Positions 1 to 64,000 of a stretch of DNA of 64,000 nucleotides are shown piece after piece (positions within the stretch are counted from its first letter, which is position 1; every line of letters starts with the position of its first letter). The notes under the pieces were generated by a model. It saw only the letters and a list, made by a program, of their open reading frames with translations, searched no databases and was not told the DNA's origin. The translations under genes were made by a program, and so were the position numbers. This DNA is from Arenicola marina (lineage: Eukaryota > Annelida > Polychaeta > Arenicolidae): NCBI GenBank assembly GCA_964019135.1, contig OZ025253.1:37312548-37376547 (forward strand), read 5' to 3'.

Positions 1-1258
1 CAAAAAAAGGTGCGACTTATACACCGGAAATTACAGTAGCTTAAACAATATTTATTATTAGCCCAAAATATATATTGAAACAAATTATAATAAAATAAAA
101 TTAATATCTGTTGTCATAATTGGTAGTTTTACATATTGTGATTCATACTACTGATTATACATCCGATTAAATAATTTAAATTTAACAATGTGTATAATTT
201 GTTTACACACAAAGTAAACTAAAATTTAAATAAATAAAGAATATAATTGGTAGTTCTACATGTTGTTATAAAAAAAATTGAATGTGTCTAGCCACATAGC
301 TTTATCACTAAAAATAAATGAGACACAGTAAAAAAATATATATTGCAGTAAAATTGTCAATGAAAGTCAAGGAAATGGGGTACGCCAAATGAAATATATA
401 ATGTATGGTAACCTTTATATTTATTAGTATTTTGCAATCATTTTTCCTTATATATGTTGTAACATAGATCTCCTACTTTAGTAGTAAGGAGGTAAACAAA
501 CAGAGACAGGATTCCATTGATTTGAAATTATCTTCTGGAGAGGCAATCATTTCTTCCTGCCTTGTATGCAGAAAAATCAACTTTTCGTGGGGATGGCGAG
601 AAGTGGTCGCTTCATAAAGGAACGAAAGACTTCACGGGCGGGTCGCGTCGCTGCCTTCAAGTACTCGAGTCCTGAACTGGAGCTAGCCCAGTGAACTTGA
701 CCCTTCTGACAACAAGCCGATAGGCAGAACCCCGTTAGGGTTGAGGTCGTGAGGACCATGCGTCAGGGCTACTACCCGTTAGGGTTGAGGTCGTGAGGGC
801 CATGCGTCAGGGCTAGACTGGAGCCACCGCCTCAGTTTAGAACCGATACAAATATTTCGACCTGGGCTTGTGCTAGAAATTTGTTCAGCCAGGAGCACTG
901 CAATAAGTGCCTGACCAATGTTTTTTTTTATTCGCATCCATCTGCCATGCGGATTCTCAAAATTACTTTGTCTTTAAAGGAAATAGGCCTTGGCCTATCT
1001 TCGATCCTAGCAGACCTTGGGTGTACCAGATGCCGCGCCGGTAGATTTCACCAACTGCATTTATTTGTCTCCATCCCGTGACGTCACGCTAAATAATGTA
1101 TCGGAGGCATAATACGCAGTGCGATTTACGCGCGGCTTGTGTTTTTTATTATCAGAAATGTATGAGGAACAAAAGCTGTTAACCAGGCTCAAATAAACCA
1201 TTATGGGTCTTAGCAGCCATACGCACAATTTGTAAAAACGTTTCCTGCCCCCTTTAAA
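1..1258 (+). repeat. Left terminal inverted repeat of copy A
   Basis: Matches 6592-7928 in reverse complement, and the TIRs of copy B. It starts with an A7 run followed by GGTGCGACTTATACACCGG, is AT-rich for ~500 bases, then more GC-rich. About 75 bases present near 22780-22855 in copy B are missing after 593. Positions 731-770 and 775-814 are a tandem duplication (44-bp period) containing CGTTAGGGTTGAGGTCGTG. No gene is seen; open frames here are incidental. Confidence 0.85.
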
Positions 1259-1289
1259 TTATACGATTCGTAACGCGGCATTTACGATT

Positions 1290-2090
1290 ATGACTGAATA
1301 AGCCTACCTATGACCGACAAACCTTACCGCAATCGTCGCAACGGTGACCTGTCGATGGGTCTTGGTTTGTGCTCGCTGGTGGACGCCAAGATTGGCGTTT
1401 CAAGTCCAGTTTCACAAACCATAGCGAGTCGTGGTGGGCCAATCCTTCACGCACGACACGTGCCCATCCCCTCTTTTGGGATGCCAGATCCTCCCAAGAA
1501 TCTGTATCAATGCCGAAAGCCTTCATGTCCCACATACAAACATCCCTAAACCTAAGCTTTGGCCGTCCTCTTGGCCTTTTGTCGTTTTCACCGTAAAGCA
1601 CATCCCTGGGAATGCGTTCATCTTGCATACGACGAACGTTCCCAAGCCAACATAGAAGACTTTGCTTCACAAGAGCAAGAATGCTTGGTAGGTTGGCCCT
1701 GGCTAACACTTCAGCATTTGTGACCTTGTCTTGCCAAGATATGCCTAAAGTGTTTCGCAGGCAGCGAAAATGGAAGTTATTCAATTTACTTTCTTGGCTA
1801 CAATACGTAGTCCACGTTTCACTGCCATACAGCAAGCTACTTAGAACGCACGCCCTGTAGATTAGCATTTTAGTGCGCGAATGGTAAGTTTTGAATTACG
1901 CCAAGTACGTTTGTTTAACCTACCAAACATGGTGGCTGCCTTCCCAATTTGAGTATTTATTTCCTCGTCCAGGGATAGATTATCCGTGACCACCACCTTA
2001 CTAACCAACACTAAAGGCATGTTGTTAAGGGTAATCACTGGCGGTGTGATAGCCCCTTGGCTCAGCACGATTGTTTTTTTAGTGTTAAAA
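1290..2090 (-). pseudogene. Non-LTR retrotransposon ORF2 C-terminal fragment (dead)
   Basis: On the minus strand two adjacent open segments (about 2068-1862 and 1868-1308) read as the region downstream of a LINE reverse transcriptase: a stretch ending TMFGRLNKRTW, then LLYGSETWT, a block around CLRNTLGISWQDKVTN, and a terminal Cys motif CDDCGKVC. They are joined by a frame change at ~1862-1868. A TAG interrupts the C-terminal zinc-finger-like tail at 1308-1310. The catalytic RT palm is absent. The copy at 36300-37116 has the same stop, so the fragment was already dead when the host transposon was duplicated. Clade not resolved (CR1/L2/RTE-like tails look alike). Confidence 0.75.
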
Positions 2091-2317
2091 ACAGTGGTTA
2101 GTGCGCAGTAAACGCAATATTAAGTGTCGACTAGAAGAAGGTGACGGGTACGTTTCTCCCTAACGCACCCGCTCACCCTGCGGCCTAGGTATTCTTCTCT
2201 AAATATGCTGTTCCTCTCTCAGCCTTGCCTTCCTCTACCCCATCATCGCTATCACAGGTTCCAAATATACATGATATCTACAACCCCCCCCCCGCCGATC
2301 TATGTCGCGAAATCGTT

Positions 2318-2692
2318 GACCGGCCGCTGGTCGCGATTGGTGACTGGCCGCTGGTCGCGATGGGTGACTGGCCGCTGGTCGCGATGGGTGACTGGCCGCT
2401 GGTCGCGATGGGTGACCGGCCGCTGGTCGCGATGGGTGACTGGCCGCTGGTTGCCATGGGTGACTGGCCGCTGGGCGCCATGGGTGACTGGCCGCTGGGC
2501 GCGATGGGTGACCGGCCGCTGGTCGCGATGGGTGACCGGCCGCTGGTCGCGATGGGTGACTGGCCGCTGGTCGCGATGGGTGACTGGCCGCTGGTCGCGA
2601 TGGGTGAGTGGCCGCTGGTCGTGATGGGTGACTGACCGCTGGTCGCGATGGGTGACCGGCCGCTTGTCGCGATGGGTGTCTGTATATTCGCC
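2318..2692 (+). repeat. 24-bp minisatellite inside copy A
   Basis: About 15 copies of a 24-bp unit containing GGCCGCTGGTCGCGATGGGT, GC-rich and bounded by a C-run at 2285-2293. Because 24 is a multiple of three and the unit lacks stops in most frames, five of six frames give octapeptide repeats (for example GRWSRWVT or SHPSRPAA). I treat the resulting open frames as by-products. A matching array is at 35735-36110 in copy B. Confidence 0.9.
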
Positions 2693-2726
2693 CATTATTA
2701 CTAAACTGGTTCATTGCAATTTTCAG

Positions 2727-4390
2727 ACAGCCGCGCCTCTTTGCCCAGGGTGAGGTCACTCTCGAACGCGTGTGTGGAGATCCGCCACAAGAAGAGGGCG
2801 CCATCCGCCGCGCTGCCTGCACGGCGTTCCTGCTCGCCGCGGACGCCGGGCAGGTGCACTGGCACCCGGAACAACTGGCTCGATTCTTGTTCCAGGGTGC
2901 CGAGATCCAGAAAAGGCAGCCAGAAGCGGTGTCTAACTGCGGCCGTCCCGTGCAACTCAGGACCCACCTCACGCGGCACACCATCAGGTCTACGGAACAG
3001 CTTGCTTTGTCGGTTAAGTCACGAAAAGCGATGAGGCTAGTAAAAACTGTAACCACCGGCTGCATTGCGGAATGGCAAGACGGTGCAACAGCTTTTATCA
3101 AACGTAAACCAGAAGACCTCCTTGTGTTCCATTCGGGGTGGCAAAGTGCCCCACAACTTCTTCAAGTTTGGGACGTGAATGGTCTATCCGCGGAGCTGTC
3201 CAAAATGTTGCATGGGGATCAAGTGACATTTACTGTGTTGGACATCATAAGGTAAAATATATTTGTTGCAGTAAATAAGCGTTGCCTGTGCTTTGATCAC
3301 ATGGTGTCTCGAGTTTTTAACTTTTGCGTATCTGGGTTAGACATACGTGTTTCAGCTTGGTAAAAAGCCCCATGGCGGTTATCCTTTCGGGGTCCCCCTT
3401 GATTCATGCACGCCTCAGAACATGTTACTCGAGATATAGATACTATGTGTAGAGTTAATGTTTCATATATTCCTACGGCTGCAACACGCTGCTAATCAGG
3501 ACGGAATCAAGGCAGTAATGACGTTTCATTGTGGCTTTCTGAGAAGTGACGCACTGCAGTTAATAATAGAATGCATATGATCTTGTGGGGCGTGTGGGCA
3601 CATCTCCGTTGAATATCGTCATCTGTTTCGCCTCAGGCTGAGCCGCAGAACAACTGGGTGATGGGTATGCGCCCTGGTATCTGCATTTGGGGCAACTGTC
3701 ATCCAACCCCGTGTGATAAATGTAGCTAAAAAATAATCTCTCTATGCAGCTGGTACTGGAGCTGACCGTATCCGTTTCCTGTATCTGCAGACTGAGCTTA
3801 ATGTATCCAGAATTGCTCTTCACCCCGGGCTCTTCATGCATAGAACATAGAACTGAAAAAAATGCACTAAACAAATAAACATCGTTGTCTAATTCTTTAA
3901 GAATTTACATTTTCAGACAACAGCTACAAGATTTGCCGGACTACCATGCACTGAGCGAACTGAGGTAAGTCACCAGTTAGTCGATGAACAATCGTGTAAT
4001 GAAATAGATAGGCAGTCCCAAGTAACCACCGCCATCAATAGCCACTGGTGCCATATGTATATATAACTATAATGCGCTCAACCACCAGCATTTAAAACAA
4101 GTAATATAAGAGCATTTCGCTTCCTGTCATTTTCACCGAGAGCGGCATACGAGAGCCTTCTCCGCCAATAATCTGGAGAAGTACTTGTTCCGCCAGAATT
4201 ATACCCTGTGCCTGTTTCAAAAGTCTGGCCACTAATGTTTTAAACTCTTTCCAGTCACGTTAAACCTCCGCCCTGTGTCCTAGCCCTGATACATGGCTCT
4301 CATGCGCACTGGTACCTGACGTGCGAGAGAGCCATAAAGTACAACCCTCATGAGACCAGGAATTGTTGGGGGTGTCCGTGCATCATGTAG
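2727..4390 (+). CDS. Three-exon transposon-borne gene, unknown function (copy A)
   Basis: Predicted exons 2727-3251, 3917-3964 and 4255-4390. Acceptors ATTTTCAG, CATTTTCAG and CTTTCCAG, and donors AAG|GTAAAA and GAG|GTAAGT, preserve one reading frame (codons split as AG|A and AG|T) to a TAG at 4388-4390, giving at least 235 residues. The 5' end is missing: exon 1 opens after an acceptor, so an upstream exon should exist. Exon 1 includes RRAACTAFLLAADAG and LDRFLL/LARFLF-type text; exon 3 includes ALIHGSHAHWYLTC and a Cys-rich end CWGCPC. The Cys and His-Trp motifs suggest a papain/OTU-like peptidase, but this is weak. The copy-B version keeps the same exon lengths. Confidence 0.6.
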
Positions 4391-5205
4391 CTTTTTGCCC
4401 GTATCAATAAATCGTCTACCATCCAGGGGGATAAAATCTAATTCCGCAAGTTGCTGAACTCCTTATATTCGCTGTGCATATCCAAGAAAAGGCAGAGGAC
4501 AGGGTCTTCCTCCCTCTCCTGCCACAAAGCAAGCATATGACAAGGACAATTAAAGACCCCAGACCCTCTGCCCCTCCACTCTTTTTTGACTTGACGATAA
4601 TATGTTATACGCAATGTTACGTTTGGACCCAGCCCTCATTTTTCTGCTACTTGACCACGCCGCTCCCTGTCGTCAGATTTTCGAACGGCAGTAGACCCCT
4701 CCTTGTTAAAAGCCTGAATACGCAGCTGCCCGCCCTCCCTACCCTCCGACTGTCACCCCTCATCAGCGCGCACTACTACCGATCATGAACCGATATCCAC
4801 CATAAATCCGCCACTCCACTATATACGTCCATTGAGCTAAACCGAGCTAAACATCCTTGTAATAAAACGAGCAGAATTCGGGTTTCTGCTTGTCGGAAAG
4901 AACGAGATTTAATATACTTAGAAATAATATATCGACAGGATGTCGGTTTACTCAGGGTTGGGGTAAGGAGGTTGTAGGAGTGAATGTGCTGGATGCGCAT
5001 TTGTACAGGGCGCGTGACGGGTGGGGGAAGCGAGGGGTCGTAAAAATGGAGAAAAGTTGGCGCTTTCACGAAACGAAACGAAAAACGGGACGAAAAAGGG
5101 AGGTCCGGACCAGCCAAACTTCCCCCGCCCCCCCTCCCCTTGTTTCATATGGCAAACCAAGGCGGACGGTCACAGAGAATTTTCCGCTGTGTGCGGTCTG
5201 AATTG
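4391..5205. other. Internal transposon sequence without recognised gene
   Basis: Matches 28470-29272 of copy B in inverse orientation. It contains short open frames with no family resemblance and ends at the deletion junction, where copy A passes directly into the 3' part of the cGAS-like gene. Nothing else supported. Confidence 0.6.
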
Positions 5206-5618
5206 AGGAGGGGGGGACACTGCCCCCCTCCACCCCGCCGTGGGGTAGGCTGTGGGGGTGCCACCCACACCCCAACGTAAGGTCCCCTCCATCGTCCTCA
5301 AGTACCTCGTCCTGAGGGACTTGGTGCGGGGAGAGGGTGGGAAGGGGGGGGGGCTGGGGGGGGGGGCTAGGTGGGTACCTGAGGAAGCTGGCGACTCACT
5401 TGGAGAGGGGGAGAGGTGTCCCCCACCCCCTGCTGAGTGGTGAGGGGGTGAGGGACATCCCTCGGCGGTCTGAGCGGGGCGCGTGGCTGACAAGTCACCC
5501 AGAGGATGCCATGATGCAGTCATGGCATCCTGTCTGGTACTTGCTTCCCGTCCCCTCCCTCACTGACTGTCACACGGAGATCTGCCGCCAGCTCTGTGAC
5601 GTCACACAGGTCACGTGA
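5206..5618 (+). pseudogene. 3' remnant of cGAS-like (Mab-21 family) gene in copy A
   Basis: Corresponds to the last ~135 codons of the intact gene at 24496-26234 in copy B. Readable pieces include KVPSIVLKYLVLRDLV and, in another frame after the G-run at ~5345-5365, SWHPVWYLLPVPSL and the same C-terminus CDVTQVT before TGA at 5616-5618. The nucleotidyltransferase core is gone because of the ~3.5 kb deletion whose junction lies at a G-rich microhomology near 5205; the G-tract adds a frameshift. It cannot encode the enzyme. Confidence 0.75.
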
Positions 5619-5705
5619 TCACTGACACACCTACCACGTCACGGGTGTCGTATCACGTGACCCCAACAGGTGACGTCACAAGATGGCGGCGGTTTGTTTA
5701 CATCC
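5590..5705. promoter_or_regulatory. Dense bZIP/E-box/YY1/Ets-type motif cluster
   Basis: Within ~110 bases are GTGACGTCAC (twice), CACGTG boxes (near 5612 and 5655), an AAGATGGCGGC YY1-type motif and an ACATCCGG Ets-type motif; a further AAAATGGCGCC lies at 5868. The cluster is conserved in copy B (24400-24520). It sits immediately after the cGAS-like stop codon, so it is either a promoter for a transcript toward the right TIR, an antisense promoter, or a 3' element. Motif reading only. Confidence 0.4.
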
Positions 5706-6591
5706 GGTGACTGGTGGGGGGGGGCGGTAGTTAGACGACGGGGAAAAAGGTGTAGGGGGGTAGACGGTAGGCTAGAGGGGGGTAGTTGGAAGGCGGGAGG
5801 GGGGGGAGGGGGGTGGAGGGTAAGTGGAGGGCTAGGGAGAAATTATTGGTATGCGACCTAAACAAAATGGCGCCCGTTTGTTTACATTTTTTCAAATATT
5901 CACTTTCCTTGCATGGCTCCAGGTCCGATTTTTTTTTTCCCCCTTTTTTTTTTTTTTTTTATCAGTCGCCACTTAGATGTACTCTCATGCTTTGATTGCG
6001 AGGCGGTGGGGGGGTGATCTTGCTAGCCTTCGACTGCATCCGACCGCTTTGACTGTCGACTGCCTGGTCCGGTTACTTCCAAAGTGATCTAAAATTTAAC
6101 TTTTGGTTTATTTTATTTTGTGATTATTATTTTATAAGCTTAATTGGTCCGCAATAAGAGCCATAAGCTCCGATATTTTTAAACCTCCTAGCCAGGTCAC
6201 AACCCTCTGAGGCGTTTGTTGTAGCAAATTACAACATCAGGATAACTCATTTATAAGATAATTATATTTGATGATGTATGCTTTCTTTTGAATGTTGTTG
6301 TATATAGTTGTTTATGGCACCCTCACGGGTCCCTGCCAAGTCGGCGGCGAGTTTAAGTTTGTAAATTTAGCCGGCTGGAAGGTTTTTAGCGGGTATCACA
6401 ATCTATGAGGGTTGATGTTCATATAATTATTATACTCGTGTGATTGTATGTGTATTGTATTATTGGTTCATTGGAATATCGTTCAATTGCATTATGAGTG
6501 AGATATTGTTCTATTCTCAATATGCTTAGCTTGTCTCGTAAACTAGCAAATTTAACTTGGAAATTTACTTCTGCGTAAGTTACTGTTTTAA
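5706..6591. other. Internal transposon sequence, G-tracts then AT-rich, no gene
   Basis: Begins with long G-runs (5716-5830), a poly-T tract (5932-5960), and continues as AT-rich sequence. It matches 23519-24400 in copy B inverted. No coding potential recognised. Confidence 0.6.
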
Positions 6592-7928
6592 CTTAAAGGG
6601 GGCAGGAAACGTTTTTACGAATTTTGCGTATGGCTGCTAAGACCCATAATGGTTTATTTGAGCCTGGTTAACAGCTTATGTTCCTCATACATTTCTGATA
6701 ATAAACAACACAAGCCGCGCGTAACTCGCACTGCGTATTCTGCCTCCGATACATTTTTTAGCGTGACGTCACGGGATGGAGACAAATAAATGCAGTTGGT
6801 GAAATCTACCGGCGCGGCATCTGGAACACACAAGGTCTGCTAGGATCGAAGATAGGCCAAGGCCTATTTCCTTTAAAGACAAAGTAATCTTGAGAATCCG
6901 CATGGCAGATGGATGCGGATAAAAAAAACATTGGTCAGGCACTTATTGCAGTGCTCCTGGCTGAACAAATTTCTAGCACAAGCCTAGGTCGAAATATTTG
7001 TATCGGTTCTAAACTGAGACGGTGGCTCCAGTCTAGCCCTGACGCATGGCCCTCACGACCTCAACCCTAACGGGGTGTAGCCCTGACGCATGGCCCTCAC
7101 GACCTCAACCCTAACGGGGTTCTGCCTATCGGCTTGTTGTCAGAAGGGTCAAGTTCACTGGGCTAGCTCCAGTTCAGGACTCGAGTACTTGAAGGCAGCG
7201 ACGCGACCCGCCCGTGAAGTCTTTCATTCCTTTATGAAGCGACCACTTCTCGCCAGATGACTACCAGAAAAGAGTTGTGACAGTTCAGGAACTTTTAAGT
7301 TTATCCAAAAAGGGGTAAACACAAGGATGCTGTAATCCCCATGAAAAGTTGATTTTTCTGCATACAAGGCAAGAAGAAATGATTGCCTCCCCAGAAGATA
7401 ATTTCAAATCAATGGAATCCTGTCTCTGTTTGTTTACCTCCTTACTACTAAAGTAGGAGATCTATGTTACAACATATATAAGGAAAAATGATTGCAAAAT
7501 ACTAATAAATATAAAGGTTACCATACATTATATATTTCATTTGGCGTACCCCATTTCCTTGACTTTCATTGACAATTGTACTGCAATATATATTTTTTTA
7601 CTGTGTCTCATTTATTTTTAGTGATAAATCTATGTGGCTAGACATATTCAGCATTTTATATAACAACATGTAGAACTACCAATTATATTCTTGATTTATT
7701 TAAATTTTAGTTTACTTTGTGTGTAAACAAATTATACAAATTGTTAAATTTTAATTATTTAATCCGATGTATAATCAGTAGTATAAATCACAATATGTAA
7801 AACTACCAATTATGACAACAGATATTAATTTAATTTTATTATAAATTGTTTAAATATATATTTTGGGCTAATAACAAATATTGTTTAAACTACTGTAATT
7901 TCCGGTGTATAAGTCGCACCTTTTTTTG
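6592..7928 (-). repeat. Right terminal inverted repeat of copy A
   Basis: Reverse complement of 1-1258 with scattered differences and the ~75 bases (7254-7340) that the left TIR lacks. It ends CCGGTGTATAAGTCGCACC followed by T7; the next bases again contain GGTGCGACTTATACACC in the other orientation (7938-7957), making a hairpin at the element edge. No gene. Confidence 0.85.
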
Positions 7929-8106
7929 TTGAGTCCGAGGGGTGCGACTTATACACCAGTGCAACTTATATATGATCTAAGTCTAAGCTTTTCTCTCGGG
8001 ACACCGCAGCCCCCCCCCCCCCCCTCCTAATCAACTTGACACCAGCCCTGAGATCTGAGCGATGCATCAACCACCTCTATAAACAATGCCTAAATGACTC
8101 GCCCGC
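7929..8106. repeat. Conserved flank of copy A (inverted at 20330-20490)
   Basis: Carries the second half of the GTGCGACTTATACACC hairpin, a C16-type tract at 8009-8026 and CTCGCCCGCTT. The reverse complement is at 20330-20490, so the palindrome runs unbroken from copy A into the inner arm. No gene. Confidence 0.7.
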
Positions 8107-9610
8107 TTGGAATTTTATTAATTATTTTATATATTTCTATATACTTTTTACTGGTATATACTGGTATGCATTCATTAACTATATTTATTTTTCCTGTAAT
8201 GCTAAAACAGTGAAATTTTGCAGTATACAGTAGTAGTTGAGAGGGGCCCAAACGAATGTAACTTTTTCCTGGGGCTAACGTTCTTGGGGGGTAACGCTTT
8301 TTGTGGGGGCGCATGCGCGCCGGTCTCCTATGGTCACCTGGCGCGTGAAGGTTTGTACTCCCGCCCCCCCCCCCTCCCCACCCTCCGGTCCCCAAATGTA
8401 TCTCCTATCCCCACCCACCCCTCCCGTAAACTACCCCTCCCCAAGCAAAACTCCTAACCCCCAAGACCCCCACCCCTGTTCACGCCCCCCCCCCTCATCC
8501 ACTGCCCCCCCCCGCCCTCCACTAGCTAGACCCCTTACTACACCCTCCCAACCATGATAGTGAACGGTATTTCACAATCACGCAGTGACGTCATGGATGT
8601 GTCATCGCGGGTTAACTGCAAGGACAATAGTTTCATAATTTGCTTGTCAAATCAGTCGCCCTCTCTCAGCCTCGATACCCCTTTCTCCCCCACCCTGCTA
8701 GTCCGACCGATATCCCTACACCTATAGCTGCCACGGGAGGAGCGGTTAGAGAAGACAATTAATACTTGACAGCTGCTTGCTTATGTTGTAAAGGTCAACC
8801 CATTCACCTTTCCGTCCGACGTATTAATTGCTTGCAGATGAAAAACTACCTGAGGAGGAGAGCATACAGGGGCTTATTAGTATTGAAATAACAGACTGAC
8901 TCATCAAACAACGGTCATTACTCTTTTCTCTCACAATAAGAGGGCGCCAACCCCTTGTTCCTCATCCACCGACCAACTCCTGACAATACTGCCCCCCCCC
9001 TCCCTCCGCGAAAGCCGATCCCCTCCTACCCTCACCCAACCATGACGGTGAACGGTATTCACAATCACGTAGTGCCGTTAAGATGTGTCATCGGCAGATA
9101 ACTGCAAGGACAGCAGTTATCTTGTAAAATTAGTCGCCCTCCCTCAGCCTCTTTTTCCCCCTCCCTCCTAGTCCGACCGTTTTTCCTACACCTCTTCCGC
9201 ATTCACCGCGTTCACCGCGTCCCCTCCCTATTTAGCATGTCGCCCCTCCGTTACTCCCACCTATGAGTGAGGGACGTACTCTAACCGCCCACCCGCCTCC
9301 CCCACGCCCGCACCCCAAGGACACCAATAGATCAATTTGAGAGGCTACCCAGACCAGTGGAGTCACCGAAGCGTGTCGCCACGGAAAGCCAGTACTAGTC
9401 ACCCCTGAGCGTGTTGAGCCTTGTCTCTTTTTTTGCGGGCTTGAAGGTGAGGGGAGGCGGATGGACATAATGGGGATGTGCGAAGTTCACCCCAGCTGGC
9501 TGTTCATCGGATTTCGAGATGGGGATGAGCGGACGATAATGTAAAAAACAATATTGAATTCAGTTCCCCGTTTTTGATTGAGAACATAAGGGCTGGCGTT
9601 TATAAGTTCT
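8107..9610. repeat. Unshared block in left arm with ~0.49 kb-spaced direct duplication
   Basis: Not represented in the right arm. 8107-8227 matches 38798-38908 in the same orientation. Two related segments, ~8551-8740 and ~9040-9210, share ACCATGA..GTGAACGGTAT, ACTGCAAGGACA and CTAGTCCGACCG, showing a diverged direct duplication. Pyrimidine-rich with C-runs. No gene recognised. Confidence 0.6.
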
Positions 9611-12600
9611 TCTCTGTGTAGTTGGTACTTTTAAATAGGAATCGGAATAGGAAGTGATAAGCTCGGTTTACTTATAACTAATAGATTTGTCGGGCATCAC
9701 GTACGTTGGATGATATATGGAGTTAGTCTGAAGATTACGATGAAGGGGCGTTTCGAAGGGATTGAGTGTTTAATCAGACTACTTTGAGGGTTTGTCGGAG
9801 ATTTATGTACCCATCAGTTTATACTCTATACTCTTTTACAAAGCACGCGGGCCGTTCTTAGATCACCATAATGCGAATGACGGGGTAACTGAAGTTTTTG
9901 CACACAGTGAGGGTGCTGTGTGATCGGTATCAGTCAGTATCATTTACTGACGGAACATTACTACCAAAGACAGCTAAAATGAGTCAGATCCCCACCACTG
10001 GTTTGTTCCGCTCCCTACATTGAGTTGGCTAGAGAGAATTAAGTTGCCATGTCTACCTTTCCATATCGTGTTGTCGTAAATGGCTAGGGGAACAGATGGT
10101 GAGAGACGCTTGGGGGAGGGTGGAGTGGTTATGCACGCATGTTCTATTTTTAGTGTTGAGGCGATGAGGAGAGGGTGGTTGATGGAGGGGGTTGGGCCGC
10201 GTATGCACTATTTTTAGAAACGACATAAATATTAAGAAATGAGGCGGGTGTGTGGAGGGGGGTTCCCCTTTCGGAGTTTAGATGCATTCTCTATTTTTAT
10301 AAATGATATCAGGGTAGGGAGGAATGAGGTGTTGTTACCTCTGTGCGTGGCAGTGCTATGATGGTTCAGGTTTATTGGTAACGTTTTATTTAATATGAAA
10401 CAGTTATGTGTAACATACGGCAATCATAATAGGATTTTTTTTAATGTTTCATTGAATTATGAATTAAATTTTGGGCAGCATTCGCATAACTAGAACAACA
10501 CAATGGTAAAAATATAGCATTATTATATAAGTTTGTGTATTAGATGCTTCACAGGCAATCAAGTTTATGTTCTATGTAGCATTCGGGGCAATACTTAGAC
10601 AATAGTGAAACGATTATGAAGTATTATGTAAGTTTTATGTTTCAAATGGCGTAAAGTAAAAGTTATGTGCAACATGTATGTAGCTCATTAGAAAATTGTG
10701 AAACATATAGGTAACATTTTGCATGTTTAGCCTTTCATATGGCATCAAATTTCTATTTTATGCCACATTCGGGGACTTAATAGACAACCGTCAAAAAATA
10801 CTTATGTATACTCTAAATTTCGATATTTAATGCAAGGAAGCTTAGGTTTATGTGGCAATATTAAAACGCGAATTGTTTCCAGAATGTTGAAGTTATGTAT
10901 CAACTTACAATGAGTTTACCAACGATTAAGAGAATAACGGGTTATAGCTGGCCTTGTTATAACTGTGTGGAGACAAAAGTGAAAAGAAATGGTATGATCA
11001 CAGGAATTAGGTCTCCATAATCAGTGACGTTGCAATCTCAGAGAGGATGCAGCGGACATACATGCGTTTTCTATTTTTGGACAATACCTTATGTTGAGAG
11101 GTGAGGAGTAGAGAGTTGGGTGGTTAGAGAATAGGTACTATGATAGAGAGAATAGGGGCGTGTGTGCACTATTTCTAGCAATGTCAATGTTAGGATATGA
11201 GGCGTGTGGGTGAGGGGATTCACCTTTCGGAGTGGAGATGCTTGCATGCTATATTTTTATAAATGATATCAAGTTAGGAAGGAATGAGGTGTTGCTACCT
11301 ATATGCGTGGTACTGCTATGGTTGAAGATAATAAGATATACTTATAATGTTTTATTTAATTTGAAAGATTTATGTTTAATACACGGCAATGATTTTAGGA
11401 ATAAATAAGTTTGTCTTTCATTGAATTATGAATTAAATGTTATGCAGCATTCGCATAAGTAGGATCAAACAATGGTAAAAATATGTAATTATTATATAAG
11501 TTTGTGTATTAGATGATTCATATGCAATCCAGTTTATGTTTTATGTACCAGTTAGGTCAATACTTAGACAAATGTGTAACAAATATGTAAGTATTCTGTA
11601 AGTTTTATGTTTCATATGTCTTAAAGTCTAAGTTATGTGCAACATTTATGTATCTCATTAGACAATTATGAAACATAGGTAGCATTCTACGTTTTGCCTT
11701 TCATATATCATCAAGCTTATATTTTATTCGGGTACTCAATAGACAACCGTGATAAAATACATATGTATACTATAGATTTCGGTATTCAATGTAAGGGAGC
11801 TCAGGTTTATGTAGAGTCTAGTAATAATAATGGAAAATGTTTCCGTGATATTGAATTTGTGTATCATCTAACGGTGATATTGAAGTTATGTATCATCTAG
11901 CGGTGATATTGAAGTTGTGTATCATCCAACGGTGAAATATGAAATAAAGTAATAATTTTGTATGTATTGCAAGTGAATATTAAATTTAAACCATGTTACA
12001 CTGAAATGTTTGGTGGAACATAGACATTTTGCAAAGCAAGGGATGTACATTTGGATTGCGCAGCAGTTTGCCAACGAACAAGACAATAACAGGATATAGG
12101 TGTCACTGTTATCATCTGGGATGAGACAAATGTGGAAAACGGTATGATCAGTGTAGTTAGGTTTGAATGATGAGTGAAGTTATTTATCAGAATACAGTGA
12201 ACGAAAGTAATGGCTTTTATGTATAGCTGTTGCACCGGCAGCGTCTCTAGCAGTAATGTAATGTGTATTTTTTTAAAGATCAAATGGGAAATACTTAGGC
12301 AATAAGATATAATTAACAAATCGAATACGAAAGTATTTTTCAGGTTTTATTTTTCATGTCATCAAGTAAATAGTTATGTGTTACATACGTGCAGCTCATT
12401 TGACAAATATGAAATGTATGAATAGCATTCTACATGTTTATCTTTTATATGTCATCAAGTTTACGTCACATTCGGGAAAGACAACCGTGAAAGAAAAATA
12501 TAAGTTTATGTATTCAGTGTTTCATATGTCATGTTTGCATATTTATGTAACACTCGTGGAACTGGTAATGATAATAGCAATGATAAAACGGATACATGGG

Positions 12601-13129
12601 TATATTGTACATTTCGGGACTCAATACCAGTAAGCTTGGGTTTATGTAGTGATGATGTAAAAGATTGTTTCAATTATGTGAAAGTTATGTATCAGAGTAC
12701 AATGAACTATGGAATAAAGTAACAACTTTTATGTATGACATTCAAGTAGATATTTTATGTGAACCATTCTGCACGTGTGTCACGATTGATGTATGACGTG
12801 TTTGGCGGAACATAGATCTTTTGCAAAGCAAGTGGTGTAAATTTGGATTGCACTGCAGTTACCAATTGTAAAAGAATAACCCGCTGTATAGGTGTCGTGG
12901 TTATAATATATGTTGGGACAAATGTGAAAAGAAACGGTATGATCAGTGTACGTAGGACGTAAAAATGAGTAACATGTTTAATGTAACATGTAGTCTTATG
13001 TTTTTTTTCGATCGTACATGGCAAGTAAGCGGTGCTTAATGTAACAATGATAGGTTTAGTAAAAGAACAATTCCATTAAGTTAAAGTTTTTGATCAACCT
13101 ACAACGAACAACGGAAGAAATGAAAAACT
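9611..13129 (+). repeat. Left inner arm of the giant palindrome; degenerate repeat units
   Basis: Reverse complement of 17520-20220. Relative to that arm it has ~0.7 kb extra (about 10312-11027). It is built from degenerate units: a block with TTTTGCAAAGCAAG..GTACATTTGGATTGC recurs near 12030 and 12815, diverged forms near 13560, 14450 and 17325, and a block with TAGACAATTATGAAACATAGG-like text recurs near 10690, 11660 and 12400. AT-rich, no credible gene; open frames mirror each other between arms only because of the inversion. Confidence 0.75.
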
Positions 13130-14550
13130 GTCGTGTATGAATATTGTATACTACACGAGAAACTATGTGGAAATGTAATGCGTAATTTATTTAAGATCCA
13201 GTGCGACATAACTTGCGTAGTGCAAGTTGAGAAGCTACACAATAAGTTACATGAAGAAGTTTCTGTTAAATTAAGATATAGTCAGAGTAGTTAGGTATGA
13301 ATAGCGAGTGATATGCTTAATGAACTCTGTTATATGATTTTGTTTTCAGTTAGCAAAATATTTGTATGAATAAGCTCTGCTTCCTTTAGTGATGATAGGT
13401 TTAGTAAAATAACTGTTCAATTATTTCGAAGCTATACATCAACATACAGCGAACGACGGAAGAATGTAATAATTTTTATGTAAAACTTTTGAAGTGAACA
13501 TTAAATGTGAATCATTTTGTACGTGTTTGATGATTGATGTGCGGAATGTTTGGTCCCATATATCTCTTGTGGAGCAAGGGATGCAACGCGGATTTACACT
13601 ATCGTTAACCAAACAAAAACGATTGAGTAAATACTTGTCATAGCTGTCGCTTTTATGAGATGTGTTTAAACAAGTATTGAGAGAAGCATTACACGTATAC
13701 ATGTTGTATCGTTAGAGGACCTAAGTGCATATATAATGTCATTTGTTAAAGAACTAATATGAAATAATATGCGTGACATAAGTTAGGGAATAATATAAAA
13801 AATTACGTGACATAAGTTAGGGAATAATATAAAAAATTACGTGATGGGAACATTGCTTAATTGTCATATGATCAGAAGAGTTAGATGTCGATAACAAGTG
13901 ATGTGTGAAATGTAACATGTACTGTGACTTTGCTTTCAGTAAGTCAAATGTTGCGCAATGTAAGTATAAGCCCCGCTTTATGTTGTGATGATAGGTTTAG
14001 TACAATAATTGTTTCAAACATGGTGGAGTTCTGCATCAATATACGTTGAACTACAAAAGAAAGTAATAATTTGTAAGTAAGGCATTTCAATTGCGCATTA
14101 AATGTGCACGTTACACGTATATCCCCAAATTATGCGAGTGAGTCTCAGGTTGGTTAACATAGAAGACCAATATGCAGGTGTGCATGACGAGTGATTTGTT
14201 TAATACAACATGCACTATGACTTTGTTTCAGTGAATGAACTATTGCGCAAGGTAAGTATAAAACTCGCCTTCGATAGGTTGTACAATAAATGCTTCAATC
14301 ATGGTGGAATTCTAATACCCAACTACAGCGAACGACAGAAGAATGTAATAACTTATATATATATAATATATTTCAAGTGAATACTAAATGTAAACCATAC
14401 ATTTACACGTATGTCGTGATTGATGTGTAAAATGCTTCGTCGGGCATAGATCTTTTACAAAGCAAATACTATAAACTGGGTTTGCATTACAATTACACAA
14501 TCGTAAAGTGTTTAATTAAACAAGAGCCGAAATCAGCCGGAGGCTGAGGC
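13130..14550. repeat. Palindrome spacer, further degenerate satellite-like units
   Basis: Continues the degenerate unit series (cores near 13480-13640, 14040-14110 and 14380-14510) without an inverted partner. A perfect short direct repeat, AAATTACGTGA with flanking GGGAATAATAT, occurs at 13785-13842. No gene seen. Confidence 0.5.
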
Positions 14551-16856
14551 TTACTGACAGAAATGATTTTGTTACAGACGATCATTTGCTAAATTATCAT
14601 CCTATTTGGTCTAAATAGGGTCTGCAGCGGTCAATGTAGCTTGAAATAACTCATACAACGGGCATTTTAGCCCACAATCGCACCTACAAGGGGCAACACT
14701 GAGGGAATCGAAAGTGCTTTGAGTCCATTTCCCCATTCTCTCATCATTGGCGACCGAGCCAGGGGGTCCCCTTTGTGCGGCCCCATGGTTCCCAGGGTAA
14801 GGGCAATACGTCAATTGTGAGCACAGGTATGTTCATGTATAGTTCAGCCCTACTAAGTACCGTAACAATCGCAGCTCTAACTTGCTTTCCTGATTTTTGA
14901 CAAATTTTCTTATTTGGCCAGAATCTCTATACTTTATCATTGGGCTTAGTTCCGTTGCCATGAAACGTCATCGTGACGTCACATGACGTTACTGACGCTT
15001 ACCAAATTGGCTTCTAGCTTTTGGCGTTACCTACTCATGAACTTATAGTGATATTACCTAGTGGTTAAATAGGTAAAAATGAAACGATTTCACAATTTCG
15101 TCGGGTAACGTAAACTTGGACGTCATTTTTGACGCACACGTTTCGGTACCGCAAAAAAAGATACGCACGGCAACATTTGTGCGTGGATATAAGGTACAGC
15201 GCCAAATCAACCGGTAGTCGCTATGAGGTATAATAGTCGAGCAATAGAGGTTATAAAATTATGACGTCATGACGTCATGGTGACGTCATGGCATGACGCA
15301 CGGCAACGTTCAAATATCTGAACACAAATATTTGTGCCCTCAATCCAAAACGTTGATTAGAACGGCGGTAGGACTGTTTGTCGTTCAGATATATCTTCAC
15401 CTAATTACCGAAAATTGCTATTCTTCATCATTACGGGTAAATGAAAAACCAGCAGACGAAAAAAGGATTCTGCAGCTAAGATGTAAAGGATAATAATGCT
15501 TTTCTGCCAATAGTAATCTGGAGACATATATTCCCTACCATTATGCGCAAAGATGGAAGGCCTAGGTAGTTTTTCAGATTTTTGACGAATTTTCTAAGTT
15601 ATAGGGAATTTGTATACTTTATCATTGGGAAAATCTTCGGTTTCCATGGAAAGAAAACTGAGACACGCGTTTTCCGTCAACCTACCCTGATTCTCTTGTA
15701 CTCGTTCACATCTCGCACGGTGGTAAAGCAAAGTGAGATCGCTCAAACGGAAGTACGTCATATTGAAGGAAGTTTGATTATCTCCATAGGGTCCCATGTT
15801 AAACGCGTTCGACTATATACCAAAAAGTTACAGAGCTATGTCGCCGTGTTTATAGTTAATAGCTCATCCTACTACCATCCTTCTACAACTGCAAGTATAG
15901 AGCGATGGCTTTAATAGGACGCTCGTGGGTGCCCCTGCAAGCCCCCAAAATCCCTATCTTTCACAATGGGAAAAATTTCAAAAAAATCCTGTGACGTCAT
16001 TTCCTCTCTGAATTCCATCTAATAAGGATCATGGCTACCGGGTACCATGTTTAACCAAGGAAAAAATCCCGAAACTGTTTGATGCAGGCACCGATGAAAT
16101 ACGGGGCGAACAAATTTCCCCAGCCTGAGAGATTGAGGGCTTGAACATTGGAGGTCCCATAGGGAATTGCCGTTACCCCTGAAACCGGAAGTAAGATAGG
16201 AACATACTATTTTTATGATGCAGACAAACACCGGACCCCATTTCCTACAAAATGACGCCACTCGATTTTTTATCATTTTTTGCCGATTTTTGACGATTTT
16301 TTTAATGTACCAAAAGTGACGTCATCGTGACGTCATATGACGTATCCGAAAAAGCTCAGATTTTACAGAGGCTATTCTCATTCATATTTCTATGGCAGGC
16401 CGGAATACCAGAGTGATATCTTTAATTTAAATTGGTGAAACCGCAGAAAAACGGCTCAAGGTCATCTTTTGCGTTTTTCAGAAAACATAAAACGTCATGT
16501 GGCTCGAAAACGAGTATGACGCATCAAAAATGGTCAATAGCTGGAAGATGCGTCTTGAATAGTAGCACATTATGAAACTTACCCGAACTCTCTAGGTGTA
16601 ATATTAACGGAGATAAAGGCGTTCTTAACTTTTTTTTCAAAAAATCGCTGTGACCTTGATCTTTGACCTACATATGCCAATAACGAACTTAGCCGAGCTA
16701 TTTCAGATATCTATCAGTAGAGTAAGTCTGACAACCGTAACTGTTACCATGCGCCCTAGACCTTGATGACAAACATATTAACAAACATATAAATAAATAA
16801 ATTTACAAACCGAGCTGAGCAGTATACTGACAGAAGTCTTTAGACCTCTGTCAGTA
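14551..16856. mobile_element. Probable ~2.3 kb insertion in palindrome centre
   Basis: Differs in composition from both sides and is bounded by TTACTGACAGA at 14551 and TCTGTCAGTA ending at 16856, short inverted ends. The right end forms a 32-base near-perfect hairpin (16825-16856). Contains repeated GTGACGTCAT/TGACGTCATGACGTCA motifs at 14975-15000, 15263-15290 and 16316-16342, and CTGTGACCTTGATCTTTGACC near 16647. No transposase or other protein recognised; class unresolved (Helitron-like or MITE-like). Confidence 0.45.
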
Positions 16857-17519
16857 ATAACTCAGGATATGTGTCGTTAACATAATCTATGTGTTTAATC
16901 ACGGGTGAAAAGAAACGACACGCATATAACTATTGAACAAGTGAACATACGAAATGAGTTACTTGTGAACGAACTAATGGGAAATAACAAATGCAACCCA
17001 AGTTGATGAATCGAATTATAAATTACGTAGAGGAGTTTTAGTTCAGATGGCATATGATCAGACCAGTAAGATGTAAATAAACGGTTCTATTGTTGTAATA
17101 TAACATGTGGTGTGTCCTCGCTAAGAGAAAACTGGTTCATGTAGTGATGATCGATTTATTACAGAAAATGTTTCACTTAGGTTGATGGTATCTTTTAACC
17201 AACATTGAATGACAAACGAACGCAGACAACGTATATGTGATAGATTCTAAGTGAAGTATAAATTGCGAACCATACCATTACGCTTGGCACGATATATGTG
17301 TGAAGTGTTCGGGGGGCCCATAGCCCTTTTGCAAAGCAGGTGATGTAAATCGGCTCTGCACTCCAGTTAGCAAAAACTAAACTGATTAAGTAAATGACAC
17401 TCTATACGTCTCCCTATAATGCGTCATTTGCTAAAGCACTAATGTGAAACAGTACGACTAACACAATTTAATGAATCGAATGAGCAACCAATAATAAACG
17501 GTTTACATTTTAAGTTTTA
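16857..17519. repeat. Palindrome spacer, right part
   Basis: Holds another degenerate unit core (17240-17390, with CCTTTTGCAAAGCAGGTGAT) in the same orientation as the left-arm units. No gene seen. Confidence 0.5.
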
Positions 17520-20220
17520 AGTTTTTCATTTCTTCCGTTGTTCGTTGTAGGTTGATCAAAAACTTTAACTTAATGGAATTTTTCTTTTACTAAACCTATC
17601 ATTGTTACATTAAGCACCGCTTACTTGCCATGTACAATCGAAAAAAAAACATAAGACTTCATGTTACATTAAACATGTTACTCATTTTTCCGTCCTACGT
17701 ACACTGATCATACCGTTTCTTTTCACATTTGTCCCAACATATATTATAACCACGACACATATACAGCGGGCATTCTCTTACAATTGGTAACTGCAGTGCA
17801 ATCCAAATTTACACCACTTGCTTTGCAAAAGATCTATGATCCGCCAAACACGTCATACATCAATCGTGACACACGTGCAGAATGGTTCACATAAAATATC
17901 TACTTGAATGTCATACATAAAAGTTGTTACTTTATTCCATAGTTCATTGTACTCTGATACATAGCTTTAACATAATTGAAACAATCTTTTACATCATCGC
18001 TACATAAACCCAAGCTTACTGGTATTGAGTCCCGAAATGTACAATATACCCATGTATCCGTTTTATCATTGCTATTATCATTACCAGTTCCACGAGTGTT
18101 ACATAAATATGCAAACATGACATATGAAACACTGAATACATAAACTTATATTTTTCTTTCACGGTTGTCTTTCCCGAATGTGACGTAAACTTGATGACAT
18201 ATAAAAGATAAAACATGTAGAATGCTATTCATACATTTCATATTTGTCAAATGAGCTGCACGTATGTAACACATAACTATTTACTTGATGACATGAAAAA
18301 TAAAACCTGAAAAATACTTTCGTATTCGATTTGTTAATTATATCTTATTGCCTAAGTATTTCCCATTTGATCTTTAAAAAAATACACATTACATTACTCC
18401 TAGAGACGCTGCCGGTACAACAGCTATACATAAAAGCCATTACTTTCGTTCACTCTATTCTGATAAATAACTTCACTCATCATTCAAACCTAACTACACT
18501 GATCATATCGTTTTCCATATTTGTCTCATCCCAGATGATAACAGTGACACCTATATCCTGTTATTGTCTTGTTCGTTGGCAAACTGCTGCGCAATCCAAA
18601 TGTACATCCCTTGCTTTGCAAAATGTCTATGTTCCACCAAACATTTTAGTGTAACATGGTTTAAATTTAATATTCACTTGCAATACATACAAAATTATTA
18701 CTTTATTTCATATTTCACCGTTGGATGATACACAACTTCAATATCACCGTTGGATGATACACAACTTCAATATCACCGTTAGATGATACACAAATTCAAT
18801 ATCACGGAAACATTTTCCATTATTATTACTAGACTCTACATAAACCTGAGCTCCCTTGCATTGAATACCGAAATCTATAGTATACATATGTATTTTTTCA
18901 CGGTTGTCTATTGAGTACCCGAATAAAATATAAGCTTGATGATATATGAAAAGCAAAACGTAGAATGCTACCTATGTTTCATAATTGTCTAATGAGATAC
19001 ATAAATGTTGCACATAACTTAGACTTTATGACATATGAAACATAAAACTTACAGAATACTTACATATTTGTTACACAATTGTCCTAACTGGTACATAAAA
19101 CATAAGCTTGATTGCATATGAATCATCTAATACACATAAAACTTATATAATAATTACATATGTTTACCATTGTCTGATCCTATATATGCGAATGACGCAT
19201 AACATTTAATTCATAATTCAATGAAAGACAAACTTATTTATTCCTAAAATCATTGCCGTGTATTACACATAAATCTTTCAAATTAAATAAAACGTTATAA
19301 GTATATCTTAACATCTTCAACCATAGCAGTACCACGCATATAGGTAGCAACACCTCATTCCTTCCTAACTTGATATCATTTATAAAAATATAGCATGCAA
19401 GCATCTCCACTCCGAAAGGTGAATCCCCTCACCCACACGCCTCATATCCTAACATTGACATTGCTAGAAATAGTGCACACACGCCCCTATTCTCTCTATC
19501 ATAGTACCTATTCTCTAACCACCCAACTCTCTACTCCTCACCTCTCAACATAAGGTATTGTCCAAAAATAGAAAACGCATGTATGTCCGCTGCATCCTCT
19601 CTGAGATTGCATTTATAAAAATAGAGAATGCATCTAAACTCCGAAAGGGGAACCCCCCTCCACACACCCGCCTCATTTCTTAATATTTATGTCGTTTCTA
19701 AAAATAGTGCATACGCGGCCCAACCCCCTCCATCAACCACCCTCTCCTCGTCGCCTCAGCACTAAAAATAGAGCATGCGTGCAAAACCACTCCACTCTCT
19801 AGCCAACTCAATGTAGAGAGCGGAACAAACCAGTGGTGGAGATCTGACTCATTTTAGCTGTCTTTGGTAGAAATGCTCCGTCAGTAAATGATACTGACTG
19901 ATACTGATCACACAGCACCCTCACTGTGTGCAAAAACTTCAGTTACCCCGTAATTCGCATTCTGGTGGTCTAAGAACGGCCCGCGTGCTTTGTAAAAGAG
20001 GATCGAGTATAAACTGATGGGTACATAAATCTCCGACAAACCCTCAAAGTAGTCTGATTAAACACTCAATCCTTTCGAAACGCCCCTTCATCGTAATCTT
20101 CAGACTAACTCCATATATCATCCAACGTACGTGATGCCCGACAAACCTATTAGTTATAAGTAAACCGAGCCTATCACTTTCTATTCCGATTCCTATTTAA
20201 AAGTACCAACTACACAGAGA
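17520..20220 (-). repeat. Right inner arm of the giant palindrome
   Basis: Reverse complement of 9611-13129. Boundaries are sharp: homology starts with AGTTTTTCATTTCTTCCG at 17520 and ends TACACAGAGA at 20220. It lacks ~0.7 kb of the left arm; the join is near 19612, where GATTGCATTTATAAAAATAG links two segments separate on the left. No gene. Confidence 0.8.
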
Positions 20221-20446
20221 CCGTAATTACGTTTAACTCGGCTCTATGTTTCTTTGATGGGTACCCAGAGCACAGTTTCAGCGGCACCGGCTAGCTTACA
20301 GTCAACCAATAGGAGCGGGCGAGTCTATTAGGCATTGTTTATAGAGGTGGTTGATGCATCGCTCAGATCTCAGGGCTGGTGTTGATTAGGGGGGGGAGGG
20401 GGGGGGGGTGCGGTGTCCCGAGAGAAAAGCTTAGACTTAGATCATA
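20221..20446. repeat. Outer flank of copy B, left side
   Basis: 20221-20335 is the reverse complement of 38386-38496, the sequence just outside copy B on its other side, so the repeated ends of B extend beyond its TIR by ~110 bases on both sides. 20340-20446 matches the flank of copy A. Includes G-runs at 20390-20408. No gene. Confidence 0.6.
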
Positions 20447-20539
20447 TATAAGTTGCACTGGAGTATAAGTCGCACCCCTCGGACTCAACAAAAAAAGGTG
20501 CGACTTTTACACCGGAAATTACAGTAGTTTAAACAATAT
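20447..20539 (+). repeat. 93-bp target site duplication, left copy
   Basis: Identical over 93 bases to 22143-22235 and bounding the LINE insert. It starts TATAAGTTGCACTGGAG, includes GGTGCGACTTTTACACC and ends AAACAATAT. The base before the left copy and after the right copy both mismatch, which defines the length. The duplicated target is the TIR edge of copy B. Confidence 0.85.
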
Positions 20540-22142
20540 AAAACAATATTAAACAATTATACTCGGCGTACCAAGGTATGGTCTCAAATGTGGTATGTAA
20601 CGGCATTAAATCCGAAGACATACCTATCAGTAGGTCTGTGCGCCAGGGTTCTGTGTTAGGGCCTTGGTATTACATGCTATATATACACGAATTAGCAGTT
20701 GCGCTTGGTAGCTCTGTGTATGGCGCACGCATTGGTGACATAATATGCGGCGGCATACTCCAAGCTGACGACATTGCCGTATGTGCTCTAACGAATTCTG
20801 CCTTGCAGGCACTGGTAAGCGTCTGCGAAAACTACAGCCGAAGGTGGCAATTTAAATATAATCCAACCAAGTCGAAAGTAATGTTTTTTGATAGCAAATT
20901 ACGAAGAGTTAAAAAGGCAAATGCATGTCAGATTGCGCTATATAACGAGCGTGTGGAAGAAGTCCAGGTATACAACCATGTGGGAATTCACCTCGATGTC
21001 AATCTCTCCTCAACATGTGCGGTGGAGGAGGCGACTAAAAAGCTTAAGAGGGGCTTAATGAGCATCCTGTCAGTCAACACAAAGAATGCCGGCATGAGTT
21101 GTCTCACCGCTTTGAAACTGTATCGATGTATTGTCATTCCGCGGGCCCTCTATGGTGCTGAGTTTTGGAATCATCTGACACACAACCACCTAGCGAAACT
21201 TGAAGCGGCCCACAATGGCGCCATACGATGTATTCAAAATTTTCCAAAATGCTCCAGTGCGACCATTGCCCGCAGTATGGTTAACGAAATGTCTCTTGCG
21301 GAAGAAATTGATAAAAAGAAGCTAACAATTCTGGGCAGATTATGTCGGCTCAAAAATACCGCATTAGCGAAACGCATATTTGTGGAACGTCTCTATCAAT
21401 CCCAGGGCCCAGGGCCAAAGTTTGGGTATATTAGGGACATCATAGAGATCCTGAAGAAATATAATCTAGAAGGAATCGTTTTTAGGTTCATGGATAACAG
21501 CAACTTTCCTAGCAAAGGCGACTGGAAAAAGTTGGTGAGAACGGCTGTGCGGCGCTGGTCGGAACAACTGTTAACCACCAAATTGTCCCAACCAAAATAC
21601 AGACGCTTTGAAATGATTAGAGGGGGAGTTTTTGGCGTAAACGCCATATGGACCTTAGAACACCGTACGCGTGGTCGAAGGCAACACCTTCGTGACCTAG
21701 CTCGTTTGAACTGTGTCGTACACGACACCAAGACATATGCATGCACACACTGTGACCGTGCATATACGGATATTCTCAATCACCTTTTCCATCATTGCGT
21801 GGCGTACGGTGAGGCCCGTGAATACTTCTGGGCACTAATTGTAAATACATGTGAAGTGCCAATAAGCGCGTATCTATACAATCTTGAAGAGATCGAATTA
21901 ACTCGAGTAATGTTAGGCAAGCCTCCTGACATTGAAGCCACCCTAGAGCAGCTTAGCATTTTAACCCAAATATGTGCCAACGCTTGGCAAAGAATGTCAT
22001 ACGACAAAATGTAAAAATTTTACTGACGACCGTTTTTGTTTTTGTTTTTTTTGTTCTGTGTGTTTTTGTTATTTGTTCTGTTTTTTGACATGTTCTAATG
22101 CTCACCAGGAAGTGGTGGAATAAAGGAGATTCATTCATTCAT
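20540..22142 (+). mobile_element. 5'-truncated non-LTR retrotransposon (LINE)
   Basis: A 1,603-base insert between perfect 93-bp target duplications. It begins inside the RT domain, carries an open frame to 22014, a T-rich 3' UTR (22015-22080) and ends in ATTCATTCATTCATT, the short-repeat tail typical of several LINE clades. The truncated 5' end and tailed 3' end fit target-primed reverse transcription with widely spaced nicks. Orientation is plus. Confidence 0.9.
20541..22014 (+). CDS. LINE ORF2 fragment: reverse transcriptase and C-terminal zinc knuckle
   Basis: The frame is open from the 5' junction; the first ATG is at 20578, giving 478 residues, but the native start is lost. Counting from that ATG: a VRQGSVLGPW motif (residues 21-30, RT block equivalent to RQGxxLSP), the catalytic LQADDIAVCA (61-70, ADD in place of the common YADD), thumb-like sequence with LYGAEFW (~190-196), and a CX2CX9HX4C motif (Cys388, Cys391, His401, Cys406). 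The upstream endonuclease and first RT blocks are missing, so it cannot mobilise itself. The uninterrupted frame suggests a young insertion. The clade is uncertain: I/Jockey/Ingi-type ORF2 proteins have such a C-terminal CCHC. Confidence 0.85.
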
Positions 22143-22235
22143 TATAAGTTGCACTGGAGTATAAGTCGCACCCCTCGGACTCAACAAAAAAAGGTGCGAC
22201 TTTTACACCGGAAATTACAGTAGTTTAAACAATAT
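22143..22235 (+). repeat. 93-bp target site duplication, right copy
   Basis: Identical to 20447-20539, immediately after the ATTC-type tail of the LINE. Confidence 0.85.
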
Positions 22236-23518
22236 TTGTTATTAGCCCAAAATATATATTTAAACAAATTATAATAAAATTAAATTAATATCTGTTGTCA
22301 TAATTGGTAGTTTTACATATTGTGATTTATACTAGTGATTATTCATCAGATTAAACAATTTAAAGTTAACAATTTGTATAATTTGTTTACACACAAAGTC
22401 AACTAAAATTTAAATAAATCAAGAATATAATTGGTAGTTCTACATGTTGTTATATAAAATGCTGAATATGTCTAGCCACATAGATTTATCATTAAAAATA
22501 AATGAGACACAGTAAAAAAATATATATTGCAGTAAAATTGTCAATGAAAGTCAAGGAAATGGGGTACGCCAAATGAAATATATAATGTATGGTAATCTTT
22601 ATATTTATTAGTATTTTGCAATAATTTTTCCTTATATATGTTGTAATATAGATCTCCTTCTTTAGTAGTAAGGAGGTAAACAAACAGAGACAGGATTCCA
22701 TGGATTTGAAATTATCTTCTGGAGAGGCAATCATTTCTTCCTGCCTTGTATGCAGAAAAATCAACTTTTCGTGGGGATTACAGCATCTTTGTGTTTACCC
22801 CTTTTAGGAAAAACTTAACAGTTCCTGAACTGTCAAAACTCTTTTCTGGTAGTCATCTGGCGAGAAGTGGTCGCTTCATAAAGGAACGAAAGACTTCACG
22901 GGCGGGTCGCGTCGCTGCCAAGTACTCGAGTCCTGAACTGGAGCTAGCCCAGTGAACTTGACCCTTCTGACAACAAGCCGATAGGCAGAACCCCGTTAGG
23001 GTTGAGGTCGTGAGGGCCATGCGTCAGGGCTACACCCCGTTAGGGTTGAGGTCGTGAGGGCCATGCGTCAGGGCTAGACTGGAGCCACCGTCTCAGTTTA
23101 GAACCGATACAAATATTTCGACCTAGGCTTGTGCTAGAAATTTGTTCAGCCAGGAGCACTGCAATAAGTGCCTGACCAATGTTTTTTTTATCCGCATCCA
23201 TCTGCCATGCGGATTCTCAAGATTACTTTGTCTTTAAAGGAAATAGGCCTTGGCCTATCTTCGATCCTAGCAGACCTTGTGTGTACCAGATGCCGCGCCG
23301 GTAGATTTCACCAACTGCATTTATTTGTCTCCATCCCGTGACGTCACGCTAAAAAATGTATCGGAGGCAGAATACGCAGTGCGAGTTACGCGCGGCTTGT
23401 GTTGTTTATTATCAGAAATGTATGAGGAACATAAGCTGTTAACCAGGCTCAAATAAACCATTATGGGTCTTAGCAACCATACGCAAAATTCGTAAAAACG
23501 TTTCCTGCCCCCTTTAAG
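22185..23518 (+). repeat. Left TIR of copy B
   Basis: Inverse of 37165-38385 and of the copy A TIRs. Contains the double GTTAGGGTTGAGGTCGTGAGG duplication (22996-23080) and ends CGTTTCCTGCCCCCTTTAA. Its outer edge is inside the LINE target duplication. No gene. Confidence 0.85.
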
Positions 23519-24400
23519 TTAAACAGTAACTTACGCAGAAGTAAATTTCCAAGTTAAATTTGCTAGTTTACGAGACTAGGTAAGCATATTGAGAATAGAA
23601 CAATATCTCACTCATAATGCAATTGAACGATTGTCTAATGAACCAATAATACAATACACATACAATCACACGAGTATAATAATTATATGAACATCAACCC
23701 TCATAGATTGTGATACCCGCTAAAAACCTTCCAGCCGGCTAAATTTACAAACTTAAACTCGCCGCCGACTTGGCAAGGACCCGTGAGAGTGCCATAAACA
23801 ACTATATACAACAACATTCAATAGAAAGCATACATCATCAAATATACTTATCTTATAAATGAGTTATCCTGATGTGGTAATTTGCTACATGTAAAACAAA
23901 CGCCTCAGAGGGTTGTGACCTGGCTAGGAGGTTTAAAAATATCGGAGCTTATGGCTCTTATTGCGGACCAATTAAGCTTATAAAATAATAATCACAAAAT
24001 AAAATAAACCAAAAGTTAAATTTTAGATCACTTTGGAAGTAACCGGACCAGGCAGTCGACAGTCAAAGCGGTCAGAGTCAGTCGAAGGCTAGCGAGATCA
24101 CCCCCCCCCCCCACCCGCAATCAAAGCATGAGAGTACATCTAAGTGGCGACAGATAAAAAAATTAAAAAAAAAGGAAAAAAAAAAAAAAAAAATTGGACC
24201 TGGAGCCATGAAAGGAAATAAGTGAATATTTGAAAAAATGTAAACAAACGGGCGCCATTTTGTTTAGGTTGCATACCAATAATTTCTCCCTAGCCCTCCA
24301 CTTACCCTCCACCCCCCCACCCGCCTTCCAACTACCCCCCTCTAGCCTACCGTCTACCCCCCTACACCTTCTTCCCCGTCCTCTAACTACCCCCCCCCAC
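23519..24400. other. Internal transposon sequence, no gene
   Basis: Counterpart of 5706-6591 inverted: AT-rich, then an A-tract (24150-24195) and C-runs (24305-24400). Nothing coding. Confidence 0.6.
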
Positions 24401-24530
24401 CAGTCACCGGATGTAAACAAACCGCCGCCATCTTGTGACGTCACCTGTTGGGGTCACGTGATACGACACCCGTGACGTGGTAGGTATGTCAGTGATCACG
24501 TGACCTGTGTGACGTCACAGAGCTGGCGGC
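24400..24530. promoter_or_regulatory. CRE/E-box/YY1/Ets-type motif cluster, copy B
   Basis: Conserved counterpart of 5590-5705: CCGGATGT, GCCGCCATCTTG, two GTGACGTCAC-type sites and two CACGTG boxes within ~110 bases, immediately 3' of the cGAS-like stop codon. Retention in both copies, one with a dead gene, argues that it serves the element or an outward/antisense transcript. Confidence 0.4.
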
Positions 24531-26999
24531 AGACCTCCGTGTGACAATCAAAGAGGGAGGGGTCGGGAAGCAAGTACCAGACAGGATGCCATGACCGCAT
24601 CATGGCACCCTTTGGGTGATTTGTCAGCCACGCTCCCCGCTCAGACCGCGGAGGGATGTCCCTCACCCCCTCACCACTCAGCAGGGGGTGGGGGACACCT
24701 CTCCCCCTCTCCAAGTGTGTTGCCAGCTTCCTCAGGTACCCACCTAGCTCCCCCGGCCCCCCCCTCCCACCCCCTCTCCGCACCAAGTCCCTCAGGACGA
24801 GGTCCTTGATGACGATGGAGGGGACCTTAAGTTGGGGTGTGGGTGGCATCCCCACAGCCTCCCCCACGGCGGGGTGGAGGGGGGCAGTGTCCCTTTCAAT
24901 CAGCCACCGGGCCACACGGGTCAGGTGCTCACACAGGGCACACTCACCCTGACACCCCCCCGCCCCCCGCCGCGCCCAGTGCGCTGTGTGGGTGGCGGAC
25001 ACAACCAGCGCCACCCTACTAACGTAAACCCCCTCCCCAGCCTGATCCTTCCCCACCCCCTCCCTCCTCTCTGGCCGCCTCACCCTCACCCTCCCGGTCT
25101 TAAGCGACTTACTGACACACTCAGAGAGCCCCTCCACGTCCACCAGCCCCCCGATACACCCCCGGGACCCCCCAACCCCACCCCCCAGGGCCGCCAGGGT
25201 GTCCCTGGCCTCCCTCACCTCGCTCTCATCGAGGGGGAGCCACTCGAGGTAGTGCCGCGCGAGGAGCTTGAGGCCCCGGATGAGGGTGACGGGGGGTGAG
25301 CAGGGGCCGAGGGCGACCAGCGCGTGTGTCTCCATGACACACGTCGTCGGTAACCACTCACCCCCCGCCCCCCCCGCCGGCACTAGGTGGACGGGGTGTG
25401 ATGACCGCTCCAGCCCCGACATCCCCTCCAGGCGGCATATCACCTCCTGGGTGTCACCCGCCAGGATGTCCCGGGGGACAGGGAAGGCGGGGGTGAGGTC
25501 ACAGGTCAGCCGGTTCTCCCCCCGCCACACCAGAAACAGGGTGACAGTGGTCAGGCCGACCTTCACCCCGCTGTACCTGGGGGAGAGATGGCCACCGTGG
25601 TTCAGACCCTCGGGGAGCCTGACGGTGGGCAGCTCGGCATCCAGCTCGTCCACCCAGCGCAGGAGGAAGGTCACAGGGTCCACCTCACACTCCTCAACCC
25701 CCTCCACCACACGGGATTCACCTCTCAGGACATCCCTCCTCCCCTCCTCCCGACAGGCGGCCAGGGCCTCACCTCTTACCCACACCCTATACTTCACCCA
25801 CCTCCCCTCCCCCTCCTCCGCCTTCACCACCCTCACCCCCTCCCTCGCCACACTAACTAAAATGTCAAACTCGTTCGCCGTCGGTCTGACATCTGTTCCG
25901 TCGCCATGACTGCCGACCAGCGTGTCCCGGCGTCTGGCAAACAGGGGGTTCCTCCTACCCACCGCCTCAATCAGGTCACAAACAAACCTCTGGACGGCCT
26001 CTTTCCGGGCCACCGTGTCCGGGTGACCCCAGTCAAAGCACCCCCGCTCCAGGATGGCCGCCTCCTCCGTCAGGGTGCCGGAGGGTCGGCCCTCCACCCG
26101 TGACCTGGCGGTGAGGACCATGGCGGTCTGGGGGGCGTACTCCCCTGGCAGCTTCACCCGCCAGGTGAGGCTCTTGGTGGTCCTTGTGGTTGTTGGGGAG
26201 GTCTGGGGGGTCCTTGTGCTGGTTTGGAAGGCGCCTGCAGATGATGTTGACCTTAAAGGGGAAAAAAGTAACTGTATTTACACACTTGTCCATGAGAAAA
26301 AGAAAACATTCACAGCAATATTAGCTTCATCTACAAATTGTTATTGGTAAAGCGTGTCAGACACATCGTTCTATCAAATTAATTAGCAGCTTTGCCTCTG
26401 ACAAAATCTTCGTTTACTTATAATAATTGATATAAAGTTATCTATAATAATTTTTAAACCTTATTTAAAAATTTCCCCTTGCATAGAGATGTAGATCTAG
26501 GCTATTGTAGCTTATATAACTCTTCTTTGAAGTAGACATTCAGTAGATCTTAGTATGCTAGGCATAGCCATAGTCTAATTTCTTTATTTATTATGTCTTA
26601 TGGTTATAGGTTATATAGTCTACAACAATAGAGCAATAAATATCATGACAGGCTGACAATGACAATGTCAATGACAGGGTTAAACTGCCCAAACGTCATT
26701 GAACGCGACTGGTCAGCTGATAGAAGGGGGGAGAGAGAGGCTAATTAACCCCAAACCGTGATTAATCCAGGAGCCACATCGTCTCTCTCCTGAGAGGGAA
26801 TGGCAGATAAGGTTAGATGTGAGCTAGCTTTATTTCGCACCTGAAGTGGGAAGATACTTAATCCAATATGCCACATCATCTCCCTCCTGAGAGGGAATGG
26901 CTACACCGACCGACTGATAAAAACTCAACCTGCGAAGTGACGACGATCAGTAAACAAACTGTGCGGAGGGCGATCGGCGCGTGCGAATTCGAACGTCAT
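24496..26999 (-). CDS. cGAS-like / Mab-21-domain nucleotidyltransferase (cGLR)
   Basis: Two predicted exons: 26999-26930 (ATG at 26999, donor GCAG|GTTGAG) and 26234-24496 (acceptor after a pyrimidine tract, CTGCAG|GCG), phase-compatible, giving ~602 residues. Residues ~25-49 are a Thr/Ser/Pro-rich linker. The nucleotidyltransferase core has GSHGDGTDVRPTANEFDIL (131-149; acids Glu145 and Asp147) and CDLTPAFPVP (third acid Asp269), the Mab-21/cGAS pattern. A His/Cys cluster (His439, His442, Cys451, Cys455, Cys458) recalls but does not match the cGAS zinc loop. By family this would make nucleotide second messengers on sensing RNA/DNA; ligand and product are unknown. It is GC-rich, unlike its surroundings, and part of the transposon cargo. 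Exon 1 is the less certain part; an alternative is a start at the internal ATG near residue 62. Confidence 0.75.
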
Positions 27000-28470
27000 A
27001 TCATTTCGGTGACTATGGTGTCACGCGCCACGCGTCAACTTCGCTGCTGAGTACGGAGCGCGAAGGTCAGGTTGGGATTTGTTTGTCAAACTGCGAGGCC
27101 AAAAGGCTACATATATATACAGGGTTGGGCGGGTTGTCAAATGACGAGGCCAGGAGGCTATATATACATCATAACAAAACTGCATGCTTTTAACCTGAGA
27201 CAGGCGCGGATCCACTGTCTGTGTGGCGGTGGGGGCAGTATGTTCTGTACTTGCTTGACCACCCACAATAATGGGGGGGTGGGGGGGGGGGCGGCAATGG
27301 ACACTTGCATTCCTCGGGGATGAGCTTTTCATTTCAGCGTGAACTGAGAATGAAGACCGACGGGGGAGAGTTCCGCGGTACAGCCCCCCCTCCCCCCCAT
27401 CCCCCCTCCTGTAGTGTGTTAATTCATTTTCAGGATCTTTCTCATCAGAAATGTCAGCTGTAGAATCTATATAGGAGTAGATCTATAGTTTTATCACAAA
27501 TGTTCACTCTACACGGGCATATTGTTCATTAGAAACGGTGTGCTCTCTCAGGCATCAAGGGGCACCCTCCGACCACATTTGTACAATATTGCCCACCCCA
27601 GGCAATGAGGAAGATATTTCACCGTGAACTGGAAATGTAGCCTTAGTCGACCCTTCGTGACTATGGACTTACATTCATTATGAACTAGGAATTTTCATGT
27701 AAAAAACGGTTCTAGAGTAGAGCCCCCCCCCCACCCCCGCCGCCTTCTATTCTGTCACTCAATTCTTCGTGAACCGCGAATAGATTTTTCAATGATTTAT
27801 TCTTCGAGATCTGGAAACCAAATACCCTCTGCCCCCCCCCCCACCCCCACACTCTCACACATTGTGGGTGGTGGTTGAGAGGCAGGGGCAGAGAACACCC
27901 AGTCATAATGCGCCCATGCACTACAAGGGTCGGTCATTGCCATCATTGCGCGCACCTTCCAAGAGGAAGACATAGAAGCAGTGATATGTCAGACGAGTAA
28001 CACACCAAAACCGGACACAAGGACACGGATCAGTTACGGACCCTGAATAACATACATAATGATTCGTCTTGCTATCTAAGCCATACCGTTCATCAATTTA
28101 AAGGACTAATTTAAAAAAACTGTTATACCCCCGCTTTTCTTTTAATGCTGTTAAGATAAATCCAAGCTGCCACTGATGCAAGGCACGTACGAGCCAATTA
28201 TTGACACACATGTGTGTCGGTATGGTGTAAATTACAATTTCAGTCGACAAACTGTAAATTTAGCACAAAAGAAACGCAAGTCAATAAACAAATTAAATTC
28301 CTGGGGCGGGCATCTACGGTGGTTAGGCAAAGTGACTTCTACGCAATGTTACGAATATGATTAGGCTGTGATTGGGAGGAGGGGGTTGGGCGGGCTCAAC
28401 AATCATTGAATGAATTGTGGCATCCTCGCTCACAATGGGGCATGCCGGACGACCCAATACCCCCCCCCCC
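26254..28470. other. Cargo-specific region 5' of the cGAS-like gene (absent from copy A)
   Basis: Besides the intron and promoter candidate, it contains a ~98-base direct duplication with CCTCCTGAGAGGGAATGG (26793-26810 and 26884-26900), several C/G homopolymer runs (27263-27290, 27390-27412, 27722-27740, 27833-27850, 28460-28471) and repeated GTGAACTG-type text. No other coding region is recognised. The deletion that made copy A removed ~24898-28470. Confidence 0.5.
27080..27170 (-). promoter_or_regulatory. Duplicated TATA-like core promoter candidate for the cGAS-like gene
   Basis: On the minus strand two tandem TATATATA-type boxes (27159-27166 and 27111-27119) sit in a ~50-base duplication containing GCCTCNTGGCCTCG-like text. 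The nearer box would place the transcription start ~27083, ~85 bases before the predicted ATG at 26999. Positional inference only. Confidence 0.3.
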
Positions 28471-29272
28471 TCCATTCAGACCGCACACAGCGGAAAATAC
28501 TCTGTGACCGTCCGCCTTGGTTTGCCATATCAAACAAGGGGGGGGGGTAGTTTGGCTGGTCCGGACCTCCCTCTTTCGTCCCGTTTTTCGTTTCGTTTCG
28601 TGAAAACTTTTCTCCATTCTCACGCCCCCCTCGCTCCCCCCACCCGTCACGCGCCCTGTACAAAGGCGCATCCAGCACATTCACTCCTACAACCTCCTTA
28701 CCCCAACCCTGAGTAAACCGACATCCTGTCGATATATTATTTTTAAGTATATTAAATCTCGTTCTTTCCGACAAGCAGAAACCCGAATTCTGCTCGTTTT
28801 ATTACAAGGATTTTTAGCTCGGTTTAGCTCAATGGACGTATATAGTGGAGTGGCGGATTTATGGTGGATATCGGTTCATGATCGGTAGTAGTGCGCGCTG
28901 ATGAGGGGTGACAGTCGGAGGGGAGGGAGGGCGGGCAGCTGCGTATTCAGGCTTTTAACAAGGAGGGGTCTACTGCCGTTCGAAAATCTGACGACAGGGA
29001 GCGGCGTGGTCAAGTAGCAGAAAAATGAGGGCTGGGTCCAAACGTAACATTGCGTATAACATATTATCGTCAAGTAAAAAAAGAGTGGGGGCCAGAGGGT
29101 CTGGGGTCTTTAATTGTCCTTGTCATTTGCTTGTTTTGTGGCAGGAGAGGGAGGAAGACCCTGCCCTCCGCCTTTTCTTGGATATGCACAGCGAATATAA
29201 GGAGTTCAGCAACTTGCGGAATTAGATTTTATCCCCTTGGATGGTAGGCGATTTATTGATACGGGCAAAACG
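28471..29272. other. Internal transposon sequence, no gene
   Basis: Counterpart of 4391-5205 of copy A, inverted. Several short frames, none conserved convincingly. Confidence 0.5.
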
Positions 29273-30937
29273 CTACATGATGCACGGACACCCCCAACAA
29301 TTCCTGGTCTCATGAGGGTTGTACTTCATGGCTCTCTCGCACGTCAGGTACCAGTGCGCATGAGAGCCATGTATCAGGGCTAGGACACAGGGCGGAGGTT
29401 TAACGTGACTGGAAAGAGTTTAAAACATTAGTGGCCAGACTTTTGAAACAGGCACAGGGTATAATTCTGGCGGAACAAGTACTTCTCCAGATTATTGGCG
29501 GATATGGCTCTCGTATGCGGCTCTCGGTGAAAATGACAGGAAGCGAAATGCTCTTATATTACTTGTTTTAAATGCGGGTGGTTGAGCGCATTATAGTTAT
29601 ATATACATATGGCACCAGTGGCTATTGATGGCAGTGGTTACTTGGGACTGCCTATCTATTTCATTACACGATTGTTCATCGACTAACTGGTGACTTACCT
29701 CAGTTCGCTCAGTGCATGGTAGTCCGGCAAATCTGGTAGCTGTTGTCTGAAAATGTAAATTCTTAAAGAATTAGACAACGATGTTTATTTGTTTAGTGCA
29801 TTTTTTTCAGTTCTATGTTCTATGCATGAAGAGCCCGGGGTGAAGAGCAATTCTGGATACATTAAGCTCAGTCTGCAGATACAGGAAACGGATACGGTCA
29901 GCTCCAGTACCAGCTGCATAGAGAGATTATTTTTTTAGCTACATTTATCACACGGGGTTGGATGACAGTTGCCCCAAAGGCAGATACCAGGGCGCATACC
30001 CATCACCCAGTTGTTCTGCGGCTCAGCCTGAGGCGAAACAGATGACGATATTCAACGGAGATGTGCCCACACGACCCACAAGATCATATACATTCTATTA
30101 ATAACTGCAGTGCGTCACTTCTCAGAAAGCCACAATGAAACGTCATTACTGCCTTGATTCCGTCCTGATTAGCAGCGTGTTGCAGCCGTAGGAATATATG
30201 AAACATTAACTCTACACATAGTATCTATATCTTGAGTAACATGTTCTGAGGCGTGCATGAATCAAGGGGGACCCCGAAAGCATAGCCGCCATGGGGCTTT
30301 TTACCAACCTGAAACACGTATGTCTAACCCAGATACGCAAAAGTTAAAAACTCGAGACACCATGTGATCAAAGCACAGGCAACGCTTATTTACTGCAACA
30401 AATATATTTTACCTTATGATGTCCAACACAGTAAATGTCACTTGATCCCCATGAGATATTTTGGACAGCTCCGCGGATAGACCATTCACGTCCCAAACTT
30501 GAAGAAGTTGTGGGGCACTTTGCCAGCCCGAATGGAACACAAGGAGGTCTTCTGGTTTACGTTTGATAAAAGCTGTTGCACCGTCTCGCCATTCCGCAAT
30601 GCAGCCGGTGGTTACAGTTTTTAGTAGCCTCATCGCTTTTTGTGACTTAACCGACAAATCAAGCTGTTCCGTAGACCTGATGGTGTGCCGCGTGAGGTGG
30701 GTCCTGAGTTGCACGGGACGGCCGCAGTTAGACACCGCTTCTGGCTGCCTTTTCTGGATCTCGGCACCCTGGAGCAAGAATCGATCCAGGTGTTCCGGGT
30801 GCCAGTGCACCTGCCCGGCGTCCGCGGCGAGGAGGAACGCCGTGCAGGCAGCGCGGCGGATGGCGCCCTCTTCTTGTTGCGGATCTCCACACACGCGTTC
30901 GAGAGTGACCTCACCCTGGGCCAAGAGGCGCGGCTGT
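29273..30937 (-). CDS. Three-exon transposon-borne gene, unknown function (copy B)
   Basis: Exons 30937-30413, 29746-29699 and 29408-29273 on the minus strand: 525, 48 and 136 bases, the same lengths as in copy A, with the same splice sites and stop TAG. At least 235 residues; the first exon is missing because the nested element at 30965-35708 now separates this gene from everything upstream. Differences from copy A are substitutions such as HPEHLD versus HPEQLA, with no frameshift, consistent with recent duplication or retained function. Possible Cys in RRAACTAF and His in HAHW hint at a cysteine-peptidase fold; unproven. Confidence 0.6.
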
Positions 30938-30956
30938 CTGAAAATTGCAATGAACC

Positions 30957-30964
30957 AGTTTAGT
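30957..30964 (+). repeat. 8-bp target site duplication AGTTTAGT, left
   Basis: AGTTTAGT here and at 35709-35716. Copy A (2695-2711, inverted) preserves the empty site with one AGTTTAGT between GAACC and AATAATGG, proving the duplication. Confidence 0.92.
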
Positions 30965-31317
30965 CACAGGCGCAGATCGCAGATGACACAGACCGTGGGG
31001 GGGGGGGGGTGTCGCGCACCGCCTACATAGAACAAGAAGGTATCCAACTCCAGCCCAAGCGCCTAGACAGGCACCCGCTTCAGACCCCAATACCTCACCT
31101 TTTTTTTCCGTGGGCAGGCTCTCAAATGGCGTATTTTGATCAATAAGGTAATAAGCTTGCTCGAACTCAAGTGAAAGATGACTGTCCTCCCTTCACCACG
31201 CCGTAATCAAGCATTTTCCCACAAATTTGAGCCGACACAGGCCGACTGTGAGACAAAATGGCGACTCACGCGAGGTTTCACGCGCATTTTCCTGCGAGAC
31301 CGCGCTGATTGGTCCTA
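30965..31317 (+). repeat. Left TIR of nested element
   Basis: Inverse of 35336-35708; includes CAAGAAGGTATCCAACTCC and AAAATGGCGACTCACGCGAG. Contains a G13-type tract at 30998-31010. Confidence 0.85.
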
Positions 31318-31478
31318 TTTGGGGGGGGGGGGTCACAGCTCATTCTGCGTCATACCGTGATCGCCACGTTATCTGTTATGGATTCTGCTTCTTTGCGAGG
31401 TGTATCCCCGCTACGTTTCTAACAAAGTGGCATCCCTAGCTCCATGGAACGAGCATATGACGCGCTGAAAGGGTTCAC

Positions 31479-31739
31479 GTGACGAATATCAGCTATCCTA
31501 TTGGACAATATCTTTCGGCTGCGATGAGAACAATGGAGCAGTATGCAACAGAGCTGGCGAAAAGCGGCCACAACTTATCTATTGGCGGCCGTGCCGGTAC
31601 AGGAAAGACAACATTATTGGTGCATTTAGGAAGGATAATAACTAAGCAAGGAAAGAAAGTGCCATCACTTGCTTCAACAGGCATAGAAACCCTTGGTTTG
31701 GAGCAAGCAGTTACCGTCCATTCGTGGTTCGGACTAAAG
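31479..31739 (+). pseudogene. Pif1-type helicase exon (motifs I and Ia)
   Basis: Reads a Walker A motif GGRAGTGKTTLL and the following block ASTGIETLGLEQAVTVHSWF, the Pif1/RecD-like pattern of P-loop, STGIAA and HSFFGL motifs. The exon ends CTAAAG|GTATGT, a good splice donor. A stop codon lies shortly upstream (about 31479), so the native start is lost. Pif1 helicases unwind DNA using ATP. The remaining motifs are missing or broken downstream, so the gene is dead. Confidence 0.7.
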
Positions 31740-32398
31740 GTATGTAATCAAACAAACAGGCGTGAAAGCCACATGGTCAGCTAAATTAATAGGATTGTTT
31801 TTATTTCCTCAGAATATACAGATTAAAGTTCTTTTAATTGAGACATTTTAATTTCTTTCTAATTATTATTTCATTTTTAAATCTCTAGCTAACTTAGATG
31901 TAAGCTTACAACTTTGTGGTGGCACACTATAAAAATTACTATAATCTTATAAAGTCAATATTTTTGTTTCTGCTTTTTACCAGCTCATATATTAAAGAAT
32001 GTGTCATTGAAAACCTAATCAAATTAATGTATAATGTATATTAAAGGAAATGTATGGCTTGATGCATTAATACATAGTCAGATTGAGAGTGTATAGTGAA
32101 TGCACACCTACAATTTTTATAAGCACAATCATGGCTATTTCACCAAATTACTCTTGAAATTAACTATTTTTAAAATGTACCTCTATATTTCTCATGCTGA
32201 CACATAGTTAACCTGCTTTCAATACACATTTTCAAGATCAAAGTCCCCTTCCCACCCTGACAATGGTTACGTATTGTAAAATTTAATAGCGACAATATAT
32301 CAATCATATGTATAATTTGATTTCACTGATGTCACTGAAGGTTTGTTTTCATGGCGCATATGTATGCCACTGTTAATGCTATTGTTCCTGACTTTTAG

Positions 32399-32566
32399 GT
32401 GAGGCACATTACCTCTGGCAGGCCCTTATACCAAGCATCCTGTGCCCGAAGGCCAATGTGATGGTAATCCACAAGGGGAATGGTAGTGGCATTTAGTGAG
32501 GATGTCATCAACGTGGAGTTGGACAATGGCAAACTAGTCGATGTCAAGCGGACTGTCATCACATAA
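32399..32566 (+). pseudogene. Pif1-type helicase C-terminal fragment
   Basis: Follows an acceptor TGACTTTTAG. One frame reads CPKANVMVIHKGNGSG, the next reads VVAFSEDVINVELDNGKL to a TAA at 32564-32566; together these resemble the Pif1 segment where VML-N-x-NGxxGxV precedes VxFxNG, split by a frameshift. A third possible piece (around 34985-35160) has LIYGACALGRVR-like text, reminiscent of Pif1 motif VI. The stretch 31740-32398 is intron-like. Confidence 0.5.
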
Positions 32567-35335
32567 CAACTAGATGGATTGATATTTGCCCGCTGGGGAG
32601 TAGTTTCCCCTCAAAGCAGCGTTTGGGATCACCTTTTCACCAGGTCCAAGGTAAGAATCTCACGAAGGAGATAAATGCAACACTTTGTGGTAATTCTTTT
32701 AGTAGTGAAAAATGAGAAACTACTGAAAAAAATGAAAGAAAAAAGTACTGCTGAAACACAAGTTTTCAATGATTTATTAATGTGTGTCATCAAAGCGGTA
32801 GAAAATGTGTACATAGCATTTATGTTTGGTCTGCAACATAAAAATTAAATGTAACCTGGGTAATTACTTCTTGGTATTTTAATGCCTAATAATCTATACA
32901 CGCATCAAGTAACCTGTCCTTCATGACTTTGGGTCCCGGCCTCTCTACTATAATGAGCATAATGTACAGGTTATGACCATTAGTATTGACCCTAGGTATA
33001 TGTGAAACGCCGACTCGCCGCCATTCACAGATACGTTGCATTTATCACATACAGGTCAGACGCTGGACCATTGCGCTGTAGCATTCAAGGCTGGTCAGAT
33101 ATAACATAGCTTGTGCGAATATCTCGATCAAGGGACATCCACTTGCGGCTGACGAGAAAGTGGTGTGCCTCGGTCACAGCTCTGATATTTCACTGCATGG
33201 GGAGAACAATTAAGCATCAGTATATGAGCATAATATGGGATGCAAGTACATTAGAGACAACATGTAAGCACCTGTTCTGATCATGGTAAGCAGCTTGTCA
33301 CCAAGTTTAAAAATATATCCCTTGTTCCTTTGTATGTAAACTGTCTTTCATGTCTAATTGTCAACCTGTTATCATTATTGGCTTGTTATACTAGCAGCTA
33401 GCCTTATGTCATAGAAAAAGAGCTGTGTTTGAAGCGAATGTATCCTCAAACTAGGATGGTTTAGTAGCACTGCAGATGCAGTTAACTGTGTACACACCAA
33501 TGGAGACACGAGACTCTATTATTCCTGACTTTATAGTGGCATGCCTTGGCTTCAGGAAATAGTTCAGTTATCAGCCGAAAATTTGTCTGCAAGAAATAAA
33601 AGGCAATATTAGTTTTTCACAACATGAAGAATCTGGTGTTAATTATCATAAATAATGCAAAGTAGGGCATTAGTGTTTACCTCGTCTTTCGTGATAGTCT
33701 AGTCTTTACCTTAATGAAACGCTTTTAAATCAACTTTGTGAGAGGCTAAGAAGGATAATTGCTGATAGAAGAGTAATGGAGAGGGTTGTGAATACATTGA
33801 AAGTTGATGCCTTCATGGCATTGAGAGGTGAAGCGAGAGGCATGACAGCTATGTATTTTATAGGGATGGTGTTTCTCTAGGCCCATTGCCAACAATATAG
33901 TTACATTGATACACTTACACTGGTGATGCTGTCATCATAGCTTTCACTGAATTTCTGCTGCCTTTATCCCAGGCCCAGATCCGGGTTCATTAATTGTTGG
34001 TAAGCCACCTGTTTCTGAATACAATGTACATATATGGTTAAACAATACAATTGTGTGAAAGAAGAAAGTTATGGATGAAAGTTATAAATTATAGGGACCA
34101 TAACATGCATAAGACCACCCAAACTTTCTTGTCAAAATAAACTATTTCATTTTTCAAAATCCTTTTTCAGATCTTAATTTTTTAACTTCAAGTTGACATA
34201 AAAATAAAAACCAGATACATAACATTCAGAGCATCAGGTGAATGCTGGTGGATAAGTTGTCCCAGCTCATGACGATCATTCCCCTCCCCCCCCCCCCCCA
34301 CCCCCCATTCACTGTCAATGAACCCTCCTAGGGGCATATCTTTTTCAGATCTTAAAAATGAATAGAAAATATCAAAAACACTAAATGTAAAAAAATTGGT
34401 ATGTCAAAATAATTATTAAATGTGTAATATTGAGGTAAAGTGTGAGATGTTCTCCAGAGAAAAATGTGATGTATACGTTGAGCGTAATAATTTAAAATGT
34501 GGCAAAGTAAATGTAACATGTATGCCATTGCCTGGAAATAATAGATACAAAAATGTGGGAGAGAGATATTTTGGAGGAGAGCAAAAATATGGGTTGTGAT
34601 AAAAATAAATATAGCTTAGAATTATAACATTTGGATCAACACATATGAGATGTCACAATAATATAGTACTTAAGTGTTATAAGTCTAATAAGGGATGCAA
34701 ACGATGTGAGACGTCAAATAAGTGTATCATATTTATGACTGTTAAACAATGGATATAAAATATATTATATAAAAAGATATAGATCTATCCCAATTTTTTC
34801 TTATTAAAAACCTCATATTAAACACTTACTTAAATATCATATAAGAACGTAATCAGTTACTGCTTGCTGTACTACATAACCTGGCCTTTCAATCAGGCAC
34901 ACACATCTACTCTATTAATTTAGCAGACCAGCCCTGCACCCCCCCCCCCCCAACCTCCACACACACCACACACTGATACAGGCCCTCTTTCCTCCCCAGA
35001 CATTGGTTGTCCAAATGAGGAGAGGCAAGAGGTCTCAGGCAGGGCACGCCTACCCCACCGACTTGTGTTGATTTACGGCGCCTGTGCACTGGGACGGGTC
35101 AGATGACGGTGACAGATGTGACCCCCCTCAAAGAGGCCATCGTCAAAGCAATATTTTTTACCCCTTAAACATAACCGCACGCAGCGATACGAAGCTGTTA
35201 GACCTTTATTAGGGCTAAACATGTCAGAAAAAATGAAAATACATACCAATAAATGTAATGGTCCTTCGCGCTACGGCGTTATTCTAGAAAATCCGCGCGA
35301 TGGGCGATTAATCTGTCATCAAATTTGCGTAAGTC
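32567..35335. other. AT-rich interior of nested element
   Basis: No complete gene. A C-run lies at 34286-34299 and another at 34939-34951. A weak Pif1 trace at 34985-35160 is noted with the helicase fragment. Otherwise nothing supported. Confidence 0.5.
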
Positions 35336-35708
35336 GGTGCCAGCGACAGCGGACCAATCAGCGCGGTCTCGCAGGAAAATGCGCGTGAAACCTCGCGTGA
35401 GTCGCCATTTTGTCTCACAGTCGGCCTGTGTCGGCTCAAATTTGTGGGACAATGCTTGATTACGGCGTGGTGAAGGGAGGACAGTCATCTTTCACTTGAG
35501 TTCGAGCAAGCTTATTACCTTATTGATCAAAATACGCCATTTGAGAGCCTGCCCACGGACAAAAAAGGTGAGGTATTGGGGTCTGAAGCGGGTGCCTGTC
35601 TAGGCGCTTGGGCTGGAGTTGGATACCTTCTTGTTCTATGTAGGCGGTGCGCGACCCCCCCCCCCTCCCCCCCGCGCGGCCTGTGTCAGTCGATCTGCGG
35701 CGCCTGTG
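35336..35708 (-). repeat. Right TIR of nested element
   Basis: Inverse of 30965-31317, ending GGCGCCTGTG at 35708, followed by the AGTTTAGT duplication (35709-35716). Confidence 0.85.
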
Positions 35709-35734
35709 AGTTTAGTAATAATGGGCGAATATAC

Positions 35735-36110
35735 AGACACCCATCGCGACCAGCGGCCGGTCACCCATCGCGACCAGCGGTCAGTCACCCATCGCGACCA
35801 GCGGCCAGTCACCCATCGCGACCAGCGGCCGGTCACCCATCGCGACCAGCGGCCAGTCACCCATCGCGACCAGCGGCCGGTCACCCATCGCGACCAGCGG
35901 CCGGTCACCCATCGCGACCAGCGGCCAGTCACCCATGGCGACCAGCGGCCAGTCACCCATCGCGACCAGCGGCCAGTCACCCATGGCGACCAGCGGCCAG
36001 TCACCCATCGCGACCAGCGGCCGGTCACCCATCGCGACCAGCGGCCAGTCACCCATCGCGACCAGCGGCCAGTCACCAATCGCGACCAGCGGCCGGTCAA
36101 CGATTTCGCG
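35735..36110 (-). repeat. 24-bp minisatellite inside copy B
   Basis: About 15 units of the inverse of the copy-A array (GACCAGCGGCCAGTCACCCATCGC circularly). Unit variants differ in order between A and B, showing turnover since duplication. Open frames through it are by-products. Confidence 0.9.
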
Positions 36111-36299
36111 ACATAGATAGGCGGGGGGGGGGGGTTGTAGATATCATGTATATTTGGAACCTGTGATAGCGATGATGGGGTAGAGGAAGGCAAGGCTGAG
36201 AGAGGAAGAGCATATTTAGAGAAGAATACCTAGGCCGCAGGGTGAGCGGGCGCGTTAGGGAGAAACGTACCCGTCACCTTCTTCTAGTCGACACTTAAT

Positions 36300-37116
36300 A
36301 TTGCGTTTACTGCGCACTAACGACTGTTTTTAACACTAAAAAAACAGTCGTGCTGAGCCAAGGGGCTATCACACCGCCAGTGATTACCCTTAACAACATG
36401 CCTTTAGTGGTGGTTAGTAAGGCGGTGGTCACGGATAATCTATCCCTGGACGAGGAAATAAATACTCGAATTGGGAAGGCAGCCACCATGTTTGGTAGGT
36501 TAAACAAACGTACTTGGCGTAATTCAAAACTTACCATTCGCGCACCAAAATGCTAATCTACAGGGCGTGCGTTCTAAGTAGCTTGCTGTATGGCAGTGAA
36601 ACGTGGACTACGTATTGTAGCCAAGAAAGTAAGTTGAATAACTTCCATTTTCGTTGCCTGCGAAACATTTTAGGCATATTTTGGCAAGACAAGGTCACAA
36701 ATGCTGAAGTGTTAGCCAGGGCCAACCTACCAAACATTCTTGCTCTTGTGAAGCACAGTCGTCTATGTTGGCTTGGGAACGTTCATCGTATGCAAGATGA
36801 ACGCATTCCCAAGGATGTGCTTTACGGTGAACTCGTCGACGGCAAACGGCCAACTGGACGGCCAATGCTTAGGTTTAAGGATGTTTGTATGTGGGACATG
36901 AAGGCTTTCGGCATTGATACAGATTCTTGGGAGGATCTGGCATCCCAAAAGAGGGGATGGGCACGTGTCGTGCGTGAAGGATTGGCCCACCACGACTCGC
37001 TATGGTTTGTGAAACTGGACTTGAAACGCCAATCTTGGCGTCCACCAGCGAGCACAAACCAAGACCTATCGACAGGTCACCGTTGCGACGACTGCGGTAA
37101 GGTCTGTCGGTCATAG
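36300..37116 (+). pseudogene. LINE ORF2 C-terminal fragment, copy B
   Basis: Counterpart of 1290-2090. Readable segments are 36350-36556 and 36550-37116 in different frames, containing TMFGRLNKRTW, LLYGSETWT and CDDCGKVC, with a TAG at 37114-37116 before the last conserved Cys/His residues. No RT palm. Shares its stop and frame change with copy A. Confidence 0.75.
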
Positions 37117-37164
37117 GTAGGCTTCGTCAGTCATAAGCGTAAATGCCGCGTTACGAATCGTATA

Positions 37165-38385
37165 ACTTAAAGGGGGCAGGAAACGTTTTTACAAATTGTG
37201 CGTATGGCTGCTAAGACCCATAATGGTTTATTTGAGCCTGGTTAACAGCTTATGTTCCTCATACATTTCTGATAATAAAAAACACAAGCCGCGCGTAAAT
37301 CGCACTGCGTATTCTGCCTCTGATACATTTTTTAGCGTGACGTCACTGGATGGAGACAAATAAATGCAGTTGGTGAAATCTACCGGCGCGGCATCTGGTA
37401 CACACAAGGTCTGCTAGGATCGAAGATAGGCCAAGGCCTATTTCCTTTAAAGACAAAGTAATCTTGAGAATCCGCATGGCAGATGGATGCGGATAAAAAA
37501 AAACATTGGTCAGGCACTTATTGCAGTGCTCCTGGCTGAACAAATTTCTAGCACAAGCCTAGGTCGAAATATTTGTATCGGTTCTAAACTGAGGCGGTGG
37601 CTCCAGTCTAGCCCTGACGCATGGCCCTCACGACCTCAACCCTAACAGGGTTCTGCCTATCGGCTTGTTGTCAGAAGGGTCAAGTTCACTGGGCTAGCTC
37701 CAGTTCAGGACTCGAGTACTTGAAGGCAGCGACGCGACCCGCCCGTGAAGTCTTTCGTTCCTTTATGAAGCGACCACTTCTCGCCAGATGACTACCAGTA
37801 CCAGAAAAGAGTTTTGACAGTTCAGGAACTGTTGAGTTTATCCAAAAAGGGTAAACACAAGGATGCTGTAATCCCCACGAAAAGTTGATTTTTCTGCATA
37901 CAAGGCAGGAAGAAATGATTGCCTCTTCAGAAGATAATTTCAAATCAATGGAATCCTGTCTCTGTTTGTTTACCTCCTTACTACTAAAGTAGGAGGTCTA
38001 TATTACGACATATATAAGGAAAAATGATTGCAAAATACTAATACATATAAAGGTTACCACACATTATATATTTCATTTGGCGTACCCCACTTTCTTGACT
38101 TTCATTGACAATTTTACTGCAATATATATTTTTTTACTGTGTCTCATTTATTTTTAGTGATCAATAATTGTGGCTAGACATATTCAGCATTTTATATAAC
38201 AACATGTAGAACTACCAATTATATTCTTTATTTATTTAAATTTTAGTTTACTTTGTGTGTAAACAAATTATACAAATTGTTAAATTTGAATTATTTAATC
38301 GGATGTATAATCAGTAGTATAAATCACAATATGTAAAACTACCAATTATGACAACAGATATTAATTTAATTTTATTATAATTTGT
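37165..38385 (-). repeat. Right TIR of copy B (outer end truncated)
   Basis: Inverse of 22185-23518 but missing the terminal ~75 bases including the GTATAAGTCGCACC edge; carries a single rather than double GTTAGGGTTGAGG-type unit (37612-37650). Confidence 0.8.
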
Positions 38386-38496
38386 AATTGCCTAATTGAC
38401 TCGCCCGCTCCTATTGGTTGACCTAGCCGGTGCCGCTGAAACTGTGATCTGGGTACCCATCAAAGAAACATAGAGCCGAGTTAAACGCAATTACGG
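38386..38496 (-). repeat. Outer flank repeat of copy B, right side
   Basis: Reverse complement of 20221-20335: CTCGCCCGCTCCTATTGG through GAGTTAAACG and TTACGG. Homology ends at the same TTACGG on both sides, suggesting a repeat boundary. Confidence 0.65.
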
Positions 38497-39331
38497 GCAA
38501 TAGTTAACAATGGTGGGCATATGTCAGAATATCAACTCCAGCTTCCGCAAGGCAGAACTGTGGAAGTACATGTATACCAATGCCCGCCGCAGGACAGGCA
38601 AATCTAATACCGAAGGTGTGACTTATATACGACTCAATTAAAAATGTATCTGAAAATCGGTGGTTGCGACTTACACCGGTGCGACTTAAATTCCAGAACT
38701 AATGGTACTAAGCTTTTCCAAATTAAAGTTTGCTACATATAATCATATATCACAACATGTAGCACTGCCAACAATTACATGTATTAAGCTTATTTTATTG
38801 GAATTTTATTAATTATTTTATATATTTTTTACTGGTATATACTGGTATGCATTCATTAACTATATTTATTTTTCCTGTAATGCTAAAACAGTGAAATTTT
38901 GCAGTATAAAGTCAGTATAATATGTTAACATACATAAAGCTACTAGTTATATGTTATCTTATGTAACACTTGTCTTTATTATTTTTGTGATATATTTGGA
39001 TGGTGAGTGGGGCTCGTTCAGGATTAAGATATGTTTCTAGCATTGCAGCCTAATCGCCATTTTGTTTACAATGAAAAGTACATTTATTACATAATTGTTC
39101 TATATATACATATGCATGACTAATTAGTCGGTGAAAATACATAAGAACCTGGTATCACGTTTGCCAAACATATTTATTATTCAATTATCTGACTGATGAG
39201 TTAATGCCATGGAACAAAACATATGATATGATCAAGTTGATTGGCTAGAGTCCCAATCCAATAGGCAGTCTCATATGGTGCTTGTTTACTATAGGTTGCT
39301 GCCCATACTGGCAATATATGTACTGGTAGAT
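38497..39331. repeat. Repeat-derived region with GTGCGACTTA motifs
   Basis: 38600-38690 contains GTGTGACTTATATACGAC and GGTGCGACTTAAATTCC, diverged relatives of the transposon edge. 38798-38908 matches 8107-8227 directly. No gene recognised. Confidence 0.5.
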
Positions 39332-40700
39332 TCATTCACTTGTGCCGTAAACTCCATTTGCTTCTGGATACACCTTTTGTATCTGGTTCACAACACAGGC
39401 CTGTCTCACTCCTTTTCTGAGGTGTCCCCTGGTCCATAAAGTGAACTGCCTGTATGCGGCCAATGTGTAAGTTCTGCAATAGAATATAACACTGTCAGAC
39501 ACTTTATGTATGCAAATGTATGACTTATATTTAAATAAATAACCAATGTAATATCCTGTCTTTTCTTCATTTGGACTAACTAGGCAAAGTTAGATGGTAA
39601 TAGAAAATGTTTCTAATTCTATAGTCTCAACCCTCAATAATAGATTAATTGTATTAATCCAATAATGACACATCAATAGCCATCAAATACCTTAACGCTT
39701 AGATATTTACATGGAATAATTGTACAGACAAGTGAACTATTTGGAATTTTAAGGCAGCCATATTGGGGCTAGTTGGCCAATTCACTGATATTTTGTTATA
39801 TATATATAAAGAACTTCAATAATAATTGAATAAAACAAAAATACTAAATTGTCAAGTAATAGAAAAACATCCCCATCCCTCCATCTATGGAATAGCTTTT
39901 GATACTATTGTTACTCTAAATCAGTGCATTCAACATGGTACCTGCCCATAGCAAAAACTATTTTCCATGAACTAATATGTTAATTACTGGCTAAATCACA
40001 GATTGCAATCAACATTTTTCTTCAAAAAGTTATGATGCCAAAATAGTTGTTGACATCCATAACGTTCAAACAAAATTAGGTAATTTTGTATTTTTAGACC
40101 ACATAGCCTACCCCGTTTCATCAAAAGAATCTTTTTTGTATCCTATCATATCATATATGCTTGACCCTTGAGCCATAGAGAATAAGGATGCATGCGGTCA
40201 CGAACAGAATGCAATTACTCAGAATATATCTATCAATCGACATATATGCTCTATCGACTAACCTAAATAAAAACTTACTCAAGCTTCATAATTCATAATA
40301 AGTAAGCGCCTAAATCTGAACATGCAAATTCCTTTCCATAAAATCTGTTAACAACTCTCGTAATGCCAAATAAAATACAGCTCTTATATTTATGGACATA
40401 CCTGCTGGCAATAGGTCTTCTTCTCTCAGGTTCCTGAACCCCCGGATTAAGTGTACCCTAGCCTAGGCCTAGGCTGTACGTGGGCTGAGAGACATTGATT
40501 CATGGCTATATTGACAGCAATCAATGTTGAGGCACACAATGCTGAAAGTCTGGTGTTCACAAACACAGTCATAGTTTCCATCCAATAATTCTTCCAAGGC
40601 CGGTATTCTGTACAACAAATTCACTCTTGCGTGGTGGGCATCTGATGACATTGTCTACACCACACCAGTCTGTCGTATGGATTCTCACGTTTTCGTTTTC
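39332..40700 (-). pseudogene. Decayed P2X7-like ballast-domain gene
   Basis: Minus strand, at least two exons. The upstream part (~40690-40480) reads VWCRQCHQMPTTQE, then a TGA, ICCTE, then after a one-base frame change IPALEELLDGNYDCVCEHQT and FSIVCLNID. The last exon (39473-39332, acceptor TATTGCAG) reads TYTLAAYRQFTLW, RKGVRQACVVNQI and ends TGA. This is the WCxxC..MPTxxE..CC.E, CxxxH..F..VCL, and AYRQF..W patterns of the P2X7 C-terminal ballast domain found in many invertebrate stand-alone proteins. A possible donor GCAG|GTATGT is at ~40402. The nonsense codon and frameshift make it a pseudogene. No channel domain seen. Confidence 0.65.
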
Positions 40701-42420
40701 CGCGCCACTAGTCATCTGACATTTCTGACATTTCTCGCCGTCGCCCTCGGCTCGGGCCCTGCATGGCCTTGGACATGGTGCCCGCCTCACAGTTGTCGGT
40801 GTGCTATTGATATACCTTTCACGGATTTCGTAACCAGCACTGGCTCAAATGCATAAGCATTTGGGAACAAATTCGATTCCCCAACGATTCAAAACTGTCG
40901 TCGCTTTCAAATCTTTTTTCTGAAGCAAACTGGTCGAACGCACGGTGTAAACAACTTCTAAATTGCTAAAGCGGACGCTTGTCGCGCTCTCCATCCAGTG
41001 ACGTCATACGCAGCGCCACCTATCGAATGGATTTACGCATACGGTCAAATTTAGCATAGGGCACACTTTAAAATAATTGTTTACTTAATCTATGCCACTT
41101 AGCGAGTCATTCGTGACGGAAAACAAGGCTTAAGGGACCTAGGTTGGAAATAAATAAGTTTTTCTAGCTGTTTCTCGTCTGCTTTAAGGCCTAGCGACTT
41201 ACGGTATCAGAACAAAGGGAATTGTTCGCTCTCAGTTATTTGTGCATCACAGAGATAGTGATTATGTTGCTGTAATATATGGGTAAGGCTTGCAATGTTA
41301 TTCTAAAATGATTACTTTATCATTTTTGGTTGCCGAATTAACGTTTGTCAATCTCCGTTGCGTCAGTTGCCTCGGCGGACCAACATCCTCAGTGCGTCAA
41401 GACGGGAAACGGATACTGTTACGGCTGAATTATTGCTTAGTAACACAGCCTGATTACATCATCAATGCTTTCCACATATCGTATCTAATAGAAGGTCTAT
41501 TGTGCACCCTTCGGTGCCCGATTGTGTTTGCTGTTATGCATGTGTCTAATTCCACGCTGTCGCAAGCCTAGGTTCTGTGCTTTGGTTCTTTCTTCAATTG
41601 TTTATGCGTTAGTTTGTTCGGTGTACGAACTTCCTCAATACGAAGAGGACATGGCAAGGACATGGACATGTTACAAGCCTAGGGTGAGAATAAAATCGGG
41701 AACGGATTCAAGGAGGGTTTAGTCTAAACGAGGTCTGCCTTACAAGATCCGCATTGTTATGGGGATTATTGTGATGAGGCGGTGTGGGGGTGGGTCATTT
41801 GTCAGACAAGTTCCCTGAGGATGTCTACAAATCAATGCCGTGGACCCAACGTGTGGCTAATAACACACGGTATCAGACGAATGAAGGAAAAGTGCCTAAA
41901 ATATCTCTATTTCAAATTTGCATACAGATTATGTTGTTGCATTAAATGCAACTGACCCGTCTTTCTCTCTTTTATACGAGCGAAATGATTATTTTATAAC
42001 ATCGTTGTAACGATTGACATGCGTGCTAAACGTGTTGACTACTCTCTCGGATTCCTATCGAAAATATAACGCTCATAATTTGTTTCCAACGACTGAAAGA
42101 TGGATATATATTAGACAAAACACCTTCGACAAGCAGATGACACTCTTCAGAATCAAAAATCTCAGGTTTATCAGGTGCGACTCATGCAAGTTCTTCACGG
42201 GTTCCCTAATAGAGGGTCGGGCGACACGAAAACGAAGTACAGTATCAAAGCTGGAATAAACACCAGTTATGAATGGTGCATGTGTTGGTTTCACAATATT
42301 TATGGAAGTGGAATCAATTTTAACACAGTACAACTGAGCACTCTTAATCTATGAGGTCATAGCCTCATTATCAGCGCTAGATAATCCCAGTGTTGCATCC
42401 TGGGATTGGTGTAGTTTGTA
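40700..42420. other. Intergenic, no supported gene
   Basis: Short frames on both strands (e.g. 41290-41571) show no family resemblance. GTGACGTCATACG lies at 40998 near the pseudogene's 5' side. Nothing else supported. Confidence 0.5.
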
Positions 42421-42846
42421 AACAACGGAGGACAAAGAGAGTTGACATCACGAGCGTTTCTAAGAAAGGTCTTACTGTTTCCTTTTGAACCAACTGGCAA
42501 ACATGAATGGTGAGTATTATAAGAAAGCATACAGTATACAGAGGCGGATATAGGAATTGGGGGTGGGGGGCGTGCTCTCGGAAAATTTGTGCCAGCTGGT
42601 CAGTGGGCATGTAAATGATGTGATTCTGTGCTGACAGTTATCGGAGTTAAGTCGGTCCAGCTGGCAAACATGGCGAAAAAATATCTGCAACGGGTCACGG
42701 AGGAGAGTGTCGGTGGTGTCACATTGGGAATAATTGGGAAATGATAAAACGGGCCTTGGACTGTCAACAGCTGGTAGACCAGATATTTTAGCAGCCTTTG
42801 TACAGACACATGCATGTATAATTACAAACATAAACAGTTTACCAGG
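42421..42846 (+). other. Possible degraded exon remnants and hAT-like terminus
   Basis: 42421-42505 is open (…LLFPFEPTGKHEW) and ends at a donor-like AATG|GTGAGT. 42640-42846 has mixed frames with GLSTAGRPDILAAFVQ ending at CCAG|GTAAGG, but with stops between. At 42539 CAGAGGCGGATATAGGAATT resembles a hAT-type terminus. I do not recognise a protein family. Confidence 0.25.
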
Positions 42847-43237
42847 TAAGGAATTTATGAAAGTCTTAATTCCGATATTGGTATACGGCTAGAAAGAGTA
42901 TATTTTTCATGCGAATAAGTTACTAAGAAGAGGGTATATGATGATATAAATCGTCAGATCAGCCATGAGTTGCTACACTAGTCAAGATGCAACTGTCATT
43001 TAAATAACTGAGCCAGATTAATAATTGTGTGAGGTACAAAACAAGTTATGTTACATCTGAAAGGATCCATTCGAAGCAAAAATTGTTTTATCTTTATTTA
43101 TGTCTTTATTAATTATATGTAGCTATCAGCCAATGAGCCTTAATGCCTGGTTGTTTATCAAGGTTTCATTATGCGAAATTATTATGATGTCGATCACACT
43201 TGATCTTAATGCTCTAGGATATAAACAATAGAAAGTT

Positions 43238-43287
<50 letters not shown>

Positions 43288-43735
43288 TCTATACATGCTA
43301 CCATAGGTCAACGCTACGTTGCCCTAAGACAATTTTATACACCATAGAGTTTTAGGGCAACGCAAATCGCGTTGTCCTAATATTCAGCACTCGGACAAAA
43401 GGAGAAGGAACAGTCCACGTCAGAGAGAGATGATCCAAATGATTAAACACGTTGTTCTGAAGAATGTAAACTTTAAATTTTGGGGGTTCGACAATAATTA
43501 CAAATTTTAGAGCCTTGTAAACATTCGACTTTATGCGGATCATATATCTTGGGACGTGAATATAAACAACGTTATATTTTACAATTAACAGCGTATATCT
43601 GAACACGCATTGCTTTATGCGATAACATTTGACAACCTGCAGAGTTTTTATCTAAAATTAAGGAGATTGTGCTTAAAATAAGAAATATATGAATATACGG
43701 TAAATTTCCTACGCCTAACGATCTAACTGTTGGAG
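42847..43735. repeat. Intergenic with (AT)n microsatellite
   Basis: 43241-43284 is an (AT)n run. 43300-43375 holds short copies of a GGTCAACGC/GGGCAACGC motif related to the repeat at 51340-51830. No gene. Confidence 0.6.
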
Positions 43736-43835
43736 TGATCTCCTTGGTGGCGCCATCTGGCGGCCAACAAATTTCCGACGTCAATAAGCGCGCTTCGACT
43801 TGGTGTGACCGGCAGACGACGTTTCGCTCCCTGGT
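43736..43835 (+). promoter_or_regulatory. Candidate promoter/first exon with CTCF-like motif
   Basis: GGCGCCATCTGGCGGCC (43750-43766) resembles bilaterian CTCF sites; CGACGTCAA follows at 43777, and the GC-richer stretch ends at CCCTG|GTAAGTAACC (donor at 43832), as in a non-coding first exon on the plus strand. No downstream exon could be tied to it. Confidence 0.25.
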
Positions 43836-46800
43836 AAGTAACCAGTAACATATTCTCTATATTCTGTTATATCAAGTTTAACATATGATTTATGGAGCAA
43901 CTTGCATGGGCCCATTTGAACACTAAAAACGAGCGTCCCGCTCAGGCGGGAGGGGTGGGCCACCACCCAAAAAGTGCCTTCGCAAGTTTCGGAACCATCG
44001 CACTTTTATGATCAGTGTAGGGACGACAGTCCAGCTTAAAAAGTTTAAATGGAAACCCCAACGCATTAAGCAAATAACCCCCATCAACGATGGCTAGCAA
44101 GGTGACCAAGGGAACTAGCCTCAGCGCTGGGAAAGTGATTGGGAGGGGGTGTTGGGGTGGGGGTGGCTGCTAATGACCTGCTTCGAGCCAGATTCTCTTT
44201 TATCGCTCATGCCCGGCAACGAGTTAGCTTTGACGTGTTCAGGTGTTTGACAGATACCCTAACCCATTTCATTTGCTTGCAACTTGACGAAGTTTAGGCC
44301 TAGTTTACAAAGCTTGTGATTGTGAGGCTACCAATTGATGAGTCTAATTTGACATAGTAGAGGTAAGACTTAGATATAGAGGTAAGAGGTAAGCCTACTA
44401 AGGGCTGTAAATAGCTAAAGTTCGTCCATTTGGCGTTTCTGGCTAGACCGGTGTAGGCCTATAGCCAGAAACGCCGCGGCAGCCAGTAGGCAGTAGCCTA
44501 GCCCTAGTAGTATCAAGTATCAGCACTGGCACCCAGTGACAGTGACAGTTGGCCTACATACATGCTACACTAAAACAATAAAAGCTTCAATACACAGATT
44601 TACATCCTACAGACAGGGGGAGGGGGGCAATGAGTATTCACATTCCTAGGTACTAGGAATAGGCTTTTCATTTCACTGTGAACTGGGAATTAGAAAAATA
44701 ATTCTTCGTGAACTGGGATTGAGATATTAGCTGACCGTCGTGATCAATGATTTTCATTATTCGTGAACTGAGAATTGGGAAATTGACAACCTGTATTATC
44801 AGTTACTTCTATTGTATGCTGTGAGTTCTCCATTTAATTCACTGTGACCTGGAAAGAAAAAAATGTATTCTTCATGATTTGGAAATGCGATCCCCCCTCC
44901 CCCTTGCCTCCCCCATCCCCTCCTCCTACAGTCCTACAGGGCTTGCTATTGCAATCTGGTCATGTCCACAATCATCTAATTTTAATTCCATTAATAAGAA
45001 AATAGATTGTGTCACTAATTTGACAATAAGGCTATACCACGTACAGCCTGGCACATGCATTCAAAATTGTTGACAAATAACACTACAAGGGTTGAGCATC
45101 TAAGTGTGTTGTTTGTCAACAAATCTGAGTACCTGTCTGGGCCCTACTTGTCATGACATGTAACACAACAATTTGGAAAAATCAGTTAATAATTAAATTA
45201 AGACCTGAACTGAGCAGAGCTCGACATTAACCCTGATCCGTTTATCAAGTACAAGTGATATCGCCTGCCACTGTGATGGATATGTAAATACTAATAATTA
45301 AATACTAAGGTTTAATTAATCTGTCATTTTTAGGCCATTTAGGGTCGGTGATAAAGTGGCTAAACTGTCAGCTTTTAATATGAATTGACATAAAGTTGAT
45401 TAGACTGATTGTAATATTGCAAGGGCATTTTTGTAGGTGTCAATACAATACTTTTTATATATGACTAAGTTTTTATAGACAAACAATTGATTTGGCCGGA
45501 GTGAAATGACCAAATAGTACTAGGTATGCATTTATGCACTGGTAACAATATATTAAAAAAGATAGTATTGTACACTAATAAATACAAAATTATAATTGTA
45601 ATGAGTATGTATCATAATACTTTGATCCTATATCAATATCATTTTACTGCAATTTAAAAACAAAATTATGCACTAGCTCCTGCAGTCATAATGGTATTCA
45701 CATAAAGAATCTGAGATATAAATGGAAAGGACTCCCTTCAAAGAATAATTATTGTCTTTTGCCTGTAGTGTGCAACTTATAAGCATGTTGAAGTCCGAAG
45801 GCATGTGTAGGTTTTCTTGATGGCCAACATTGCTTTCTGTATAGACCAGAACAATTTTGTTGCAAATACCTAACCAAAAAAATCTCTTATTCAGACCTAA
45901 AGATGCACAATTATTTGGCTGTGTAGCCATACATTATTAATGTTATTAGGGTTATTGCAATTGCTATATATGATGTGCACTTGAACATCTTCTTTACAAT
46001 TTGGTATTATTTATCATGTAGAAGTTTAATAACAATTTCCATTGAGAAATCATACAATCATACATCTCCTGTGAATGATATGGTATTAAGGATAAAGGAT
46101 TAAATTACATGGATAAAGAAGACCAAGTAATAATATCCTTTATATAGGTTATGCAATATCAAGATATATATGACTTAATTTCTCATTGTTATTATTGCAT
46201 ATAGTTTGATTTATAGTTGCAGATATACAGTGTTCTTGAACACCAATTATTCCCGAGTATTTTTGTAATATTGCAAACTTAAGCTCCTTTGTCATATTCG
46301 ATCCACAGAATCATTTTATTTCAAATTTAATTATCATGTTTATTGTATGTTCAAACAATTTTGTAACCAGTAGATCATGCAATTGTATTTTGGTTAGTAT
46401 TATCTGTATAATACTTTACTGAAATATATACCTTATGTAATCAATTGTTATCACGTTTAGGGAGCAAATGTAACAACCAGAACTATCATTTACAAAATGC
46501 TGTGCTGCAATAAATCATAATGTTATTCCAATCATACATAATTAACCTATGTCCCGCAGGCACAACTGGTGATATATAAATTTGAAAACATGTAGAGCAT
46601 TAACATATGTAATTGTCAACATTCCTATAACTGAACAACTATCACAAATTAACTGTGACTGTAGCTAACAGGATGTACCGGTACTGCAAATACAGTAGCA
46701 TTATCTTAACAATTTACATACTGCACAAATTCCTGATCTGACTGATGATCCCTATGAGCTTTTTATTCATTTTTTAATCTCTTCCATTTGAGTATGCACC

Positions 46801-46892
46801 AGTTTGTGAATGTAGCAATTAATTTGTCACAATTAATCCCCACCTATAAAGTGATGCCACTAATATTAAAAGTTAACTAATTATTGCATATA
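43836..46892. other. Intergenic AT-rich sequence
   Basis: 44640-44870 repeats CGTGAACTGGGAATT-like text several times, also seen at 27300-27800. Otherwise no gene, repeat or RNA recognised. Confidence 0.5.
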
Positions 46893-47564
46893 CCGTCATT
46901 TACGTATGTTTTGGAACACCAAAAATGTCTCTATGTTTTGGAACACCCCCAATTTTGGAAAAAATAATTATTTTTTGTGGCTGTATGTTTTAGTACACCA
47001 CAGATGGTGGGTAATTTTTTTGTATCAATGTTTTAGTACACCCTAATTTTCCGGAAATAGATCTATTTACTTAGGTCGCGGCCGTGAAGATATAAGACAT
47101 ATAACATTGAAATCGGTCTCAATAAGGGGGTATCAACCTCCGATCCAGCACCCTCCCAACTTTTAGGCATCAGTTCCCACGCTTACCGCCCATCCAATAT
47201 CACTCAAGCTACTCAAATGGGTAATATTGTAAAGGAGTTGTGTTCTTTTCGGGGCATATCAAATGTCAGTCAAAACTCGCGGTGGTACCCACGCGTTCAT
47301 TGTATATATGTCTGCGCTGCCTGACTGACCGCCTCTCCCGGCACCCCCTTCCACCCCCTCCCCCCGACTCGCATACATTGTTTTATTTCTGCGCTGCCTG
47401 ACTGCTCTGTCTGCACCACCCCTTTTACCACCCCCACCCCACCCCAAAAAAAAGTATCAAAGTTTTGGAACAGCTGCAAAATTAATTCTTTTTTTTGACT
47501 ATGTTTTGAAACACCCAGGTTTGTAATTATGTTTCGGGTGTTCCAAAACATACGTAAATGACGG
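46893..47564. mobile_element. 672-bp MITE with ~29-bp TIRs and TA duplication
   Basis: Starts CCGTCATTTACGTATGTTTT and ends with its inverse, flanked by TA on both sides (46891-46892, 47565-47566). Sub-terminal copies of TATGTTTTGGAACACC recur near 46935, 46985 and 47025 on the left and 47460-47515 on the right. TA duplication suits a Tc1/mariner-pogo-type element. No coding capacity; 47300-47450 is pyrimidine-rich. Confidence 0.85.
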
Positions 47565-48064
47565 TAGGTTACATCCAAACCATATCTGTACTAATGTTAA
47601 AAACTATAATTTATTGATTAATGGATTTGACCAATGACCTTCCCCCGAGCTCTACAAGTTACCCTGTCAACCATCACTGTAAATTACAACTTGCACATAT
47701 ACTGACTTTTGTTGTGCATTAAGGTGCATTGTGGATTTCTATTATAGAATAATATGTGTATTACATTGTCTTCACATAACAGTTATTCTTGCCATGCACA
47801 GATGGCTTAACACATTGATTGCAATGCAATATATATGTTAATATGAAGCAGTTGTTAAGAGTATACACATGATCAGATTAAACTTTAGTGTTTAACCTGA
47901 TCATGTGTTGCGAATGCACATATCAATTATAATTGATAACTATAAACTGAGATGCAATTATTGTACTTAATTTTCTTGGCCAATTAAAAAAAAATTGTAT
48001 TAAAATCGGCCACATCTGTGGAATTTTTCTATTAATTCTGTTTGTTCATATTCGTTGTGTTTAG
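47565..48064. other. Intergenic AT-rich sequence
   Basis: No gene recognised. A short inverted repeat with CACATGATCAG and CTGATCATGTG is at 47866-47908. Confidence 0.4.
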
Positions 48065-48148
48065 CAATGGAGGATATTCATATGTATTCTGATCAAACAT
48101 TAATCAAACCTTTTATATGGCATCGTGAAAACTTCATTCTGAAAGCTG
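48065..48148 (+). other. Exon-like segment with start codon
   Basis: Acceptor TTGTGTTTAG, then ATG at 48067 and 27 codons beginning MEDIHMYSDQ and ending FILKA, then donor GCTG|GTGAGC. Length and splice signals suit a small coding exon; no family recognised and no partner exon found in phase. Confidence 0.25.
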
Positions 48149-48443
48149 GTGAGCGCTTGTGCAATTCAGCGTTTGAATTTTGTATAAGCTTATAAATGTT
48201 TTGGCAGCATAAATTAAGTGCCTGAGGTGCTTATGTATACTGATATGATAGGTTTTAGACTAGGCTATACTACTGTAATAAAATATAATGGCGAACTTGT
48301 ATTTCCATCGTCATGAAAAGAACGTACGATGATAAGTCAGCCAATCAAACGGGCAGGAGGCAGTATTTGAATGAGGTGGAATCGAAGCTATGCTAATAAA
48401 ATTTGTTTCTGTTAATAATTAGTCAGTCTCTATAGTTTTCGCC

Positions 48444-48620
48444 ATGATGTTGGCACTTTTAATGTCCGTGCTCCTGATGTTCGGGTATTTTCTTTTGAAG
48501 GAGAGGGCGTATACACCCGATGGTCGAAGATGCCGGGCGACGGATGGCGTTATTCGCGGTGCAATATATCTACAATATCAATATCAATCTATATGCATGA
48601 TGAATATATTTAATGTTTAA
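48444..48620 (+). CDS. 58-codon ORF with signal-peptide-like N-terminus
   Basis: ATG at 48444 in a CGCCATGATG context, hydrophobic MMLALLMSVLLMFGYFLL, then KERAYTPDGRRCRATDGV and a stop at 48618. A CCAAT-type AGCCAATCAAA lies ~105 bases upstream (48340). It could be the first exon of a secreted protein or chance. No family recognised. Confidence 0.25.
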   Translation: MMLALLMSVLLMFGYFLLKERAYTPDGRRCRATDGVIRGAIYLQYQYQSICMMNIFNV

Positions 48621-48792
48621 GGATGTATGCATACAGTTATATTTTGATTCCCTACACCTTTGATGTACATACTACGTGTTTCCCGTTAAAATTCAAACTT
48701 ATTCTGTTCATGGTATTTCTTATGATATATTGTCTGACCCAGTGGGCGTCCAGTGGTATATGTCCATCCGCCCGTAGGATCAGCAAGCAGGG

Positions 48793-50935
48793 ATGCGTAT
48801 CTTAGGCGTGGGAACCGGGGGCCAGGAGGCAGGAGTATATCTTAGGCGTGGGAACCGGGGATCCAAGAGGGAGGCGTATCTTAGGCGGGTTAATCAGGGG
48901 GCCAGGAGGCAGCAATATATCTTAGGCGTAGCTAGGAACCGGAGAGGCACGAGGCAGGAGGGACTTATAGGCGTGGAAACCGGGGGCCAGGAGGCAGGAG
49001 TTTATCTTAGGTATAGGAATCGGTGGGCTATTGGGCAGGCGCATCTTAGGCGTAGAACCCTGGGGGCCCAGGAGCCAGGGGTATCTTAGGCTTAGGAACC
49101 GGGGGGCCAGGAGGCATGAGTTTCTTTGGCGTAGGAACTGGAGTCCCAGGAGGCAGGCGTATCTTAGGCGTAGAAACCGGGGGCCCACGAGGCAGGAATA
49201 TCTTAAGCGTAGGAACCGGGAGCCAGAAGACAGGAGTATCTTAGGCGTAGGAACCGGGGACCAGGAGGTAGCAGTGTCTTTGGCGTAGAAACCGGAGGCC
49301 CAGTAGGCAGGCGTATCTTAGAGATAGGAACCGGGGGGCCAGGATGCAGGCGTATCTTAGGCGTAGGAACCGGGGGGCCATGAGGCAGGCGTATCTCAGG
49401 CATAGGTACCGGTGGGCCAGGAGGCATGAGTGTCTTTGGCGTAGGAACCGGGGGGCCAGAAGCTGGGAGTATCTTAGGCATAGGAACCGGGGGCCAGGAG
49501 GGAGGCGTATCTTAGGCGTGGGAACCGGGGGGCCAGGAGGCATGAGTGTCTTTGGCGTAGGAACCGGGGGGCCAGCAGCCAGGGGTATCTTAGGCGTAGG
49601 AACCAGGGGGCCAGGAGGCAGGCGTATCTTAGGCGTGGGAAACGGGGGCCAGGAGGCAGGAATATCTTAGGCGTAGGAACCGGGGGGCCAGGAGGCAGGA
49701 ATATCTTAGGCGTAGGAACCGGGGGGCCAGGAGGCATGAGTGTCTTTGGCGTAGGAACCGGGGGGCCAGGAGCTACGAGTATCTTAGGCATAGGAACCGG
49801 GGGGCCAGGAGGGAGGCGTATCTTAGGCGTGGGAACCGGGGGCCAGGAGGCATGAGTGTCTTTTGCGTAGGAACCGGGGTCCAGGAGCTAGGGGTATCTT
49901 AGGCGTAGGAACTGGGGGGCCAGGAGGCAGGCGTATCTTAGGTGTAGGAACCGGGGGGCCATGAGGCAGGCGTATTTTAGGCGTGGTAAACGGGGGGCTA
50001 AGGGGCAGGAGTGTCTTTGGCGTAGAAATCGTGGGGCCAGGAGGCAAGTGTGTCTTTTAGGCGTGGGAACCGGGGAGCCAGGAGGCAGGAGTGTCTTTGG
50101 CGTAGAAACCGGGGGGCCAGGAGGCAGGAGTGTCTTAGCCTTAAGAACCGGGGGCCAGGAGGCATGAGTGCCTTTGGTGTAGAAACCGGGGGTCTAGGAG
50201 ACAGGAGTATCCTAGGCGTAGGGACCGGGCGGCCAGGAGGCAGGCGTTTCTTAAGTGTAGGAACCGGGGGGCCAGGAGACAGAAGTGTCTTAGGCGTAGG
50301 AACCGGGGGGCCAGGAGGCAGGAGTGTCTTAGACTTAGGAACCGGGGGCCCAGGCGGCAGGAGTATCTTAGGCGTAGGAACCGGTTGGCCAGGAGGCATA
50401 AATATCTTAGGCGTACGAACCGGGGGTCTAGGATACAGAGGTATCTTATGCGTAGGAACCGGGAGGCCAGGAGCCAGGGGTATCTTAGGCTTAGGAACCG
50501 GGGGCCAGGAGACAAGAGTGGCTTATAGGCGTTTGAACGGGGCGTGGGGGGGGGGGGCAGAAGCAGGCAGACGAATCGGCGGCCAGGAGGCAATGAGTAT
50601 CACTGGCGTAGGAAGCCGGAGGGCCGGGGAGGGTGAAGGGGGGGGGGAGTGAGGGGTGGAAGGACAAGTATGATAGGCTAAGAATCGAGAGGGTTCCAGG
50701 AAGCAGGAGTATCTTAGGCGTAAGAACCAGGGGCTTGGTGGAGGGGGAGGTTGGTAGGAAGCTGGAGTATTTTAGGCGTAGGGCCCGGGGCGGGGGACGG
50801 TAGGACGCAGGAGTGTTTTAGGCGAAGGAATGGGGGACATGAGACAGGAGTACATTTGACGTAGGAAGCGGCGGCGGGTGCAGGGGGGTGGGGGGCAGCA
50901 GGCAGGAATACATTAGGCGTAGGAACCGGGGTATT
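48793..50935 (+). repeat. 39-bp G-rich minisatellite
   Basis: About 50 imperfect units of ~39 bases, built on TATCTTAGGCGTAGGAACCG followed by GGGGGCCAGGAGGCAGGAG, with variants (TGTCTTTGGCGTAG, ATGAG). Strong strand asymmetry: plus strand G-rich. Being 39 bases, it leaves long frames with 13-residue repeats (for example LGVGTGGPGGRSI); I regard these as non-coding. Confidence 0.92.
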
Positions 50936-51330
50936 TGATCATCCCGCTTCCGTATTCTCGTACTCACGATACGCTCTTGTGCTATATTATCTTCTATCAT
51001 GTCAATTGCATTATTTTCATATTCTGTAGCATGAAGAAATAAAAGTTTCCATTTCTAATACTCCATGTATTGTTGTATCTGCTTGCCCTCAGATTAATTA
51101 CCTCACTGCCGTGAACCTCACATTTCAGACAATGATCAAAATTTGATAAATACATCTTGCTGATGCATCATAATTGTTTTTGCTATATTATTCTGATTTA
51201 TAATGCGCAGTCTCTTACATACCTCTGACGTACAAGACTTACACGATAGTCTTATCAATTGTCTCCCCGGCTTGGGCCTGGTATAAAGATTATAATCAAT
51301 GACTAAAATCGTATTCATTTAGATCATAAT

Positions 51331-51560
51331 TCTATATGGTATTAAGGCAACCCGAAACTTATACCGTAATAAGGCAACGCGAAAGATATGCGGGGCAATG
51401 CGAAATCTGTAGTATTAACGCAACTCGAAACATCTACGGTATTAAGGCAATGCGAAACATGTAGTATTATCGCAACTCTAAATATATACGGTATTAAGGC
51501 AACGCGAAATATATACGGTATTAAGACAACGCGAAACATATATGGTATTAAGTCAATCTG
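51331..51560. repeat. 27-bp tandem repeat
   Basis: Seven to eight degenerate units on GGTATTAAGGCAACGCGAAA plus TATATAC. The minus strand reads YIFRVALIP nonapeptides, a by-product. Related words (GGTCAACG, GGACAACG) continue to 51830 and also occur at 43300-43375. Confidence 0.75.
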
Positions 51561-52034
51561 TTGACCTAAGGTCGTCTGTGTTGTAGAACACTTTTGACAT
51601 TAGGACAACAGTTTTAGGTCAACGGTCTTAGGACCACGCACGACCATATAACTTTCAATATGCAACAGAAATGAATAATAATTGGCCTGAGAGTTAATTA
51701 CGCCCAAATGAATACATTAATAAAAAAAAGTCACAAAAACGATGGCTGAGTGATTTATATAGCGCCGTTGACCTAATACCCTCCGGTTTACCTAATTCCA
51801 GCCGTTGTCCTAATGTCGTCTATATAGTTATATATGTATATATATATATATATTTATATATTTATATATATATATATATATTTATATATATAGTTGTTGC
51901 TGATCACATTCCAGATAACAGTATATTTTTCATATTATATTCAGTAGAAATATTCTTAAAGTGGACTGATACTTTATAGTTAACAAGAATGCATGTTACT
52001 GCTTTTGCATTCTATTTTCTCTTTTCCCCCACAG
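51561..52034. other. Intergenic with AT microsatellite
   Basis: 51828-51893 is an (AT)n/(TATATT)n tract. GTTGACCTAA-type motifs at 51553, 51627 and 51767. No gene. Confidence 0.5.
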
Positions 52035-52155
52035 GTCAGACATGAGGAATGATTCAGATTCAGATTCAGAGAATTTTACAATGTTAAAAATGGTTGCATG
52101 GATAGTAAAATTCACAGAGACTGATTGGAAGAAGATATTTGATGAATATGATGAA
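52035..52155 (+). other. Exon-like acidic segment
   Basis: Acceptor CTTTTCCCCCACAG, ATG at 52042, an acidic frame beginning MRNDSDSDSENF and ending IFDEYDE, then GATGAA|GTAAAC. Without splicing the frame stops at 52174. No family recognised; a chance combination remains possible. Confidence 0.3.
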
Positions 52156-53950
52156 GTAAACACATATATATAAAGCAATACATATGGCAATGTCGTTTCG
52201 CTCCTGCACATATATTGTAGTTCAGGGGATCGTTTCACTAAGAGTTACGAGCTCGTAACCGTATCTTTTACATGCTAATTTAACGACAGATCCGAATTTT
52301 ACGAGCAACGGAAATGAGCGTTATACTGCGATTACTGGGGGGCAGCCGTCTTCGTGAAATTTATTTTCAGCCAATATTATTCAAAAACGTGTTTTCCATA
52401 TATTGATGATAAATAAAACATTTTTCATTTATCTTCGGGATGGCAATACGATTTTGAAATTTTACGAGCCAAAGTTACGAGATCTTAGTGAAATGACACC
52501 CAGTTGTTTTAAATGATTTAGGTGTAAATGTTCTGACTGCAAGCCATTTTTAACCAATGCTTATTACATGCCGTCTGAAGTGGACTGCAACACACCATGA
52601 AACATTCAATGATAGCAGTACGGAACAAAAGGGCGATTTCACGTTAACCGAACCATTATAGTCTCACAGATGGTAAAATTTCAAACTATTTGAATTTCAT
52701 AAAACGCCATTGGCCTGAGAACTTCAGGAGATGTGCTGGTACCTTGTAAAATTTTGAGGCGTGGGGTTATCAGCGACCCTGTTAAAATCTTCATTGAAAT
52801 AGTGATGTCAAATTGCTTGTCTGGAGGGAACATTTGTTTAACAAGAAACATACCAATGTTGTTACAACAAGGGGGGATAGGGCATGGTCTTCCATATAAC
52901 CTACATTCTTCTATGCTATTGATCAGATGCTAATGCACATTTTGGAGCCTAAAGTGTGTGGTTTTGTAATCTTTAATAAACATAAATCTTTTATGAAAGC
53001 AGTAATAGCTGAACTAAACTATTTTTAGCAGCATAAAAACTTACTTTACCCTTATATGCACTCTTCAAATACTAAATAGTCTTACAGCAAAGTATACCCC
53101 TGTTATGTATTCAGTATTTTGTATTAAATTTCACCCTTATTATACACAATCGTGCATAGCATCATAGAGACAAGAGAGCAGATATGGGTTTGCTCTGGAG
53201 AGGACTTTTGTTTAACAACGCACCCACCTTTGTTACAACAAGGTGGAAAAGTACCTGAGTACCCGTGTAATTATATTCTTCTATGCAATTGATCTGATAT
53301 TAATGGAGATGTTGTAGTTCGTAACATGCATTGTTTTGTTATCTTTACCATAAGTTATGAAGTTGGCACCGGAATATGCAACACGGGCATTTTGAGAAGC
53401 ATAAACAACACACAATTATTCTTGTAATAACTACACTATTGCTATGCAATGGGTGTATGATAATAATTTCTTCTTTTATAATACAAGAAAATGTACTGTG
53501 ACACTGGTGACAAGACAGCAGACATGATTTTGTAATGGAGAGGACAATTTTTTAAACATTGTTAATCAATAGTTAAAGAATATTTGCAAATAAAGTCGTG
53601 CAGAGGTCCATATAGAACGAAATAACATATGTGCAGAATGTTACTGCTTATCAAATAAAATGAAAGCAAATAAATCTATGCATTTATGCAAATAAACAAA
53701 TATACATTAATATTAATGGAATATTCGTTACAATATTTAAGAGTCTTCAGTCTTATAGCTCTTAACTGATCTGGTGTGTGGCGTGAGTCAACTAATACAC
53801 TTCCTTCGGAAACGAGAAATGCAATTTATGTTTGAAAGACTTTTCTTCGTGCTAGTGGTAACAAGAGGGGTTGTAGTCCGACATACCTGCGAAATAGTTC
53901 TTGAAGACATATGTACATGCGAACAGGAGTTTTAAATCAATCTAATTGTC
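52156..53950. repeat. AT-rich with diverged ~350-base repeats containing GGAGAGGAC
   Basis: Related blocks near 52818-52900, 53193-53290 and 53535-53560 share TCTGGAGAGGAC, TTTGTTTAACAA and TTGTTACAACAAGG. The same GGAGAGGACA word recurs at 55484, 55654 and 55838. No gene. Confidence 0.5.
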
Positions 53951-54219
53951 CCCAGTGGCAAGGGGCCGGCGCGACAGCTCAGTGGGCAAGAGCGCTCGCA
54001 TTGAGTGCTTTGGTCACCTGAGAGCCTAACGGCACGTGGGTCGGTGGTTCGAGCCTTGCTGTGGCCATGTCTCTGTGATCGCAGGATAAAGATCCCATAT
54101 CTTTCTTCGTAAAGAGTAGGGGGTTACCCCGGGGACATGGCTCCACTCCTCCTTCTCCATTGACGTGATATGACCAACAGTGGTTAAAGCGTCCTGAATA
54201 ACCAACCAACCCAGTGGCA
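53951..54219 (+). mobile_element. tRNA-derived SINE with 10-bp target duplication
   Basis: Element 53961-54209 between CCCAGTGGCA copies at 53951-53960 and 54210-54219. The head has an A box (CAGCTCAGTGGGCAAGAG, 53985-54002) and a B box (GGTTCGAGCC, 54046-54055), the body ends with (AACC)n at 54198-54209. Transcribed by RNA polymerase III and mobilised by a partner LINE in such families; parent tRNA not identified. Confidence 0.85.
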
Positions 54220-54383
54220 CAATGAAACCTGTTTAGCCCATGTGTTCTCAAATATGGCATAGAGCACGGTTATCTCGATCTCTTCAATGCCTTACACCCA
54301 ACTACTGCAATACCCGGGCGTAATATACATAGTTTAGCATGTTTCTTTATAATTCAGGAATTCTCCATAGTGTAAATATTGCT

Positions 54384-54583
54384 NNNNNNNNNNNNNNNNN
54401 NNNNNNNNNNNNNNNNNNNNNNNNNNNNNNNNNNNNNNNNNNNNNNNNNNNNNNNNNNNNNNNNNNNNNNNNNNNNNNNNNNNNNNNNNNNNNNNNNNNN
54501 NNNNNNNNNNNNNNNNNNNNNNNNNNNNNNNNNNNNNNNNNNNNNNNNNNNNNNNNNNNNNNNNNNNNNNNNNNNNNNNNNNN
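54384..54583. other. Assembly gap (200 N)
   Basis: Exactly 200 N, likely an arbitrary scaffold gap size. Sequence order across it rests on scaffolding. Confidence 0.97.
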
Positions 54584-54621
54584 ATAAAAGTGGTCTAAAA
54601 CAAAACAGATTCACTGTCATT

Positions 54622-54906
54622 TCAACAACATTTCATTTCACTGTCATATCTATGTTGTCGGTCCCAGTTTGCATCCCCATAAGATGTTTCTGGAAGAATC
54701 TCCTTAGATGAGCTGACAGATATTATAGCTTGAGCACACTTTTTTTCAAATCGGTTCATTCCGCTTTGCAGAATTATATCTAAGAACTTAGCATGTTTGA
54801 TGTCATATTGGCGTCTAGGGACGGCCAGAGATACTGCATACTTCATAATAACTCTAAGGCCATAGGCTGCTGACTTTCCATTCAAAGCTTCAAAACCAAT
54901 TGACAT
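54622..54906 (-). CDS. 94-codon ORF of unknown function next to the gap
   Basis: ATG at 54906, stop at 54622. Mixed charged composition with GFEALNGKSAAYGLRVIMKY and ILPETSYGDANWDRQ resembles a real protein segment more than neighbouring random frames. No family recognised. It may be one exon of a gene whose other parts are in or beyond the gap. Confidence 0.35.
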   Translation of the reverse strand: MSIGFEALNGKSAAYGLRVIMKYAVSLAVPRRQYDIKHAKFLDIILQSGMNRFEKKCAQAIISVSSSKEILPETSYGDANWDRQHRYDSEMKCC

Positions 54907-56455
54907 CTGCTCAAAGCTGCTTTTTTGATTAAATTGTTAACATTTTGCACCTAACTCGGCAACTCTTTCTTAACTGTCCACAAGCTACATTACTTAATAG
55001 TATTTCATATATGAGACATGCTTTACAAGATAAGGTCACAAGCTTCACAATATGATATAGATTGCATCTGTTTATTCATATGGCAAGCCTGTAAAATGAT
55101 ATCCTCTACAGTGTTAAACAAATTGTCCACTCCAGAACAACATGTACATCTATTCTATGTGATGTGGCAAGGTACTTTAAATATCAAGAGTAGTTGATGT
55201 AATTACTTCACACACTATCTGACAAAATAGTCACTGTTTGCTATACACAAGGACATGTTCCTAGACACTGGAGTGGTGAGTGGCACTAGAATAATACCAT
55301 ATCAGAATGCTGAAGAGCGCAAAGTATTATTTTTTTCAACAGTTACATCATTATTTTTAGGATTTTATGTCTTATCATTATAGTTTATAACATAAAGTCA
55401 TATTGTTCTATGAAAAATATATCTGTTTTGTATTGGTTTAAGAAATATGAAAGCTATCAAAAAATATATATATATTGTCCTGGAGAGGACATTTTGTCAA
55501 AAGCGTGATGTAGAGGTGACATCAACCAAAAAAGTATATTTCAAGAGTAGGATTATGTCTGATCTTTATAAAGAGACCAATTCTTCTGCATTTAGAAATA
55601 TAACAAAGTATGCCATAGAGTGACTGATCTACCAGTTATCGATAATCGGTGTCCTGGAGAGGACACACTTTTAACGGAAAATCAACAAACTTCAAACATA
55701 ACTTGATGATGATAACTCACATATTCTTTCCAAACCAATTGCCATGTATGAACCATCAGTTACATCCTGTAGATGGTGCTGACAAGGCTCTAGTACAGAT
55801 TGCCAATTTAACTAAGTTTTCAGGGATGCATTGTTGTGGAGAGGACATTCAAGTTTTTATTTAACGGAAATGACATTGCTATTGCTATGCCCATAATTTA
55901 GTTATTCCTGGGCCGAATTACATCAAATAACTTGCATCATATTGTTGACAGTCTATACGGCATGAGTGATAATAGCATTTATCACAAATGGACATTCATT
56001 GACGGATGATATCTTTTAGAATATGCACAACACTGAAATGAGACTCAAAATTGATGTTAAAAATGCATGTAACTGTTGAAAATGTAGAGAAATAATTGAT
56101 AGAATTTCATGAAAATTCTTCTGTAGATTGCCCGTTATGGCATATATACTATAAAGCCATGGCAAACATAGCAGGGCCATTAATTAATCTGCCAAAGCGG
56201 GAAGAACCTGTTTCTGCTGAAATGCTCGGTTAACGTGAAATTGCCCAAAAGCGCTGCCGTGTTAGCTGAACAAATAATAAACAGTCGAATGCAGCATTAA
56301 TTCACTAATACACTCCCTGTTGTGGTCATGTATGGCTAATGACAACAATGCAACATTCTAAACAGCCTTGTAAGTGCATCAAGGCTTACAGGGAAGTTTC
56401 AAAAGAGCCGATCATACAGAATAACTTCGACATTCTACTTTTATTAATAGTGGTC
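54907..56455. repeat. AT-rich region with GGAGAGGACA hairpin words
   Basis: GTCCTGGAGAGGACA-type short palindromes at 55477-55492, 55650-55667 and 55835-55850. No gene. Confidence 0.5.
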
Positions 56456-57590
56456 TTTACAATAGGCGGACCAGTACGGGGAGTTGGCCGATTGACCAGT
56501 ACGGGGAGTGTGCAGGCTGACCAGCACGGGGAGTTGGCAGATTGGCCAGTACGGGGAGTGTGCAGGCGGACCAGCATGGGAAGTGTGCAGGCTGACCAGT
56601 ACGGGGGGGTTGCAGGCTGACCAGCACGGGGAGTTGGCAGATTGACCAGTGCGGGGAGCGTGCAGGCTGACCAGCATGGGGAGTGTGCAGGCCGTCCAGT
56701 ACGGGGTGAGTGTATTCTGGCCAGCACAGGGTGATTGTAGGCTGAAAAGTACTGGGTGAGCGCAGGCTGGCCAGTACGGGGAGAGTGCAGGCTGACCAGT
56801 ACGGCGTGAGTGTAGGCTGACCAGTACTGGGTGAGCGCAGGCTGACCAGTACGGGGGGCGGGCTAAGCTGTCCAGTACGGATAGAATGCAGGCTGACCAG
56901 TACGGCGTGAGTGTAGGCTGACCAGTACGGTGGAGCGTAGGCTGACAAGTACGGGGTGAGTGTAGACTGGTCATTACGGGGTGAGCCTAAGCTGCCCAGT
57001 ACGGGCAGAGTGTAGGCTGACCAGTGCGGGGTGCGCTCAGGTTGACCAGTGCGGGGTGCGCACAGGTTGACCAGTACAGAGTGCGCATAGGTTGACCAGT
57101 ACAATTTGAATGTATGCTGACCAGTAAGGGGTGAGGGTAAGCTGACCAGTACGGGGATAATGCAGGCTGACCAGTACAGGTTGAGCGTAGGCTGTCCAGT
57201 ACAGGCAGCGTGCTGGCTGACCAGTACAGGCAGAGTGCAGGCTGACCAGTACAGGCAGAGTGCAGGCTGACCAGTACAGGCAGAGTGCAGGCTGACCAGT
57301 GCAGGCAGAGTGCAGGCTGACCAGTGCAGGCAGAGTGCAGGCTGATCAGTACGGAGTGCGTGCAGGCTGACATGTACGGGGAGTGCGCACGCTGATCAGT
57401 ACGGTGAGGGCGTTGGCTGATTCATACGGCTTTTGCGTAGGCTGGCCAGTTCGGGGAGTGCCCAGACTGACAAGCAATGGGTGCGCGTCGACTGGCAAGT
57501 ACTGAGAGAACGTATGTACGGCAATAGCGTAGGCTAACCAGTACGGGGCTAGCTTAGGTTGACCAGTACGGTGTGAGCCCAGGCTGAAAA
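56456..57590. repeat. 25-bp minisatellite, array 1
   Basis: About 45 units of 25 bases containing GGCTGACCAGTACGGGGAGT, with variants. Since 25 is not a multiple of three and the minus strand of the unit has no stop in any frame, long frames with a 25-residue period arise. Not considered coding. Confidence 0.92.
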
Positions 57591-60334
57591 TTACTGAACT
57601 TTTCAGGACTTCCAATGTATACAAACGGATGAAGACTAGAAGCAAAGCGATCCCTCTCATCACCTTTTATTTCGTACGTCACGTAACCTACACGTACACA
57701 CCCTCTAGCTTTTACTAATAAAGTGGATAACTGTGGTCTCTGCCTACGGAGTATGGGCAACAAGGAATATTTTGTCAAGCGATGATGTGTTTCTTGCTAA
57801 TGCAATAAAAAAAAGTCGGCCGACATTGTTTAGTTGGCTGTAAAGTGAAACATAATCACTTTCATACTAACAAACAGACCAAACCACGCAGGATATACAT
57901 TATTTCGCGTTTGTCCCATGGCTCGTGTCTTTTAAAAAAATGTCATTATATTCAAATACTGGACTTACATTTTTTGTGCGAGAAGTTTTGTCAGGAGTGT
58001 GTTTATGGTTGACTCTCCAGACGACACCTGCTGCCGGGATGACTGTTCTCCGAGGGACTGTTCTCTGGAGAGCTGGTCTCCGGGTTGCTGGTCTCCCGAT
58101 GATTGGTCTCCGGAGGGCTGGTATCCGAAGGGCTGGTCTCTGGATGCCTTGTCGACATTCAGTCCACGGTTTGAATCTCTGGGGAACGAGAAAAACATCA
58201 AATTAACGAGTGATAGGAAACGAAACTAGCGACATTGAAATTAAACGCTCTGACCGTGTAACCCGCTTCACTTAATCTGCAAAACCGTTTCGATCGACCT
58301 GAGCAAAGACATGAATTTGTGTCTAACCAACCTATATTCTGTCTGTAAAATGCACATGCCTCAGTTGTAGACTAGTCAAATAAAATTATGTCACATCGGA
58401 ATGGGCTTTAGAACACATAGTACGAGTGCGATGCGACTACGACCCCCGTCCTCCCTCTGTTGCGGCACCCCAAGTAGAACCCTAAATTACAGTGGGTTAC
58501 ACTTTACACACTTTTTCACTGATTTTACCGTTGGTCGAGACTATCGGGCGCTTGTGCTATCTGTCCGGAACCAGTCTCGCCACCTACCCATGGCAAAATG
58601 CAGTGCCTGAAGCAAACTTTAAGTGGTGCAAGACCGGTCGGTCTTGGAAGGTAGTAAGCACACTCGGCCGGCTGTGGCATCACTAGACCAGATGAGGGCA
58701 TGCATCGTGAAGACACGCCCCCCCCCCCCCCCATCACATACAGGTGATTTTGAGGAAGAAGGTTATTTGAGGCCGCGTGGAACCCCTCCCACCCGGTCAT
58801 CAAAAATTTGGTTGATCCCCCGGTCGCAATTTTGCTCAGGACCCCCACCTCCCCCTCCCCCCCACCTGCCGCATTTTGGACTCCCCCCCCCCCCCTTTCA
58901 AATTCCTGGATCCGCCCCTGTCAAACCACATGACAAAAGACTTAAAGCAATATGCTGACATGCGCCATCTTAGATTTTTTACATGTTAGAATCATGACTA
59001 GAAGTATCTAAAAATTTATGATGCATATGTTTTTATATCTCTTTGAGTCTGTAAAACAAACATTTCAACATAAAACTGCGTGGTCTATTTATATCGCGCG
59101 GGGACGTGATAGCGAGCCGCGGTCGACATCACACACAAAATAGCTAACAGCGAACAGGCGCGTAGGGATATAAAGCCGGCCACCAACTTCTGCTCCGTTG
59201 ACCAAAATTCTTCTCTCCGTATGGCCCGCAGGCCTTCAGAATTTAACTTCAAGACATAATGTACTTATTTGACATGAAGAAGAGGTTGGTAATACCAAAA
59301 ATTACGGAATATATTGCTTTAAGCCGTTCCCCGCATTATAGAAGGAAAACTGTTGTAAATTGAAAACAGACAATTATCTGTTGATTTTCTCATGGTTACT
59401 TTGAACTTTTTCTTCTCAGAATCAATAGTCGGTTTTGGTGCGTTTGGAGGCCTATTTTCACAAAGTGCCACACTTCTTGCCACTCTGCGAGAGGATGCAA
59501 ATAGGATGTCTGCACGGCGTGCCATTTCAGGAGGAATTGGGATACGCCCTCAGAAACATCATCCCCAAAGGATTAGGGAGAGCAATATCGAATCGCCAAG
59601 ATAAGGATATTTTAAAGCTGGGCGCGAAAAGCCTTTATCGGTGATATCGTGATTATCGAGAAATTCACAGACTGCTATAATGGATCGCGGGAAATAAGCA
59701 AAGGGTTTTCGGGTTGAACCAGAAATTGTACGGATAACGATCCCCACAAATTGCTACCAGTTAATCGCAAATCTCCAAGAATGCCTGGATGCCAAACACG
59801 GAGATCGGAAAAGGCATCCCCCCTCTCCTATTCATGATTATATACGCAAATTTCAGCCAGTCTTAGCCGGTTCGTGTGTCGCCCCATGCGCAGCTGTCCC
59901 CATTATATAAAATACATGATATTGAGAGCCTCTCCGCTCCATGTGTTAGCACATTATGATAGATACAGGGAGGACATCTCTGCATAACCCAGCGGGAAGG
60001 CCAATACTCATCAATGTTCACATTCATGAAGGCGGGAAAGCCTGGCTTGTTGTCAGGGATGCGAAACAATAGCTTGAATAGGTTTATGTAGCTCTTTCAC
60101 GAACCGGATTTTAAATAAAAAAATATTGGTAGACTATATTACAGAAACAGTGTAACCGACAGAGCTTATAGTGCGACGAAGTAATTGCAAGACGGGCCGG
60201 TCCAGTGTTTATGCTGAGACACTCGACCGGTCGGTCAAATACCCGACTCGGCCTACCGGTCTAGCGTTAGTGTCTCACATTGCCAAGGCAATGATGGGTG
60301 ATATCGAAAGTCAGGGCTACCTTTATCAGTATCA
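57591..60334. other. Region between minisatellite arrays
   Basis: 58044-58145 is a short ~15-bp repeat (GGGCTGGTCTCCGGA-like). 58720-58735 and 58882-58895 are C-runs, and CCTGGATCCGCCCCTG ends at 58920, resembling a hAT-type terminus without a found partner. 60195-60275 has imperfect inverted text around GACACTCGACCGGT. No gene supported. Confidence 0.5.
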
Positions 60335-62140
60335 GTAGCATGGGGAGTGTGCAGACTGGCCATTACGGGGAGAGTACATGCTGACTAGTACGAGGAGAGC
60401 ACAGATTGACCAGTACAGGGAGAGTGCAGGCTGACCAGTACAGAGAGTGTTCAGGCTGAGCAGTACGGGGAGAGTGCAGGCTGACCAGTACGGAGAGAGT
60501 GCAGGCTGATCAGTACGCGGTGAGTGCAGCGGACCAGTACGGGGAGAGTGCAGGCTGACCAGTACGGTGAGAGTACAGGCTGACCAGTACGGTGAGAGTG
60601 CAGGCTGACCAGTACGTGGAGAGTGCAGGCTGATCCGTACGGGGAGGGTGTAAGCTGACCAGTGCAGGCAGTATGCAGGCTGACCAGTGTGGACAGTATG
60701 CAGGCTCACCTGTACGGGCAGTATGCAAGCTGACCAGTATGGGCAGTTTGCAGGCTGATAGTGCGGGAAGTAGGAGGGATGACCAGTACGGGCAGCATGC
60801 AGGCTAACCAGTATGGGAATTATGCAGGCTGACCATTACGGGCAGTTTGCAGGCTGACTAGTACGGACAGTATGAAGGCTGACCATTACGGGGAGTGTGA
60901 AGTCTGACCATTAAGGGGAGTGAGCAGGCTGACCAGTACGGCGAGGATGTAGGCTGATAGTGCGGGGAATATAAGGGCTGACCATTACGGGCAACATGCA
61001 GGCTGACCAGTACGTGTAGTGTGCAGGCTGATTAGTACGGGGTGAGTGCAGGCGGACCAGTACGGGGAATCTGCAGGCTGACCAGTACGGGGAGTGTGCA
61101 AACAGAACATTATGGGGTGAGGGAAGGCTGACCAGTACGGTTGTGAGCGTAGGCTGACCAGTACGGGGAGTATGTAGGCTGACAAGTATGGGATGAGTGC
61201 AGGCTGACCAGTACGGGGAGTGTGTAGGCTGACCCATACGGGGAGTGTGAAGGCTGACCCGTACGAGGTGAGACCGCAGGCTGACCAGTACGGGGTGAGT
61301 GCACGCTGACCAGTTTGGGTGATTTCAGGCTGACCAGTACGAGGAGTGTGCAGGTTGACCAGTACTGGGTGAAGCAGGCTGACCAGTACGGGGTGGGTGT
61401 AGGCTGACCAGTACGGGGATTGTGCAGATTGACCAGTGCGGGGAGAGTGCATGCTGACCATTATAGGGAGATGGAAGGCAGGGCAGTACGGAGTGAGACT
61501 GCTGGCTGACCACTACGGGCAATCTGCAGGATGACCAGTACGGCGAGTGTGCAGGCTGACCATTATTTGGTGAGGGAAGGCTGACAAGTACGGGATGAGA
61601 CTGCAGGCGGCCCATTACGGAGTGCGTGCAGGCTGACCAGTACGGGAAGAGTGCAGGCTGACTATTGTGGGGTGAGTGCAAGCTGACCAGTACGGGGTGA
61701 GCGTTGGCTGACCAGTACGGGGAGTGTGCTGGCTGACCAGTACGGGGAAAGTGCAGACTGACCATTAGAGGGTGAGGGAAGGCTCACCAATACGGGGAAT
61801 GTGTAGGCTGACCAGTACGGGTGCGAATGCAAGCTGACCAGTACGGGGAATCTACAGGCTGACCAGTACGGGGAGTGTGCAGACTGACCATTAAGGGGTA
61901 AGTCAAGGCTGACCAGTACGGCGAGAATGCCGGCTGACCACTACGGGGTGCGAGAAGGCTGGCCAGTATGTGGAGTGTGCAGACTGACCAGTACGCGAAA
62001 TACGCATGTTGACCAGTACGGGGAGACTGCAGGCTGACCATTATGGGGTGAGGATAAGCTGACCGGTACGGGGAGTGTGCAGGCTGACCAGTACGGGGTG
62101 AGTGCAGCTGACCAGTACCTGGAATCTGCAGGCTGACTAG
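60335..62140. repeat. 25-bp minisatellite, array 2
   Basis: About 70 units of the same 25-base repeat as array 1, with different predominant variants (GGGCAGTATGCAGGCTGACC, ATTATGGGGTGAGG). Same orientation as array 1, 2.7 kb away. Confidence 0.92.
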
Positions 62141-64000
62141 TACGTAAAGTATGATCCAACGAGAAAGAAACATCATATATCTGTCCCACCTGTTTGAGAC
62201 GTATGGCTACTCAGTTAATAGCATTAACATAAACTTTTGGAGTGGACAAGAACACACTCAATTATCTACACTATGAGCGAGCATTGCTATGCAGGACATG
62301 TAGGAACTGAGGGGTTACTACTAGACTGACCCGTAGTGGACACCATATAACCTCCAAACTCCATTTATCCCTTCTCATCCAATCCCGCCGACTAGTCCCC
62401 TGATATGTGTACACATCCATTCCCCATTACGTGTATATGTGTTTAACTACAAGGATACTATGTAGCAGCTATATGTTATATATTGATATGAACTTGTTGA
62501 CTTTTAAAATTGAACAAACGAAACAAAGATGATACCGACTCATGGCAGACACCTTAATAAACATCGATCTAAATCTTCCCGTTAATAGAAGAATGACCGA
62601 TTAAGATCACGCAATTTGCTGTGTATGTACTAAAGAACCCTAGGAGCACCACGGTGCCCATGTGACTTCGATAACATTGTTGTAACATTGTTGCTAGGTC
62701 CTCGATCGACAATTTGAAACAGGCTGAAATTTGCGCGAACACAACGAAATTTCCGCACGAATTCAATCCAAGGATTGGGACGCTACAGACAGTAGAGTTA
62801 TGCTTTTTATCGCTTTAACTGCAATTAAAGACCCAATTTACTGGAACATAACTCCGTTTGTGAACGCAAAGTGTTAATTGGGTGAGTTAATGGCCACTCG
62901 GTGATGCTCAGAGTTGCGCTTGCGATCAAAAGCAGAAAGATAACGTCATCGTACCTATGGGAACAGGGGGAGGGGAGGGGCATAGGGGGGGGGGGGGAGG
63001 GGGCGGCTGTTCCCAAATTACCAAAAATAAATTTCTTTGTTCCCAGGTCACGCTGAATTAAATTGAAAACGGCCCGAGACGGATACATGATATAAACTGG
63101 CAATTTCCCAATTTACGGTTATATATATTAAGATTCTCTGTCAATGAAAATCATTTGTCACGCCGATCGGTATCCTATTCCCGGGTTTGCGGAGGATTAT
63201 TTTTAACGTCGCTAGTTCACGGTGAAATAAAAAGCCAATTCCCGAGAAACGGAAATTACCCTTGCATACCTCCTAATTCTTATTTGTTGTGCATTTCAGA
63301 CCTCTATTATGTGATAGGAAGCAAGATTCCTAGCAAGATTCCACCTCCCAATCCAAGTGACGTCTGCGTATTCTCGAGCTATATTACCTCGTTACTTCAC
63401 TACTTTTCGATGCTACCACACAGTGTCTGTGAGTTATAGATGTTATGTCTAGCATAAGTAATGTTTAAAGTAGACCTATCATTTTACAAAGAAATCATTC
63501 GCTCTCCCTCAATGAACGTTTACAATTAAAACCCCCATTATTCACTGTCGTAAATCAGAACTGGCACAACCATTCCCTCAACGAGATTCACTGTTTTGTG
63601 TAATGGTAAATCACCCAAATAATGTTTCATTGTATTCAGTAAAAACCTCACTTTGCTTGCTTGTGATCGTAGCGTCATCAAAGCCATAGACCACGTGATA
63701 CTCGAGGCAACAGAGTTGCTTCAATATTTATAAAAGTTTACTGGCTCGACCATATTTTTATTGGGATATCGCTTTTTACTTTTTTTTCGAGGTCAGCCAT
63801 TGCCAGGCACAATTTTTCTAGTTTTGGCCCAGTATATTTCATTTCATACTGGTCGCATAATTGACTTATTGCCTGGCTGCGAAATATGGAGAGTGGAACC
63901 GTGAAAACGAATAGAAGGTACACGGAGCTGGTTTTGTAAATATGTGTTGGGGTCATGATTGAAAGCGTCAAGTGACCCTGCGCTGGCAGATAAAGGCAGT
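62141..64000. other. Intergenic, no supported gene
   Basis: AT-rich with a G-run at 62981-63002. Short frames (63155-63439, 63738-63971) lack recognisable features. Confidence 0.45.

What the first reader, a model, noticed from the sequence alone, without database searches (positions are those of the whole stretch)
24496..26999. Apparently intact cGAS-like gene carried inside a long-TIR transposon
The GS...EFD core and the later CDLTP acid place it in the Mab-21/cGAS family; it lies between matching TIRs together with the element's other cargo. A mobile vehicle would offer a route for the expansion of cGAS-like receptors seen in invertebrates.
Basis: partly seen in the sequence, partly recalled or inferred. 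Interest (0 to 1): 0.9.

Follow-up and report, generated by a model that had tools for sequence, protein, structure and literature searches.

The report
Truncated member of hypervariable cGAS-like family
The gene is one copy, missing its usual first exon, of a family of at least about 130 immune-sensor-like genes in this animal genome, whose catalytic core is conserved while the tail evolves very fast and whose usual first exon predicts a membrane anchor.

Summary
The ORF and its GS..EFD..CDLTP motifs are real, and inverted repeats flank it. Three claims built on that do not hold. (1) Not intact: relatives begin translation in a small upstream exon, mostly MG-start (predicted N-myristoylation), with a phase-2 donor; none was found here, so the copy looks 5'-truncated. 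(2) The flanking repeats (T) are ends of a common dispersed repeat that abuts the gene at TTAA on both sides, inside a larger palindrome. The 35 other T places scored lie at least 219 kb from any listed family copy; T is in none of the loci fetched around 29 other copies. (3) The family match is weak: no Pfam or PDB hit; only the GS..EFD region beats decoys against this genome's Mab-21 proteins.

What is unusual is the family: 133 matches of a 30-nt signature, mostly on two chromosomes. The catalytic motif is conserved (omega about 0.5), the C-terminal tail strongly diversifying (about 5); in 7 of 9 close pairs the coding exon has diverged more than both flanks. Best reading: a membrane-anchored, rapidly diversifying cGAS-like sensor family, spread as DNA but not as cargo of this TIR element. 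Function is inferred; nothing was tested at the bench.

The parts
24496..26251 (-). Main coding exon of a cGAS/Mab-21-like nucleotidyltransferase family member, stop codon included; exon starts at 26251 after the conserved acceptor AG
   Evidence: open frame; acceptor conserved in 26 of 30 copies; only open frame of six in 30 of 30 copies
25864..25914 (-). Catalytic-type motif GSHGDGTDVRPTANEFD
   Evidence: E-F-D plus third D complete in 28 of 30 copies
5216..5618 (+). 3' remnant of a second copy in the left palindrome arm; its 5' part and upstream region are deleted (approximate end)
   Evidence: 5214-7975 matches 22139-24893 inverted, 95.8%
22139..23524 (+). Repeat T (downstream side of the gene); its inner edge TTAAAGGGGGCAGG abuts the gene segment at TTAA
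37160..38385 (-). Repeat T, inverted copy (upstream side of the gene), also abutting the gene segment at TTAA
23513..37171 (-). Gene segment collinear with locus L008 (C3:58.91 Mb), apart from the nested transposon, from just downstream of L008's first exon to about 1 kb past the stop codon
28495..30964 (-). Segment shared with the region upstream of three other copies (L037, L042, L044)
30965..35708 (.). Nested 4.7-kb DNA transposon: about 350-bp TIRs (CACAGGCGC...), 8-bp target duplication AGTTTAGT, PIF1-helicase fragment at 31461-31781
   Evidence: empty site in the left arm
35734..36112 (.). 24-bp minisatellite that lies upstream of the main exon in the relatives too
1..1264 (+). Repeat T of the left arm (begins at -80, outside the window)
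6589..8009 (-). Repeat T of the left arm, inverted copy
1..13129 (+). Left arm of the large palindrome (begins at -2883)
   Evidence: outer end at TTAA
17520..41188 (-). Right arm of the large palindrome, containing the gene
   Evidence: outer end at TTAA

Best explanation
The ORF is the main exon of one copy of a family of probably 130 or more divergent cGAS/Mab-21-like nucleotidyltransferases. A standard member has a tiny first coding exon that in most copies read encodes an MG[A/G]xx[S/T]K.. start (predicted N-myristoylation; in 7 of 19 with a Cys at position 4), a long intron with minisatellites, and one large exon. I propose that the protein sits on a membrane, that the fast-evolving C-terminal tail contacts a rapidly changing partner (pathogen ligand or antagonist), and that the conserved catalytic core makes a nucleotide signal. 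The family spread by DNA-level copying of a roughly 10-kb unit, mostly along chromosomes C6 and C3. The window copy appears to have lost its first exon and promoter and is bracketed by ends of an unrelated TTAA-flanked repeat, so it is probably not expressed as a standard member. Shown here: copy number, gene structure by comparison, the break in this copy, the selection pattern, and a weak link to Mab-21. Inferred: lipid anchor, enzymatic activity, immune role.
For: Copies: 133 matches of a 30-nt signature at up to 3 mismatches, 0 for the reversed control; 74 places in the protein search (74 of 676 candidates scored), 65 of them on C6 and C3, 4 of 74 with in-frame stops. First exon: of 40 exon-1 places (40 of 152 candidates scored), 26 have a copy downstream on the same strand within 16 kb, 0 only in another arrangement, 14 have none in the listed sets. 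19 of 20 fetched exon-1 places are open from ATG to a phase-2 donor, 16 of the 19 starting MG; 15 of the 19 fit the myristoylation consensus, which was written from recall. The phase matches the conserved acceptor. Truncation: window and L008 are collinear only over 23513-37171; L008's ATG exon lies just beyond; no exon 1 found. Selection: GS..EFD omega about 0.47, CDLTP 0.58, C-tail 4.93 (401 N to 31 S changes over 59 codons). Coding exon more diverged than both flanks in 7 of 9 close pairs, e.g. 6.5% against 1.7% and 1.1%. Fourfold sites 0.6% against 54% at sites chosen as variable, L005-L008. Mab-21 link. H-x8-C-x3-C-x2-C in 29 of 30.
Against: No relevant Pfam family for any of 30 members (two unrelated weak hits, E 0.05 and 0.2), no PDB match, no hit among the 7989 candidates scored in each of two searches of 5.8 billion proteins. 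The link to Mab-21 has an hhalign probability of only 19.5%, and 4.0% with a larger Mab-21 set. The C-terminal half does not beat decoys (13 of 60 score as high). The single-sequence model is useless (mean pLDDT 32.8). The strict published cGLR motif matches 0 of 30. Whole-gene ML omega is 0.91, not above 1; counting gives 1.5 and NG86 a median of 1.27. Per codon only 11 of 338 tested show replacement excess at p<0.01, 18 silent excess. Two of nine close pairs have a flank more diverged than the coding exon, which hints at gene conversion. 4 of 25 first exons read start MDAH, not MG: L062, L063 and L072 of the 20 fetched, and the c20 locus. No expression data. The 30 aligned copies are the best-scoring ones, so intactness is biased.
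Confidence: 0.55

Rival explanations
1. One reading: a long-TIR transposon carries the gene as cargo and has driven the family's expansion.
For: Inverted T repeats flank the gene segment exactly at TTAA on both sides; the outer ends of the whole palindrome are also TTAA-type ends.
Against: The 35 other T places (40 of 712 candidates scored) lie at least 219 kb from any of 100 listed signature places (of 133). T is in none of 41 stretches around 29 other copies. Family copies cluster on two chromosomes (65 of 74; 91 of 100), while the 35 T places lie on 14 contigs.
Confidence: 0.04
2. Local composite transposon: this one copy was moved by two flanking TTAA-type elements as a composite (up to about 44 kb, -2883 to 41188) and then or before duplicated in inverted orientation.
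For: Beyond each T the sequence is not the gene's own flank, so simple insertions of T into a gene unit do not explain it. TTAA at the inner edges and at both outer ends. Uninterrupted TTAA at the same two places in L008.
Against: No empty site was found (the joined-flank search did not complete), and the outer arm and inner arm were never searched genome-wide (requests unanswered). No target duplication at the outer ends of T in the left copy. The palindrome could equally be an inverted duplication or a haplotype misjoin.
Confidence: 0.22
3. The family is not an immune sensor but a recognition protein of another arms race (gamete or self recognition, selfish-element conflict) on an NTase-like scaffold, catalytically active or not.
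For: The diversifying selection pattern fits any recognition system; 2 of 30 copies lack the complete acid triad; no ligand is known.
Against: The catalytic motif is the most constrained region of those compared (omega 0.47) and the triad is complete in 28 of 30, which argues for retained catalysis.
Confidence: 0.2
4. Hypervariable codons arise by targeted mutagenesis (diversity-generating retroelement-like), not selection.
For: Several codon columns vary freely at positions 1 and 2 with position 3 nearly fixed; sites chosen as variable differ at 54% where fourfold sites differ at 0.6% (L005-L008).
Against: In variable codons third-position replacements are only about 2.4-fold below expectation (10 against 24.2 at kappa 2); conserved A's lie among the variable sites. 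No template search was run. Strong selection suffices.
Confidence: 0.03

Closest known systems
Animal cGAS-like receptors (cGLRs), incl. expansions of >200 genes in some bivalves (PMC9980059, passages seen)
   Same: GS, E-h-D and third acid; very large lineage-specific expansion; intracellular enzyme-type sensor expected
   Different: V (or I) instead of Q/T before GS; acid spacing 115-133 instead of 50-90; no PF03281 score; an N-terminal lipidation-type exon; extreme tail diversification
Mab-21 family proteins of the same genome (PF03281 hits; e.g. L046)
   Same: VGS..EFD and a long distance to the third acid (about 133 in L046, counted by eye); DPxF...VGS helix region aligns
   Different: family not recognised by PF03281; C-terminal half not alignable above chance
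OAS2 (N-myristoylated antiviral NTase; PMC13372824, passages seen)
   Same: NTase-type sensor with a myristoylation start; there a G2A change removes antiviral activity
   Different: different superfamily branch, single locus, and no comparable hypervariable tail known to me (recall)
TTAA-specific DNA transposons (Kolobok or piggyBac type; recalled, not tested)
   Same: T and the palindrome ends begin at TTAA and have related termini
   Different: no transposase identified; superfamily not assigned by any search

Membership tests
cGLR (criteria of PMC9980059) | h[QT]GS X8-20 [DE]h[DE]h X50-90 h[DE]h active-site motif | tested here: not met
   strict motif 0 of 30; EFD and third D complete in 28 of 30, but V or I for Q/T and spacing 115-133. 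L046, a PF03281 hit of this genome, departs in the same two ways (read by eye)
cGLR (criteria of PMC9980059) | homology across the NTase core and the C-terminal helix bundle | tested here: inconclusive
   core beats decoys (hhalign probability 19.5%); C-terminal half does not (13 of 60 decoys as high)
cGLR (criteria of PMC9980059) | predicted structural homology | tested here: inconclusive
cGLR superfamily (definition in PMC10732462, passages seen) | PF03281 Mab-21 domain | tested here: not met
   0 of 30 members at E<=10; none of the 23 PF03281 places of the genome coincides with a place (compared by eye)
Transposon cargo gene | other copies of the element carry the gene, or other copies of the gene carry the element | tested here: not met
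   0 of 35 off-window T places scored; T in 0 of 41 stretches around 29 other copies; the unscored candidates remain untested
Transposon cargo gene | target-site duplication around the carrying unit | tested here: inconclusive
   TTAA at inner and outer edges; outer ends of T in the left copy have no matching flanks
N-myristoylated protein | MG-{EDRKHPFYW}-x-x-[STAGCN]-{P} start (consensus recalled) | tested here: met
   15 of 19 readable first exons among 20 fetched, and by eye those of the L005, L008 and L002 loci; not met for MDAH-start exons (L062, L063, L072, c20 locus) and MGNNLP (L069); no exon found for the window copy
Diversifying gene family | replacement rate above the neutral rate | tested here: met
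   C-tail omega about 4.9, 401 N to 31 S; ML omega of codons 501-689 is 1.98; whole-gene ML is 0.91, so met for the tail only

The most novel reading that the evidence does not exclude
An animal has evolved an open-ended repertoire of well over a hundred membrane-anchored (N-myristoylated, partly also palmitoylated) cGAS-like enzymes in which a conserved catalytic core is coupled to a hypervariable C-terminal recognition tail, a germline-encoded counterpart of a variable receptor family built on a nucleotide-second-messenger enzyme.
Probability: 0.3. Interest if true: 0.85.

Novelty: new variant of a known kind. Interest (0 to 1): 0.6.

Why it matters
Large cGLR expansions have been reported (PMC9980059) but what drives them is, to my knowledge, open. 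This family shows where selection acts (tail, not catalytic site), predicts where the proteins sit in the cell (membrane, by a tiny first exon), and scores nothing with PF03281, so surveys based on that profile would miss it. It also argues against one attractive explanation, spread as TIR-transposon cargo, for this case. In the listings of six searches I saw no report of a myristoylated cGLR or of this selection pattern. Those cover open-access papers only; I saw passages of three papers (PMC9980059, PMC13372824, PMC10732462) and opened none of the others, including two of the three that hold both 'cGAS-like receptor' and 'myristoyl'.

Tried and rejected
Targeted mutagenesis (DGR-like) was taken seriously after and dropped. 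Viral contigs and phage records: no relatives. Single-sequence structure: useless, so no fold search was run. C-terminal Mab-21 comparison: negative. Ancestral reconstruction in IQ-TREE failed twice and was replaced by parsimony. Never answered because the server was busy, so not tested: STING (PF15009) in this genome, the outer and inner palindrome arms genome-wide, and the empty site of the palindrome.

Rows dropped before counts: 10 of 84 rows, 35 of 75 and 6 of 46 as further pieces of the same place; the 88 rows were reduced to 35 off-window places plus those in the window. The tool lists 100 of the 133 signature places, so distances use those 100. The 41 stretches are 29 copies with 1.5 kb on each side plus 12 longer flank stretches around 6 of them.

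Full report
What is there. The window is C6:37312548-37376547 of an unnamed 867-Mb genome. The ORF is real: 593 codons, minus strand, stop at 24496-24498, and it is the one frame open in 30 of 30 family members compared. It carries LVGSHGDGTDVRPTANEFDIL and LTCDLTPA.

Family size. A protein search scored 74 of 676 candidates and gave 84 rows, which I reduced to 74 places: 50 on C6, 15 on C3, 9 elsewhere. Four of the 74 have in-frame stops and several others are split into pieces. A 30-nt signature of the GSHGDGTDVR region, at up to 3 mismatches, has 133 matches against 0 for the reversed control; it counts signatures, not intact genes. On the 100 listed places the median gap is 245 kb on C6 and 478 kb on C3, so this is dispersal, not one tight tandem array.

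What moves with the gene. Copies share noncoding DNA on both sides, and the region upstream of the main exon is kept, so copying was at DNA level and not by retroposition of a spliced message. Two recent copies, L005 and L008, share about 10.5 kb, with minisatellites at both ends. The window's inverted repeats are not part of this unit: of 41 stretches around 29 other copies, 0 hold T or the palindrome's outer or inner arms, while 39 match the unit. Those stretches reach past the downstream break point in all 29 copies but far enough upstream in only 6.

Gene model. The acceptor TTTAAG|GTCAACATC is shared: an exact TCAACATC sits at that place in 26 of 30 copies, 25 with a preceding G and 1 (L027) with an A; it needs a phase-2 exon before it. 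Upstream in L005 and L008 lies an ATG exon (MGGKSSREETVTEPR and MGGKSSREPR) with a phase-2 donor (L008 read by eye), and in the L002 locus two related exons (MGARLTKRSRP.., MGGCLTRYRP..). A genome search with the L002 exon region (40 of 152 candidates scored) gave 40 places. 26 have a family copy downstream on the same strand within 16 kb, none has a copy only in another arrangement, and 14 have none among the listed copies. I fetched 20 of these places: 19 read from ATG to a phase-2 donor, 1 (L054) does not. 16 of the 19 start MG and 15 fit the N-myristoylation consensus as I recall it. Those that do not start MG read MDAH.. (L062, L063, L072; also the c20 locus).

The window copy looks truncated. 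It is collinear with L008 only from 23513 to 37171, the nested transposon apart. L008's exon 1 lies just beyond that point. No match to the common exon-1 pattern exists in the 64 kb at up to 3 mismatches, and neither exon type was found from 20 kb left to 10 kb right of the window; an unrelated or more distant first exon is not excluded. Both break points abut inverted copies of repeat T at a TTAA, and L008 has an uninterrupted TTAA at the same two places. T is common: 712 candidates, of which 40 were scored; 35 off-window places on 14 contigs, the nearest listed signature place being 219 kb away. The whole block is inverted-duplicated; the palindrome runs from -2883 to 41188 and ends at TTAA on both sides. 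A separate 4.7-kb transposon with 8-bp target duplication and a PIF1-helicase fragment sits at 30965-35708, upstream of the main exon.

Identity. No Pfam family of relevance, no PDB match, and no match among the 7989 candidates scored in each of two large protein searches. Against Mab-21 proteins of the same genome the profile comparison aligns the helix and GS..EFD region, with P 0.0012 but a probability of only 19.5%. 11 of 30 members exceed the highest reported of 3000 shuffles (8.9 at best against 3.0; 856 shuffles were reported by the program), and the profile score of 34.9 exceeds all 100 column-shuffled decoys. A larger but poorly aligned Mab-21 set scored lower (28.5, probability 4.0%). 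The C-terminal half is not significant, although the best alignment puts CDLTPAF on the LDFSPIMAL strand and WLPTT on WFLSF. So 'cGAS/Mab-21-like NTase' is likely; 'member of the cGLR family' is not established.

Selection. By parsimony on 553 codons there are 2335 replacement and 662 silent changes, omega about 1.5; by region GS..EFD is 0.47, CDLTP 0.58 and the C-tail 4.93. Of 338 codons tested, 11 show replacement excess and 18 silent excess at p<0.01. ML under a one-ratio model gives 0.91 overall, 0.44 to 0.74 in the three other regions and 1.98 for codons 501-689; NG86 gives a median of 1.27 over 435 pairs. In close pairs the coding exon is more diverged than both flanks in 7 of 9. L016-L024 and one flank of L018-L029 go the other way, which suggests exchange between copies. 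The nearly fixed third bases in hypervariable codons looked like targeted mutation, but third-position replacements are only moderately short (10 against about 24 expected).

How it probably works. Inferred: an N-terminal lipid holds the enzyme at a membrane, as shown for OAS2 (PMC13372824, passages); the variable tail meets a changing partner; the conserved acids make a nucleotide signal. Large cGLR expansions, above 200 genes in some bivalves, are already reported (PMC9980059, passages). The lipid-type first exon, the tail selection and the divergence beyond PF03281 are what this adds.

Verdict. The vehicle hypothesis fails its own test in the sample, and the copy does not look intact. The family it belongs to is the finding.

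Noticed in passing
window 30965-35708: 4.7-kb DNA transposon with about 350-bp TIRs, 8-bp target duplication AGTTTAGT and a PIF1-like helicase fragment (PF05970, E=5e-10); empty site preserved in the left palindrome arm.
   Followed up: partly
L032:2-3073 (left of the window): Long open Pao/BEL-type retrotransposon frame (Peptidase_A17, E=3e-42).
   Followed up: no
window 20542-22014: Reverse-transcriptase fragment (RVT_1, E=3.5e-9) without a counterpart in the left palindrome arm.
   Followed up: no
window 56400-57600 and 60300-62150; L031, L033: Long minisatellite arrays of about 25 bp (one frame reads ..TGQPALSPYWSACTLPVLVSLHSPR..), with related repeats beside some gene copies.
   Followed up: no
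C3:57.6-58.9 Mb: Several gene copies on C3 are spaced by 265-269 kb (58001177-58267460, 58376119-58641579, 58641579-58910787), which hints at large segmental duplications.
   Followed up: no
L048 (C1:31367050): A PF03281-positive Mab-21 domain inside an open frame reported as 2011 aa, a possible multidomain Mab-21 protein.
   Followed up: no
L021, L030: Two otherwise open copies with a broken acid triad (GFN with SRL, and CNL), candidates for catalytically dead members.
   Followed up: no
window coordinates -110 to -81 and 8060 to 8230: A stretch like AGCGGGCGAGTCANTTAGGCATTGNTTAT lies next to T on one side of the left copy and some 75 bp out on the other, so T may extend beyond the ends given here.
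   Followed up: no
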